Source: Chiridota heheva
Taxonomy: Eukaryota > Echinodermata > Holothuroidea > Apodida > Chiridotidae
Direction: 5' to 3'
Assembly: GCA_020152595.1 (NCBI GenBank)
Contig: JAIGNY010003262.1
Coordinates: 218,501 to 282,500 of the forward strand
Length of the DNA stretch: 64,000 nt
The notes beneath the pieces were generated by a model. The model was not told where the DNA came from. It searched no databases and was given only the letters and a program-made list of their open reading frames with translations. A program made the translations under genes and the position numbers. This document shows, one piece after another, positions 1-64,000 of the stretch (position 1 is its first letter; every line of letters begins with the position of its first letter).

Positions 1-38
1 TTTCAAATAATATGAATTGTATCGTGGAAATCACTCAC

Positions 39-240
39 CAGCCGTTTTGTTTTCGGGAATTGTTTCTTCGGACTCAGTGATGAAACTAGGGAAAATGGGC
101 AGAGACCTAGATTTCTTCCTGCAGCAACGCCGTATTACGGATAAAATACATCCACTCCCCACATCATCATCATCATCATCATTATCAGATGAAATGCTTT
201 CGCCCTCTGCTAGTCTGGGAAAATCATAGTAATTCTCCAT
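39..240 (-). CDS. Candidate first coding exon of a divergent gene (partial, unknown product)
   Basis: A - strand reading frame opens with ATG at 240-238 and runs 67 codons plus one base to a good donor (CTG|GTGAGT, with GT at 38-37). The ATG has G at -3 and G at +4, and an in-frame TAA lies just upstream. The peptide starts MENYYDFPRLAEGE, has a run of aspartates encoded by an ATC repeat, then a basic, cysteine-containing stretch (RRCCRKK). I do not recognise the family and see no domain. The rest of the gene would lie left of the window. Start context, upstream stop and donor support it, but one short exon could be chance. Confidence 0.42.
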
Positions 241-1104
241 ATCTTGATTTTTTTAGCTCAAAAGTGTAATAATAAACGTGTTCAACGATTACTAATTTAG
301 GTATGATCATAGTTTTGTCGTTTGTTTGCCATGTATTGTTACTTGCCAACGAGATATCAGTGCGTGTAACGCATGAATCTATGGAAAACGCGCGCGGTTT
401 CTAACTTGTTATCACAAAGAAGACTTGCGTAGATGTCTTAAGCGCTGTGTGTCGTCAATTTTAGTAAAGTTATAACCAATCATCAATGAGGAATTGTGAC
501 AGAATAAAGAGCATTTAATGTGACACAATACGCGTATGCAGAGCGCACACTTGCAAAAAAGTATATGCACCACGCACGGTATATGTATAATCATCCAATC
601 ACCAGTCAAGAAATGGTACACATATCGAGCGCATTGAAAATACGCGCTTGGTTTTGCCTCCACGTGCGAGTATCAGAAATGAGCATTGCGAAATCATTGA
701 TTGCTCGTTTATTGAGCTTGAAAATTCTACCATGGGCCATTCTCTGGCTGGTCACACACGCAATGTAACAGAGAATGGCTCCAGTGGACACCTGTCACAT
801 GTTATAGTCACCTGACATTAACCGTGCACACAACGCGCGCCCACTTATGTAAAAGCTCCGCCCTGTTTTTACATAATATGGGATACGGCTGTTGTTAGAT
901 TCCAATTGTTTCAACAACATGGTTAGTTGACCCCACACGTCACTTCCGTTTAATATTTGCTCATACTTTGAAAGGCTTTTTTCTCGTTTTGTGCGTAAAG
1001 TGTAGAGCTGTTGAATTTGGTGGGGATAGAGATGAGACAACAGTTACTTTTAGAGCATTTGTGAAAAACCTAATTCATTCAATCAAATCAAAAAATGATG
1101 GAGC
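241..1104. other. 5' flank of the divergent candidate gene, no gene seen
   Basis: No convincing coding region. The stretch has more CpG and CGCG tracts (around 385-395, 530-545 and 830-842) than the sequence to its right. That would suit a promoter region for the - strand candidate, but no core promoter element can be assigned. A perfect 11-bp inverted repeat (GCCATTCTCTG at 736-746, complement at 769-779) could form a hairpin. Confidence 0.3.
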
Positions 1105-1230
1105 ACGAAACACTCGGTATACAATACCAAGAGTTTGAATCACCGTTGTGGGCGAAACACTCGGTATACAATACCAAGCGTTTGAACCACCGTTGTAGGT
1201 GAAACACTCGGTATACAATACCAAATATTT
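1105..1230 (+). repeat. 47-bp tandem array, left part
   Basis: Nearly three copies of a 47-bp unit containing CGAAACACTCGGTATACAAT followed by ACCAAGNGTTTGAATCACCG. The array breaks off in ACCAAATATTT where a LINE begins and resumes at 1841, so this is one array split by insertion. Confidence 0.9.
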
Positions 1231-1840
1231 AACATAGCATAACATAACAAGATTGTGGGATAAGAAGGGTAGTCACCCCATAAAAAGCTCAAACTAACAC
1301 CAAAACCATCACACACACAAAAAGAAGAGAAATTCAAAGACGCCCACAGTTAGTAAAGAACTTATCAATGTTGACTTTGTAATTGTGAACAGAATTGGAG
1401 CTAACTACCCATCTAGGCAAACCATTCCACTCAATAACAACTCTTTGCGAAAAGCTAAAACGTTTAAAATCTATCAGTGATTACTCTTTGGTCAACTTCA
1501 AACTGTTACCACGTGTCACATGAGTATTAGCGAAACATGCAAGAAATAACAGGAAGTCAAAGCACTACTACCAGATATAAACTTATCCTTCTCGTAATAG
1601 GGACTCCATGCCTGAATAGCACATTCAAGGTGAGGCCTGACTAACTGCTTATACAAATTAGGAACAACCTCTCTACCAAGAAAAACAAATTCTTCTAATC
1701 AAACCAAGCATCCTGTTGGTCCTTGCAGCTGCTAAAGCACTTTGTTTAGAAGGCTTCAGATTGCTAGTAAGGCAGTAAGGACAACAGCTAGATCCCTTTC
1801 TTGATCAACACAACCAAGATTTGAACCATTCATGCAGAAA
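1231..1840 (-). mobile_element. CR1-like LINE 3' fragment inserted in the 47-bp array
   Basis: On the - strand this matches the element at 5725-6320, which encodes the C-terminal end of a non-LTR retrotransposon reverse transcriptase. The left edge carries a short-repeat tail (TAACATAGCATAACATAACA), which is the element's 3' terminus read on the + strand. The coding part is broken by indels and stops. It lies exactly between two blocks of the same 47-bp array, so it inserted after the array had formed. Confidence 0.8.
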
Positions 1841-2260
1841 TTTGAATCACCGTTGTGAGCGAAACACTCGGTATACAATACCAAGTGTTTGAATCACCGT
1901 TGTATGCGAAACACTCGGTATACAATACCAAGTGTTTAAATCACCGTTGTGGGCGAAACACTCGGTATACAATACCAAATGTTTAAATCACCGTTGTGGG
2001 CGAAACACTCGGTATACAATACCAAGTGTTTAAATCACCGTTGTGGGCGAAACACTCGGTATATAATACCAAGTGTTTGAATCACCGTTGTGGGTGGAAC
2101 ACTGTATGCAATACCAAGTGTTTAAATCACCGTTGTGGGCGAAACACTCGGTATATAATACCAAGTGTTTGAATCACCGTTGTGGGTGGAACACTGTATG
2201 CAATACCAAGTGTTTGAATCACCGTTGTGGGCGAAACCCTCGATATACAATACCAAGTGT
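1841..2260 (+). repeat. 47-bp tandem array, right part
   Basis: About nine further copies of the 47-bp unit seen at 1105-1230. Some are a 44-bp variant in which CGAAACACTCGGTATAC is replaced by GGAACACTGTATGC. Full and short variants alternate towards the right end, so blocks of more than one unit were copied together. Open frames across the array are by-products of the repeat. Confidence 0.92.
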
Positions 2261-3590
2261 ATTACAATATCGGGCTTCTTAACAAAGTAAAGATTTTTTT
2301 AATGTTGGTAATTATGACAAAGGTTTTTAAAGGCTTCAAACAGTAAAATAAAGGTAAATAAAGGTCAAACAAATATAAGTTAATTCATAACATATTTCAA
2401 TTTCTTGACTTAAATTTCAATGTTTTCTGGGTTTCAGTGGGAACCTCTCAAAATGAGACCAAACTTAGATGCACTGCCATTTTCAAGAAAGTCCGCAACA
2501 TGACTCCTTCCAGCATCCAGCTCCCTGCAGAGCGTAATGGAAGACATACAAGACAAAACCTAGGCACGTACCCATATAATAACTTCTCCATCTTTCAACC
2601 ATTTTTGCTCTTTATACTCCAAATCAATTAGAGAATGGAACATACATCCGTCACACAACTGCGCAATAACTGACATTAAGGTATATATTCGAAACAAGTC
2701 TAGCAGACATAAATCTCCAGAAATTAGTTAGAAAGGCACACTTTAGAGTTTAAATGCATGGCGCTGCACTTCCACACTGACATATGTGTGATAACCATCG
2801 AAGATGTTTTGCAGTTTCAACCAGAACCAGAATCGGCATTTGTTAGTGTCTCGGGGCAGTTACCAGCTACCACCAGTCAGTCAAAAGTTCATAATGCCAA
2901 TAATTCCTGACCCCCTCCCAAAGCATTTGGGCATTTAAAATCCTCTTAAATCATGTTCAGAAACACTAAGGTTCACGTTTGTATGCTAGATAATTTTACT
3001 GTGGTGGCAGGGCCCTTGTTTTTGTTAAAAATGACTAGTTTCCACAGTCCACACAATTTCACAAATGACCTCAGCCCCACTAAGATGCAGCTGAGGTTTA
3101 AAGATTTTATATTTTTGACCCTCTAGATGTTAAGTAATTGTACTTCCAGGTTTTGAATTGAAACATTCAACATGTTCATAAATAGCATACCACAACTGTG
3201 AATTTATCAAAGCAGTGTAATATTGTTCAAGATGTCATATAAACATGAACTTAAATTGTATCAATACCTAGATTGACTTAATGATGGATGATGGAACACA
3301 TTTTTCACTACTCCCCATTTTGGAGACCAGTGTCTTTGTAAAAATAGGCCTTTTGCTCCCTGGACCCCCAAGCTTCCACATATTGATTGTTGAAAGTTAC
3401 CTCAAATCAAAATATTTAACATAACTGTATAACGTGAAAACTAAGCAAACAGGGGTCCTCAGATTATTATTCAGAAAAGCATCATTTTGTTCGCAAAAAT
3501 AAATGAAACTCAGTATATCAGCAGGCCTAGAAATTAGACCAGATGGCCCAAATTTACACCCTGTCTTCAGCAAGTCAGTGGCAGAACCCA
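2261..3590. other. Intergenic stretch, no gene seen
   Basis: AT-rich sequence with no splice-bounded frame or recognised repeat. Two short open frames (2437-2631 +, 3397-3606 -) resemble nothing I know and are treated as chance. Confidence 0.4.
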
Positions 3591-3594
3591 AATT

Positions 3595-4330
3595 TAAGGC
3601 GCTCAACGAGTGAAATTTGTGGCATTTTGCTTGATGTTTGTGTTACTTTCTTCACTTTTTCAATAAAAAGATAAATAACGGAAGTTCAATATATTTTAAT
3701 ACAACACTTGTTTTAATCTATGTAAAGGCGCATGTTTTAATCTTTACAAAGAAAATGGGAGATGGCTAGTCAGTTATGTCATGACAATGGCCCGGGCCCA
3801 AATAGTAAGTTTTGCCCTTCATGGCCCTTTTCAAAGATGCCCCACTAATGAAATTTGGGATGGTTCGCACACTCGAGAAAAGTCTTATTTTAAAGAGTAT
3901 TTACAAATTATAAGCTGGGAAAACAAAGGTAATCAGAGGTAAAGGCCTTTAGGTATTAGCAAGTCCAATAGGTCGGGCTGGTGGGTCCCCAGCTTTGTGT
4001 TTAAGAGAAATTTAGAATAGCGTGTTCGCGCAAAGCGCGTGAAATTTCACAATTGTTGTCTTTTAAGGCGATATTTGTGTTACTATCTTTAATGAAAAGA
4101 TAGTCTTTGAAGAAAAAGTTTTGAAATGTTTCAAAGGACAGGTATCTTCTATCAAAATGGCCCTCAACCTTGTGTTAGGGGAAACTTTTAGAATAGGTAT
4201 GCGCGCGAAGCCCGTGAAATTTCACAATTATAGTCTTTTTAGGGCAAAATTTATGTTACTTTCTTTAATGAAATGATAATGCAGATATATGGTCTGCGAA
4301 TAATTTTTTCTTCAATATTTGAAATGGCAG
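3595..4330 (+). repeat. Diverged repeat units with GCGC hairpins and a GTGAAATTTCAC palindrome
   Basis: Three related blocks, near 3600-3690, 4020-4110 and 4190-4280, share GTGAAATTTCAC or a remnant of it, then a TTTGTGTTACTTTCTTTAATG-like segment and AAAAGATAA. The second and third are preceded by GCGC-spacer-GCGC (GCGCAAAGCGC, GCGCGAAGCCC). The units are about 170 bp or more apart and diverged. The origin is unknown; they could be the inside of an old transposon. Confidence 0.55.
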
Positions 4331-4877
4331 GCTACTTCTCTAAAACGGGCACTCGTTTACTTTGAAAGGGCAGTTTTCCTTCTAAAAAGGACACTTTTCC
4401 TCCCGAAAAAAGTGAGCTTTTTAAACTTTTGAGAAAAGTGGGAGGAGTCCCCTCTGTGCTTCCCGGTTCCGCCACATATGCCAACCTGACGTATAAATAT
4501 ATTTTTCATTTATCACTTACAATCTGGCATGAGTATAAATCTCTAATTTCAAAGAAAATTAAGAATAAACACTCACACTGATGCTTTAGAAATATTTCTC
4601 CAAAGTTACGAAAGTTTGCTGAAGCTAGAAAAACTAGAATCTTTTCTTTTTAATTTTCAAAATCATAATAACGTAATTCTCAAATTGGCCAAATTGTGAA
4701 AAATGCTTCATGACTCTCTATTTGAAATAATGATTTGCTCTCACGAGGTTTTGATATATTGTTATCACATTTATACATTTATCAAAGGCTGGTTAATAAA
4801 TACTCTCGCCCCAAACCCACATAATGAAGGAAGGTCCTAATTCTCTCTATACCTGCTTATAGGTCAAGGTAAAAACT
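4331..4877. other. Intergenic stretch, no gene seen
   Basis: AT-rich, without a recognisable coding frame or repeat. Confidence 0.35.
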
Positions 4878-5435
4878 TAAAGAACTAGTTCAAAGGTTAA
4901 GCAAGTCCATCTTATTTGAAAGAAGACTTCAAAAGAAACAGATTTAGGGACAAAAATATTCAAAAACTTATTCCGTTAAAGAGATAATTAAGTTTAAAAT
5001 TTGGTGTCATTTGTGTACAAATGTCAGAAATCAGACTAGTTTTGACGTCATAACCTCGGATTCCTCAAATTTTATATTATATTTTTGTGACTTCAAAGCC
5101 ATTGGATATGTCCTGAAAGTAGTAAAACAGAATGTAACAACAATTATTTTAATTTACCACGTGAAGAAATTTCAATGAATAATATTTCAAATAGTAAACA
5201 AGTTAAATCAATTTCCTTTTAAATAATTGTTCAGAATGTGAGGGTGCCAAACTTTGATAGTAGACTTACTACTTCAGTTATTTCTACAAAAGTGAGACAG
5301 TGTTTGAATATCTTGAATAAGAGTATCTTGAGTAAGATTTTTAAAATAATGCTTGCTTCACCATTTTGTTTCTGTTAAAGTCTTCTTTTCATATATGAGG
5401 CAAGCTTGCGTCAGATCACTGAACTAACCTTTTAA
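4878..5435 (+). mobile_element. MITE family M1, copy 1 (long terminal inverted repeats)
   Basis: Related along its length to 14803-15386 and, in the opposite orientation, to 41638-42168. The ends are inverted relative to each other over roughly 100 bp. The left arm contains TTCAAAAGAAACAG and TTATTCCGTTAAAGAGATA; the right arm contains the complement of similar sequence (CACCATTTTGTTTCTGTTAA). There is no coding capacity. This fits a non-autonomous foldback DNA transposon. Target-site duplication is not resolved; TTAA lies at or near the outer edges. Confidence 0.7.
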
Positions 5436-5724
5436 TTGTCGGCAGCCTCAGACGGATACAGTAAAATTTGCTCGTGTATTACACTGTATACAGATTCTTT
5501 AAGCATAGCCTACATAAATATGTATAAAGAAATATATTTCATATGATTCTGACTTTATATACACAGCGCAGGAGGCCATAGATTAAGCCTGGATTAGGCG
5601 GCAGCTAGGGTCCAAGAACAAAAACAAAGAAAGAAATCCTCTTTGATGTGAGAGACTTTACATGCAAGTTGTGGCATGTGCGCTGGTCAATACTGATCAA
5701 TTGTAAAAACCAGTATCCTGTTTT

Positions 5725-6320
5725 AATATAACATAACATAGCATAATATAATATAACAAGATGACGGACTAAGAAGGGTGAGTCACCCCATAAAAAAAAC
5801 CCCACCTAACACCACCACCACCAAAAAAAAAAAAAAAAAAGAAAGAAATCAAAGACGCCAAGAGATAGAAAAGAACTTATCGATGTTGACTTTGAAATTG
5901 TGAACAGAATTGGAGTTAATGCACTCAGGCAAACTCTTTCCGAAAAGCTAAAGCGCCAAATATTTATCCGTGAAAGCTTTTTGGTCAACTTCAAACTGTT
6001 ACCACGTGTCACATGATGATTAGTTGAAACATGCAAGAAATTACAGGAAGTTAAAGCATCACTACCAGATAGGAATTTAAAAACCTGAATCATATCGCCA
6101 CGTACTCTTCTCAACTTAAGCGTAGTCAAACCAAGAATTTGCAACCTAGATTCATAAGAGAGATTCCTTACTTCGGGAATAAGTCTAGTAGCTCTTCGCT
6201 GAACCTGCCCTGAAATAAATTTACCCTTCTCATAAAAAGGACTTCCAAGCCTGAATAGCATACTCAAAGTGAGGCCTGACTAACTGCTTATACAAATTAA
6301 GAACAAACCCTCTACCAAGA
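5725..6320 (-). mobile_element. CR1-like LINE, 3' end with reverse transcriptase C-terminus
   Basis: The - strand frame at 6267-5806 encodes the post-catalytic end of a CR1/jockey-type reverse transcriptase. It shows the typical QRRATRLIPEVRNLSYESR block followed by LGLTTLKLRRVRGDMIQVFK. The catalytic domain and endonuclease are absent, so this is a usual 5'-truncated copy. The frame runs into an A/C-rich simple tract and the element ends in an ATAAC/ATAGC short-repeat tail at 5725-5762. The same family occurs at 1231-1840 and 7087-7310, also on the - strand. Confidence 0.88.
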
Positions 6321-6629
6321 AAACTAAATTTTCTTTTGGAGTATTTGAAAGGAGTATTTCTCTTTTGAATATTTGGTATGGCTTAACCCTCAGTAAAGCT
6401 TTGGAGAAATTTCAGTTAAGAGAGGTCACGTGAACACGTCCTACCCCACACATTACAATGTGAGCCGTTAAAGTGATTGGAAAGGGCATGTCACACCCCA
6501 GGTGCCCATCAAAAGTGATCTTAAGTAGATCAATTGTCAAAAGCTGTCTATTCCAAAAACTAGTTGTTTAGTTTTAATTGCTGGTGGAGAATAAATGAAC
6601 GAATTTTTTTCCATTATGTTCATGTTTTT

Positions 6630-7080
6630 TTTTTTTTTGATGAAGGCTTAACGACAGCGGGTCAATTGATCACTTCAGATTTAGAAAAAAAAAGACAATA
6701 GCAGGAGTCTGAGAGAAGTACGGGGACTAATAGCCAGGAAGCTGGGATCGAAAGAGGAAGTGCATAGGTACAACAAAGGCGTCAATGTAGGTAGAGGGAT
6801 GGGAAAGGAGGGCTAAATATGGTTGTACAAGAAAGCATGATGAAGGAAGAACATAATTTTATCCGAAGGTTTTTTCTGGAAGAGCTCGGCTATGGAGTTG
6901 TAAGAGGTGAGAGAAGTTCTAGAGAGGTTGTACAGGGGGCAGGCAAGAAGGACGTGGTGGACTTTGAGGGGGCAATGGCAATTGTTACAGAAAGGTAGGA
7001 CTCGTATACAGATTTGTTAGGAGAAAATACAATCTGTCAACCAGTCCGGCAAACCAGGGCGGATTAAGAGACGGTGAAGT
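6630..7080 (-). mobile_element. I-like LINE 3' end (inverse orientation)
   Basis: Reverse complement of the 3' end shared by 10805-11235, 17040-17960, 56230-58072 and 61311-61610. Marks include GATGAAGGCTTAACGACAGC (complement of the usual CGTTAAGCCYTCATC end), the AAACATGATGAAGG-type block and the GGGGGCAGGCAAGAAGGA block. Only the 3' end is left and it does not code. Confidence 0.75.
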
Positions 7081-7086
7081 CTCAAC

Positions 7087-7310
7087 CTGGCAGCATATTA
7101 CATAGCATAACACAATAAGGTGACGGGCTAAGAAAGGTTATAGCCCAAAGCAGGGAGTTGGAATAGCCAAACTAACACCATCATTACATAAGAAAAATCC
7201 CTGCTCAGAGTTAGTAAATAACTTATATATGTTGACTTTAAAATTGAGAACAGAATTGTAGCTAACCACCCCACACTAAGGCAAGCCATTACACTCATTG
7301 GCAACTCGGG
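7087..7310 (-). mobile_element. CR1-like LINE 3' terminus, short copy
   Basis: Matches the 3' ends at 1231-1500 and 5725-5960: the tail ACATAGCATAACACAATAAGG, the GGGCTAAGAAAGG block, and the GTTGACTTTAAAATTGAGAAC block. It abuts the I-like LINE end at 6630-7080 on the left and a tRNA-like SINE head on the right, so three repeats sit end to end. Confidence 0.75.
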
Positions 7311-7400
7311 AATAAGGTAGCTTAGTTGGTAGAGCAAACGACTGAGATGCTGGAAGTACCAGTTTCAAGCCTCATTAAGATCTAGTATGTTTTTCCACAG
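7311..7400 (+). mobile_element. tRNA-like SINE head
   Basis: An A-box-like TAGCTTAGTTGG at 7318-7329 and a B-box-like AGTTTCAAGCC at 7361-7371 lie at the right spacing for a pol III promoter inside a tRNA. The flanks do not pair as an acceptor stem, so I read it as a tRNA-derived SINE and not a functional tRNA gene. Its 3' limit is unclear; an LTR begins at 7486. Confidence 0.5.
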
Positions 7401-7485
7401 CTATGTAGACAGATACGCCGATCATCAAGGCGAAAGTACGTCATTTGCAGCTCCTGCACCCCCATCCACATTCAGCTGTTAGGAG

Positions 7486-7646
7486 TGTGATGTATCCTAG
7501 TATTGCTTTGCTACTGCCAGGGTTGGCCCCTGTTGACCTCTGAGTAATTTGTACTTGAACTTCCGGAGAATAATCGACTTGTAGGCCTACAATGGTATCC
7601 ATTTTCGTGTCTCGTGTCATCCTTAAAGCTTAGCCGATATATCACA
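7486..7646 (+). mobile_element. Ty3/gypsy-type LTR
   Basis: A 161-bp segment starts TGTGAT and ends ATCACA, the inverted TG..CA edges of an LTR. Five bases further on is TGGCGACGAGGATGGG (7651-7666), a sequence often found as primer-binding site directly after the 5' LTR of marine invertebrate Ty3/gypsy elements. Integrase sequence lies about 95 bp downstream. I see no second LTR, so this is a remnant. Confidence 0.68.
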
Positions 7647-7739
7647 TTTCTGGCGACGAGGATGGGGTTCGAACCCACATGCACGCGTGCATAGCACTAC
7701 CTGGTGGGTAGTATCCACCAGGTTCAGACAAAAATGAGG

Positions 7740-7878
7740 CTGAAATCCATCACGAACAACACATATGCAGTATGAAGGGATTTGCCCGGAGTTACATATG
7801 GTGGCCGGGATTACATACAGACATTGAGGGTATGGTCAAGACATGTAACACCTGTCTATCCGTCGTAAGTGACTCCCT
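7740..7878 (+). pseudogene. Ty3/gypsy integrase zinc-finger fragment
   Basis: The + frame beginning GAAATCCATCACGAA reads EIHHEQHICSMKG, then ARSYIWWPGLHTDIEGM, then VKTCNTC. This is the HHCC zinc-binding N-terminal domain of a Ty3/gypsy integrase, with the conserved YxWWPG block. Nothing of gag, protease, reverse transcriptase or the integrase core remains. The LTR, primer-binding site and integrase finger lie within about 400 bp, so most of the element's interior has been lost. Confidence 0.8.
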
Positions 7879-9230
7879 CAGTACCATTACAAACATTTAA
7901 CGATTTCGCCTTCATACTTTCTTGAATGGGACAAACCCAGGAGTTGTTATTTGGACCAAATAACAACTCCCTGTACAAACCTATCCAAAACACCATCCAA
8001 AACATTAGTTCGGAAAACATCCTATGTTTCAAAAGGAGCTAACTTTACAAAACAGAGAAGCCCAATCGAATGACAAAATTATTCTAAAATGAAACTATTT
8101 TATTAGCTGGAGAAGCCTTTTTGAAACAAAACAGATCAAAACTAATGAGTCATGGTCACTACACTTTACCTTATAACTACTTACGTGCACATTTCTAATG
8201 ATAGGGGCCCAGGCCTACTACTATCTTCACTACTGAAAATCAGATCGAAATCAACCACTTTGTTGAGCCCCTAATCCTCTACCCCTCCCTCTTGCAATAG
8301 TTTTATCTTCGTCTTCGTCTTTGCCTTCGTCGTATTTACAGTCCCCCATCTTCCCCTTTCTGGTACAAAAACAGACTTGGACTTGCATTTATCATAAATC
8401 TCCATTCGGCAAATAATTAGTTTAATGCTACCTTTTGACGTATTTACGACGATTCAGCGAAGACTTCGTGACAAAGAGTTAATGTAGGAATAATAATGAA
8501 ACAATAGAGGTAAAGCATAGGATATTGATATAATAGACAAGTTTAGCTGAACTTTTCTAATTTTCTATTTGTGGATTGTGTTTGCGGAGTAGGCCTATTT
8601 ATAGTTTTTATCTTTTAAAATTCGTTATTGATTTTTAACTAGCCGATTACGCTACAACTAAACAACTGCTTTGTTTAAACTTTCATTTTCACAAAGTTTT
8701 AGAAAGCAAGGTCTCATCACGTACATTACACTTAATCCCGTAGCCCTTGGTGCTTTCTGCTTTAAAAATCAGTGCTTTTTACCCTTCAGTACCGTTTTTA
8801 GAGGCGCAGAGCACCGATTTTCTATCTGAACTTCTGAAGACTGAAGTAGAGTTGGCATAGCCTAGTAGTAGGCCTAATTGTTGTTAGTGGGCCTAGGCCT
8901 ACTAACTTGTTAGCATGGTCTCTATGCATTTCTGTTTGTAAAAAGCTGCACCGTTTTTTTGGAGCCAACACAATGTACTGTATGCGAAAATTTATACACC
9001 TTAAAATTTCAAAACTAAATGTTTCACAAGATAGCAACTAAGTTAGTCTGATAAAACAATTACCTTATTTATTTTATTTTAGAATTTAAAGCCACTTTTC
9101 TAACACTTTCTTTGCCATTTTGTTGTTCACGGCTTCAGAAATGTAATGGTAGTTAGCCTCAGTGTGTATTTGGAACATGCTCGGGCGAAATCTATGCGCT
9201 CTGTCACATGAGCAGATACGCTTTATTAAT
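7879..9230. other. Intergenic stretch, no gene seen
   Basis: AT-rich, with several AGGCCTA/TAGGCCT motifs (around 8210, 8590 and 8870-8900). A CTTCGTCTTCGTC run lies near 8310. I see no supported gene or repeat family. Confidence 0.4.
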
Positions 9231-9992
9231 GCACTTGTCAGTTGTATGACTCACCCCTACTACCCCTGGCAATGTCAGTCAAAGGTGAGTCATTGACATA
9301 TGAGAAAGTGACTCACATGGGCATCATTGTATCAAATTGTCAGTCACCAGAGTGACTCAGGGGTAAGTCAATTTACTTCAGACCCATTGACTTTGTACAT
9401 AGGTTAGTGATTTTGGGTAAGCCATTTTCATAAGAAACTGAGGGGTGCGTCAATGTTCACTGGTTACCAATAAAATCCCGAATAACATATAGAATTGCAT
9501 CATATGTCTACAAATGTCTTCATGATCTGGCTCCTTCATATCTTAAAGAACTCATCATTATACGTACAGGTCGAACAGGTTTACGCTCTTCTTCTAACAC
9601 CATGGGCATTCTCCTCGACATTCCTCTCACAAAACGCAGAACATTTAAAGACAGGTCGTTTGCTGTAGCTGCCCCTGTCACATGGAATAGTTTGCCATCT
9701 TCTCTTCGTTGCATCAATAACTACGATAATTTCAAACGGGAACTAAAAACTGTTTTGTTCACCCAGGCTTTTTTATAATTGTTTGTGTTTATCTTTATCC
9801 TATGAACTTTATTAACTTTATGAACAGTTTTATTTTTTTTCTGTACAGCGCCGCTGAATGTGCATTGTATAGATATTGAGCGCTATATAAATATATAAAC
9901 ATAAACATAATGTAAATGTTTGACCACCCACTTTAGTGCAATGACTCACCTTGTCTGGGGGTGTAGGGGTGAGTCACACAATTGACAAGTGC
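9231..9992. mobile_element. Foldback DNA element with AP-1-like heptamers, split by an L2-like LINE
   Basis: The ends are inverted repeats of about 36 bp: GCACTTGTCAGTTGTATGAC then TCACCCCTAC at 9231-9260, with the complement at 9957-9992. Inside and within the arms are six exact TGACTCA/TGAGTCA heptamers (9247, 9286, 9309, 9353, 9942, 9970). The middle (9437-9906) is occupied by a LINE 3' end, a later insertion. There is no transposase. The superfamily is unknown and a clear target-site duplication is not visible. Confidence 0.72.
9437..9906 (+). mobile_element. L2-like LINE 3' end
   Basis: The + strand encodes the C-terminal end of a non-LTR reverse transcriptase: an ITYRIASYVYKCLHDLAPSY block, then LLDIPLTKRRTFKDRSFAVA and PVTWNSLPSSLR, ending near 9776. 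This order is typical of L2/CR1-group proteins. The 3' tail has GAGCGCTATATAAATATAT, like L2-type ends. The catalytic domain is missing. It lies inside the foldback element at 9231-9992. Confidence 0.85.
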
Positions 9993-10804
9993 ATAACGCT
10001 CGCACATTATGCAGGAGCGTTCTCGAGTAAAGTCACAAACAAATGCCCAAAGAAAGACACAGGCCAACACATCGTACACTTGCATTTTGTGGTTTAAATC
10101 TACTGTATTTAAATGATGTGCATCATAATTTAGGGTTCATTTTCTGTTTTTTAGAGGTAAAATTTCATGATTTTTGGGAAGTTTTTAAAAAATGTATTTT
10201 TATGGAAAATTATTCTTTATTCTTTATAGTAGACAGTAGTTCAACTACTGCTTTATTGATTTTTTAGTTTAAATAAATACAATTTTGATATTGAAAAGAA
10301 TTTTGCGACCAGATCTAGTTGTAAAATTTTGTGTACAAGTGTTGAAGACCATTATTTTTCTTTATTGTGTGACATGATTTTCAATGTACAGTATATGCCT
10401 TCATGCCCTAATCCAGAGGATTATGTCACTACGTGATTTAGGCATGAAGATTCGTGATATAGCATGGTGGGCTCGAATTTCAAACACTTGAATTACAAAT
10501 TTGATTTTTCTCAAAATAAAGACAAATTATTGACTGGTCAATGTTTCCAATTTAATTTTCAATCCTTTGAAACAATGTAAGATGATCATTTCAGAATATG
10601 TACCATTGCTGTGTTAAATTATCTGTAAAAATATATCACAGTTTTGGTTAATTTGAACATTCCCAGCAAGTGTACCAACAAAACGTACAATGTCTGATCG
10701 TTGGTAAAAATTGATATAATTTTCAATAAATTGTTATTCTTAACTGCACAATCAAAGTATGAAAAATCTAATTAGTGAAAATGGAGTTTAATTAATAAAT
10801 GGTA
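9993..10804. other. Intergenic stretch, no gene seen
   Basis: AT-rich; the 74-codon frame at 10043-10267 has no recognisable features. Confidence 0.35.
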
Positions 10805-11235
10805 AGGTAGGTCACACCCATCTCACTCACTTTCACCTCCTTATTGGTTCCCCCCAACCCCTCTGTAACAATTGCCACTGCATCCTCACTATCCATCACG
10901 TTCTCCTTGCTTCCCCCCTGTACAACCTTTCCAGAGCTTCCCTCGCTCCCCACAACTCAATTGCTGAGTTCTTCCAGAAAAATCCTCTGGATAAAATTAT
11001 CTCCTTCCTTCATCATGCTTCCCTCTACAACCATATTTAATTCTCCTCTTCCAACCCCTCTCTACTTTGTTTTTGTTTCACCCATGCACCTCCTCTCTCG
11101 ATCACAGCTTTCTAACTTTTGTTTTTGAATTTCTCTCATTCTCCCTCTGTTTCCTTTCCTTCCTACCTCTAAAATGATCTGACCTCTCACGCACAATTTG
11201 ACCCTCGTTGTTGTGGTGTCGTTAAGACCTCATCA
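10805..11235 (+). mobile_element. I-like LINE 3' end
   Basis: Nearly the same as the 3' part of the copy at 56230-58072 and as 17500-17960. It starts GGTCACACCCATCTCACTCA (the end of the coding region after RNase H), continues through the CCATGCACCTCCTCTCTCGA block and ends GTTGTGGTGTCGTTAAG then TCATCAAACAAAC. The reading frame is disrupted. Confidence 0.82.
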
Positions 11236-11443
11236 AACAAACAAACAAACCCATGGGCAGTACAATTCATCAAGATGCCTAATGTAAGATAGCCAAGCCT
11301 GTCTCAACATCTGCTTGTAATCGAGCTTGCATGGGCAGTGCAATCCATAAAAAGTTACAGAGCTATAGTGACCCTGATAGCTGTTTCCCCTACTATGCTG
11401 TATGCTTAAGGTAATGAGATCAGCAACTCCATGGATTGCTTTT

Positions 11444-12650
11444 TTGTTTCTCCTGTAGAATGACTGCATGGAACTGTTTTGTTTCTCCTGTAGAATGACT
11501 GCATGGAACTGTAATGTAGCTGTTATTTCTACTGTAGAATGACTGCATGGAACTGTAATGTAGCTGTTATTTCTCCTGTAGAATGACTGCATGGAACTGT
11601 AATGTAGCTGTTATTTCTCCTGTAGAATGACTGTATGAAACTAATGTAGCTGTTATTTCTCCTGTAGAATGGCTGTATGGAATTGTAATGTAGCTGTTAT
11701 TTCTCCTGTAGAATGACTGCATGGAACTGTAATGTAGCTGTTATTTCTCCTGTAGAATGGCTGCATGGAACTGTAATGTAGCTGTTATTTCTCCTGTAGA
11801 ATGACTGCATGGAACTGTAATGTAGCTGTTATTTCTCCTGTAGAATGACTGTATGGAACTGTAATGTAGCTGTTATTTCTCCTGTAGAATGGCTGTATGG
11901 AATTGTAATGTAGCTGTTATTTCTCCTGTAGAATGGCTGTATGGAATTGTAATGTAGCTGTTATTTCTCCTGTAGAATGACTGTATGGAACTGTAATGTA
12001 GCTGTTATTTCTCCTGTAGAATGGCTGTATGGAATTGTAATGTAGCTGTTATTTCTCCTGTAGAATGACTGCATGGAACTGTAATGTAGCTGTTATTTCT
12101 CCTGTAGAATGGCTGTATGGAATTGTATTGTAGCTGTTATTTCTCCTGTAGAATGACTGTATGGAACTGTAATGTAGCTGTTATTTCTCCTGTAGAATGG
12201 CTGCATGGAACTGTAATGTAGCTGTTATTTCTCCTGTAGAATGACTGTATGGAACTGTAATGTAGCTGTTATTTCTCCTGTAGAATGGCTGTATGGAATT
12301 GTAATGTAGCTGTTATTTCTCCTGTAGAATGACTGTATGGAACTGTAATGTAGCTGTTATTTCTCCTGTAGAATGGCTGTATGGAATTGTAATGTAGCTG
12401 TTATTTCTCCTGTAGAATGGCTGTATGGAACTGTAATGTAGCTGTTATTTCTCCTGTAGAATGACTGTATGGAACTGTAATGTAGCTGTTATTTCTCCGG
12501 TAGAATGGCTGTATGGAATTGTAATGTAGCTGTTATTTCTCCTGTAGAATGACTGCATGGAAGGATGATGGAACTGTAATGTAGCTATTATTCCTTCTGT
12601 AGAATGACTGTATGGAAACTAATGTAGCTGTTATATTTCTATTGTTCACA
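11444..12650 (+). repeat. 44-bp tandem array ending at the UVSSA exon 1 acceptor
   Basis: About 26 copies of a 44-bp unit: TAGAATGACTGTATGGAACT, then GTAATGTAGCTGTTATTTCTCCTG. Units differ mainly as GACTGCATGGAACT, GGCTGTATGGAATT or GACTGTATGGAACT. Each unit carries a pyrimidine-rich run followed by TAG (TTATTTCTCCTGTAG), which looks like a 3' splice site. The last, diverged unit reads GCTGTTATATTTCTATTGTT then CACAG and supplies the acceptor of UVSSA exon 1, so gene and array share sequence at this border. Confidence 0.95.
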
Positions 12651-12651
12651 G

Positions 12652-12824
12652 GTGCAGCTTCCACCAATGGCTGTCAGTGGTTCACAGGAAATGCCTGATG
12701 GCAGCAATCTTGCACTTGATCACAAGCAATGCTCTCAACTTATGATGCATATTAACACATTAACAACCAGTGGGCTACCAAAGCTCGATGAAGCTGAATT
12801 GAAAAAAATAAAGAAAATTTGCAA
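12652..12824 (+). CDS. UVSSA: UVSSA exon 1 (first coding exon)
   Basis: Acceptor TTCACAG ends at 12651. The proposed start ATG is at 12667 and gives [12 protein letters not shown], with [20 protein letters not shown] later in the exon. That part matches the start of UVSSA (human LTTSGEPRLNPEKMKELKKI). Coding is 158 nt and ends in phase 2 at AA|gtaaga. The 15 bases before the ATG are in frame without a stop, so a longer N-terminus from an upstream exon cannot be excluded, but the match to human UVSSA favours this start region. Confidence 0.88.
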
Positions 12825-15800
12825 GTAAGAATTATTTATATTTAAGGTGTGCTGAGATTCTGCCGTGATGATGAACTCATTATCATCATCGTCATCAATC
12901 GGCAGGGTACCACAAATTGATTCTGCCGTGATGATGAACTCATTATCATCATCATCATCAATCGGCAGGGTACCACAAATTGATTCTGCCGTGATGATGA
13001 ACTCATAATCACCATCATCATCAATCGGCAGGGTACATCACCACCACCCTGTGCAAGCTTAGCAATATTGTTTGGCTTGAGAAAATCATTCTACTGTAGT
13101 CTCCTAGTAAGTGTTGAATATATGTCAAGCAGGATGTCCATTGACTGCCGGCCAGGTGTCCATTGACTGCCGGCCAGGTGTCCATTGACTGCCGGCCAGG
13201 TGTCCATTGACTGCCGGCCAGGTGTCCATTGACTGCCGGCCAGGTGTCCATTGACTGCCGGCCAGGTGTCCATTGACTGCCGGCCAGGTGTCCATTGACT
13301 GCCGGCCAGGTGTCCATTGACTGCCGGCCAGGTGTCCATTGACTGCCGCCAGGTGTCCATTGACTGCCGCCAGGTGTCCATTGACTGCCGGCCAGGTGTC
13401 CATTGACTGCCGCCAGGTGTCCATTGACTGCCGCCAGGTGTCCATTGACTGCCGCCAGGTGTCCATTGACTGCCGCCAGGTGTCCATTGACTGCCGCCAG
13501 GTGTCCATTGACTGCCGCCAGGTGTCCATTGACTGCCAGGTGTCCCGGCCAGGTGTCCATTGACAGCCGCCAGGTGTCCATTGACTGCCCGGCCAGGTGC
13601 CAGGTGTCCATTGACTGCCGGCCAGGTGTCCATTGAGCCAGGTGTCCATTGACTGCCCGGCCAGGTGTCCATTGACTGCCGGCCAGGTGTCCATTGACTG
13701 CCGCCAGGTGTCCATTGACTGCCGCCAGGTGTCCATTGACTGCCGCCAGGTGTCCATTGACTGCCGCCAGGTGTCCATTGACTGCCGCCAGGTGCCAGGT
13801 GTCCATTGACTGCCGCCAGGTGCCAGGTGTCCATTGACTGCCGCCAGGTGTCCATTGACTGCCGCCAGGTGTCCGGCCAGGTGTCCATTGACTGCCGGCC
13901 AGGTGTCCATTGACTGCCGGCCAGGTGTCCATTGACTGCCGCCAGGTGTCCATTGACTGCCGCCAGGTGTCCATTGACTGCCGCCAGGTGTCCATTGACT
14001 GCCGGCCAGGTGTCCATTGACTGCCGCCAGGTGTCCATTGACTGCCGCCAGGTGTCCATTGACTGCGGCCAGGTGCCAGGTGTCCATTGACTGCCGGCCA
14101 GGTGTCCATTGACTGCAGGCCAGGTGTCCATTGACTGCCGGCCAGGTGTCCATTGACTGCCGGCCAGGTGTCCATTTGCCATGAGATAGAACATATAGGA
14201 TGTACTGGCTAATCTTCTGGCATTCTACGGTAACTTCCTAAGTATGTGGCCCAAGAATCTCAGTTGGCGAGATCTGACCCAATGCATCAGAGGTGTGGTG
14301 TTAGCAGCGTTAAAGTATGAATGACTGTGTTTGGAACAAACGTCTGATGTTAAGCATTATTCTACAACAGGATGTGGCAAAGGTAGTAGATTCGCAATTG
14401 CCAAGTAGGATTATAATACAGGTTGTGCCAAATACATGTAGCTTCACCTTGGTTGAAAGCAGGACAGTAGAACTCCGCCACATTTGCTGCAATTTCCAGA
14501 AGGTGGACCAAGCAAGTGCCTTGCTTCTTTGCAGATCACTTGCACTTGATGAACTTAAAACCTATGAGAGGTCAATCTGTATGGATACAGTATAATGTAA
14601 TATTTCTATGATTTCTAAGTGACATTTTGGTATCAAACCTATATCATCATGTTTCTTTTAGATATGTATTCTTATTAAAAAAACTTGGAACTCAATTGAA
14701 CAATGACTATAACATGTAATTGTTAGGGTACAGTATTTATTTACACCATAAATTTGTGTTGCCAGTAAAAATTTATTTTAAAATATCTTCCTGTATTAAA
14801 GATAAAGGATTACTGCAGGGGTCAAGGGTCAAGCAAGTCTGTCTTACATGAAAGAGGACTCCAAAAGAAACAAATTGGTGGAGGTAGCATTCAAAATCTT
14901 ATTCCGTTAAGGAGATATTTAAGTTAGTTTAGTATAATTTTTGTAGAAACCACTGAAATGAGACTGGCTGTGACATCATAGCCTCAGATTTCTCAATACC
15001 TTCATGTATATTGTCGTATTTTGTCTTGTGATTTTGTGGCTTAAAACCATTGGATGTCAGGAAAGTAGTAAAACAGAATCTTGCAAGGGGTAATTATAAT
15101 TTATCATTTGATGAAAGTTTGAGGAAAAATAATGCAAAGAGTAAAAAAGTTTAATACATTTTCTTTAAAATGCATTAATAATTGTTAAGAATGTGAGGAT
15201 TAGGGCGCCAACTTTCCATAGTAGACTTTCTACGCCAGTCATTTATACACAGATAAGACGGAGCTTTAAGCTTAAATATCTCTTTAATGGAATATGATTT
15301 TTTGACATTCTTCTCACCATTTTGTTTCTTTTAAAGAGCTCTTTCATATAAAATAGACTTGCTAGACCACCGAACTAATCCTTCAAGTAGGGCATTTCTT
15401 TGTTTCTAGTAGACCTTTCAATTGATGTGGTTTATTTTGTGTACTTTTGTTGCATTTCAGGCAGTCAGACAGCTATGTGGAGTATACTTTTGACAAACTT
15501 CAAAAGCGACTTGAAGAAGACCATTCAGAAATCAGACTCTCTACCTTCCAAATTATGAACGAATTGTTTGTGCGCTCCCACAGATTTCGTGAGTTGATGG
15601 TAGCAGATATGCAGCTGTTTCTTGAACTCACTGTAGAAACAAATGTTGAACTCCCCTTGCCACCTCCAAAAGCAGCTGCAAAGCTATTAAAAGAACAAGT
15701 TTTAAGAGCAATAGTAGAATGGAATGAAAAGTATGGAAAAGCTTATAAGAAACTGGCCTTGGGTTACAACTACCTTCAAACAAGGAAAAGGGTAAGTTAA

Positions 15801-18800
15801 TATATGGAGCATTATAGGCCACCCAGGTATTCAAAATGTATGAATATCGTGTGTGGATTGGTAGTTGCGAGTATCTTAATCAGGAAGACCAAAAAATTGA
15901 CCAATACAGGCTTGTAAAAATCTACAAATGTGTGCATTATTTATTACCCTCTCCCCAACAAAGGTGGTGCATGGGAGTATAGAATCTTTACCATCTGTTT
16001 ATTAACACAAGGAAATTTATATATTGGAGACTCACCTAAAAAGAACCTAAAACAATGCATTCCTGACATGAATAGTTATTAATACATTTGTGTCTGGCCT
16101 CATTAGAACTTAAAATCAACAGCTGTGGCATGAAAATAAATTCAACAATAGTTACTGGCATAGATAGAGATCAAACAAAAATAAATAAAAAAACATTTTT
16201 GATATATTTATTATATTTATTTGTATAGCGCTTTTGACAACTAATTGTTTATAATTAGTTCCCTTTAATTTATTATATTATTATTATTATTATTACAAGA
16301 AGAAAGCAATAACAAATCTATTACATCTTGGTTTTCAATGCTGCGGGAAATGGACTGGAGTTTACGCACGATAGAAGTTGGGGTAGCTATTCCAAAACAT
16401 AACCATTACTTGTCCAAAGTGTTAAGTGGGTGGGGCTCAAAAGAGAATGATTCCAAATAAATACTTCAGTAACTTGAGTTTGAGGATAGACTGTAGACCT
16501 GCACTGTTTGCTCATTTTGCTGGTGCATTGCACATCACATCACAATAGTTACAATGTTTGTAACACAAACTATTGAAAGTAGAGTAAGTGGGAGAATTCT
16601 AGCATTGTTTTTATTTCACTTCTTAACTTTTAAAATTCTTAGGTTGATTTCACAAGCATTACCGCCAGAACAAATGCTGATAGGTTGAGAGAGCAGGCCA
16701 GACAGGAGAAAATGCAGAGAATCCTAGAGGGGAGGGTCAAGAAGCTTCTAAAGGAGATGGAAGGTAAATGATAGTTTTTTTAGTCTGACATTTTGGTTCC
16801 GATGCGATAGCATTAGGAACCTATACGGTCATGATGGCATGGGGGTATGTATGTGTGTATGTGACGGCCAGCTCGTAAACACGATATCTCAAAAACGGTA
16901 TATTGGATTCATGTCATATGTGGTACACAGATAGCCCATGGTCCGTAGATGTACCCTTTTGTTTTTGATGGTTATGTCATGCATATTAATGAGTAGGCAG
17001 GGCTTGGTGTAAAATTTTGAAATGTTTATATTTGAACCACTCGTCCATCTTCTCGGCCAAGACCAAGGCCACCCTACTTTCCCTCAACTTTATTGAGTAC
17101 TCCCCGCTCAGCCACTCTGCCATTTTCTCGACTCCAAGTCTGTCCTTATTTCTTTACTCAATCTTAAATGGGATAACCCCACGTCCCACCTCCGTAAACT
17201 CCTTTCGCCCCTCCCCCCCCTTCCTTCTGCAAGAAAAGTATTCTTTTCTTTTGGATACCCAGCTATGTTGGCATCCCCTGCAATGATAGGGCTGATGCAG
17301 CCGCTAAGCTTGCTCTCATCCTCCCCCCTTTCCCAAAACCCTTTTTGACATCAAACCGCTTATCGCTTCCCTTGTTCATGACTGCTGGCAAACCTCATGG
17401 TACTCCTAAATTGATAACAAACTCCACATCATCCAGCCCACCATTCCAATCAAACCCACCATCCACAATTTCTTCCATGTCGACAATGTCCACATTACCC
17501 ATTTTAGAATAGGTCACACCCACCTCACTTACAATTCCATCTCTTTATTGGCTCCCCCACCACTCTGCAACAATTGCCATTGGACCCCCACAGTCCACCA
17601 CATCCTCCTTGCCTGACCCCTGTTCAACCTTCCCAGAGCTTCCCTTGCCCCCCCACCCCTTTCTTAAAACTCAATAGCGGAGCTGTTCCAGAAAAACCCT
17701 CCGGATAAAATGATCTTCTTCCTTCATCATGCTTCACTCTACAACCATATTTAGTCCTCCTCTCCCACCCCTTCTATCTACTTTTTCCCCCTTGCTCATC
17801 CATGCATTTCCTTTCTCGATCCCAGCTTTCTGGATTTTAGTTCCCGTGTTTCTCTCAATATCCCCTGTTTTCTTTCCTTGCTACCTCTGGAATGATCTAA
17901 CCTTTCAGGCACAATTTGACCCTCGCTGTTGTGGTGTTGTTAAGCCCTCATCAAACAAACAACTGTGTGTCTGTTTTGTTTCATCTTTGGTGTTATTATG
18001 ATGTTAGCTGGTGTGTACATGTTCATGATGTAAAAAGTTGGATTTCATTCATGTGTGTAGTGGGTGGAGCTACATAGCTTGCAAAAACAGTATCTCAAGA
18101 ATGGTAAACTGGATTCATGTCATATTTGGTACACAGATAGCCCATGGTCTGCAGATGTACTCTGTTGTTCTTTGGTGGTGATATCATGCATATTAATGAG
18201 TGTGGGTGGGCTTACAGTGAAAATTGAAAAGTGATAAATGAGCAACTATATTTGTTTTGTGTCATATTGGCATGATAATTGTGTTGGTTATTGTTCACAT
18301 GCTTATTTTATCTGCAGATGCCATTAGTATACATGAAGGGCGTGACTTAATGTTAAAGTGCTAAATTAATTAAACACCATACTGCATTTCATGAACAATA
18401 TATCAGATTTATATTATATCAGGTACTGTACACAGACGAGTCATGGTCTGTACATATATGTTATAATGTTGTGGTAGTGATGTTATGAATATTAATGAGT
18501 TATGGGCTTACTGAAAGATTCTTGAAAAATAATAAATAAGCAACCATTTTTGCAATATACTTGCTATGATAATGTTGTTAATTATTGTGCAAATGCCAAT
18601 GTTGTCAACATTTTATTGATCTGCATGGTGGGTGTGGCTTATGAGTAAATATCCTGGAACAGATGTTTCATGATATGTTATAGCATGACAATTAATACAA
18701 ATTTTGCAAATCAATCAGCTTATGTAAAAAAACAAAAAAACATCAGTAACAAAAAACCTTTTGGTTCTGGTTGTGATTATTTTTAATAGTTGATATTTTA

Positions 18801-21800
18801 TTTTCTTCTATTGAACAGATTTTACATGGGGAAAGGTTCTCCATATCATAAAGAGTTTATTTTCTATTATAACCACCTTCTGTTCAGCTTATTTCAGCAA
18901 AATTATCTTGTGAAGTCGTTTCTTCGAGGCCTGCCATTTTATGTACATTAATATGACACAAATCTCTTGCAGTGTGAAAGGGATAGAAATCAGTGTTACA
19001 GTATATATAATGTTCTCCTCCAAGATCAATAATCTACTATTTGAGTACATGTGAAGAGATTGATGTAAATTAATGAAATAAATGTGTATCAATAATGTTT
19101 TATAGAATACAAGGCTGCTGGTTAGGATAATATTACAACAGAACTGCTGAAAGCAGATGCCCATATTACAGAAGAAAGGCTAGAGGATTTATTGAGGGCA
19201 ATATGGAACACAGAAATAATGCCCACATCTTGGAAACAGGGGCTGATTGTGAAAGTCACAAAAAGGTGATATTGCCAACTGTCACAATTGGAGAGGTATT
19301 ACTTTAACATCAGTGCATAGCAAAGTGTTTGGCAGAGTTTTGATTGATAGAATCAGAAACGGAGTTGACAGCAAGCTGAGAGTTGACAGCAAGCTGAGAG
19401 TTGACAGCAAGCTGAGAGTTGACAGCAAGCTGAGAGTTGACAGCAAGCTGAGAGTTGACAGCAAGCTGAGATTTGACAGCAAGCTGAGAGTTGACAGCAA
19501 GCTGAGAGTTGACAGCAAGCTGAGAGTTGACAACAAGCTGAGAGATGACAGCAAGCTGAGAGTTGACAGCAAGCTGAGAGTTGACAGCAAGCTGAGAGTT
19601 GACAGCAAGCTGAGAGTTGACAGCAAGCTGAGAGTTGACAGCAAGCTGAGAGTTGACAGCAAGCTGAGAGTTGACAGCAAGCTGAGAGTTGACAGCAAGC
19701 TGAGAGTTGACGGCAAGCTGAGAGTTGACAGCAAGCTGAGAGTTGACAGCAAGCTGAGAGTTGACAGCAAGCTGAGAGTTGACAGCAAGCTGAGGGTTGA
19801 CAGCAAGCTGAGGGTTGACAGCAAGCTGAGAGTTGACAGCAGGCTGAGAGTTGACAGCAAGCTGAGAGTTGACAGCAAGCTGAGAGTTGACAGCAAACTG
19901 AGAGTTGAGCAGGCAGGGTTCAGAAGAGGAAGGAACACCACCGAACAAATATTTATACTTTGCAACATATTAGAACAGGTCATCAAATGGCAGTCAACCC
20001 TCTATATTACCTTTGTTGACTTCGAAAAAGTGTTTGACTTAGTACACAGGAGAGCCTATGGGAAATAATGGCAAGCTTATGGTATCCCACAGAAAATCAT
20101 CCCAATGTTTAAGATACTTTATGAAGGTAATGTATGTGCTGTAATGGATGAAGAAGTAGTGTCAGAATGGTTTCAAGTTAAGACGGGATTTAAACAAGGC
20201 GATGTAATGTCTGGTTTCATTTTTCTGATGATAGTGGACTGGGTGATGCATAAGACAACTAAAGCCAATAGTAATGGAATAAGATGGAGGTTTTTATGTC
20301 AAGGTAAGAAAACCTTGATTCTGCAGATGACATCTTTCTGACCTCCTCTACCTATCAACATATGCAAACAAAACTAACAAGGCTGAACCAATATGCTGCA
20401 CAAACTGGGTTAAGAATAAATAAGAAAAGACTGAAGTCATGAAAGTAAATAGTAGATGCTGTGACAAAGTGCAAATTAATAATAAACATCTGAAAAAGGT
20501 ACATATTTACAAGTACCTAGGAGCAACTGTAAACATACAAGGTGGTTGTGAAGAAGATATTGTTAACAGAATTTCTAAAGCAAGAACATCTTTATGAAAT
20601 TAAAGAAGATATGGAGCTCCAATACATATTCAGTCAAAACAAAGATCAGATTATTTAACTCTATTGTTAAGTCAATTCTCTTATACGGTTGTGAGATGTG
20701 GAAGACTAATGAGACTGACAATAAGAAATTGGATTATTTCATGTTCAAATGCATTAGAAGAATTTTGAAGATCAGATGGCCATATGTTGTTTAAAATGAT
20801 GAATTATTTACTAAGCAAAGGAGAATTAGCAACAAAGTCAAAATTAGAAGATGGAGGTGGATTGGGTTTATATCAAGAATGAAAGAGGACAGCCACTGCA
20901 TGACAGCACTGACATGGAAGCCAGAAGGGAGAATGAAAGAGGACAGCCACTGCATGACAGCACTGACATGGAAGCCAGAAGGGAGAAGGAAAGAGGACAG
21001 CCACTGCATGACAGCACTGACATGGAAGCCAGAAGGGAGAATGAAAGAGGACAGCCACTGCATGACAGCACTGACACGGGAGCCAGAAGGGAGAAGGAAA
21101 GAGGACAGCCACTGCATGACAGCACTGACATGGAAGCCAGAAGGGAGAATGAAAGAGGACAGCCACTGCATGACAGCACTGACATGGAAGCCAGAAGGGA
21201 GAAGGAAAGAGGACAGCCACTGCATGACAGCACTGACATGGAAGCCAGAAGGGAGAATGAAAGAGAACAGCCACTGCATGACAGCACTGACATGGAAGCC
21301 AGAAGGAGAATGAAAGAGGACAGCCACTGCATGACAGCACTGACATGGAAGCCAGAAGGAGAATGAAAGAGGACAGCCACTGCATGACAGCACTGACATG
21401 GAAGCCAGAAGGGAGAAGGAAAGAGGACAGCCACTGCATGACAGCACTGACATGGAAGCCAGAAGGGAGAATGAAAGAGGACAGCCACTGCATGACAGCA
21501 CTGACATGGAAGCCAGAAGGGAGAAGGAAAGAGGACAGCCACTGCATGACAGCACTGACATGGAAGCCAGAAGGGAGAATGAAAGAGGACAGCCACTGCA
21601 TGACAGCACTGACATGGAAGTCAGAAGGGAGAATGAAAGAGGACAGCCACTGCATGACAGCACTGACATGGAAGCCAGAAGGGAGAATGAAAGAGGACAG
21701 CCACTGCATGACAGCACTGACATGGAAGCCAGAAGGGAGAAGGTAAGAGGACAGCCACTGCATGACAGCACTGACATGGAAGTCAGAAGGGCGAAGGAAA

Positions 21801-24362
21801 GAGGACAGCCACTGCATGACAGCACTGACTTGGAAGCTAGAAGGGAGAATGAAAGAGGACAGCCACTGCATGACAGCACTGACATGGAAGTCAGAAGGGA
21901 GAATGAAAGAGGACAGCCACTGCATGACAGCACTGACATGGAAACAAGAAGGGAGAAGGAAAGAGGACAGCCACTGCATGACAGCACTGACATGGAAGTC
22001 AGAAGGGAGAAGGAAAGTAGGACGACCAAGAACGACATGGAGAAGAATGGTAGTGAAGGAAAGAGAGGAGCTAGGGTGGAATTCTTATAATGAAGCCAGA
22101 CACATTGCCAGAGGTAGGATACATTGGAGAGAGTACACTGCAGCCTTATGGGACACATGGCCCGAAGAGGAATCTTATGGGACACATGGCCCAAAGAGAA
22201 CAGTGAGTGAGTGAGTGAATGTTTTAACTGTCTCAACATTCTGTCCATTTTATGATGAAATATTTTTTTGTGGTCAATTCTTATATTTGTCATTGTTTCT
22301 TTTCAGAAACTGTTCCTGAAATTGAAAAATGTCTCAAAGAAGCAGATTCTTGCTTCGCTCTGCTTTTCCCATTAAATGTTGAGGAGAAAGAGCAAGTCAT
22401 TGTACAGGATGTGATCCACATTGATGATGAGTTTGCAGACACTCAGATTGATGCATCAGCAGACTTACAACAAACAAAATCAGACAAAGTACATGCAGGA
22501 CAGAGATGTGAGCCAATTGTCAGTGAAAAAGTTTTGACAATAGGTCCTGAAGACTTAAAACATGATGGAAAGTCTCAAGAATCCTGTAGAAAAGTGGCCG
22601 TTGATTTGGAAAACCATGATACCTTTGAACTGGTAAAAGGTAGATGTCAAAATGGATGTGAAGAAGAAAAAGAAAGTGGACAGTCACTTAGTGTGTGCTC
22701 AAGGATTTCTAGTGGAAATAGACATGAAGCAGTTCCTGAGGGAATGAACATTCTGAATCTTGAGGGAAAATGTCTCTCACCTGATGGATTAGACACATCT
22801 GTTTCTGTTGAACCTTTGCATCCCAGCCATTCTACTGCATTTACCCAACTTGGCAAGGAGAGCAGCGATGAGGATGCCAGTCAGATGGATCCTCTGCAGT
22901 CTCATGGAGTTCGATCAATTGCTCAGAATTTTACTATTGACATTGATGTACCAACAGGTAAGGATCTGATTGTCTTTACACTGTAATGTATGTATTATAT
23001 TGCAGGCTGAACCAGCAACCTTGTTTTTAATTTATGTTGATGTTAATTTATGCAGTAAATTTCTTCTCGATGCAGATATGGATGAAAAAGTGGAGGTAAC
23101 AAAAATGTCTCCAATATATTATTTTTAAGACTTTTCCAGATTACCATAAAGTCACTTTCTTTTGTCATATTGTCAACTTTCTTCACTTTTCCTGGCCAAA
23201 GACTTTCCTGATTTAGGTTATGAATCAATAATGGTCGCAAAACATGCCAAATAATGTCAAAGCACAGGACTTTATGGGAAGTTCCGTCTTTGACTGCTCT
23301 GCCCCACCATTCTGTAATATAGAATGCAACAAACAACACATCATGCAGGATTGCTGACTGTTTGCACTCCCTAGAATGCTCCTCCCACCTAACAGCTCAT
23401 TAACAAGAATCAACCCTCTTATGTGCAACACATCAACAACCAAAACAATATCTGAACCCTCCCTTTTCCTCAAAATGCTATACCCATCTGTACACCTCTT
23501 CCTTCTCTCAATACCCAATGCACCAATCTTTTTAATTTGTTGCGTAGAATTATGTTACCTCATACTTTAAGTTAACCCTATTATCACCATTAAGCATGCT
23601 GTCACGGTGCTGTTATACAACACCATTTAAAACCAAAAAACTTGGAACAAGTGAAAGTGTGGTAGGGGGCATACATGTATTGGGTTATAGGGTCTTCTCT
23701 AGATCCAATTACTGAATAAAGATTAATTACCAATTAATTTAAAGGAAACTGATGACAAAATTGCATCTATTGTGTTCAAAATATAGGTGATACTCAGGCA
23801 TGTGTGTCCAACGCCATATAGCGGATTTCTCCTATTTCAATCATAACGATTCCACTGGTCATTAAATTTTCTGGTTTTTTTGTTTTGATTTTGTATATAC
23901 TGTACTCGCTATATACCATAGTACCTAATAGAATTAGCACTATTAGGTATATTTATTGCCCCAGAAATCACAAATTTATCAATTTTTCTCCAGGGGTTTA
24001 TGCAGGGGCCCTTTAGATGGCCCCTGGACCCCACACTGTTTAGATTCAGGCAACAACCCATGCTGCACCCTTGGGCTGGAAGTAATCAAATATATTCCAA
24101 CCATTTCATTTATATCTCACTTACTGTACATGCCTGAATATTGAATGAGGTGTATGTATGTATGTATGTATGTATGTATGTATGTATGTATGTATGTATG
24201 TATGTATGTATGTATGTATGTATGTATGTATGTATGTATGTATGTATGTATGCACATGTATGTATGTATGTGTGTATGTACATGTATGTAGGTAGGTAGG
24301 CAGGTAGATAGATAGATAGACAGATAGATAGATGTAGACATAAATATATATATATATAGAGA

Positions 24363-24393
<31 letters not shown>

Positions 24394-24451
24394 GTAGATA
24401 TAAATAGATAGATATATAGATAGATAGATAGATATAGATAGATAGATATTT

Positions 24452-24486
<35 letters not shown>

Positions 24487-24488
24487 TA

Positions 24489-24583
<95 letters not shown>

Positions 24584-24592
24584 AAGATATAC

Positions 24593-24639
<47 letters not shown>

Positions 24640-27600
24640 CATACATATATATACACATACATACATACATATACACATACATACATACATATACATACAC
24701 GTACATACATGTACACATACATACATACATACATACATACATACATACATACTTACTGCAGGTCATTTAAGATTTGTCATTTTCCTATTTTTGGCAGATG
24801 GTGTCATACTTGTAGAGGATGAAGACAACATGGATGTACTCAGCAACTTGGATGATGCCAAGAAGCTTATCATCACATTATACATCCCAAGGCTCAAGTG
24901 CTGGATCCAAGTAATTTAATTTTAATTTTCTTAGTTCCAATTGGTGTCTTTCATCATTGATAAACTAATGTTTAAAAAACATGCATGAACATAGCCCAAC
25001 ATATTGTGGAATTGAAAATTAAATTAGATAATACATTTGTATGGAATTAAGACTGAACTTTAAAATGAACTTAAAGCAGTGCATTTCGAAGTGAATAGTT
25101 GTTAGGCACAAAAGAAAACTCATATGATAGAGCCTCTGACATCAATTAAACTGAGTCCTTGCATGAAAAGAAATAATATAATAAATGCTGGCCGAAATGA
25201 AGCATAAAAGATTTCTGATAATCTCCAAAGGAATCTTTATCAGGTTTTCAGTCAGAGACTAAGTAGATAACTAGCCCTATATGATTTGTAAGGAAACATC
25301 AAGTTGTATAATTTTACTCCTTAGCCGATTTGGCTAAGGAGGGCTATTGCGATCATCCTGTTTGTTGGTCTCTGTGCAATAGTCTCCTATTACCACCCCT
25401 AATGTGGTACTATGACAGGGCAGGGACAGGAGGGGAATGGCAATCTGGTTCCGAATGGAAAGGAGAAGTTGCTGTATAATAAAACAAGCGACTTCACTTC
25501 CTTCCTTACATTACAATGTTCTTCGGCTCAGTAAGCTGACCTAACATAAAAGCTCATAGAATTGTTTGGTTGTAAGGACCGGTACAGTGGTCATCCTTTA
25601 TTAAGTATAACACTATAAAATCAAGAGCAATGCCTCTTACAAGGTATCTAAAATGATATGTATTGCTCCAATCATTGTTTGAAACTTTATCTATTCACTA
25701 AATATTACCTTCAGAAGGAGTCAGATAGAAATATATTTCACTTTCGGAGACTGGATTAAAGTTCCAGTAACTCTAAAACCTGTAGATAAAACAGTGTAAG
25801 GCTCTACCCTACAGTAGGGGACAGAGCAGTACTAATTAAAGCTCTAACAGTAACTGGTATTAAACTAACCATTTAAGTTTTCCTTCACTTCAACAAAGCA
25901 CCCAAGCCAAAATCAATATATATGATTACAATCTCCGGAAAGTCTCTCTGGTCCACATGAGGGACCAACTAATGTACCTCCATAAAACTCCAGTGCCACA
26001 TTAGGGGTGGTAAGGGTGGACTAGGTAACATGCTTATGCATGGAAGATGATGGTGGTATACTAAAGATGGGAGGTGTATGGTGTATAGGTGTATATGGCT
26101 GGAAGTTGTATTGACCACCTGAAAATACTTTTAGAAAAATTAAAATATTTTCACAATTACTGAAAATGTTAAATTAATTTTCAATAAAATACACTAACAA
26201 TTGTTAAGAAGGTTTGTTTAATTGATAGATTTAACTTCCATTTTAGGATTTAACCAAAGCTGGAAATCAACCACACCACCTGAGGAAGTGCATTGACCTC
26301 AAACAGTCTCTGAACACAGTCTTGCAGAAGTACAGTGAACTTAAAGTACAAAGAAGAGCAAAGGATGATGGGGACAGTGAGGATGAGGAGGAGGATGGGG
26401 ATGAGTTTGTGGATGTTCCAGAGAAAGAGGGATATGAGCCACACATACCTGATCATTTGAGGGAGGAATACGGTAAAGAAAGATTAACTATTCAACATTT
26501 GAAGTTTGTGCATTTGTATTAGCTCGATACTGATTGGTTCCCGTAACTGCAGAATGAAAGTTTTTAGATTAAGTCATCTATTAAGCAGACAATATTAGAG
26601 AACTACTAAAGCAGCCTGCAGATTAGATCCTACAAAGTTATCGTTGACCGAGTAATTTGGGAACAATTTGTTGGATGTGTGAGCTCACTTGATTTGTTCA
26701 TTGAGGTCAAAGTTCTCAATAGATTAATTTCTCTTACTACAATGTTCAGACATTTCTTGTTACTCTGAGCATGCAAGCCAGTCCTGTGTTTTTTTGTTAA
26801 ACTATCTAGTATTTGTGAATCATTGGGGTGCCTAGACCTGCACTTCACTCAATTTTAGTCTGACAAGGGTTAATATTAACCCTCGCTGGACTACGACCAG
26901 GATGGGGACCTGCGCTTCACTTAATTCCAGTCTGACAAGGGTTAATATTAACCCTTGTTGGACTATGACCAGAAAGGGGGACCTGCGCTTCACTCAATTC
27001 CAGTCTAACAAGGGTTAATATTAACCCTTGTTGGACTTTGACCAGAAAGGGGACCTGCACTTCACTCAATTCTAGTCTGACAAGGGTTAATATCAACCCT
27101 TGTTGGAATATGACCAGGAAGGGGACCTGCGCTTCACTCAATTCCAGTCTGATAAGGGTTAATATCAACCCTTGTTGGACTACGACCAGGATGGGGACCT
27201 GGACTTCACTCAATTCCAGTCTGACAAGGGTTAATATCAACCCTTGTTGACTTTGACCAGGAAGGGGACTTGCGCTTCACTCAATTCCAGTCTGACAAGG
27301 GTTAATATCTACCCTTGTTGGACTACGACCAGAATAGGGACCTGCGCCTCACTCAATTCCAGTCTGACAAGGGTTAATATTAACCCTTGTTGGACTTTGA
27401 CCAGGAAGGGGACCTGCACTTCATTCAATTTCAGTCTGACAAGGGTTATATCAACCCTTGTTGGACTATGACCAGGAAGGGGACCTGCACTTCACTAAAT
27501 TCCAGTCTGACAAGGGTTAATATTAACCCTTGTTGGACTTTGACCAGGAAGGGGACCTGCGCTTCACTCAATTCTAGTCTGACAAGGGTTAATATCAACC

Positions 27601-30600
27601 CTTGTTGGACTATGACCAGGAAGGGGACTTGCGCTTCACTCAATTCCAGTCTGATAAGGGTTAATATCAACCCTTGTTGGACTACGACCAGGATAGGGAC
27701 CTGGGCTTCACTCAATTCCAGTCTGACAAGGGTTAATATCAACCCTTGTTGACTTTGACCAGGAAGGGGACTTGCGCTTCACTTAATTCCAGTCTGACAA
27801 GGGTTAATATCTACCCTTGTTGGACTACGACCAGGATGGGGACCTGCGCTTCACTCAATTCCAGTCTGACAAGGGTTAATATTAACCCTTGTTGGACTTT
27901 GACTAGGAAGGGGACCTGCGCTTCACTCAATTCTAGTCTGATAAGGGTTAATATCAACCCTTGTTGGACTATGACCAGGAAGGGGACCTGCGCTTCACTC
28001 AATTCCAGTCTGACAAGGGTTAATATTAACCCTTGTTGGACTTTGACCAGGAAGAGGACCTGCGCTTTACTCAATTTCAGTCTGACAAGGGTTAATATCA
28101 ACCCTTGTTGGACTATGACCGGGATGGGGACCTGCGCTTCACTCAATTCTAGTCTGATAAGGGTTAATATCAACCCTTGTTGGACTATGACCAGGAAGGG
28201 GACCTGCGCTTCACTCAATTCCAGTCTGACAAGGGTTACTATCAACCCTTGTTGACTTTGACCAGGAAGGGGACTTGTGCTTCACTCAATTCCAGTCTGA
28301 CAAGGGTTAATGTCTACCTTTGTTGGACTACGACCAGGATGGGGACCTGCGCTTCACTCAATTCCAGTCTGACAAGGGTTAATATTAACCCTTGTTGACT
28401 TTGACCAGGAAGGGGACCTGTGCTTCATTCAATTTCAGTCTGACAAGGGTTAATATTAACCCTTGTTGGACTATGACCAGGAAGGGGACCTGCACTTCAT
28501 TCAATTTTAGTCTGACAAGGGTTAATATCAACCCTTGTTGGACTACGACCAGGATGGGGACCTGCGCTTCACTCAATTCCAGTCTGACAAGGGTTAATAT
28601 TAACCCTTGTTGACTTTGACCAGAAAGGGGACCTTCGCTTCACTCAATTTCAGTCTGACAAGGGTTAATATCAACCCTTGTTGGACTATGACCGGGATGG
28701 GGACCTGCGCTTCACTCAGTTCTAGTCTGATAAGGGTTAATATCAACCCTTGTTGGACTACGACCAGGATGGGGACCTGGGCTTCACTCAATTCCAGTCT
28801 GACAAGGGTTAATATCAACCCTTGTTGACTTTGACCAGGAAGGGGACTTGCGCTTCACTCAATTCCAGTCTGACAAGGGTTAATATCAACCCTTGTTGGA
28901 CTACGACCAGGATGGGGACCTGCGCTTCACTCACATCCAGTCTGACAAGGGTTAATATTAATCCTCGGTGGACTATGACCAGAAAGGGGACCTGCACTTC
29001 ACTCAATTCCAGTCTGACAAGGGTTAATAGTTACCGCTGTGTCCTTGAGCAAGACCCTTCACTCTTCATGACTGCTTCTTCATGGTTTTGTGAAGTGAGA
29101 ACTTTAATACACATTAAAAGATTTTTAAGACTGATCAATTTGTCCAAAATTTTAGTTTTAAAGTTTGCAAAATGATTTACTCAGTATTTGGTCTCTTGTT
29201 ATTTTAACTGACAACTTACGTAGACATCTATAGACTAGTACCTTTGTGCTTTTACAGGGTTAGAACCACTGGATGCTCCTTCAACTTCTACAAAGTGTAA
29301 TCCGTCACCTAAACCTAAGTCATTAAAACCAGGATCCTCTCGCAAAAAGTCAAACACAGCATCTGAAAAGGATGCCAAGATGGCAGTTTACAGTAAAATG
29401 CATGATTATGACTGGCACCCAGTGCTGAGCTTTGAGCATGATGCCGCTGATCCCACCTCAAGGGCAGCCACCATAGCTGCTTGGAAGAAGAAACAGCAGG
29501 AGGTAGAAAAACAAACTGGGAAGAAGTAAGTTGAACTGGATTTGGATGTACCGTATCAGGCGCCCCTGCTCTAATAAACACCCACCCGACATTGTTTGAG
29601 TGATAACATAATTTACATGATTAATTTGAAGATGTAGCATAAGTTTTGTTACAATTTTTGCTTATTTGCATCTGACGATCACAATGCTCTTGTGGTGCTT
29701 ATTGTGGGGCTAGTACCGGTTCACACAATGTAGTTCGAATAGCACACTGTAAGTGGCCGAAACATTGGCGATTATTAGGAAGAAACGTTGGACCTAAAAA
29801 TGTGGTGCCATTCTAATTTTCGTAAAAATACGGTAATTAGAATGTGGTTTTCAGAGTGTATAGTGAATGACAATGTGGAAGTTGATCATTGAAGTTGAAT
29901 GTGTTAGTATAGCTGAAAGTGACAGCTGAAGTAAGCTGAATTTCATTTTAAAAGAAAGTTAAATCTTTCATTGAATTACTAAGAAAAAAATTGTACACTT
30001 AGTTAAAGTTTTACTTAATACAAGTGTTCAGATAATTGTGTTGAACCAACCCAACAATCTGTATCCCTTAACCGTCCCTGCCAACACCCCTTTCCCCAGA
30101 GTCACAGCGCCTGCAAGTCGGCATATCTTCACTACTCAGTTAATCATTTAAACTTCTTTGACCAGCTTCAAACATCACTTAAAACCAACAAGATCCAAAG
30201 CAGTTTCAGAAGATAATTCAAGACACATGGACCACATTATCAAAACAAATACTTCAATCCATAAAGCCTTTGTGAAAAAAAGTACACATTATTGACAATT
30301 TTCTTTGTCAATAATTTTTTTCAACACTACCAGAAAATATGGTAGTCTTGACAACTCACACAGCATTGGCCTCAGAAGCCATCTTTCTCTCCTCCAGACA
30401 TCTCAGATATAAAAGATGCTCATGAGAACTATATGTCACCTATGATTAAAGCTAAGCTGCCAGGCACTATTGACCCAGCTTTTAAACATCACCAAACCAA
30501 ACATGGCACTATATGCACTAAGGGTCAAAGTGCCATTAAACCCTACCAACCAAGCAAGCAACCAATGAATTTCCTTGGTCTTAGAAATACCTACAATTAT

Positions 30601-33600
30601 AGAAACATTATTCAGTGGAGTAGGTTTCTTAGAGAACTTAAATCTAACTGCAACATGTAGGTATATTGGATCAAATTGAGCATCAAATTTGTTTAATTTC
30701 ACTTTAGATTAAGCAAAATGTTTCCTTTTGCAAAATGATTGTTTATATTTGTGTTTTTCAGTGGTCAACTGTCTTGAAATATTGTTTTTCAAATTTTGCC
30801 CAGATTCAAGAAAGAGAGGAAACTTGAACATACTACTAAACGGCCATCTTCATCACCAAGGGATCCTGAAGCTAAGCGCAGAAAGGTGGAGTTGCTGGCT
30901 CAAGCCCCAGTGGTTTCTTTTGGTGCTGATCTGGAGCACTGGGAGAATCCTGAAAACATGAAAGTTCCAGTAATAATGAGGTACTTTTTTTAGATCTATT
31001 CAGTGTCCTATAGCTTTTGTATGCACACTTATTGTGAGTCTTAGGGCACAAGAAGATTCTTGCCTCTCTTCTTCACTTTCATTTGGTGTCTCTTCAGTCT
31101 TGAAGGTGTTTCTTTCAAAAAAAGGTTACAATTTTGACATTGGTTACAATTATTCTCAACCAATGGTAGTTTGGTTTGATGAAGAATATAGCAACCTTTT
31201 GTGCATTGATCGCATAGCATTTGTGTTTTCCAAAGACATTGATTGGCCATGTCTTGGGAATGAAAGAGCATGAGACAGTGCTCAATCAGGGGAGGAAAAG
31301 AAAGGGAAGTCGGGAAGGAGAAGAAGGCCGGAAAGGAGGGGAAGCAGTAAGGAGGGGAAGAGCGGGAAGGAAGGGAAGTCCGGGAAGGAGAAGAAGGCTG
31401 GAAAGGAGGTGAAGGTCGGAAAGCAGGAAGGAGGAAGGCCGGGAAGGAGGGAAGGCCGGAAAGCGGAAAGGAAGGGAAGTTCGGGAATGAGAAGAAGGCC
31501 GGAAAGGAGGGGAAGCAGGAAGGAGGGGAAGGCCGGAAAGCGGGAAGGAGGGGGAAGTACGGGAAGGAGAAAAAGGCCAGGAAGAAGGGGAAGCGGGAAC
31601 GAGGGGAAGGCCTAGAAGCGGGAAGGAAGGGAAGGAGAAGAAGGCCGGAAAGGAGGTGAAGGTCGGGAAGCGGGAAGGCCGGGGAAGGAGGGGAAGGCCG
31701 GGGAAGGAGAGGAAGACCGGAGAAGGAGGGGAAGGCCGAGAAGGAGGGGAAGACCAGGGAAGGAGGGGACGACCAGGAAAGGAGGGGAAGGCCAGGGAAG
31801 AGGGGAAGGCCGGGGAAGGAGGGGAAGGCCTTAAAAGGACTGCTGTGAGAGAAAGAAATGAGATGGGATACAGCACCTGGACACAAGCAGGTGCAAGTGA
31901 CCGGACAACATGTCGACAGAATTAATGGCCTTATTCCCTCCTGAGGGAGAATGAATTAATAAAATACATTGAGTCACAGCAAGAGAGTGAAGAGATGAGA
32001 TTGTTATGTTGGTGCTTGTATGTTCCTTATGCAGTTTGTAGTTGTTACATTCAACCAAAGTGTTGGAATACTTGATTGATTTCCTCTGTATTTTCTTTAA
32101 TGATGTTTTGTCTCAAATTCCATCCATGATGTCAGTAATTTGGTTTTTCCCATTTGATCAAAGTTTACTGTTATTTTGACTAGATTTACTAATTTGATTC
32201 TTTATACTTTGCTTGTGCCTTTCACAATAACTATTTCTTGAAAAGTCTCATCAAATCTTATTATGTTTTACTACATAACAACTAGTAAGACTTTGGGTAT
32301 ACATCACACAGTGAAGGAAACGAACAGTTGTAACAGTCTAACAGAAATGATCCCACTTTGCTACAATGGTTTCATGATGATATATCAAATTTTAATGAAT
32401 TCATCATCATTGTAAAAAAAAGACAATTTTACAAATCATACACGATCTTGCGAGACAATACTTTTTTAATCTTCTTGAAAATTGTTGTAATACAAATGGA
32501 CAAAATTTGGGCCATAACGGACTGTTTTAATCGGAATTTAGTATTGATGTGATTATTTCTCTGCAACAGACCTCAAACAGACAACTGCATCTGGGCCTCG
32601 CACACCAATGAAGATGAAGTAGTCCTGGAGGTATGTTGCGTAAGACTCATCATTGAAAATATGCTCTTTGAAAGAGAACATATTTGAAAGTTTACATAGC
32701 TCGATAATTACACTTTAAGTAACAGAAGGCCAAAAGTTTTCCTTTCAATTATATTATATACTGTACTTTTTGCTTTCCTGACATGGAAGGCTATTTGTAC
32801 AAAAGCGTGTCAGAAAAGATTCCAAGACATGGAAGAATACGCTCTGTGTTTGCCTCGATTGACAGATGTAAATGAGTCTTCGATAACATAAGAGAAAATT
32901 TACACAAGGTAAAAGATTCAAAAAGAAATATTCGAGTGTAACGTTATACGAGGAAAATGTTTAAAATTATAACACGGTTTCCTGGTTTTGTGTGATAAGA
33001 ATTTTATGGTTTTTGAACCAAAAGAAATCTATAAAATGGAAGTGTGTAGTAACACTTTGTGCATTTACTTTGTCAAAAATATGTGTTTTCATCTGTCTTA
33101 TAGCCAGTACATCATTATATTAGATTGTAACATTATTTCCCCAGATTTTTAGGGACTTTGTGCCAGCCTGAATAATATGAAATATGAGTATCTGTCTTGG
33201 GTCATTACAAAGTGACGAGTAATTGTTGAAGGTTGAGAAATACATGAAAAAGCCAAACAAGAAGGCACTCCATGGATTTTTGACCTTATCACCTTCTAAC
33301 TTGCCATTTCTTATAGCTTTTGCGACCAGATGACCTGATTTAAATCATAAGCAGTGATTAATGACACCATATTTGCATAAGACTTTGACCTTGAAGATGG
33401 TTGTGAGAGGCACATCACCATTTCATCAAGTTTGAGATTAATAGCCCATATGCTAATGCATGCCTATGTAAATATGAAACAATTAATTGATCTTTGTCCT
33501 TTAATTTTTATGTGCCATGATTTGCAGGACACAAAATTTTAAGATTTATCAACCTACCAAGTACCAACCAAATTGCAGTATTCACATATTCTTCATGAAA

Positions 33601-36600
33601 CATTATGAACACGCAAAGTATTTCTTCTTGATAATATTTAAAAACAACTATTTTGTAGACCACAAATCCTCTTGAAAGATTAGTATTACTATATGTGTCC
33701 ATCACATACCATTCTAGGGGAAATCCACCTTTTTATGTCCACCCATATAATGTTAGGCTAAAGCTTGTTTATTTGGCAAGAAAATTGATCATCTTTGAGT
33801 AAATATATTTGCTGATAAAATTTAATGTCTTTTATTTTATTACGGGAAACATTATACCCAGTGCTTATATTTCTGGTCCCAAATTGTCAATTTTCCCCTA
33901 GGAGTTTAAAATACATTTATGCCAAAAATGTTCATTAATGCATTTTCAAATGCTAATTAATGTACTTAACATTGCCCTATTGCAGAATTTAACACCATTA
34001 TAACATTCTATATGGACTAAAATATGAAATCATGAGACCTTGGGTCTTCATTTTGCCAATATGTTTGGTTGATGTCTCGTGAATCAATCACTATATCCGG
34101 CTAAGGTTTTGCCAGTATGTTTGGTTGATATCTCATGAATCAATCACTATATCTGGCTAAGGTTTTGCCAGTATGTTTGGTCGATGTCTTATGAATCAAT
34201 CACTATATCTGGCTAAGGTTTTGCCAGTATGTTTGGTTGATACCTCATGAATCAATCACTATATCTGGCTAAGGTTTTGCCAGTATGTTAGGTTGATATC
34301 TCGTGAATCAATCACTCTATCTGGCTAAGGTTTTGCCAGTTTATGTTTTGAATCAATCACTATATCTGGCTAATGTTTTTGATATCTCAATCAATCACTA
34401 TATCTGGCTAAGGTTTTGCCAGTATGTTTGGTTGATATCTCATGAATCAATCACTATATCTGGCTAAGGTTTTGCCAGTATGTTTGGTTGATATTTCATG
34501 AATCAATCACTATATTTGGTTAAGGTTTTGCCAGTATGTTTGGTTGATGTCTCGTGAATCAATCACTATATCTGGCTAAGGTTTTGCCAGTATGTTTGGT
34601 TGATATCTCATGAATCAATCACTATATCTGGCTAAGGTTTTGCCAGTATGTTTGGTTGATATCTCATGAATCAATCACTATATCTGGCTAAGGTTTTGCC
34701 AGTATGTTTGGTTGATATCTCATGAATCAATCACTATATCTGGCTAAGGTTCTGCCAGTATGTTTGGTTAATATCTCATGAATCAATCACTATATCTGGC
34801 TAAGGTTTTGCCAGTATGTTTGGTTGATATCTCATGAATCAATCACTATATCTGGCTAAGGTGTTGCCAGTATGTTTGGTTGATACCTCATGAATCAATC
34901 ACTATATCTGGCTAAGGTTCTGCCAGTATGTTTGGTTAATATCTCATGAATCAATCACTATATCTGGCTAAGGTTCTGCCAGTATGTTTGGTTGATATCT
35001 CATGAATCAATCACTATATCTGGCTAAGGTTCTGCCAGTATGTTTGGTTAATATCTCATGAATCAATCACTATATCTGGCTAAGGTTCTGCCAGTATGTT
35101 TGGTTAATATCTCATGAATCAATCACTATATCTGGCTAAGGTTTTGCCAGTATGTTTGGTTGATATCTCATGAATCAATCACTATATCTGGCTAAGGTGT
35201 TGCCAGTATGTTTGGTTGATACCTCATGAATCAATCACTATATCTGGCTAAGGTTCTGCCAGTATGTTTGGTTAATATCTCATGAATCAATCACTATATC
35301 TGGCTAAGGTTTTGCCAGTATGTTTGGTTGATATTTCATGAATCAATCACTATATCTGGCTAAGGTTCTGCCAGTATGTTTGGTTAATATCTCATGAATC
35401 AATCACTATATCTGGCTAAGGTTCTGCCAGTATGTTTGGTTAATATCTCATGAATCAATCACTATATCTGGCTAAGGTTTTGCCAGTATGTTTGGTTGAT
35501 ATCTCATGAATCAATCACTATATCTGGTTAAGGTCTTGCTCCACTTCTAATTTCATCATTTTCACCTGACAGAACATAAGAGGACTTTTTGTGCATCTTC
35601 CATGTGGCTCTACAGTTTGCTGAAAGGAAAAATACCAAAATAAAGGTTTGATGTTTGTAAGTCCCAATCAACACAGCTTGATGGGACTTCAAGGGTTAAG
35701 AAAAAATCCAGGATGAGTATTTTCGTTAAAGGAATATTTCTGTGAATGATCATTTTCATTTGTAGAATAGAGAAATAATAAAGAAACAAATTGGTGAAAA
35801 AACTTTGTTGATATCTTAGTTCGTTAAGGAGTTATTGATTTCAAAGATTTCATGAGTGACCTGATACTTGCAGATTGAAGATAATTCTTTATGGTTGTCT
35901 ATAAATTAAAATTGATTTTTCTTTCATTTAGAGTGTAATGTACCTGATCAGATAGACAAAGCATGTTCTTGTGAAAGGAAGTGCATGCTATCTATACCCC
36001 ATCTCAATAGTGAAACAAAAATGTATTCAATGAAATAGAAAGAGGATATCATTTTTCAGTTTTCAACACACTGCTGAAATCTTTAAAATGCAATAACTCA
36101 AAAGGAATAAGATAACAGCATGTTTTTTTTTTTCTTCACCAATTTGTTTCTTTAATAGTCCTCTATTTTATATATTGAAAACAAAAAATATTCTTATAAA
36201 ACCATACATAGACATTCTTTGGCATGGTTTCATTTCACACATGGAGTTTCATATTTGATTGTTTTTCCAGAATGTAAAAGATTTAATCAAGACCAGAGTG
36301 ATCAACTTCACTGGAAAGTTTGAACCTGTCAAATGGAAATGTAGAGCGCTACCATCTGGCAAGCTGTGTGAACGAATGGATAGACTCAAGGTACTGTTTG
36401 TGGTTAACATTAGCTTAATTGTCTGATGGCTACCAATTGGCTTAATTGCATGATGGCTACCAATTGGCTTAATTGCCTGATGGCTACCAATTGGCTTAAT
36501 TGCCTGATGGTTACCAATTGGCTTAATTGCCTGATGGTTACCAATTGGCTTAATTGCATGATGGCTACCAATTGGCTTAATTGCATGATGGCTACCAAAT

Positions 36601-39600
36601 GGCTTAATTGCCTGATGGTTACCAATTGGCTTAATTGCCTGATGGTTACCAATTGGCTTAATTGCCTGATGGTTACCAATTGGCTTAATTGCATGATGGC
36701 TACCAATTGGCTTAATTGCATGATGGCTACCAATTGGCTTAAGTGCATGATGGCTACCAATTGGCTTAATTGCATGATGGCTACCAAATGGCTTAATTGC
36801 CTGATGGTTACCAATTGGCTTAATTGCCTGATGGTTACCAATTGGCTTAATTGCCTGATGGTTACCAATTGGCTTAATTGCATAATGGCTACCAATTGGC
36901 TTAATTTCCTGATGGCTACCAATTGGCTTAATTGCATGATGGCTACCAATTGGCTTAATTGCATGATGGCTACCAATTGGCTTAATTGCCTGATGGCTAC
37001 CAATTGGATGATGGCTACCAATTGGCTTAATTACATGATGGCTACCAATTGGCTTAATTGCCTGATGGCTACCAATTAGCTTAATTGCCTGATGGCTACC
37101 AATTGGCTTAATTGCCTGATGGCTACCAATTGGCTTAAATGCCTGATGGTTACCAATAGTGAAGTGGTCTGTAAAGGGCAATAGAGTGAGATGAAGGAAA
37201 TTTTATAGTTTAAATATATATTTTTTTTTGACATTTCATATTTGAAATATTTTGTTTGCTCTGAAGATCAGTGGATTTATGGAGGGATTATTGATCACAT
37301 GATGGGATTATTGATCACTTGATGGGATTATTGATCTCTTGATGGGATTATTGATCACTTGATGGGATTATTGATCACTTGATGAGATTATTGATTACTT
37401 GATGGGATTATTGATTACTTGATGGAATTATTGATCACTTGATGGGATTATTGATCACTCGATGGGATTATTGATCACTTGATGGGATTATTGATCACTT
37501 GATGGGATTATTGATCACTTGATGGGATTATTGATCACTTGATGGGATTATTGATCACTTGATGGGATTATTGATCACTTGATGAGATTATTGATTACTT
37601 GATGGGATTATTGATCACTTGATGGGATTATTAATCACTTGATGGGATATTGATCACTTGATGGGATTATTGATCACTTGATGGGATTATTGATCACTTG
37701 ATGATTCTTAGCCTTCCTGCAATGAAACATGTTCATAGACCTTCATCTAAAATTAAAAGTGGATTCAATTCGTGGTGGGTCAAATTCACATTCCCAAACT
37801 GCTTTGATTGCTTGTCCAGTGTGTTACAAAGGGTCACAGATTACCATATAAATAAACAATTTTTGGTATCGCAAGTGGTTGCCCACTTTTGATTTGATTG
37901 TGAATTTTCAAATTGCAATTTATGACTGTTATGTGCAGGAAGAGCAAGACTGTAAACATGTGATATGTAAATTCCATTGAGTATACTATTTATTTTAAAA
38001 CACAGAATTCATATATAAAGGTAACAGCTAGGGTGTGTGTGTACCTACAGCAGAACTACCTATACCTACAGCAGAACTACCTATACCTACAGCAGAACTA
38101 CCTATACCTACAGCAGAACTACCTATACCTACAGCAGAACTACCTATAACTACAGCAGAACTACTTATACCTACAGCAGAACTACCTATACCTGTATCAG
38201 ATCTCACTAAGCATTCACCTCTTTAGGTCTAGTAGCTCAGGAGTCATGTTCTTATTCAAAAGGTACCGGGTTCGATTCCCACCATGAGCGCTGCATTGTG
38301 TCCTTGAGCAAGGCACTTTACTCTACTTGCTTCAGTCCACTCAGCTGTAAAATGAGCACCAGCACTGCTGGGGAGTTAATCTGCAATGGACTCCCATCCA
38401 GAAGAGTCATGTACTATTATCTGCTTGCGCCATTGAAACCGGGGATAAGCACCAGCTCTATTAACCTGATGGCTTTGATGGATTTAGCTTTAGCTAACAA
38501 TCTGTCTTTCTTTTTACCTGTAACAGTGCCCTTTTCATGGCAGGATTGTTGGTCGTGATGAGCAGGGCAATCCCTCAGCTCCTGAGTACCAAGAGGAACC
38601 ACCAAGGGAGGAACCACCAGGAAGGAACAACCAACAGGTAGAAAGCATAGCAACTCCTTTCCACTCCTTTCTGTTATATGTTTGTCAATGTGCATGAGAG
38701 TCATGATATTTTACCATTTATATATTTGTCAGATTTTAGCTTTTTTTTTATCTCAGATCATCTTAGTTTTATCTCATTGATTTTGTTCTTTACAGCAGAA
38801 TCAGGCAACCCTCCCCTTTGGCAAGATCCTGGGTTGCTTAGAGGACATTGAGGCAGCCACTGGGGATTGTTTTGGCATCCACTTCATTTAAGAGGAAAAA
38901 AGGCTCCAAGGGAAAAGGAAAAAGCAAGAAAGGAAAACAGAAAGCCGAGGCATCCTCTGGATTGACAAACCTGAAACAAACTACAAACACACCAAGAGCA
39001 AGGCTTGAGAAGCAAATATTCAAAGCGTGAGTTTATCTTCACATTATTATAAGCTCTGAATGATTCAAACATTGTTGTACTTCATCCATATGTGGGTGCA
39101 AGGGGACAACCCCCACACACATGTATTGGTTCCGATGTGATAGCATCTTGAACCTATGCGATCGTGATGGTGTGTACGTGTGTGTATGTGTAGGTTTGTA
39201 TATCATTCAAAGTGAAGCCATTGTCATCGGTTATATCTTGCAAGGTGTGGTCCTTCACGCCTGAGCCCACTTTGCATATTTAGATCATTTGTACTGTCAG
39301 TAGTTCTCCCAGCATATACTTTTGTTATGCTTCACTTTTACATTTACATCTGAAAAATGTATAGCTGCATGCATGATAGCCAGGGTATGGAGAGCCTCAC
39401 TTTTGAGGATATAGAACTGACATTGGCTTAACTTTAATAGTGAATTACTCACATACATACATACATACATACATACATACATACATACATACATACATAC
39501 ATACATACATACATACATACATACATACATACATACATACATACATACATACATACATACATGCCACATAATTCTATAATACACCACCATACATACAACC

Positions 39601-42482
39601 ACAAACCTACCCATACAACCACAAACCCACCCAACCCAAACCCATACAACTAGAAATCACCACCCATATACAAACCCACTCACCCATCCATACATACAAC
39701 CACAAACCCACCCATACAACCACAAACCTACCCATACAACCACAAACCCACCCATACAACCACAAACCCATCCACTCATAAACCCACAAACATACCCACC
39801 CACCCACAAACCCACCCACCCACCTACAAATCCACAAATCCACCCACCCACAAATCCACAAATCCACCTACCCACAAATCCACCCATCCATCCACCCACA
39901 AACCCACCCACCCACCCACAAACCCACCTACCCACACCCAGTTTTGAAGTCCTCTTCAAAAGCTGTGGACTCTCTTTGAAGGTTTTAGTTTGAGGCATCA
40001 CTTACAGATGAGTGATACCCAGCTTGTACAGATGAGTGATACCCAGCTTGTACAGATGAGTGATACCCAGCTTGTACAGATGAGTGATACCCAGCTTGTA
40101 CAGATGAGTGATACCCAGCTTGTACAGATGAGTGATACCCAGCTTGTACAGATGAGTGATACCAAGCTTGTACAGATGAGTGATACAGATGAGTGATTGT
40201 ACAGATGAGTGCTTGTACAGATGAGTGATACCCAGCTTGTACAGATGAGTGATACCCAGCTTGTACAGATGAGTGATACCCAGCTTGTACAGATGAGTGA
40301 TACCCAGCTTGTACAGATGAGTGATACCCAGCTTGTAAACATGATAACTCAAGAACGATACACTGGATTCATTCATAACAGCTTCTATTTTTAAAATGAA
40401 CTGGATTATCAAAATGGACATTGCTATTATACTCCATTTTTGGTAGTTGAAAAAACTCTGTACCAGAATAGCTAACAAAATGTTGTTTGCTATTCTGGTA
40501 CAGAGTGTATTAAGTACCAAAATATGGTAATGGGAAGGCTTTACTCAGTCCATTTTAAAGCTGTTTCATTGGTACTGTACAGTAGGTCTGTAGATGTGTG
40601 ATTTGTAGATGTGCCCTGTTGTTTTTGGTGGGGTGTCATGCATATAAATGAGTACACAGGGTTTAATTAAAAAGAATATTGGAAATGCTCATATTTGAAC
40701 AACTACTGTCTGTTGGTATAATATGTATAATTAGCTAGTATGTACATGGTCATTGTATAATAATGTTGACTTTCATGAATATGCATAGTGGGTGGGGCTA
40801 AATATGGGTTGTTCAAAAGAGCTTGTAAATACAGTATCCAGGAAGGAAACATTGGATTCACGTCATGTGGTACACTGATAGCTCACTGTCTAGATGTGCC
40901 TTATTGTTTTTGTTGGGATATCATGCATATTAATGAGTAGGCAGTGCTAATACAAAAAGCTTTAAGTGCCTATATTTTAACAACTGCATGCCTGTTTTCT
41001 TTTTGTATTTGGTATAATTGTGCTGTTTAAGCTGTTCATGGTATAAAAACACTGAGTCATTGATATGTATGATGGGCAGAGCGTTTGAGTGGTTATGCCA
41101 GAAAAAGCGTGTTTGTGTTTTTATTCAAGTATTTTTCATTTCACAAGATTGATATTCTTTCTTATTTTGAACTATTCTGTAATAAAATTGATTATACAAG
41201 TAATTAAAAACTTAAAATCCATATTGTGCATTGGAACCTCCTGGTTTTCATATTGATATCTTTTTGTCCTACTTTCAGTGGGAAAATCCCACTGTTAACT
41301 TCAGCAGTTTGCACATTGCATTGTCATTAGAAGGTTTGTCAAGTTGCTTGAAATCTTCATGGTTTGTTTAATGGCTTTTTTGTTTAAGATAATCACTGAC
41401 TTTTAGCAGCTGTGTTTATGGTAGCATGGTATTAATTATTTGGTTGTTGAACAAAAATGTCAAATGTGGGTTCTTTTGTTCACCAAAGTGAAAGTTTTGG
41501 GACTTATCACAATGTTTTTGAAAAGCACAATGATGAATTAGCCAAATTCTACATTAACTGTTGAGATATTTCTTTTACATTCTAAAATTTGCATGTCTTG
41601 ATCTCTTTCTATCATAAAATTGCAGCCCTTAAAAATATTAAAGGATTAGGTCAAGGGTCAAGCAAGTTCATTTATATGTAAGAAGACTTCAAAAGAAACA
41701 TAATGGTGCAGAAAGTATTCAAAAATCTTGTTCTGTTAAGGAGATATTAAAGTTTAAAGCTGTCTTATCTCTGTAAAAATGACTGGTGCATTGGGAAAGG
41801 TTGGGCGCTCATCCTCACATAGTATCAATTGTTAATGTATTTAAAAAAAACAAATTTAACTATTTTTTACAATTTTAATTTTTCTTTAAGTGGTAAATTA
41901 TAATTACCATTAATAGATTCTGTTTTACTACTTTCCTGACATATACAGTGGTTTTAACCACAAAATAGCAGGAAACTTTGAGGAATCTGAAGTGGTGACA
42001 TCACAACTAGTCTGATTTCAGTTGTTTCTACACAAATGATACCAAACTTTAAACCTAAATTTCTCCTTAATGGAATAAGATTTTGGAATGCTTTCTCCAC
42101 CATTTTGTTTCTTTTGAACTCCTCTTTTAATTAAGATGGACTTGCCTAACCCTCAACTAATCCTTTAATTTTGCCTCTTTACTGGGGGCTCTCATATTTG
42201 TCTGTGAAATAATACTTAACTGGTTCTGTGCTACCTTATGAAAGTTCTTATTGAGGGTATGAAACATTTTTCAATGACTAAAGGTTTGTATGTACTCATC
42301 ATGTAATGTAGTAAGCATTCTATGTACAGTATTAGTACTCTTTGCTTTATTTAATATTAAAATCTTTTTTTTTGTTTCACAGTTCGACCATGAAGCGGGT
42401 GAATTCTGTGCTCACCAAGATAGATGATAAGCGAGTGAGGGACAAGTTTGCCAACCAGTTTCACTATGCTCTTAAATCATAA
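12652..42482 (+). CDS. UVSSA: UVSSA gene span: UV-stimulated scaffold protein A, 13 coding exons
   Basis: UVSSA works in the nucleus in transcription-coupled nucleotide excision repair. It joins the CSA/CSB complex at stalled RNA polymerase II, carries the deubiquitinase USP7, and brings in TFIIH by binding its p62 subunit. Thirteen exons found by GT..AG borders and phase give a protein of about 888 residues if frame problems in exons 11-12 are ignored (human UVSSA: 709). Domains: VHS-like about residues 18-160, a long less conserved region from exon 4, a p62-binding motif near 512-515, a C-C-C-H zinc finger at 726-746, then a basic tail. Read literally the frame stops at 38,891, giving about 810 residues with an altered end. 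No promoter or non-coding 5' exon was identified; the exon 1 acceptor implies one lies upstream. Confidence 0.95.
12825..12856. other. Start of intron 1 (12825-15460)
   Basis: Donor AA|GTAAGAA at 12825. The 2.6-kb intron that follows holds a 63-bp triplet repeat, a 1-kb 21/22-bp array and MITE M1 copy 2, each listed separately. Confidence 0.8.
12857..13037 (+). repeat. 63-bp repeat, three copies, each an imperfect hairpin
   Basis: Units start at 12857, 12920 and 12983. Each begins ATTCTGCCGTGATGATGAAC and later has TCATCAATCGGCAGG. CTGCCG pairs with CGGCAG and GATGATGA with TCATCATC, so each unit could fold. The separator GTACCACAAATTG is constant. The array begins 32 bp after the exon 1 donor. 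Confidence 0.92.
13130..14180 (+). repeat. 21/22-bp minisatellite (about 48 copies)
   Basis: Unit CCAGGTGTCCATTGACTGCCGG in a 22-bp form (GCCGGCC junction) and a 21-bp form (GCCGCC junction), plus a few short or fused units between 13530 and 13650. The two ends are mostly 22-bp units and much of the interior is 21-bp units in runs, so unit classes are clustered. The unit has no stop in several frames, so overlapping open frames of 340-384 codons appear on the - strand. They are not genes. Confidence 0.97.
14181..14802. other. Intron 1 sequence, no further feature seen
   Basis: Between the 21/22-bp array and MITE M1 copy 2. No exon expected from the UVSSA alignment, since exons 1 and 2 join directly. 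Confidence 0.4.
14803..15386 (+). mobile_element. MITE family M1, copy 2
   Basis: Same orientation as 4878-5435 and opposite to 41638-42168. Left arm: AAAGGATTACTG then GGGTCAAGCAAGTC, CCAAAAGAAACAAATTGGTG and TTATTCCGTTAAGGAGATA. Right arm is the inverse: TCTCACCATTTTGTTTCTTT then GACTTGCTAGAC and AACTAATCCTT. Non-coding. It lies about 75 bp before UVSSA exon 2. Confidence 0.8.
15461..15791 (+). CDS. UVSSA: UVSSA exon 2 (VHS-like domain)
   Basis: Acceptor TGCATTTCAG ends at 15460; donor AGG|GTAAGT at 15792. With two bases from exon 1 it gives 111 codons. It holds most of the VHS-like (ENTH/VHS superfamily) domain: [20 protein letters not shown], then [20 protein letters not shown], then [19 protein letters not shown]. 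Each block is close to human UVSSA. This domain region contacts the CSA side of the repair complex in human studies. Ends in phase 0. Confidence 0.96.
15792..16642. other. Intron 2
   Basis: No gene. A TATTTGTATAGCGCTTTTGAC segment near 16220-16245 resembles the end of an L2-type LINE, and a short (TTA)n tract lies near 16275-16300. Confidence 0.5.
16643..16763 (+). CDS. UVSSA: UVSSA exon 3
   Basis: Acceptor AAATTCTTAG ends at 16642; donor GAAG|GTAAAT at 16764. It encodes [20 protein letters not shown] and a helical, charged stretch ending KKLLKEME. This matches the human region that starts VDFQDTNARSLAERKREE. It follows the VHS-like domain and is probably coiled coil. Phase 1 at the end. Confidence 0.94.
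16764..17039 (+). repeat. Interspersed repeat R1, left part (interrupted by a LINE)
   Basis: Starts TTGGTTCCGATGCGATAGCA near 16794 and carries CTCGTAAACACGATATCTCA, ATTGGATTCATGTCATATG and CATGCATATTAATGAGTAGG. The same blocks recur at 18040-18720, 39120-39300 and 40340-41110. The copy breaks near 17040, where an I-like LINE begins, and resumes after 17960. I do not know the family and it does not code. Confidence 0.72.
17040..17965 (+). mobile_element. I-like LINE fragment (RNase H region plus 3' end)
   Basis: Matches 57220-58072. It starts in the RNase H coding region (CTCAACTTTATTGAGTACTC block), passes CTTTTGGATACCCAGC (the WIP block of RNase H in a shifted frame) and ends with GTTGTGGTGTTGTTAAG then CCTCATCAAACAAAC. 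It has many frame breaks. It sits inside repeat R1, so it inserted later. Confidence 0.8.
17966..18730 (+). repeat. Interspersed repeat R1, right part (two or more units)
   Basis: Carries GTATCTCAAGAATGGTAAAC, ATTCATGTCATATTTGGTAC, CAGATAGCCCATGGTCTG and CATGCATATTAATGAGTG near 18090-18200, then a more diverged round of the same blocks at 18380-18520. The spacing of about 300 bp suggests internal tandem units. Confidence 0.65.
18731..19100. other. Intron 3 sequence without assigned feature
   Basis: AT-rich, nothing recognised. Confidence 0.35.
19364..19903 (+). repeat. 18-bp array, 30 copies, in the RT coding frame
   Basis: Exactly 30 copies of GTTGACAGCAAGCTGAGA, which encodes VDSKLR in the reverse-transcriptase frame. 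In related LINE proteins this segment occurs once (VDxxLR before xEQAGFR). The reading frame stays open from 19313 through the array to 20068. A few units carry substitutions (D to N, G, S to R). Both strands read open in several frames because the unit lacks stops. Confidence 0.97.
20876..22016 (+). repeat. 54-bp array, about 21 copies, in the LINE C-terminal frame
   Basis: The unit (AGAATGAAAGAGGACAGCCA, then CTGCATGACAGCACTGACAT, then GGAAGCCAGAAGGG) encodes [18 protein letters not shown], the segment of the LINE tail that normally occurs once before KRKxGRP. M/R alternates as GAATG or GAAGG between neighbouring units. Two units lack one G (near 21303 and 21356) and shift the frame. Long - strand frames (up to 500 codons) are shadows. 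Confidence 0.97.
22307..22957 (+). CDS. UVSSA: UVSSA exon 4 (central region, largest exon)
   Basis: Acceptor TTTCTTTTCAG ends at 22306; donor ACAG|GTAAGG at 22958. With one base from exon 3 it encodes about 217 residues. It starts [20 protein letters not shown], matching human EIESCLTEVESCFRLL, runs through a poorly conserved, probably disordered region, and ends with [20 protein letters not shown], matching SHGLGSHKYTLDVELCSEG. An acidic SSDEDASQ precedes it. Longer than the human counterpart, which accounts for some of the extra length. Phase 1. Confidence 0.95.
22958..24140. other. Intron 4, left part
   Basis: No gene seen. A short block near 23950-24080 (CAGGGGCCCTTTAGATGGCC then CCCTGGACCCC) may be a diverged repeat. 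Confidence 0.4.
24141..24760. repeat. Compound microsatellite (GTAT)n-(GATA)n-(TA)n-(CATA)n
   Basis: About 620 bp of simple repeats: (TATG)n at 24150-24280, GATA/GACA mix, a long (AT)n block in several runs at 24350-24640 and (CATA)n to 24752. The order TATG..(TA)n..CATA makes the left and right halves complementary, so the block can fold on itself. It ends 45 bp before UVSSA exon 5. Long Tyr/Ile-rich - strand frames here are artefacts. Confidence 0.97.
24798..24910 (+). CDS. UVSSA: UVSSA exon 5
   Basis: Acceptor TTTTTGGCAG ends at 24797; donor CAA|GTAATT at 24911. Encodes [20 protein letters not shown] then [18 protein letters not shown], matching human [36 protein letters not shown] in order and spacing. 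Ends in phase 0. Confidence 0.93.
24911..26246. other. Intron 5
   Basis: No gene. A hairpin CTCCTTAGCC-GATTT-GGCTAAGGAG lies at 25317-25341. A perfect 17-bp inverted pair (TACCACCCCTAATGTGG at 25391-25407, complement at 25996-26012) brackets about 600 bp and could mark a foldback element; I see no wider terminal match. Confidence 0.5.
26247..26472 (+). CDS. UVSSA: UVSSA exon 6 (TFIIH p62-binding motif)
   Basis: Acceptor CCATTTTAG ends at 26246; donor TACG|GTAAAG at 26473. Encodes [20 protein letters not shown] and an acidic run, then [20 protein letters not shown] (26403-26462). In human UVSSA the Phe and Val of FVEV (F408, V411) bind the PH domain of TFIIH p62, and K414 is the ubiquitination site that promotes TFIIH transfer. 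Here F (about 512), V (about 515) and K (about 518) are all kept, preceded by acidic residues as required. This argues that the exon has been under selection. Confidence 0.97.
26473..26834. other. Intron 6, left part
   Basis: No feature recognised before the 72-bp array. Confidence 0.4.
26835..29031 (+). repeat. 72-bp tandem array with a palindrome in every unit (about 30 copies)
   Basis: The unit is about 72 bp (71 in some): AGTCTGACAAGGGTTAATAT, then CAACCCTTGTTGGACTTTGA or TAACCCTTGTT.., then CCAGGAAGGGGACCTGCGCT, then TCACTCAATTCC. The ATTAACCC form is a perfect palindrome (core GGGTTAATATTAACCC, extended to ACAAG on both sides); the ATCAACCC form has one mismatch. Unit classes (CTTTGACC/GAAGG, CTACGACC/GATGG, CTATGACC) recur in a fixed order. 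It fills about 79% of intron 6. Confidence 0.97.
29032..29085 (+). mobile_element. Short SINE fragment at the end of the 72-bp array
   Basis: CCGCTGTGTCCTTGAGCAAG and the following CCTTCACTC match the central TGTCCTTGAGCAAGGCACTT block of the SINE at 38227-38510. Only about 50 bp remain. Confidence 0.55.
29258..29525 (+). CDS. UVSSA: UVSSA exon 7
   Basis: Acceptor GCTTTTACAG ends at 29257; donor AAGAA|GTAAGT at 29526. Encodes a Pro/Ser/Lys-rich linker ([20 protein letters not shown]) then a block [20 protein letters not shown] with a helical, Lys-rich end. The first glycine codon is completed by exon 6 (GLEPLD), following the conserved HLREEYG. It is poorly conserved with human UVSSA, but the joining phase and open frame leave no doubt about membership. 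Ends in phase 2. Confidence 0.9.
29526..30803. other. Intron 7
   Basis: No gene. A 9-bp inverted repeat (ATTCTAATT/AATTAGAAT) lies near 29813-29842. No repeat family is identified. Confidence 0.4.
30804..30980 (+). CDS. UVSSA: UVSSA exon 8
   Basis: Acceptor TTTTGCCCAG ends at 30803; donor ATGAG|GTACTT at 30981. Encodes [20 protein letters not shown], then [20 protein letters not shown] and [14 protein letters not shown]. The [13 protein letters not shown] segment matches human APVVPYGVDLHYW, a conserved block just before the DUF2043 zinc-finger region. Phase 2 at the end. Confidence 0.95.
31270..31845 (+). repeat. Polypurine tract of GGAAG/GAAGG units in intron 8
   Basis: About 575 bp that are almost only purine apart from CC/TC islands: repeats of GAAGGCCGGGAAGGAGGGG and GGAAGTCGGGAAGGAGAAG of about 13-40 bp, poorly ordered. 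Strong strand asymmetry, with G-runs suited to G-quadruplex or triplex forms. The long - strand Pro/Ser/Phe frames are by-products. About 60 bp before it, a 'GCATTTGTGTTTTCC' stretch is unremarkable. Confidence 0.93.
31846..32569. other. Intron 8, right part
   Basis: No feature seen before exon 9; polypyrimidine tract GATTATTTCTCTGCAACAG belongs to the exon 9 acceptor. Confidence 0.4.
32570..32630 (+). CDS. UVSSA: UVSSA exon 9 (micro-exon, 61 nt)
   Basis: Acceptor CTCTGCAACAG ends at 32569; donor CTGGAG|GTATGT at 32631. With two bases from exon 8 it gives [21 protein letters not shown]. This corresponds to human SDSQHRFWKPSEVEEEVVN (conserved W and the acidic EVV). It fits in phase on both sides (2 to 0), which supports this short exon. 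Confidence 0.9.
32631..34050. other. Intron 9, left part
   Basis: About 1.4 kb without gene or repeat that I recognise. An open frame at 33508-33705 (-) is treated as chance. Confidence 0.4.
34051..35535 (+). repeat. 56-bp tandem array (about 26 copies)
   Basis: Unit of 56 bp: GTTTTGCCAGTATGTTTGGT, then TGATATCTCATGAATCAATC, then ACTATATCTGGCTAAG. Two linked variants alternate in blocks: GGTTTTGCC with GGTTGATATC, and GGTTCTGCC with GGTTAATATC (one exception near 34975). Two units near 34335-34395 are shortened. It lies wholly in intron 9. Confidence 0.97.
35768..36172. mobile_element. MITE family M2 (inverted-repeat element)
   Basis: Left arm AATAAAGAAACAAATTGGTG then TATCTTAGTTCGTTAAGGAG and TTTCAAAGATTTCA; right arm, read in reverse, TTAAAGAAACAAATTGGTGA then TTATCTTATTCC and TTTTAAAGATTTCAG. 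The arms match for about 90 bp with gaps. It shares the AAAGAAACAAATTGGTG terminal motif with M1, so the two families may be related. It ends about 100 bp before exon 10. Confidence 0.68.
36271..36390 (+). CDS. UVSSA: UVSSA exon 10 (DUF2043 core, zinc finger part 1)
   Basis: Acceptor GTTTTTCCAG ends at 36270; donor CTCAAG|GTACTG at 36391. Encodes [20 protein letters not shown] then [20 protein letters not shown], matching human DISEMLRSRHITFAGKFEPV then WCRAPRPDGRLCERQDRLK. Supplies the first two zinc-finger cysteines (about 726 and 735; spacing 8 residues, against 9 in human). Phase 0 on both ends. Confidence 0.97.
36391..36411 (+). other. Exon 10 donor and 20-nt gap to a minisatellite
   Basis: The intron 10 donor GTACTG is weak compared with the others and is followed almost at once by the 27-bp array. 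Reading through it from exon 10 reaches an in-frame TGA after 13 codons, so retention would truncate the protein. Confidence 0.7.
36412..37155 (+). repeat. 27-bp tandem array (about 27 copies)
   Basis: Unit of 27 bp: GCTTAATTGCCTGATGGCTA then CCAATTG, with T/C and CC/CA variants in runs (GGTTACC with GCCTG; GGCTACC with GCATG). Contains CCAATTGG, a perfect 8-bp palindrome, in most copies. The unit is a multiple of three without stops in several frames, so a + frame of 217 codons and - frames up to 310 codons result. They have no gene support. Confidence 0.97.
37268..37705 (+). repeat. 20-bp tandem array (about 21 copies)
   Basis: Unit ATGGGATTATTGATCACTTG with the TGATCA palindrome inside. 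A few units change CAC to TAC, or GGG to GAG or GAA. Separated from the 27-bp array by about 110 bp. Confidence 0.97.
37706..38034. other. Intron 10, middle
   Basis: No feature recognised. Confidence 0.35.
38040..38196 (+). repeat. 21-bp tandem array (about 7.5 copies)
   Basis: Unit CCTACAGCAGAACTACCTAT plus A (21 bp), one copy with CTATAAC and one with CTTATAC. Confidence 0.95.
38227..38515 (+). mobile_element. tRNA-derived SINE directly before exon 11
   Basis: A tRNA-like head with an A box TAGCTCAGGAG (38233-38243) and B box GGTTCGATTCC (38269-38279), then the conserved body TGTCCTTGAGCAAGGCACTT and CAGTCCACTCAGCTG, then the 3' part CTCCCATCCAGAAGAGTCATG. The tail runs into TTTAGCTTTAGCTAACAAT. 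The UVSSA exon 11 acceptor (CTTTTTACCTGTAACAG) follows within about 10-30 bp. A second copy lies at 49850-50158 on the - strand. Confidence 0.88.
38527..38637 (+). CDS. UVSSA: UVSSA exon 11 (zinc finger part 2)
   Basis: Acceptor ACCTGTAACAG ends at 38526; donor CAACAG|GTAGAA at 38638. Encodes [20 protein letters not shown] then a Q/E/P-rich run. Cys and His (about 743 and 746) complete the C-C-C-H zinc finger; human has CPFHGKIVPRDDEGRP. After PSAPE the sequence has near-repeats of GAACCACCA, and the expected tail (E/R/Q-rich, leading to WQDP) appears in a different frame at the start of exon 12. An indel in this exon or at the junction is therefore likely. Confidence 0.9.
38638..38795. other. 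Intron 11 (158 bp)
   Basis: Shortest intron of the gene. Its acceptor is a NAGNAG pair (TACAGCAG), which allows a one-codon difference but not a frame change. Confidence 0.75.
38796..39026 (+). CDS. UVSSA: UVSSA exon 12, frame disrupted
   Basis: Acceptor TTCTTTACAG ends at 38795; donor AAAGC|GTGAGT at 39027. Conserved UVSSA tail pieces lie in three frames in order: WQDPGLL from 38819, EDIEAATGD from 38841, and from about 38866 [20 protein letters not shown] and [20 protein letters not shown]. Human has WQDPELMRDVEAATG and PSLTNLKAQADTARARI. The literal frame from exon 11 hits TAA at 38889-38891. One extra base near 38840-38845 and one near 38862-38868, plus an earlier indel, explain it. Either assembly indels or inactivation. 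Confidence 0.85.
39027..39119. other. Intron 12, left edge (39027-42382)
   Basis: Donor GC|GTGAGT. The 3.4-kb intron holds repeat R1 pieces, microsatellites, a 24-bp array, a nested MITE and MITE M1 copy 3. Confidence 0.7.
39120..39300 (+). repeat. Interspersed repeat R1, fragment
   Basis: TTGGTTCCGATGTGATAGCA at 39127 and the following CCTATGCGATCGTGATGGTG match the start of R1 at 16794. The remainder diverges after about 90 bp. Confidence 0.65.
39448..39940. repeat. (CATA)n microsatellite grading into a 20-bp CCACCCATACAACCACAAAC array
   Basis: About 29 copies of CATA at 39448-39562, then degenerate units around CCCATACAACCACAAACC and CACCCACAAATCCACAAAT to 39940. The - strand Trp/Gly/Cys-rich open frames are artefacts of the repeat. 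Confidence 0.95.
40004..40338 (+). repeat. 24-bp tandem array (about 13 copies)
   Basis: Unit CAGATGAGTGATACCCAGCT plus TGTA. The run is interrupted at about 40175-40220 by shorter pieces (GATACAGATGAGTGATTGTA). The last unit reads into GTAAACATGATAACTCAAGA, the R1 sequence that follows, so the array probably arose from the edge of R1 (GCTTGTAAACAC). Confidence 0.95.
40339..41110 (+). repeat. Interspersed repeat R1, two units, with a nested MITE
   Basis: R1 blocks: GATAACTCAAGAACGATACA at 40343; GTAGATGTGCCCTGTTGTTT near 40610; CATGCATATAAATGAGTAC near 40639; then a second round with GTAAATACAGTATCCAGG at 40825 and CATGCATATTAATGAGTAGG at 40922. The first round is cut at 40377-40565 by a separate element. 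No coding capacity. Confidence 0.72.
40377..40565. mobile_element. Foldback MITE nested in R1, with TCAT flanks
   Basis: A 189-bp element with ends AACAGCTT/AAGCTGTT and inner inverted repeats, including a perfect 18-bp stem ACTCTGTACCAGAATAGC (40455-40472) with its complement at 40489-40506, loop 16 nt. The outer arms (TTTAAAATGRACTG) also pair. TCAT lies on both sides (40373-40376 and 40566-40569). Taking out the element and one TCAT restores the R1 order (GATTCAT..TTGGTAC). Confidence 0.72.
41111..41637. other. Intron 12, middle
   Basis: No feature recognised. Confidence 0.35.
41638..42168 (-). mobile_element. MITE family M1, copy 3
   Basis: Left arm AAAGGATTAGGTCAAGGGTC, then CTTCAAAAGAAACATAATGG and TCTGTTAAGGAGATATTAAA. 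Right arm read in reverse: AAAGGATTAGTTGAGGGTTA, GTTCAAAAGAAACAAAATGG and TTATTCCATTAAGGAGAAAT. The arms match for about 120 bp, and both edges read TTAAAGGATTAG. The interior is inverted relative to copies 1 and 2 (GTGATGTCACCAC block). Non-coding. Confidence 0.82.
42383..42482 (+). CDS. UVSSA: UVSSA exon 13 (last exon and stop)
   Basis: Acceptor TTTTGTTTCACAG ends at 42382; stop TAA at 42480-42482. Encodes [20 protein letters not shown] then [12 protein letters not shown] and stop, matching human [24 protein letters not shown]. The conserved C-terminus fixes both the strand and the end of the gene. The frame joins exon 12 if read from the third exon 12 frame (GC|T), i.e. not from the frame that enters exon 12. 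Confidence 0.96.
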
Positions 42483-43020
42483 GGTTTTAGAACTTTCTGC
42501 TTAGTTGAGAAATACCCTGCCATATTTCACACAGATTTCTATTTCTACACAGTGCATGCAATGTAATATACTTTGGTTTTGTAAATACAGTTGTTGCATT
42601 TTGATCTAAAATGAGACATAAACCAAGAGGGTGGTGCATTATAAGTGAGAGTCTTATAATATGTAAAAAGATAAGGAGATTATGACAAGGGGCCTATGCA
42701 TGGTCTCTTGCTTTCTTGTGTAAGAAAACAAATTCTGCTGTGAATTTTGATTATATGAAAATTGATACCAAAGCACCCAAGTCAAATTGTTATCTCGATT
42801 TCCATTTATATCATGCATGCCATTAAGTTTCATGAAATGTAAGGTACATGTATGTTCAGCTCATACTATGCTTAGTTATTTCTTTTATCATTTATCTGTT
42901 TATGACGATCCTCGATCCTATTCTTATTTTTATATATGTTGTTGATATTTTTGTAAATATTTTGTGATAAGGGCCAATGGCCTAGTGCACTAATTTAATA
43001 AATGAATGAATAAATGAATG
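42483..43020 (+). other. UVSSA 3' UTR and flank; possible LINE tail with AATAAA
   Basis: Two AATAAA hexamers at 42997-43002 and 43009-43014 could serve polyadenylation. They lie in GGGCCAATGGCC followed by (AATGAATG)n, which resembles the 3' end of a CR1-type LINE, so the signal may have been borrowed from a transposon. No other AATAAA is obvious closer to the stop codon. Confidence 0.5.
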
Positions 43021-43869
43021 AATTTAAAATTCTTATCAAGTGGTTAGAAATATCCAGTTTATAGCTTTTTCATTTATCAGGTCTAATTCTCCAAACTTTT
43101 AATGTAATTTTTTTCAGACCCATCTTTTTTGTAAGCTAGTGTTTTTTATCAAAATGATTTTTTTTATACTTTTAACCCTCAATCAATGACCAATGTTGGC
43201 TTAAATTTGCACAAGGTATTAAAAAAGAGTCATAAAGACTTAAGTTGTCTACCACAGTTCATGCATCCCAGTTTTTCTATTCAAGGGTAGTGGAATGCTA
43301 ATGAGCTGTAAAGAAGCACTGGAAAGCTGTTTTGCTCATAGTTTCCAAGAAACTTGTCAATTTTTGGCCAAGTCACTGACGATAATAACTGTGTAATGTT
43401 GTATTAGTTCTTGCATAGCCTATTAATGTTCAATATCAGGCCTACCCAGAAGGTGACAATTGCATAGATGGTTTGGGACAATGACTATTTTGAAATTGAC
43501 TTTTGGCGAATAATTGTGACTAATTATTAAAAAGATGAGGTAGGCTTGAAAGTCCTGCTAATTTATAATAAAGATAAGAAAATTCTCTTGATATGTTCAT
43601 TAAATGTCTAAAATTGATGTATTTAGCTAAATATGTCCCTAAAAATTGAGCATTCACGAAGAGTAAATTTTCTTTCAAAGTTTGTGGTGCATGGACTTGA
43701 ATCACAGATCCTTGTTTTAAATATTTTTCCTCGTTTTTTTACAAAACAATTGCCTGCCATGAAATTTTGAATAGAGATACCTACTTATGTAAGTGAAATT
43801 GTGTTCTTAAAACTACTGATTCTATTCAGGAAGGGAAAATATGACCAAATTTAACGTCTTGAAGTTGAC
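43021..43869. other. Intergenic stretch, no gene seen
   Basis: AT-rich; no feature recognised. Confidence 0.35.
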
Positions 43870-44700
43870 TTTTAATTTTCAAGGTCTCATACCACTTAAC
43901 AACTTATTCCAAAGCAAGCTGTTAGGAACATATGCAAAATACCTTATCAAACTCGTACTGCACCTCTGTTCAAAGCATTAGGCATTCTTAAGTTATTTGA
44001 CCTTTTCTCCTACCAGTTAGGGATATCCCTATTTCAGTTTTATCATGGCCTCCTCCCTAAGCTTTTATTCTTTTTCAATTTCAATACTGCCCTCCATTCA
44101 TATAAAACCCGTTCTATAAACAAATGCATTCTCCTCTACCATTATGCAGTCCAGCAGTGTGTTGCACAAGTGATAAATTCTGGAATTCCCTACCCATTAC
44201 CATTAGAAATTTTGTATTGCTGTACAATTTAAAAAGAAACCTAAAACTACCTCAAAAACTATCTGTTAAATAATATGCCTAATTAGACTTAGATTTGTAT
44301 CCTTTTCATATACGCTATCTCTTTCTGTTTATGTAAATTAATGTATGTTTTCTTCCTTTTGTGGGAGAGAGAGGAGGGGTTATTGCACCACAGGGAGGTG
44401 TTCCTTGGTTGATGTACCTTGGGGTGCGGAGGTGTACTGAGAAGGTGTTCGGGGGATGTGGGTTAGGGTTGCATTTCTGTTTACTATTATTATTTATTTT
44501 CAAGAGCCAGACTAGGAAAGATGACTTATTTCTGGTCCTTTATCTTCTTTCAGTAGTTACCACATCACATGTTTATAGCTAAGTGCATGTTCTATACATG
44601 TTTCTTACAAAATATTTTTGAATATTGCATTGTCCAAACTTCTTGCTATGGTTTGTGTATATTTCATTGTAAACTGATCTGAAGATAAATCAAATCAATT
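43870..44700 (+). mobile_element. Diverged LINE 3' end
   Basis: Broken + frames resemble the C-terminus of CR1/jockey-type reverse transcriptase: RTAPLFKALGILKLFDLFSY, then FQFYHGLLPKLL, then SYKTRSINKC, then a run equivalent to the FKKKLK end near 44230. Frame breaks are common. The end is about 44,700 by loose similarity only. Confidence 0.6.
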
Positions 44701-44989
44701 AAATGCAGCTCATCAGACTCCCCGTCTGGATAAACTGAAAAGGAAATAACCTGGTGGAATTGTTCAAATGTAAGCTCAGTTTGGTGGTGTTTTCAGTATG
44801 TCATCATATAAGTAACATGGGCAGACAAGTCCTGGCTCAGACATTTTGCCTTCTCCAAATTGTGGTCGTGGGAGTCTCGTTCCCTAGAAGGATGCTAAAC
44901 AAAAAACAGCAAATTTGTTCTTTGCTCTTATTGTTGTTGGAACACTCATTAAAACAATTCTGGTGACAAGTGGAAAACTTGCACTGGTA

Positions 44990-45230
44990 AATGAACAAAT
45001 TTTCATCAGAAGTTGCTGCTAATCTGGAAATTCCCTTCAATTTTCTTTCATTTCCGGGAGATTTCATCAAATTTTTTTCATTTTCAGAAAATTTTGACCA
45101 GTTTTCGGAATATTTTGGCCAGTTTTTGGGAACTTCCTTCAAATTTTACAACATTTTCCAAAATATCCAATAATTTTACCACATTTTCTAATTCTATATT
45201 AAGAAGATTTTTCCAAGTTCATCCCCCAAT
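44990..45230. repeat. Low-complexity TTTTC-rich repeat
   Basis: Degenerate units of about 30 bp around CATTTTCAGAAAATTTTGAC and GGAATATTTTGGCCAGTTTT. Reverse complement type of the A-rich region at 54780-55390 (GAAAATTTACCAAAA units). The two blocks may be copies of one mobile satellite. Confidence 0.6.
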
Positions 45231-45535
45231 CAGGCAGAAAGCATGCAACAGGGAAGGTGAAATCATTTCAGGGGGTAGCTTGCAACAACCCCACCCACCC
45301 TTTCCCCCGCCCACTTTATAAGCTCCCCACTTATAAGACTGGACCCTTGACCCAATATGTTCCATCAATTAAGACTACATAAAAAATGTTATTACATTAT
45401 CCCTGGTTCCCCCTCTCCCTGACATGTTATCCTGGCTTCACCCCTGGTTCTGCCCACACAACTTAAGTGGTAATTCCAATAACCGAAAAGAATTTGGATT
45501 TGCCTGATATCCATCTAGGGGGTGAGCTGCATCTC

Positions 45536-45965
45536 TATATGATAAAGGACTATTAAGGAAACAAAGTGGTGAAAAGACAATCTTTAAAGATTCCACTCGT
45601 GTGTTGAAAAATGACCTTGTAGTGTACAGTATGATAGTATAATTGCAAATCATAAAACAATGTTTGTGTAACTATTTATTTGAAAATTAATTGCCTCATC
45701 CTTACTTATTGGAAACATTTTTTGTTTAGTTATTTAGTTATATACTGTAACATGTACTTCACTATAACATGTTTTACCCATCTGCTCATGTACCTTGCAC
45801 TATAAATGAAAATAATAATGATAATATTAATAATAATAATAATAATAATAATTTCCTTTGATTGAAATATGTAAGTTAAGAATTAAGTTTGATCTGCAAT
45901 TATGACATCACATTTTACAAGGTCACTTTTCAACACACTGGTGAAATCTTTACAAGTACTCCTTA
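45536..45965. mobile_element. MITE family M2-like element (degraded)
   Basis: Left arm AAAGATTCCACTCGTGTGTT followed by GAAAAATGACCTTG (near 45587-45625); right arm in reverse AAAGATTTCACCAGTGTGTT then GAAAAGTGACCTTG (near 45905-45955). The left outer edge has GGAAACAAAGTGGTGAAAAG as in M2. The outer right edge is not recognisable. An AATAAT run lies at 45807-45855. Confidence 0.55.
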
Positions 45966-46289
45966 ACCATATAAGATACTTCAGGCTCTTACGTTTGTCA
46001 AAACGTGGTTTGATTAAAATCCCCTACCATATACATGGAAATTTAAATTTAAGACATGTTATATTGTGGGTTTTACATTTGATGGGGTATTGACACAAGG
46101 TGCCAAAGGAACCCAAGTCATGTTTCTAGAGGGGTGTAAGTCAAATTTGCCTGACGAATATTTGCATTTTCCTGACTTAATAAAAAAGATATATATGTGG
46201 CTGTGCAATCACACAACATAGAACAGTTAGGACAGAATCCCCCCCCCCCTCTTCTTCTCCCCTACTAATGCGGCTGAACTGACATGTAA

Positions 46290-46700
46290 ACGTGGTACTG
46301 CGTAACACTGCGTGCCCACTTACAGGTCCCTGGTGAGGATAGGGCAAAGCCTTGGTTGGGGTCGTGGGGGTAAAGGCCCCAAAAGATTTCTTGTTTTTGA
46401 TGCTCCAAAATGGCTGAAATTCAACACAAAGTTTGATAATTTGAGTGATGAAAAGAAGACAATTTTCATTCTAATGTATAATCAAGTCAAAAAATAATTT
46501 AGATTACCCTTTATAAACAGGCAGAGGCGAAATTGTCCCTGCAAATTGATAAAATTGTGGCATAGCCTTGCAATTAGCTTGGGTCCAGGGGCGAAGCCTC
46601 GGAAGCTCTGAAGATTTCTTGACTACAATTGTTTCAAATCAAGACAAACTTCCCAAAAGTAAGTGATACAAAGAAGACAACACAGCACCAAATAACTGTT
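46290..46700 (+). repeat. Repeat R2, copy 1
   Basis: Blocks GCGTAACACTGCGTGCC, GCAAAGCCTTGGTTGG and TTTTTGATGCTCCAAAATGG, ending GATGAAAAGAAGACAATTTT, recur at 47667-47830 and 48176-48375. Short AAGCCTYGG and CCAAAA motifs are shared. Unknown family, no coding. Confidence 0.5.
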
Positions 46701-46759
46701 TCTGTTACCTGAAACACTGATGCATGTTTATTTGAAGTTTCTGGTGAATGGTTACATCT

Positions 46760-47440
46760 TAAAAACCTAGTTTACGAAAGTTTCGTGTTTATGATGCGTA
46801 TCCGTAACCGAAAAGATTGTAAACATGGTAAGTAGTTTCACGATGCGTTTACGATATGTTACGAAATATCCGTTACATTTCCGCGGGCAAAAACATCATC
46901 AACATTTTCTCATAAATTTACACCATGTTTACAGGATAACTTAAATTTGTTAAACATGGTCAGTATAATTAAGTGGAATTATTTCAGCGAGCGTATATTC
47001 GGGAAACATGCAAAGGAAATTTAAGCTGCGTTTCCATTGCAACTTATTTTTCATAAATATGGTACGAACATTTCCGTGAAGTATCCGATAACTGAAAGTT
47101 CATCAACTTAATTTGTATTTCATAAACATGGTATGAACATTTCCATGAAGTATCGATAACGGAAAGTTCATATACATGTACTCCATTTGTAGATTTACTT
47201 TACATTTACGAACTAACTTAAACTACCTAAACATGTATTGAGCGTTTCCGTTAATATCTGGCAACGGATAATTTGTAAACTCGATTTGTATATTTCTTAC
47301 GTGTTTATGATCAAACTTAAATTTCATCAACATTGTTTCCGTGGAGCAATACGATAATGGACAACTTGTAAACTCTGTTTATATATTTCCTACACGTTTA
47401 AGGAATTCATAAACATGTTTTCAGTGTTTCCATGCATAAA
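46760..47440. repeat. Diverged tandem array around CATAAACATGG..CGTTTCCG
   Basis: Six or so rounds of about 110-120 bp that each contain a CATAAACATGGT or CTAAACATGT block, an ATTTCCGT/GTTTCCGT block and a GATAACGGAA or GATAATGGAC block, then AGTTCAT/ACTTGTAAACT. Identity between rounds looks low, so the array is old. Confidence 0.55.
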
Positions 47441-47589
47441 AAGATAAATGTGCACAAAAATAGTTGCAAATCGGACTTGAATCAATGAATCGAAATTGAG
47501 GGAACCACAATTTTTGAAAAACGTTATTCTCCAAAACCTATAAAATATCGCATTCAATCTGTTAATAAACAATTAATTTTGAGCAGTGG

Positions 47590-48380
47590 TGTCATCAGAG
47601 TTTTTGGCTTGGCTGCTGGGAGGAGGAAAAGGGAGGGGGGGGGCAGTGTCCAAAGTCAGTATTGCTAACGTAGCGTACGCGTAACAGCGTGGGGTCCCTT
47701 GGCCCATTTAAGGGCCTAGTGTGATCTAACGCCGAAGCCCTGGTAAGGGTAAAGGTTTTTCATTTTGCTTTTTCACTCTTTAATCAGGGGCTTTTTATTG
47801 AAGGGTTCTTTGTCTTCTAAGCAGTAGAGTCGGGCTTGTTCCGCTTCAGTGATCTGGTGGGCCGCCCACCAAGATCATGCTGCATATATTTTTGAGTTGT
47901 CACACTTGTCGCGGCTTCCTTAGCCCTTACTCTACCAGCACTTGTTTTGAAAATACGCTCGGGAGGCGGTGTCTAAGATGGGGAACCACGTGGGCACACT
48001 TTCGTAAGGCTTAAAGCCCCAAAATTATTTTAAATGAAAGACTACGACTAAAAATTAAAATAATGAAAAGAAGAAAACTCTAACAAGTGATTCGCTGGGC
48101 ATGGATAGAAGGAGGGAGGAGGGGGAGGGGGTGGGGGGAGGGAGTGGAGAGAGGCGGTTGTGCTCATGTACTTATGTAGCGTACGTGTAACGGTGTAGGG
48201 TCCCGTGGCCCGTTTAAGAGCTCCAGCGTGATCTAGGGGCGAAACCCTAGTTGTACTAAAGGAGAAGCCCCATTAAGCATTTGTTCACTTTTGATGCCCC
48301 AAAATTGTTCAAATTGAAACACAACATACGAACAGAAATTCATTGATGAAAAGAAGAAAACCCTAACGATAAATCTAACA
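47590..48380. repeat. Repeat R2, copies 2 and 3, with G-rich tracts
   Basis: GTAGCGTACGCGTAACAGCG then GGGTCCCTTGGCCCATTTAA at 47669-47715, and GTAGCGTACGTGTAACGGTG then GGGTCCCGTGGCCCGTTTAA at 48177-48225, about 508 bp apart. G-runs precede each (47625-47645 and 48105-48155); the second has at least four G3+ runs and could form a G-quadruplex. Confidence 0.6.
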
Positions 48381-49849
48381 GACTAAGGTAAGCTTTAGGT
48401 TAAGCAATTATTGCCAATCACAAATTAACTTGGTAAAAGTTTTGGAAAAAAAATGGAATCTTCATGGGGTCAACTTACAATCTTTCCCTTCTTGAAAATG
48501 GTGAACCATAAAAGGCAAAATGCATCAGCAGAACCATGGTTGGGATTTGAAAGTGTGGGATAAAGCACACGCAAAAGTTGCCTACAGAGAGTGCAGGAGA
48601 AAAAGCAAAATCATGAAATCATAACAAGATACAAAAAAAAACAGCATACAACTGTATAAAAGAAATGGATCTAAATTGGGAGGAAATGCTCCCCCAATAC
48701 ACCAAACACACGCCTAATAACGCCTATGAACAAAACTGATTTAGCTCATGAGGATCCTGTGAACAACTTCAAACCAGTTCCCAGTCCGCCCCCGTAATTC
48801 AAGATCAAGATTTTAAATGTTTGGGAGGGGTTTCTTTCATATACGAATCATCCTGTTGGCCAAACCGTGAATCAGCATAATGTCAGGTTGTGTAGACCTG
48901 ATTCTGATATCTAGCTGGATAGCCAATTCGCCGGGTAAGAATCCCCATACATGCCAAAGCCTATAGAGATTTTGGTATTTTCGACATATCAGGTTATAGC
49001 AACAGTTAAGTGATATAGAGAGGTCCTGACTCCCCTCCCCATTTTCAGAAGTAACGTTACCATGGTCCCTCGGATCCCCCACTTTTGACATAAAAAGTTA
49101 AGATTCTTTTTTTGGAAGCTGGCTACGCCACTACATATAATATATTTCACATCCCTATCCGATTAATGATGGTGACCAGAGATGTCAATTTGTCAGCATC
49201 ATGCCGAGTTCGGAAGACATAACTGAAACAGTGCATCCGAAGCCAAATCGAAACAATTGCCGAGAGAAGAGAAGAAATTATATGATTCCCTGCCCGACTT
49301 AGATCGATGTCCGACATGAGGCGACCGCCCCAGCCCCACCTATTTGGCCATGACAGTATAACATTTTGCATCTGTGCCCAACTAAGGTCAGTGCCGAAGT
49401 TTGATGTTGTTACGGTCAGCATTATGCCGAGTCGGGAGGGCATGATTATTATAAAACCGAGAATGGGCATGATTAAGATATATTTCTGATTTGAACAGTG
49501 CATTCCGACATTGCATACAATTATTTGACCAACTAAGATCATACCACTGCCCGAGTTTGATGTTGTCAGCATAAGGACATGATTTTATATCTAACTGAGA
49601 AGGAAATTCTTAAAAAATATATATAATGTAAATAGTACAGCCGACATGCCCCAGCTCTGCCAGACAGTTATCGGTGTCCCCCTCCCCAGGATCCCCGCCT
49701 TTTACGGCCATGAACATAACGTAAATGATTATGATATTTTATAAAACAATTTCACAAATATTTTGTCTTTTTTCAAAGAAACAAAACAAAAATATTACAA
49801 CATCAATTTTCCTACCGTTTTGCCTTCACAACCAGGCTTTTTGCCCGAC
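48381..49849. other. Intergenic stretch, no gene seen
   Basis: A degenerate set of GTCAGCAT.ATGCCGAGT blocks near 49195, 49420 and 49565 hints at old internal repetition. Two overlapping 60-141 codon frames (49147-49572 -, 49307-49489 +) are read as chance. Confidence 0.4.
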
Positions 49850-50158
49850 GAAAAATATTATAGCGAAAGCCAAATCCATCCGAGACATATTAGGTTCACA
49901 AGGGCCAGTGCTTGTCCCCAGTTCCCGTGGCGCAACCGGATGATAGTACATGACACCCCCTGGACGGGACGCTAGTCCATCGCAAATTAACTCCCCAGCA
50001 GAAGCGGTACTCATTTGTCACAGCTGGGTGGACTGAAGCAAGTAGAATAAAGTGTCTTGCTCAAGTATACAATGCAGTGCTCACGACAGAAATCGAGCTC
50101 GGTACCTTTGGAATACGAGCAAGCATGGCTCCTTAACCACTGAGCCACTGCACCTCTT
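49850..50158 (-). mobile_element. tRNA-derived SINE, inverse copy
   Basis: Reverse complement of the SINE at 38227-38515: head TGGCTCAGTGG (50137-50147 complement), degraded B box near 50090-50100, body complement of TGAGCAAGACACTTTATTC and CAGTCCACCCAGCTGTGACA, and CTGGACGGGACGCTAGTCCA near 49962. Confidence 0.85.
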
Positions 50159-50540
50159 AAAACCCCACATCCGTTAGGCTATGTTCCTGGCCCCTCCCCT
50201 CACATTCACAGGGAACAGTGGAATAAGCACATTTCAACTAGACTTATGTCTGTATGTTCAGATGTTTGTTACGTCGAACTTATATGTGACAATCAACATA
50301 TTATTTTGATTATGACACTTTATCATTCCTATTCCCTGCGCCCTCTTCAATCAGTTGATAACGCGGCCCTAAAGCATCCCAGTCGCCCTCAAATATACTT
50401 AGGGTTATCAGCCACCCGAAAAAACCCTACACCCAGGGAATGCAGGAGCTAAACCAGACTTAGAGCGCAAGGAGGCTGTAAAGTAAAATTTGCGATATAA
50501 AAACGATATACACGTGTCCACAATCACACAATATAGACAA
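50159..50540. other. Intergenic stretch
   Basis: No feature recognised. Confidence 0.35.
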
Positions 50541-50544
50541 ATTG

Positions 50545-50640
50545 GGAACATACCACCTACATACCCCCTACCTCCCCACATACTGCCCCCTCCCCATACC
50601 CCCACATACCCCCGCCACCCCTCCCCCACCTCCTCACAAT
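50545..50640. repeat. C-rich low-complexity tract
   Basis: CCTACATACCCCCTACCTCC-type units. The - strand Gly/Trp-rich frame here is an artefact. Confidence 0.75.
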
Positions 50641-51390
50641 CAGCGGAATTGTCAGGTATTTGGGCTTGTGGGCACAGAAACAACCCTATTTATCTATAAA
50701 GGAAATACAATGTTTACAATCACATACACAGTAAAGAACAATTTGGAACAGATCCCATAATCGATGTTTAACAGTATAGTACTTTTAGATAATTCTTCAA
50801 CAAAAAGAATGTCGGGTAGGATAAAGGCAGATATACCAGGATAGAGGCAGTCTTTCAATATTAAAAAGAAGAACACTTTTTAACTTTGCAACAACAAAAA
50901 ATAGAGTTGGTGGGGCGAGTCCCGGGTTCCACCGCCTTTGGGTGCTAGTGTTACTTTATCTGTGGTAAATCATTTTTTGGTTATCGTTCCGGATCCTTGT
51001 CACCTGATCAAAGGTTTATGTTTCCGTATACTGTCTACATAGGATTTTCATTATCTGAAATCACATAATATCCGGCTTAGCCTATCAATGCACGCAATTT
51101 AATTCGTTTTGAACAGCAATGCAACGCATGGATAACGCAACGTGCAAAAATTTCACCATTTAACTGGATAGCATGGCTGATAACTACCTGTATGGTACGC
51201 ATGTTAAAAGCATTGGGCTCGGTCCTTAGTAATGTATACGTGTGTAGTTAGTTGTATGGTGGGTCACCAGGCCGGGAAATGGATTTATTTGCAATGACGA
51301 AAATACGGCATCAATGCTTCTTACAGGTCTGCAAATTATTAAAAAAATTGACTTAGTTGGGGGCTACCACCTATATATAAGTCACTGCAA
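50641..51390. other. Intergenic stretch
   Basis: No feature recognised. Confidence 0.35.
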
Positions 51391-51450
51391 CTTGGGAGGG
51401 GGAAACTTAGGAGGGGGGGGGGCTGGGCAACTTGGGGAGGGGGGGGCAAC
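51391..51450 (+). repeat. G-rich tract with G-quadruplex potential
   Basis: Runs of four or more G at about 51394, 51410 and 51435, in three CAACTTGGGAGGGGG-type units. Confidence 0.8.
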
Positions 51451-52375
51451 TGGGCTCCTACGCCTATGGATGTAATCGGAAGAAGAAGGAGGAAGGTTAA
51501 AACTGGAGCAAAACAGTTGTTGAAGTTTAAAATAACACTATTAGTTTGACTTTTGTCTATGCATAGGTGGGATCTGGGGTGAAATGGGGAGATAGTTCCA
51601 CTTTTTATCATACTGATATCTTTAATTTTGTATAGTGATTTTTTGTATTTTTATTATAATCTTATAAGATTCACCCACTTTTCATTTTTTTCTTCATTTT
51701 GTAAATTTGTCCCCCCTCCCTCCTCCCCACTTTGCAGTGGGAAAATCCCGCCCGATTGCTTGCTTATCATGAGTTTTGTCAGTTCTTGTTCTTTATGCTA
51801 TGTGATGTATGATTAAGCGGCTCAAAGTTTGAAGAAGTTTTTTGCTGTAGGTTTGTCTGTATGGTTAAATTGATCTAAATGTCTTTCGCAAATCTCAGTC
51901 ACCAAAAATTTTAATTTGGGAAAGTATTTAATTCCTGCTATAATTGCGGTAGGCTATCGTCAAAACAAGTTATCAGAATATACTGCTCTCAAAGAACTAT
52001 AAACGAAAAGGTTTTCCTTTATCGCCCCATCACGAATTTGTATAATATTTTTGTTGATGTTGAAAATTAAAAACGTAAACAGCTTGATCATTTAGATTCT
52101 TCTTTTTATTTATTTATACTTTTATCATGGTTTGTTATACCACGGAGTCAGAATAGGCTCCCTGGTAATACAACAGATTTTAGAGCAATTTAGCAAATAT
52201 TAACGTTTTCTTATAAAGATGGCGCTCTTCCCTTTTAGCCTCATCTGATCAGACATTATTTGCCCATGCAATAACTGCGAAACATGATCATATTTGTTTG
52301 GTGATTGTCATCAAAGACTGAATAAAATCGCCTGAAACCAATGCTGTTTTTCTATCGGATGACCTAGACGCCAAC
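51451..52375. other. Intergenic stretch
   Basis: No feature recognised. Confidence 0.35.
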
Positions 52376-52906
52376 ATGTCGGCCTCCTTAGGCAGAGCGT
52401 TTAGACTAGGTAGGCATATCCAATGGAATTGTGAGTGGTTTTGTTTTTTTGATAAGCCGAACTTAGGTCGCTCTTATTCGCACGGATCCGTGCTGATGAG
52501 TATCAATGGTTTGCTTATTCACACGGACATTTGTTCAATAAGCTATGGTTTAAATTTAGTAAGGCTCTCTTCATGCAAGATTTGTATTACAGTCATCAAA
52601 GAAGAACAGAAATTAACACCGGTACAGTCACATTTTGCAATTCTCGCGGTCGGCTCGGGTGGACGTACATGCCGTGTTAGGCCAGCTACGGGCTCAGTGC
52701 AGTTTTGCCAAGTTGGGAGGGGGAACTTTATCATTATACAAAATTTGATGCACCAAAAGCGCGCCTGTGTACTAGTTGTATGCAACCTTTTTAAGAAACG
52801 GAATTGCTGGACATACATGATCGATCTGCTGCAGACGGGCGCTGCACTGAGGACTGTCCACAAATACCTTATTATCCAGGAGATGGGACGTCCATATCTG
52901 ATTTGA
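52376..52906 (+). CDS. Uncharacterised 176-codon open frame
   Basis: ATG at 52376 opens a frame of 176 codons (MSASLGRAFRLGRHI... start). A donor-like G|GTAGGC lies 33 bases in, so only the first 12 residues might be an exon. The composition (Cys-rich, no obvious helix or signal) and lack of recognisable domain give little support. It is longer than most chance frames in this AT-rich DNA, so it is recorded but not claimed as a gene. Confidence 0.18.
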   Translation: MSASLGRAFRLGRHIQWNCEWFCFFDKPNLGRSYSHGSVLMSINGLLIHTDICSISYGLNLVRLSSCKICITVIKEEQKLTPVQSHFAILAVGSGGRTCRVRPATGSVQFCQVGRGNFIIIQNLMHQKRACVLVVCNLFKKRNCWTYMIDLLQTGAALRTVHKYLIIQEMGRPYLI

Positions 52907-53048
52907 ATAAAAGTGACGTCAAACAAAGTCATTTTTGCGCGCGATACATGTGGGCAGTCCGTAAGCGTTTACTGTATGTCAGATGTGGTACGTATGGCAT
53001 GTAAACAAACACAGATGTTCGCTTTGTTCTTACCCTAATGCGGGGTGA

Positions 53049-53543
53049 ATGCGAGCATTTGCTATGCATGCTGAACAGAACATTATCCTATATGCACTCC
53101 AACATGGATTCAGAAGCAAAAGATTGTGTGAAACCAAACTCTTAGAGTGTGTGGATGAGCTTCCCAGAAATCTTGAAAGTGGAAAACAGACAGATCTCTC
53201 GATTTTAGATTTCTCTAAAGCATTTGATAAAGTTTCAGATAACCTTCTTGTACATAAATTCAAGCACCATGGTATCAGAGGAAACACACTTGGATGGATC
53301 AAAGCCTTCTTGTCTGACAGAACGCAAGTAGTAGCTGTTGAAGGAGAGGAATCAGACATTGGAAAGGTTGAGTCAGGTGTGCCACAAGGGTCTGGCCTCG
53401 GCCCCAGTCTCTTCCTGTTCTACATCAATGACCTACCTGATAACCTTACCTCTACAGTCCGCCTTTTTGCTGACGATACCATTGTGTACCTCACTGTTGC
53501 ATCAACAACCGATCTTATTACAGTCAATGGGATATTTTTATGA
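53049..53543 (+). mobile_element. CR1-like reverse transcriptase fragment, open frame
   Basis: An unbroken frame of 165 codons carries the catalytic core of a CR1/jockey-type reverse transcriptase: QHGFRSKRLCETKLLE (about residue 18), DFSKAFDKVSDNLL (domain A with catalytic Asp), HHGIRGNTLGWIKAFLSDR, VESGVPQGSGLGPSLF (domain B), LFADDTIVY (domain C, two catalytic Asp). It starts and stops abruptly, so it is truncated at both ends. No in-frame stop suggests a fairly recent insertion. It may be of the family whose 3' ends lie at 5725 and 1231. Confidence 0.93.
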
Positions 53544-53544
53544 A

Positions 53545-54479
53545 TACTTTTTGTCACCTCAGCCAGTCAGTAAAAATTAATGGTATTTTATATACATTAG
53601 AAACTTATCTAATACACAACATAATTTAAAGAAAATAAATTCTGTCCAGTATTCACTATTTGTTGAAAAATGATTAAAAAATTGTTTTTCTCCCATTGAC
53701 TGCAATGATAACTGACTGTTTGTTTTCCCTTTTGACTAAAGTTTGAGATTGTAAAAAAAGCATTTTTACGTCGTCGTGCACCACAACATTTCAGGATGTC
53801 CGACCTCGAAAATAGGCAGTTCCAGAATTGTAGTCATACGTTCATCCTAATGTTATTTATTCATTGTCACAACCCACGTACACGCACGCATTGTTATCAA
53901 GTGCTGGGACATTTGTTTTGTGTACATACATTAGGTTGTTGCAGATACCGTGTTTCCAGTTTGAGTCACACTTAAGCAAATTGTATTTTCCAAAATGTGA
54001 TAACTTCACTTTGTTTGCGCACAGTCTGGTGGGATTTCACCCTCTTAATTATCTGGAAAAAATGTTTATTAGTTGCCTTTTAACAAATAATTTTGCCAAA
54101 GTAATATCCATCGATAGTTTGTTGGTCGCCATGTTCCAAAACTTTTGTCGAGTGTCACGCCTGCGCATTTGTAATGAGGGCTTCTTTATTGTACTAATAG
54201 GTACAAAAAATTTTTTTTATGTGCGATAGGCCTATTTATGTGTTGTCTTTAAAATCAGCAAATGATTATTCAACCTTTTTCTGTTTCAGAGTTATTTTAA
54301 CAAAAGTGAACAATAAGTTGTTGTATTTCTTTGCATAATTCAAATTATTCTTTACAGTACTTGTACATGTATTTCCATGATCTGACGAAAAATAAAAATG
54401 GACCTTTAAAACATCAACAAACCAAACCTAAAATGGACCCCGTGTAGAAATTGCAAACGCAATTGCAATTCAGGCAGTA
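53545..54479. other. Intergenic stretch
   Basis: No feature recognised; a 121-codon frame at 53864-54229 (+) has no support. Confidence 0.35.
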
Positions 54480-54694
54480 GTCACATGACTATCATTAGAA
54501 CTTTGACATCTTCAAACTTGCACTCAATCAATTCTTCAACTCCTTTTGAATGTTTTTTCAGCTAAAGAGTGAAAATATATTTCTTTAACACCCAAATCAG
54601 ATGATTCTTGGCACTCTTTCTCTGTCCGTTCTTTGCATTCTATAGCGTTAAGTTTGTACTGAAGATGTCAAAGTTCTAATGATAGTCAAGTGAC
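54480..54694. mobile_element. Small MITE with 35-bp terminal inverted repeats
   Basis: Left GTCACATGACTATCATTAGA then ACTTTGACATCTTCA at 54480-54514; the same in inverse at 54660-54694 with one mismatch. About 145 bp of AT-rich interior, non-coding. TSD and superfamily not identified. Confidence 0.75.
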
Positions 54695-54779
54695 CACCTG
54701 ATAATAACTGCATGGTCTTATAAGCAGGAAGCAGAAAGAAGGGTCCTCCTGAACAGCTGCAAGCTTTTCTTTAGATAAG

Positions 54780-55400
54780 AAAAATTAAGAAATTATTAAC
54801 AAAAAATTGAAGAAACTATTGGTAAAATCATTGGCACTTTTAGTAAAATTTGGCAACATTTCCGATAATTGATGAAAATTTACCAAAATCAAGAAAAAAT
54901 TGTGCAAAAAAAGAAGGAAATTTTCTGAAATTTGAAGAAGATGGCACGAAAGAAAGAAATTTCCCAAAAATGGAAAGAGATATCAAAAAGAAGAAGAAAG
55001 TTTCCCAAATGATGGAAATTTTCCAAACATTGAAGGAAATTTACCAAAAATTAGAGAAAATTAACCAAAAGTCAAAGGAAAATTGCCCAAAAATGAAGGA
55101 AATTTTTCAAACATTAAAGGAAATTTTATACCAAAAATTGAAGAAAATTTACCAGAAATCGAAGAAAAATTGCTTTAAAATAAAAGGAATTGTCAGAAAA
55201 TTTGGATTGAAAACTGCACGTGAATTAAGGAAATTGCCAAAAATTGATAGACATATTTATTGAAGGAAATTTACCGACAATTGATGAAAATGTATCGTAA
55301 ATTGAAGAAAACTTTTCCCAAAATGAAAGAAATGTTCCGAAAATTACATGAGAATGAAGGACATTTCCCAAAGATTGAAAGAGATTTCTCAAACATTGAA
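54780..55400. repeat. A-rich degenerate tandem repeat
   Basis: Units of about 30 bp around GAAGGAAATTTTCCAAAAATTG and GAAAATTTACCAAAA. Opposite orientation to 44990-45230. The Lys-rich + frame at 54850-55263 is a by-product. Confidence 0.65.
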
Positions 55401-56229
55401 TACATTTTCCTGAAAATTGACGTAAACCGTGTCTAAGAATAATTATATCATGGTAAAAAAAGTATCATCGGAAAATGTCAGGAGACCCTGCCCCCCCTCT
55501 GACTCCGCCCCTGCAATCCATAGCCTACATAGACTATGGAAATCTAACTTACCATTGATTTAACGTTAGCCGATCCCAATTTTGTTCGCTGTTTCGGCAA
55601 CTTTTAAAATTATTTTTACACCTGAAATTCTGCTTAAATAAATAAATGTTTATATTTCTATATCTTTAAATGTAGCCATCAAATTTTCTAGTAACATCTC
55701 TTTCACATATGGGTAAATTTTCGTCCGAAATGTACCTAATTTTGAAACCCGTCTGAACAAGTGTCTCTTCTGCGAATAAATGTTTACAACCCTGAGCCAT
55801 TCACAGAGCTGTGTCAAAGGTTATGAATGTACATGAATAATAAGGCCAACTGATCTCTGATACTGTATGTTGTTCTGGGCACCACTTGACGTACTGTAGG
55901 CCTATTGACTAAATGTCAAGTGAGAGCAACGTGACTTCTATTCTATTCTCTCCAACTTTTCATTCCGATTTACTTTACCACCTAAATTTTGTTTTGTATC
56001 TTCAGAATCCGGGATTCTCTTTCTGTGGATGGGTATCTGCTTTCAATAAGATCGTTTTTTTTGTTTTTCTTCCCTCTCATTCTGACCAGATTTTCGCACC
56101 TTATCATTACCTGTACAGCGGTTCTCCTATAGTAGTTCTGTGATTTTTTTCTAGTTGCCTCGGGTCTCTCGGCCCTTGTTTTTTTAACATCACGACGAAA
56201 CGCTTCTGCCCTGACCTTCACCCCTCCCC
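55401..56229. other. Intergenic stretch
   Basis: No gene; the right end (about 55980 on) probably belongs to the 5' region of the LINE that follows. Confidence 0.35.
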
Positions 56230-58072
56230 TCCCCGTGACCACCTGCTACCTCCATTAACCATTCTTCAACCCCTGTCCCCAAAATTCTAATCATACAGGC
56301 CACCAATAAAGCAGAAAGTTTTCAAAGTTTCCCCTTTTCTCATACACAAGGTGCTCCAAGGCCTTGTCGGTACCCTTCCCAAGGTCTCTACCCTCAGATC
56401 CGGCAATCTCCTGGTGCACTGCACCAGGGACACTCAAGCCACCACCGCCCTCACCACCAAAATCCCAGCCAATACCGGTATTGACATTACAGTCACCACC
56501 CACCGTTCCCTGAACTCTAGCAAAGGTGTTGTCAGAACTAGAGACCTTGCCTACCTGACCAATGAAGACCTCGTAGAGAAACTTGCCAATCAACACGTTA
56601 CTGAAGCACGTCGTCTCGTCCTTAAGAGAGACGGTGCCAAAACACCCACCAATACCTTTTTCCTGACTTTTTCCATGCCAAATCTCCCCTCCCACATTAC
56701 TGCTGGCTACCTGAGAATCCCAGTCACCTCTTACTGTACATTCCTAACACCCACCATTGTCATAAGTGCCAGAGGTATGGCCTTGGTAAAAACTCCTTAT
56801 CCCTCACTAACACCCAGAACCCTGTTTACAACCTCATTAGGTACCCCAATTTTTCCACCCTCTTCGGTAGGACTAAAACCCTATCTCATCCCTTTATGCT
56901 TATGCATCAAATCAGATTTTCATCTCAGCATCAACCCTGCCACTCTTGGTACCTTCTCCTGGCCCACTTTTCCGCCCTGGGCCACCCCCTCCCTTCACCC
57001 ACCTGGGTCTCTCTACTCATCAAAAAACCTAAACCCACTCTAAGCTCTGCACGAATCTCCACAACCAAATCAAAGACCAACTCTCAAACTACACCTCCAT
57101 CTATAATGATGGCTCCAAGGAAGATGACAGGACAGCTGCTGCTGCCATCGTCCAAGACATCACCCTCAGTAGCAGGCTTCCCGACTACTTGTCATCTTTT
57201 CAGCTGAAGCAAAGGCCATCTTCCTCGCCCTCAACTTTATTGAGTACTCTCTGCTCAGCCACTTTGCCATCCATCCCAACTCCAAGTTGTCCTTACTTCT
57301 TTACTTAATCTTAAATGGGATAACTCCACATCCCACCTCTGCAAACTCCTTTCACCCACCCTCTGCAGGAAAAGTATTCTTTTCTTCTGGATACCCAGCC
57401 ATTTTGGCATCCCTGGCAATGACAGGGTTGATTCAGCCACTAAGCTTGCCCTCAACCTACCCCATTTCCCAAAACCCTTTCTGACATCAAACTGCTTATT
57501 GCTTTCCTTGTTCGTAACCGTTGGCAAACCTCATGGGACTCCCAAATTGATAACAAATTCCATGTCATCCAGCCCACAATTCTGATCTAACCTACCATCC
57601 ACAACCTCTCTCGTGTGGACAACGTTCATTTTACCCATCTTAGAATGGGTTACACCCAACTCACTCGCTCCCACCTTATTGGCTCCCACCCCTCTGCAAC
57701 AATTGCCATTGCACCCTCACAGTCCATCATGTTCTCCTTGCTTGCCCCCTGTACAACCTTCCCAGAGCTTCCCTTGCTCCCCACAACTCAATTGCCATGT
57801 TCTTCCAGAAAAACCCTCCAGATAAAATTATCTCCTGCTTGCTTCTACAACCATATTTAGTCCTCCTCCCACACCCCCCTCTCTCTCTACTTTGTTTTTT
57901 TCACCCATGCACCTCCTCTCTCGATCCCAGCTTTCTGACTTTTATTTCTCGTGTTTCTTTTAATCTCCTCCTGTTTTCTTTCCTTCCTGCCTCTAGAATG
58001 ATCTAACCTCTCAGGCATAATTTGACCCTCGTTGTTGTGGTGCCGTTAAGCCCTTATCAAACAAACACAATT
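56230..58072 (+). mobile_element. I-like LINE with gag joined to RNase H (internal deletion)
   Basis: Left half: a gag/ORF1-type protein in frame 56351-57043, with LRSGNLLVHCTRDTQATTAL, THRSLNSSKGVVRTRDLAYL, then KRDGAKTPTNTFFLTF and AGYLRIPV. In the next frame (56733-) a CCHC knuckle remnant reads CHKCQRYGLGKN, with the H and last C lost. Right half: RNase H, with TSIYNDGSKEDDRTAAAA (57091-57150), FSAEAKAIFLALNFIEYS, then FFWIPSHFGIPGND (57379-57422), in mixed frames, followed by the standard 3' end to GTTAAGCCCTTATC (58045). Endonuclease and reverse transcriptase are gone. RNase H next to an RRM/knuckle gag points to the I superfamily. Confidence 0.85.
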
Positions 58073-60487
58073 TAACAAGAGAAAAGAAATTAAGCAATGG
58101 TTATTTTGGAAGAAACTTTCAAGTGTTTATCAATATTTTCATGCATTGTTTTAATTAACCACAAAAGGGGGAAGCAGAGCAATGGTTTGAGGTTGGTGGT
58201 ATGCTTTTGTCCCTTTAAATATGTTACCGTCAGTGCAGAGTGCTTATACGTCGGTTTACTTTTCTATACCCTATGTCGGTAGCTAAGTTATTATTTGAGT
58301 AATTTGACTATCACATACCAGACCAACGACGATTGGGCATTATAGATTTATAGTATCAAATTCCATTTAGTACATTTACACTATCCCCTTGTAAATATAA
58401 ACTTCTCCCTTACCCCTCCATTAAGTGCTAAAACTTGTGGGTTATGTGTCCATTAATTACATTCTCTTAAGATAAAAACATTGGTTTCCAACATCAAATA
58501 AAACATCCTCTATGTTCTGAATCATTCCAATGATAAGATACAACAGATTGTTTACAAATGCACAACAGTATTTTTTTATTTTGGCAGTCATTGGCATACT
58601 GTAGCTACTGTACATGTAGGCACTGGCATGTACTGGCATGTACTGTATAAAGCAAAATAACCATTGCTTTATTCCTCTTCTCTTGGGAGGACAAGAATGG
58701 GGCAAGGCTACATTTTTGCAGGGCCTGATTTATGATGCAATGAACAATTACACTATATTCTGTCATTTTATATGGAAGGCAACTTTTGTCCGGGATTGTA
58801 GGCCTAGTTATTCGCCATAATGTTAGACTTTAATCACATTCAATCAAGACCCGTTTACAAGCTGTAAAATTGACCAAAAAATATGTTGTCAAAATAGCTT
58901 TAATTATGGCGATTGGTACATATATGAATGTAAATATTACCTGATGAGTCACATAAATTTTGCACAAAATAAATGGTGCCAAATAAACAAATAAATAAAA
59001 GAAATATTTGAACAGAACTAAGAATCAGCTAGTACGGATCATTGCTCTGAATCTCTGATTTAGAGTATGAACGGTTGCTTGTACATAATCCATTTACACA
59101 CTTAAGCAAAGTCAATGGGCTTCAATGTGTGTTTTCCATAAATTTCCAACTTGATTTTTGGTATGAAGACTTTCATATTCTAACCTTAAAATCAGCACAC
59201 TGGAACTTGAATTTGTTTTACACATTGTGAATACCGTAATAACTTCATAACTATCCCAAAAGGATACACATCTTCCGTTCGAAAATAAAGTTTAACACAT
59301 TTTTTGAGCGTGTCTTGAACAAAAGGCAACATGCATGTAAGCATTATTTCCAACCAATAAGTAAAATCAGTTAATATTCACAGCATATCAACGCATTACC
59401 TAATGGACATACGTCATGATTCATCAGTAGATTTGATTGTGATACAATGCTTACGCTGTTGATACTCACATAGAACCAGTATCAAATACATATGCAAATT
59501 TCTGATTAACTTTTGAACAATCAAATGCAATTAAGTTGGACATGCTACTTTTGATAAGATTTTGCTACATTACAAGATTTGCATAGAAAAAGTATTGTCA
59601 CAATGTTATTATCACTCCTATATTCAGCGGTCGAATTTGCCACTGTTCCGCTGTTCAGAAAACAGTGCTTTTTATACAGAAACAATGAATTTTCAAACAT
59701 CAGTGGAACAGTGATCTTTTCACAAGCAGGTACATGTAGCATCTTGCAATGATCGCTACAGTATAAACTTGATTTTTGCTCAAAAATGTACATGTTGTCA
59801 AATAAGATTATCATACAAACAATATCATTCAGTAAGAACAAGTTTTTCCCACCTTGCCTGCAATTGTTATCACAATTAATCATGAATTCACATATGCAAG
59901 GACACGTGTATGGCTGTATGCAGCTTAATGCTACATCGTGTACATACTAATAACCAACATACGTATTTGCACATATTGACCAATAAAGTAGTAAATTAAG
60001 TCCATTTGAAGAAAGCAATTTGTCATGTTATCCGCAAAAAAGTTGGGACAGTGAAATCTGGAACAGTATTATTTGAGAAAGTACCGTATGTTCCGTGAAA
60101 CAGTGGCGAAAAATGTTTCAACATGGAGCTACAGTTAATGGAGCTATTAAAGTTAATAGCTCCATGGTTTCAACCACTAGTATTCAGTCTTTTCATTGCA
60201 CTGGCTTATTTACTCATGGAGCTATTTACTAGTTTACTGCACCAGAAGATAACGTTATGTTGTGTTTAGGGTTTCACCATGAAATACTCTAGTGGGAACC
60301 CCTTTGTGTGCATCAGGTGTTATTTTCTTCCATGATTCATACCATTTGAGACCCAACTGGAATTTAGCAATGTGGTTATCCCAGCAGCATGCGCATTGTA
60401 GCACGATCAAATTATTTAAGTACTATACGTCCATTATGTACGTCGATATGTAGATTTGTAAACATTTTTAGGTAATGCTTATTTTCA
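57775..60487. repeat. Direct duplication, copy A
   Basis: Starts in the LINE 3' end (TGCTCCCCACAACTCAATTG) and is repeated from 61311 to the window edge at 64000. The two copies differ by scattered substitutions and mostly one-base indels in homopolymers, plus a 17-base deletion in copy B near 63298. Contains no recognised gene; the - strand frame at 59545-59883 is also broken in copy B. A 28-bp near-palindrome (ATGGAGCTATTAA-AG-complement) lies at 60138-60165. Confidence 0.93.
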
Positions 60488-61310
60488 CACTTCAACTTCT
60501 ATCATTCATTACATTACAACTTAAAAGTATGCATCATTTGAATGAAACTTGCAAGCTAATCCATTGATCTTTCCTTGTTATGCTGCTGCTTAATTTTTCT
60601 CAGCAATATTAGAATATATGTAAAGTACCTAGTGAAATATATGCAAGGTCAGTGTTCACATCTTTGTACTTTCTTGTGGGAATAAGCTGTGGCATTATGA
60701 AATGAGAAATTAAAACACTATGTTTGGATTCAATGGATTGTCATTGAAATTTCCTTTTCAATATCATAATCTCAAATGTTTTGGAGCAATGAAATTTGGA
60801 AAATGCAATTTGTTTTTCATGCCAAAATTTGCTCTAGAACTGATTTCTGCAGCTAACAGTTTGTGTATGATAATGGCATTCCTGACGTGAATAGCAATTA
60901 AAGTATTAAGTCTGAAGTGCCATTGGACAGTGTGGGTTGGTATGTTGATCTAAGTGACAACTCCTCACTTGGCTGTGGGACAGAGTGGCTTTGCATGTTG
61001 GACAGGGTGGAATGACATGTGGTGGGATGTCATTTGGATTTCAGTTGTTATGGTATGTGGGTCATGCATGTGGTGGAATGACAGATCTAGATTTCAGATT
61101 TGATTGGATGAGGTATAATGGGTGTGGGATGGCATTTGGTATGGAGGTTGGGATACATGTAGCATGTGGAACATAATTTCCCCAACAGGGACGTAACCTT
61201 GGATTATATTTTTGGTGAGCATGCGAAGCATATTGCGAACCTATTTTTAATGGCGATTTCCACAGTTTTTCCTGAGATTTCCTCAGAAATGTTAATTTTT
61301 TTGAGAATTG
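60488..61310. other. Spacer between duplicated blocks
   Basis: About 820 bp not seen elsewhere in the window. Near 61000-61165 there is a loose GGTATG/TGGGAT-type repetition (GGAATGACATGTGGTGGGAT). No gene. Confidence 0.4.
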
Positions 61311-64000
61311 TGCTCCCCACAACTCAATTGCCATGTTCTTCCAGAAAAACCCTCCAGATAAAATTATCTCCTGCTTGCTTCTACAACCATATTTAGTCCT
61401 CCTCCCACACCCCCCTCTCTCTCTACTTTGTTTTTTTCACCCATGCACCTCCTCTCTCGATCCCAGCTTTCTGACTTTTATTTCTCGTGTTTCTTTTAAT
61501 CTCCTCCTGTTTTCTTTCCTTCCTGCCTCTAGAATGATCTAACCTCTCAGGCACAATTTGACCCTCGTTGTTGTGGTGCCGTTAAGCCCTTATCAAACAA
61601 ACACAATTTAACAAGAGAAAAGAAATTAAGCAATGGTTATTTTGGAAGAAACTTTCAAGTGTTTATCAATATTTTCATGCATTGTTTTAATTAACCACAA
61701 AAGGGGAAGCAGAGCAATGGTTTGAGGTTGGTGGTATGCTTTTTGTCCCTTTAAATATGTTACCGTCAGTGCAGAGTGCTTATACCGTCGGTTTACTTTT
61801 CTATACCCTATGTCGGTAGCTAAGTTATTATTTGAGTAATTTGACTATCACATACCAGACCAACGACGATTGGGCATTATAGATTTATAGTATCAAATTC
61901 CATTTAGTACATTTACACTATCCCCTTGTAAATATAAACTTCTCCCTTACCCCCTCCATTAAGTGCTAAAACTTGTGGGTTATGTGTCCATTAATTACAT
62001 TCTCTTAAGATAAAAAACATTGGTTTCCAACATCAAATAAAACATCCTCTATGTTCTGAATCATTCCAATGATAAGATACAACAGATTGTTTACAAATGC
62101 ACAACAGTATTTTTTATTTTGGCAGTCATTGGCATACTGTAGCTACTGTACATGTAGGCACTGGCATGTACTGGCATGTACTGTATAAAGCAAAATAACC
62201 ATTGCTTTATTCCTCTTCTCTTGGGAGGACAAGAATGGGGCAAGGCTACATTTTTGCAGGGGCCTGATTTATGATGCAATGAACAATTACACTATATTCT
62301 GTCATTTTATATGGAAGGCAACTTTTGTCCGGGATTGTAGGCCTAGTTATTCGCCATAATGTTAGACTTTAATCACATTCAATCAAGACCCGTTTTACAA
62401 GCTGTAAAATTGACCAAAAAATATGTTGTCAAAATAGCTTTAATTATGGCGATTGGTACATATATGAATGTAAATATTACCTGATGAGTCACATAAATTT
62501 TGCACAAAATAAATGGTGCCAAATAAACAAATAAATAAAAGAAATATTTGAACAGAACTAAGAATCAGCTAGTACGGATCATTGCTCTGAATCTCTGATT
62601 TAGAGTATGAACGGTTGCTTGTACATAATCCATTTACACACTTAAGCAAAGTCAATGGGCTTCAATGTGTGTTTTCCATAAATTTCCAACTTGATTTTTG
62701 GTATGAAGACTTTCATATTCTAACCTTAAAATCAGCACACTGGAACTTGAATTTGTTTTACACATTGTGAATACCGTAATAACTTCATAACTATCCCAAA
62801 AGGATACACATCTTCCGTTCGAAAATAAAGTTTAACACATTTTTTGAGCGTGTCTTGAACAAAAGGCAACATGCATGTAAGCATTATTTCCAACCAATAA
62901 GTAAAATCAGTTAATATTCACAGCATATCAACGTACCTAATGGACATACGTCATGATTCATCAGTAGATTTGATTGTGATACAATGCTTACGCTGTTGAT
63001 ACTCACATAGAACCAGTATCAAATACATATGCAAATTTCTGATTAACTTTTGAACAATCAAATGCAATTAAGTTGGACATGCTACTTTTGATAAGATTTT
63101 GCTACATTACAAGATTTGCATAGAAAAAGTATTGTCACAATGTTATTATCACTCCTATATTCAGCGGTCGAATTTGCCACTGTTCCGCTGTTCAGAAAAC
63201 AGTGCTTTTTATACAGGAACGGTGAATTTTCAAACATCAGTGGAACAGTGTTCTTTTTACAAGCATGTAGCATCTTGCAATGATCGCTACAGTATAAAAA
63301 TGTACATTTCGTCAAATAAGATTATCATCAAACAATATCCTTCAGTAAGAAAAAGTTTTTCCCATCTTGCCTGCAATTGTTAGCAGAATTAATCATGAAT
63401 TCACATATGCAAGGACACGTGTATGACTGTATGCAGCTTAATGCTACATCGTGTACATACTAATAACCATTATACGTATTTGCACATATTGACCAATAAA
63501 GTAGTAAATTAAGTCCATTTTGAAGAAAGCAATTTGTCATGTTAACGGCGAAAAAGTTGGGACAGTGAAATCTGGAACAGTATTATTTGAGAAAGTACCG
63601 TATGTTCCGTGAAACAGTGGCGAAAAATGTTTCAACATGGAGCTACAGTTAATGGAGCTATTAAAGTTAATAGCTCCATGGTTTCAACCACTAGTATTCA
63701 GTCTTTTCATTGCACTGGCTTATTTACTCATGGAGCTATTTACTAGTTTACTGCACCAGAAGATAACGTTATGTTGTGTTTAGGGTTTCACCATGAAATA
63801 CTCTAGTGGGAACCCCTTTGTGTGCATCAGGTGTTATTTTCTTCCATGATTCATACCATTTGAGACCCAACTGGAATTTAGCAATGTGGTTATCCCAGCA
63901 GCATGCGCATTGTAGCACGATCAAATTACGAAGTACTATACGTCCATTATGTACGTCGATATGTAGATTTGTAAACATTTTTAGGTAATGCTTATTTTCA
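61311..64000. repeat. Direct duplication, copy B (runs off the window)
   Basis: Begins exactly at TGCTCCCCAC after GAGAATTG and follows copy A to the last base. Offset 3,536 bp at the start and 3,513 bp at the end. The sequence to the left of the start differs from copy A, so the left breakpoint is at 57774/61310. The right end is not in the window; if it continues through the spacer, the unit is about 3.5 kb in tandem. Includes a 300-bp I-like LINE 3' end (61311-61610). Confidence 0.93.

Follow-up and report, generated by a model that had tools for sequence, protein, structure and literature searches.

Our analysis of a 64,000-nucleotide stretch of Chiridota heheva DNA (the window) indicates that a dead, truncated LINE copy very probably grew two long tandem arrays locally, after its insertion, from short direct-repeat pairs that its own family carries. 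The element and its two arrays are placed as follows.

About 19109..22217, + strand: LINE copy, 5'-truncated and dead, beginning in the reverse-transcriptase part and closing with a 3' tail that contains a short TGAG repeat; apparently located within a UVSSA intron
19362..19908, + strand: array 1, consisting of 30 full 18-bp units followed by a partial one of 7 bases, GAGTTGA (TRF and unit-by-unit reading)
20876..22007, + strand: array 2, 21 units, of which 19 are 54 bp and two are 53 bp long (TRF and unit-by-unit reading)

The presence of two long arrays in one dead LINE, pointed out in a first-pass annotation of this DNA, is real. TRF reports a period of 18 bp with 30.4 copies at 19362-19908 (97% match) and a period of 54 bp with 21.3 copies at 20876-22023 (96% match), and reading unit by unit gives 30 units of 18 bp and 21 of about 54 bp, both copy numbers being those of a single assembly; the single-copy flank of array 2 restarts at 22008. 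Identical units make up 22 of the 30 in array 1. The annotation had VDSKLR present 30 times, and its count of short units stands, but five of these 30 do not read VDSKLR. It had also placed both arrays in coding frame, which is correct for the unit lengths, 18 and 54 being multiples of three, but not for the whole of array 2, which is broken as an open frame by the two 53-bp units, each shifting the frame, and by a TAA in the unit at 21738.

The first 255 bp of the window LINE gave 40 scored matches, including itself, among 158 candidates in the 1.1-Gb genome searched. All 39 non-self matches begin at query base 3 or later, and the best of them are 90% identical. The open frame of a much better preserved copy, L027, extends 5' of the point at which the window copy starts, and the latter is therefore 5'-truncated; because its single-copy parts hold stops and frame changes, it is also dead. 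Downstream of array 1 it resembles the Pfam family RVT_1 with 23.1 bits, under the curated cut-off of 29.6, whereas L027, which has a single VDSKLR, matches RVT_1 clearly (86.9 bits, E 1.9e-24), as well as DUF6451 in Pfam and R2 and L1 proteins whose structures have been solved. In the two alignments inspected, segment 1 of L027 (the stretch corresponding to array 1) aligns with two R2 proteins without any repeat. Judged by these comparisons, both arrays lie within reverse-transcriptase coding sequence. The likeness to a LINE with an L1/R2-like reverse transcriptase and DUF6451 thus consists of RVT_1, DUF6451, R2 and L1 chain matches that are all found in the sister copy L027, whereas the window copy differs in being truncated and dead and in having an RVT_1 match below the cut-off. 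Elsewhere in the window, an open reverse-transcriptase fragment of another element lies at 53049-53543 (RVT_1, E 2.2e-17).

The surroundings of the element contain the following features.

15426..15797, + strand: open stretch with a UVSSA_N domain (Pfam PF20867, E 3.6e-41), a UVSSA exon upstream of the LINE
19094..19102, + strand: possible 5' target-site duplication AATGTTTTA, ending 6 bases short of the LINE start (chance about 0.02)
22218..22226, + strand: possible 3' target-site duplication AATGTTTTA, 9 bases, with the same letters as at 19094..19102

Positions 22228-22986, which lie on the + strand like the UVSSA_N stretch, form a long open stretch with no Pfam or PDB match that looks like a later exon, and the LINE would apparently sit in a UVSSA intron between the two.

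The other copies of the element in the same genome reveal the state of its sequence before expansion. Of the 39 other copies with a scored match (among 158 candidates), we read the 20 that matched best. Neither array is present in any of these 20, and TRF shows none at either site. All 20 are without array 1, and segment 2 (the stretch corresponding to array 2) is single in 17 of the 17 copies that contain the region, with a length of 42-54 bp; the region was not found in L028, L030 and L033. In these relatives, each unit is thus single where it has not expanded, as the first-pass annotation had said of related LINE proteins. In L026, segment 2 is single and is directly preceded by a longer two-copy duplication that overlaps the segment by a few bases. 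In a search of the genome for the exact 36-base dimer of unit 1, all 17 matches, which overlap one another, fell inside array 1. From the single segments in the 20 copies read, the lack of any TRF array there and the restriction of the exact unit 1 dimer to this site, it follows that the arrays are local. This answers the check that the annotation had proposed, in favour of local expansion over a mobilised array. That the arrays pre-existed in the source element and moved with it has a very low probability: nothing was found in its favour, the same array does not recur in several copies (0 of 20 read), and the exact dimer of unit 1 exists only in array 1.

Both future units are flanked, in unexpanded copies, by short direct repeats at the period of the later array; in the window copy, these seeds stand at the array ends.

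19362..19368, + strand: left seed of array 1, GAGTTGA, with the same bases in most unexpanded copies
19902..19908, + strand: right seed of array 1, GAGTTGA (unit reading and copy comparison)
20876..20885, + strand: left seed of array 2, AGAATGAAAG (copy comparison)
22008..22017, + strand: right seed of array 2, AGAAGGAAAG (unit reading and copy comparison)

For segment 1, the two seed positions are exactly 18 bp apart in 18 of the 20 copies (19 in L039 and, through a deletion, 13 in L037), and GAGTTGA is perfect on both sides in eight copies, with one mismatch in six and two or more in the remaining six. For segment 2, the seeds comprise 10 bases with one mismatch (T/G), and the pair AGAATGAAAG/AGAAGGAAAG at 54 bp is exact in five of 17 copies; in the other 12, between 2 and 10 places are mismatched when gaps are counted. 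The direct repeats are accordingly present before expansion, perfect in 8/20 copies for segment 1 and with the one mismatch in 5/17 for segment 2, and decayed elsewhere, so that seeds are not intact in many copies (12/20 and 12/17, respectively), a point that speaks against growth from such seeds. When all combinations of breakpoint and period between 10 and 100 were considered in L027, 0.10% fell on a 7-of-7 repeat and 0.07% on a 9-of-10 repeat, which corresponds to a chance of about 0.001 per array for a seed at the array period. Fifteen pairs of exact repeats, 7 bp or longer and spaced by 10-100, are present in the LINE part of L027, and the GAGTTGA spacing is the shortest among them; eight of the 15 spacings are multiples of three, and spacings divisible by three may help to explain why both arrays are in phase. 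The T/G seed mismatch is also the commonest difference among the units of array 2, with T in 13 and G in 8, which would be expected had the two versions of the seed both contributed to the array. The order of T and G is mixed and not strictly alternating, and a strict 108-bp higher-order unit, considered for array 2, was rejected on this ground. The seed pairs belong to the LINE family itself and are of the kind at which slippage or unequal exchange would be expected to start.

Based on these observations, we propose the following multistep scenario, in which (i) the LINE copy would have inserted in 5'-truncated form in the apparent UVSSA intron and then decayed; (ii) the inserted sequence would have held the short direct-repeat pairs native to its family; (iii) slippage or unequal exchange between the members of a pair would have produced one duplication of the enclosed stretch; (iv) the longer copies would then have recombined or slipped together, leading to 30 and 21 units, within a genome that is rich in minisatellites and a window that is perhaps more so.

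The timing in this scenario is suggested by the divergence of the units. Compared with the majority letters of the other copies, the window copy shows 66 differences over 1353 sites (about 5%), 40 of them at sites where the majority exceeds 80%. Measured against their own consensus, the units differ at 8 of 540 sites in array 1 and, with the seed site left out, at 13 of 1113 sites in array 2. The unit divergence of 1.2-1.5% is about a quarter of that of the copy (Fisher p 4e-9; p 0.002 when the comparison is restricted to the 40 differences at strong-consensus sites). The tree, which comprises 17 sequences and from which L026, L028, L030 and L033 were excluded as too short in the aligned parts, is star-like, and the terminal branch of the window copy measures 0.054 (FastTree) or 0.046 (IQ-TREE). 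Position 34 of the long unit is C in all 21 units and T in all 17 other copies; on a plain reading, which is not proof, this base changed first and the arrays would have grown at a late stage, when the copy was already old. A low unit divergence could also result if older arrays had been homogenised, which would give the same picture as late growth. Since the units are less diverged than the copy and share the C at position 34, the arrays either grew after insertion or had their units homogenised later.

The same divergence bears on the possibility that the arrays were made in reverse transcription, by template slippage at the insertion of the window copy. The seeds could serve template switching equally well and both arrays are in one copy, as such an event would have it. 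However, units made at insertion should be about 5% diverged like the copy, and are 1.2-1.5% diverged, so that later homogenisation would have to be invoked as a rescue; arrays are, moreover, common outside the LINE, both in the window and at other loci. Because the units are far less diverged than the copy, amplification during reverse transcription, one of two origins put forward in the first-pass annotation, is not supported, and we consider it very unlikely. An inflation of the arrays by the assembler is more improbable still: the unit numbers rest on one assembly, but private variants are scattered among the units, the two 53-bp units are neighbours, one variant is shared by a pair of adjacent units, and 14 of the 20 contigs carrying the copies read exceed 1 Mb, which suggests long reads.

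The annotation's other proposal, a locus-wide tendency for tandem growth, is borne out in part. With a period of at least 10 and at least five copies as the threshold, the window contains 15 arrays in 64 kb (17% of bases), compared with 16 in 142 kb (5%) at other loci of the same genome, a control made up of short stretches centred on LINEs. At this cut, the contrast of 15 vs 16 has p 0.05, and p 0.11 if the two LINE arrays are left out (13 vs 16); at a cut of at least 10 copies, it is 13 vs 7 (p 0.002; 11 vs 7 without the two, p 0.009). The other loci are, however, rich in minisatellites too. As the control loci are short and LINE-centred, a local excess may exist but is not securely established, with p ranging from 0.002 to 0.11 by the cut used. 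The chance of at least two arrays in 1.45 kb of LINE sequence is about 5% at the window rate calculated without the two, and about 1.3% at the rate of the other loci, which is not striking for a finding picked from the whole window. A special instability of the UVSSA locus, driving tandem growth above the genome background, would be compatible with local growth from the family's seeds; we regard it as a tentative possibility, favoured by the arrays of at least 10 copies (13 in 64 kb vs 7 in 142 kb) and disfavoured by the counts at five copies, by the nature of the controls and by the fact that the finding was selected on account of its repeats. Overall, minisatellites are abundant in this genome, and perhaps more so in the window. 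Other long minisatellites in the window are located at 11482-12634 (44 bp), 13130-14176 (21/42), 26835-29029 (72) and 34051-35539 (56/168), with further ones at 36409-37157 (27 bp), 37284-37703 (20) and 40003-40344 (24). A 20-bp array at 24346 is among the 15 window arrays; a 63-bp array with 2.9 copies is not.

A third tandem duplication is present in the same LINE copy.

22145..22198, + strand: tandem duplication with period 29, about 2 copies

Its motif is single in the other copies in which it was found (L026, L039, L041 and two 3' pieces of L036), and no seed is visible for the duplication at 22145, which again speaks against a seed origin. The first-pass annotation had pointed out that both unit lengths are multiples of three. 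We see no significance in this, since nine of the 15 window arrays (period at least 10, at least five copies) have such a period by a rough count in which some arrays carry several TRF periods (seven of 13 without the LINE arrays), and since the third duplication and an array in copy L045 both have a period of 29. The relation 54 = 3 x 18 is taken as a coincidence: when the long unit is divided into thirds, these agree with one another at 2, 8 and 9 of 18 positions, and there is no 18-base periodicity. The stop and the two frame changes in array 2, together with the 29-bp repeats in the window copy and L045, led us to reject in-frame expansion as a mark of selection or translation. We thus assign no role to the coding frame, given the 53-bp units and the TAA, the 29-bp duplications and the nine of 15 window periods that are divisible by three, and no coding role of the arrays was seen. 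Pfam matches within the repeat units (Bactofilin, DUF481, ZP1_ZP4_Ig-like and ANAPC4_WD40, some above their cut-offs) are taken as chance hits of repetitive sequence. Hairpin-driven growth was likewise rejected, the DNA folding of four array stretches being not special (z -0.15 to -1.41).

Minisatellite births are hard to study, as the starting sequence is usually unknown. Here it is preserved in many sister copies, which give direct access to the seed of each array. In the model of Haber and Louis (1998), as described in PMC6947457 and PMC3389668, minisatellites are born at short flanking direct repeats. The 7- and 10-base repeats flanking the future units at exactly the array period agree with this description of the model; the difference is that, in our case, numerous dispersed copies of the element still show the state before expansion. 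Both arrays fit this flanking-repeat route, of which they are an unusually clear example and not a new kind. In human, as reported by Ahmed and Liang (2012, PMC3389668), at least 23% of minisatellites derive from transposable elements; such arrays expanded by local duplication and are accounted for in part by flanking repeats, which are most often 7 bp long. The same authors cite the Alu case of Jurka and Gentles. According to the same source, only 6% of the human arrays derived from transposable elements show flanking repeats or partial end units and fit known models, a figure that would count against a seed explanation. The window copy resembles these human tandem repeats in that part of a transposon copy was amplified locally, and differs from them in that a single LINE copy holds two long arrays together with a short duplication. 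Several arrays per transposon copy are not discussed in the abstract or results of PMC3389668, and searches of the open-licence PMC literature listed no title or abstract on two arrays, with or without a short duplication, in one LINE copy.

The LINE family could show how often, where and when seeds give rise to arrays. Direct duplications of LINE sequence occur in three of the 20 other copies read, namely L026 (twofold), the 3' end of L036 (threefold) and L045 (29 bp, about sevenfold). The coding sequence of the family might act as a built-in minisatellite source, with in-phase direct repeats that seed arrays repeatedly in dead copies across this repeat-prone genome, but this seems rather unlikely; if true, it would provide many dated, independent minisatellite births from known starting sequences. 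The L045 array lies in the reverse-transcriptase region (2930-3133 in LINE direction) and comprises about seven 29-bp units, one of them irregular. In L036, the LINE 3' end is present three times in succession (3774-4193 in LINE direction), with TGAG-rich tails between the pieces, and L035 contains a fold-back in which part of the LINE stands in both orientations side by side (about 2920-3120 in LINE direction).
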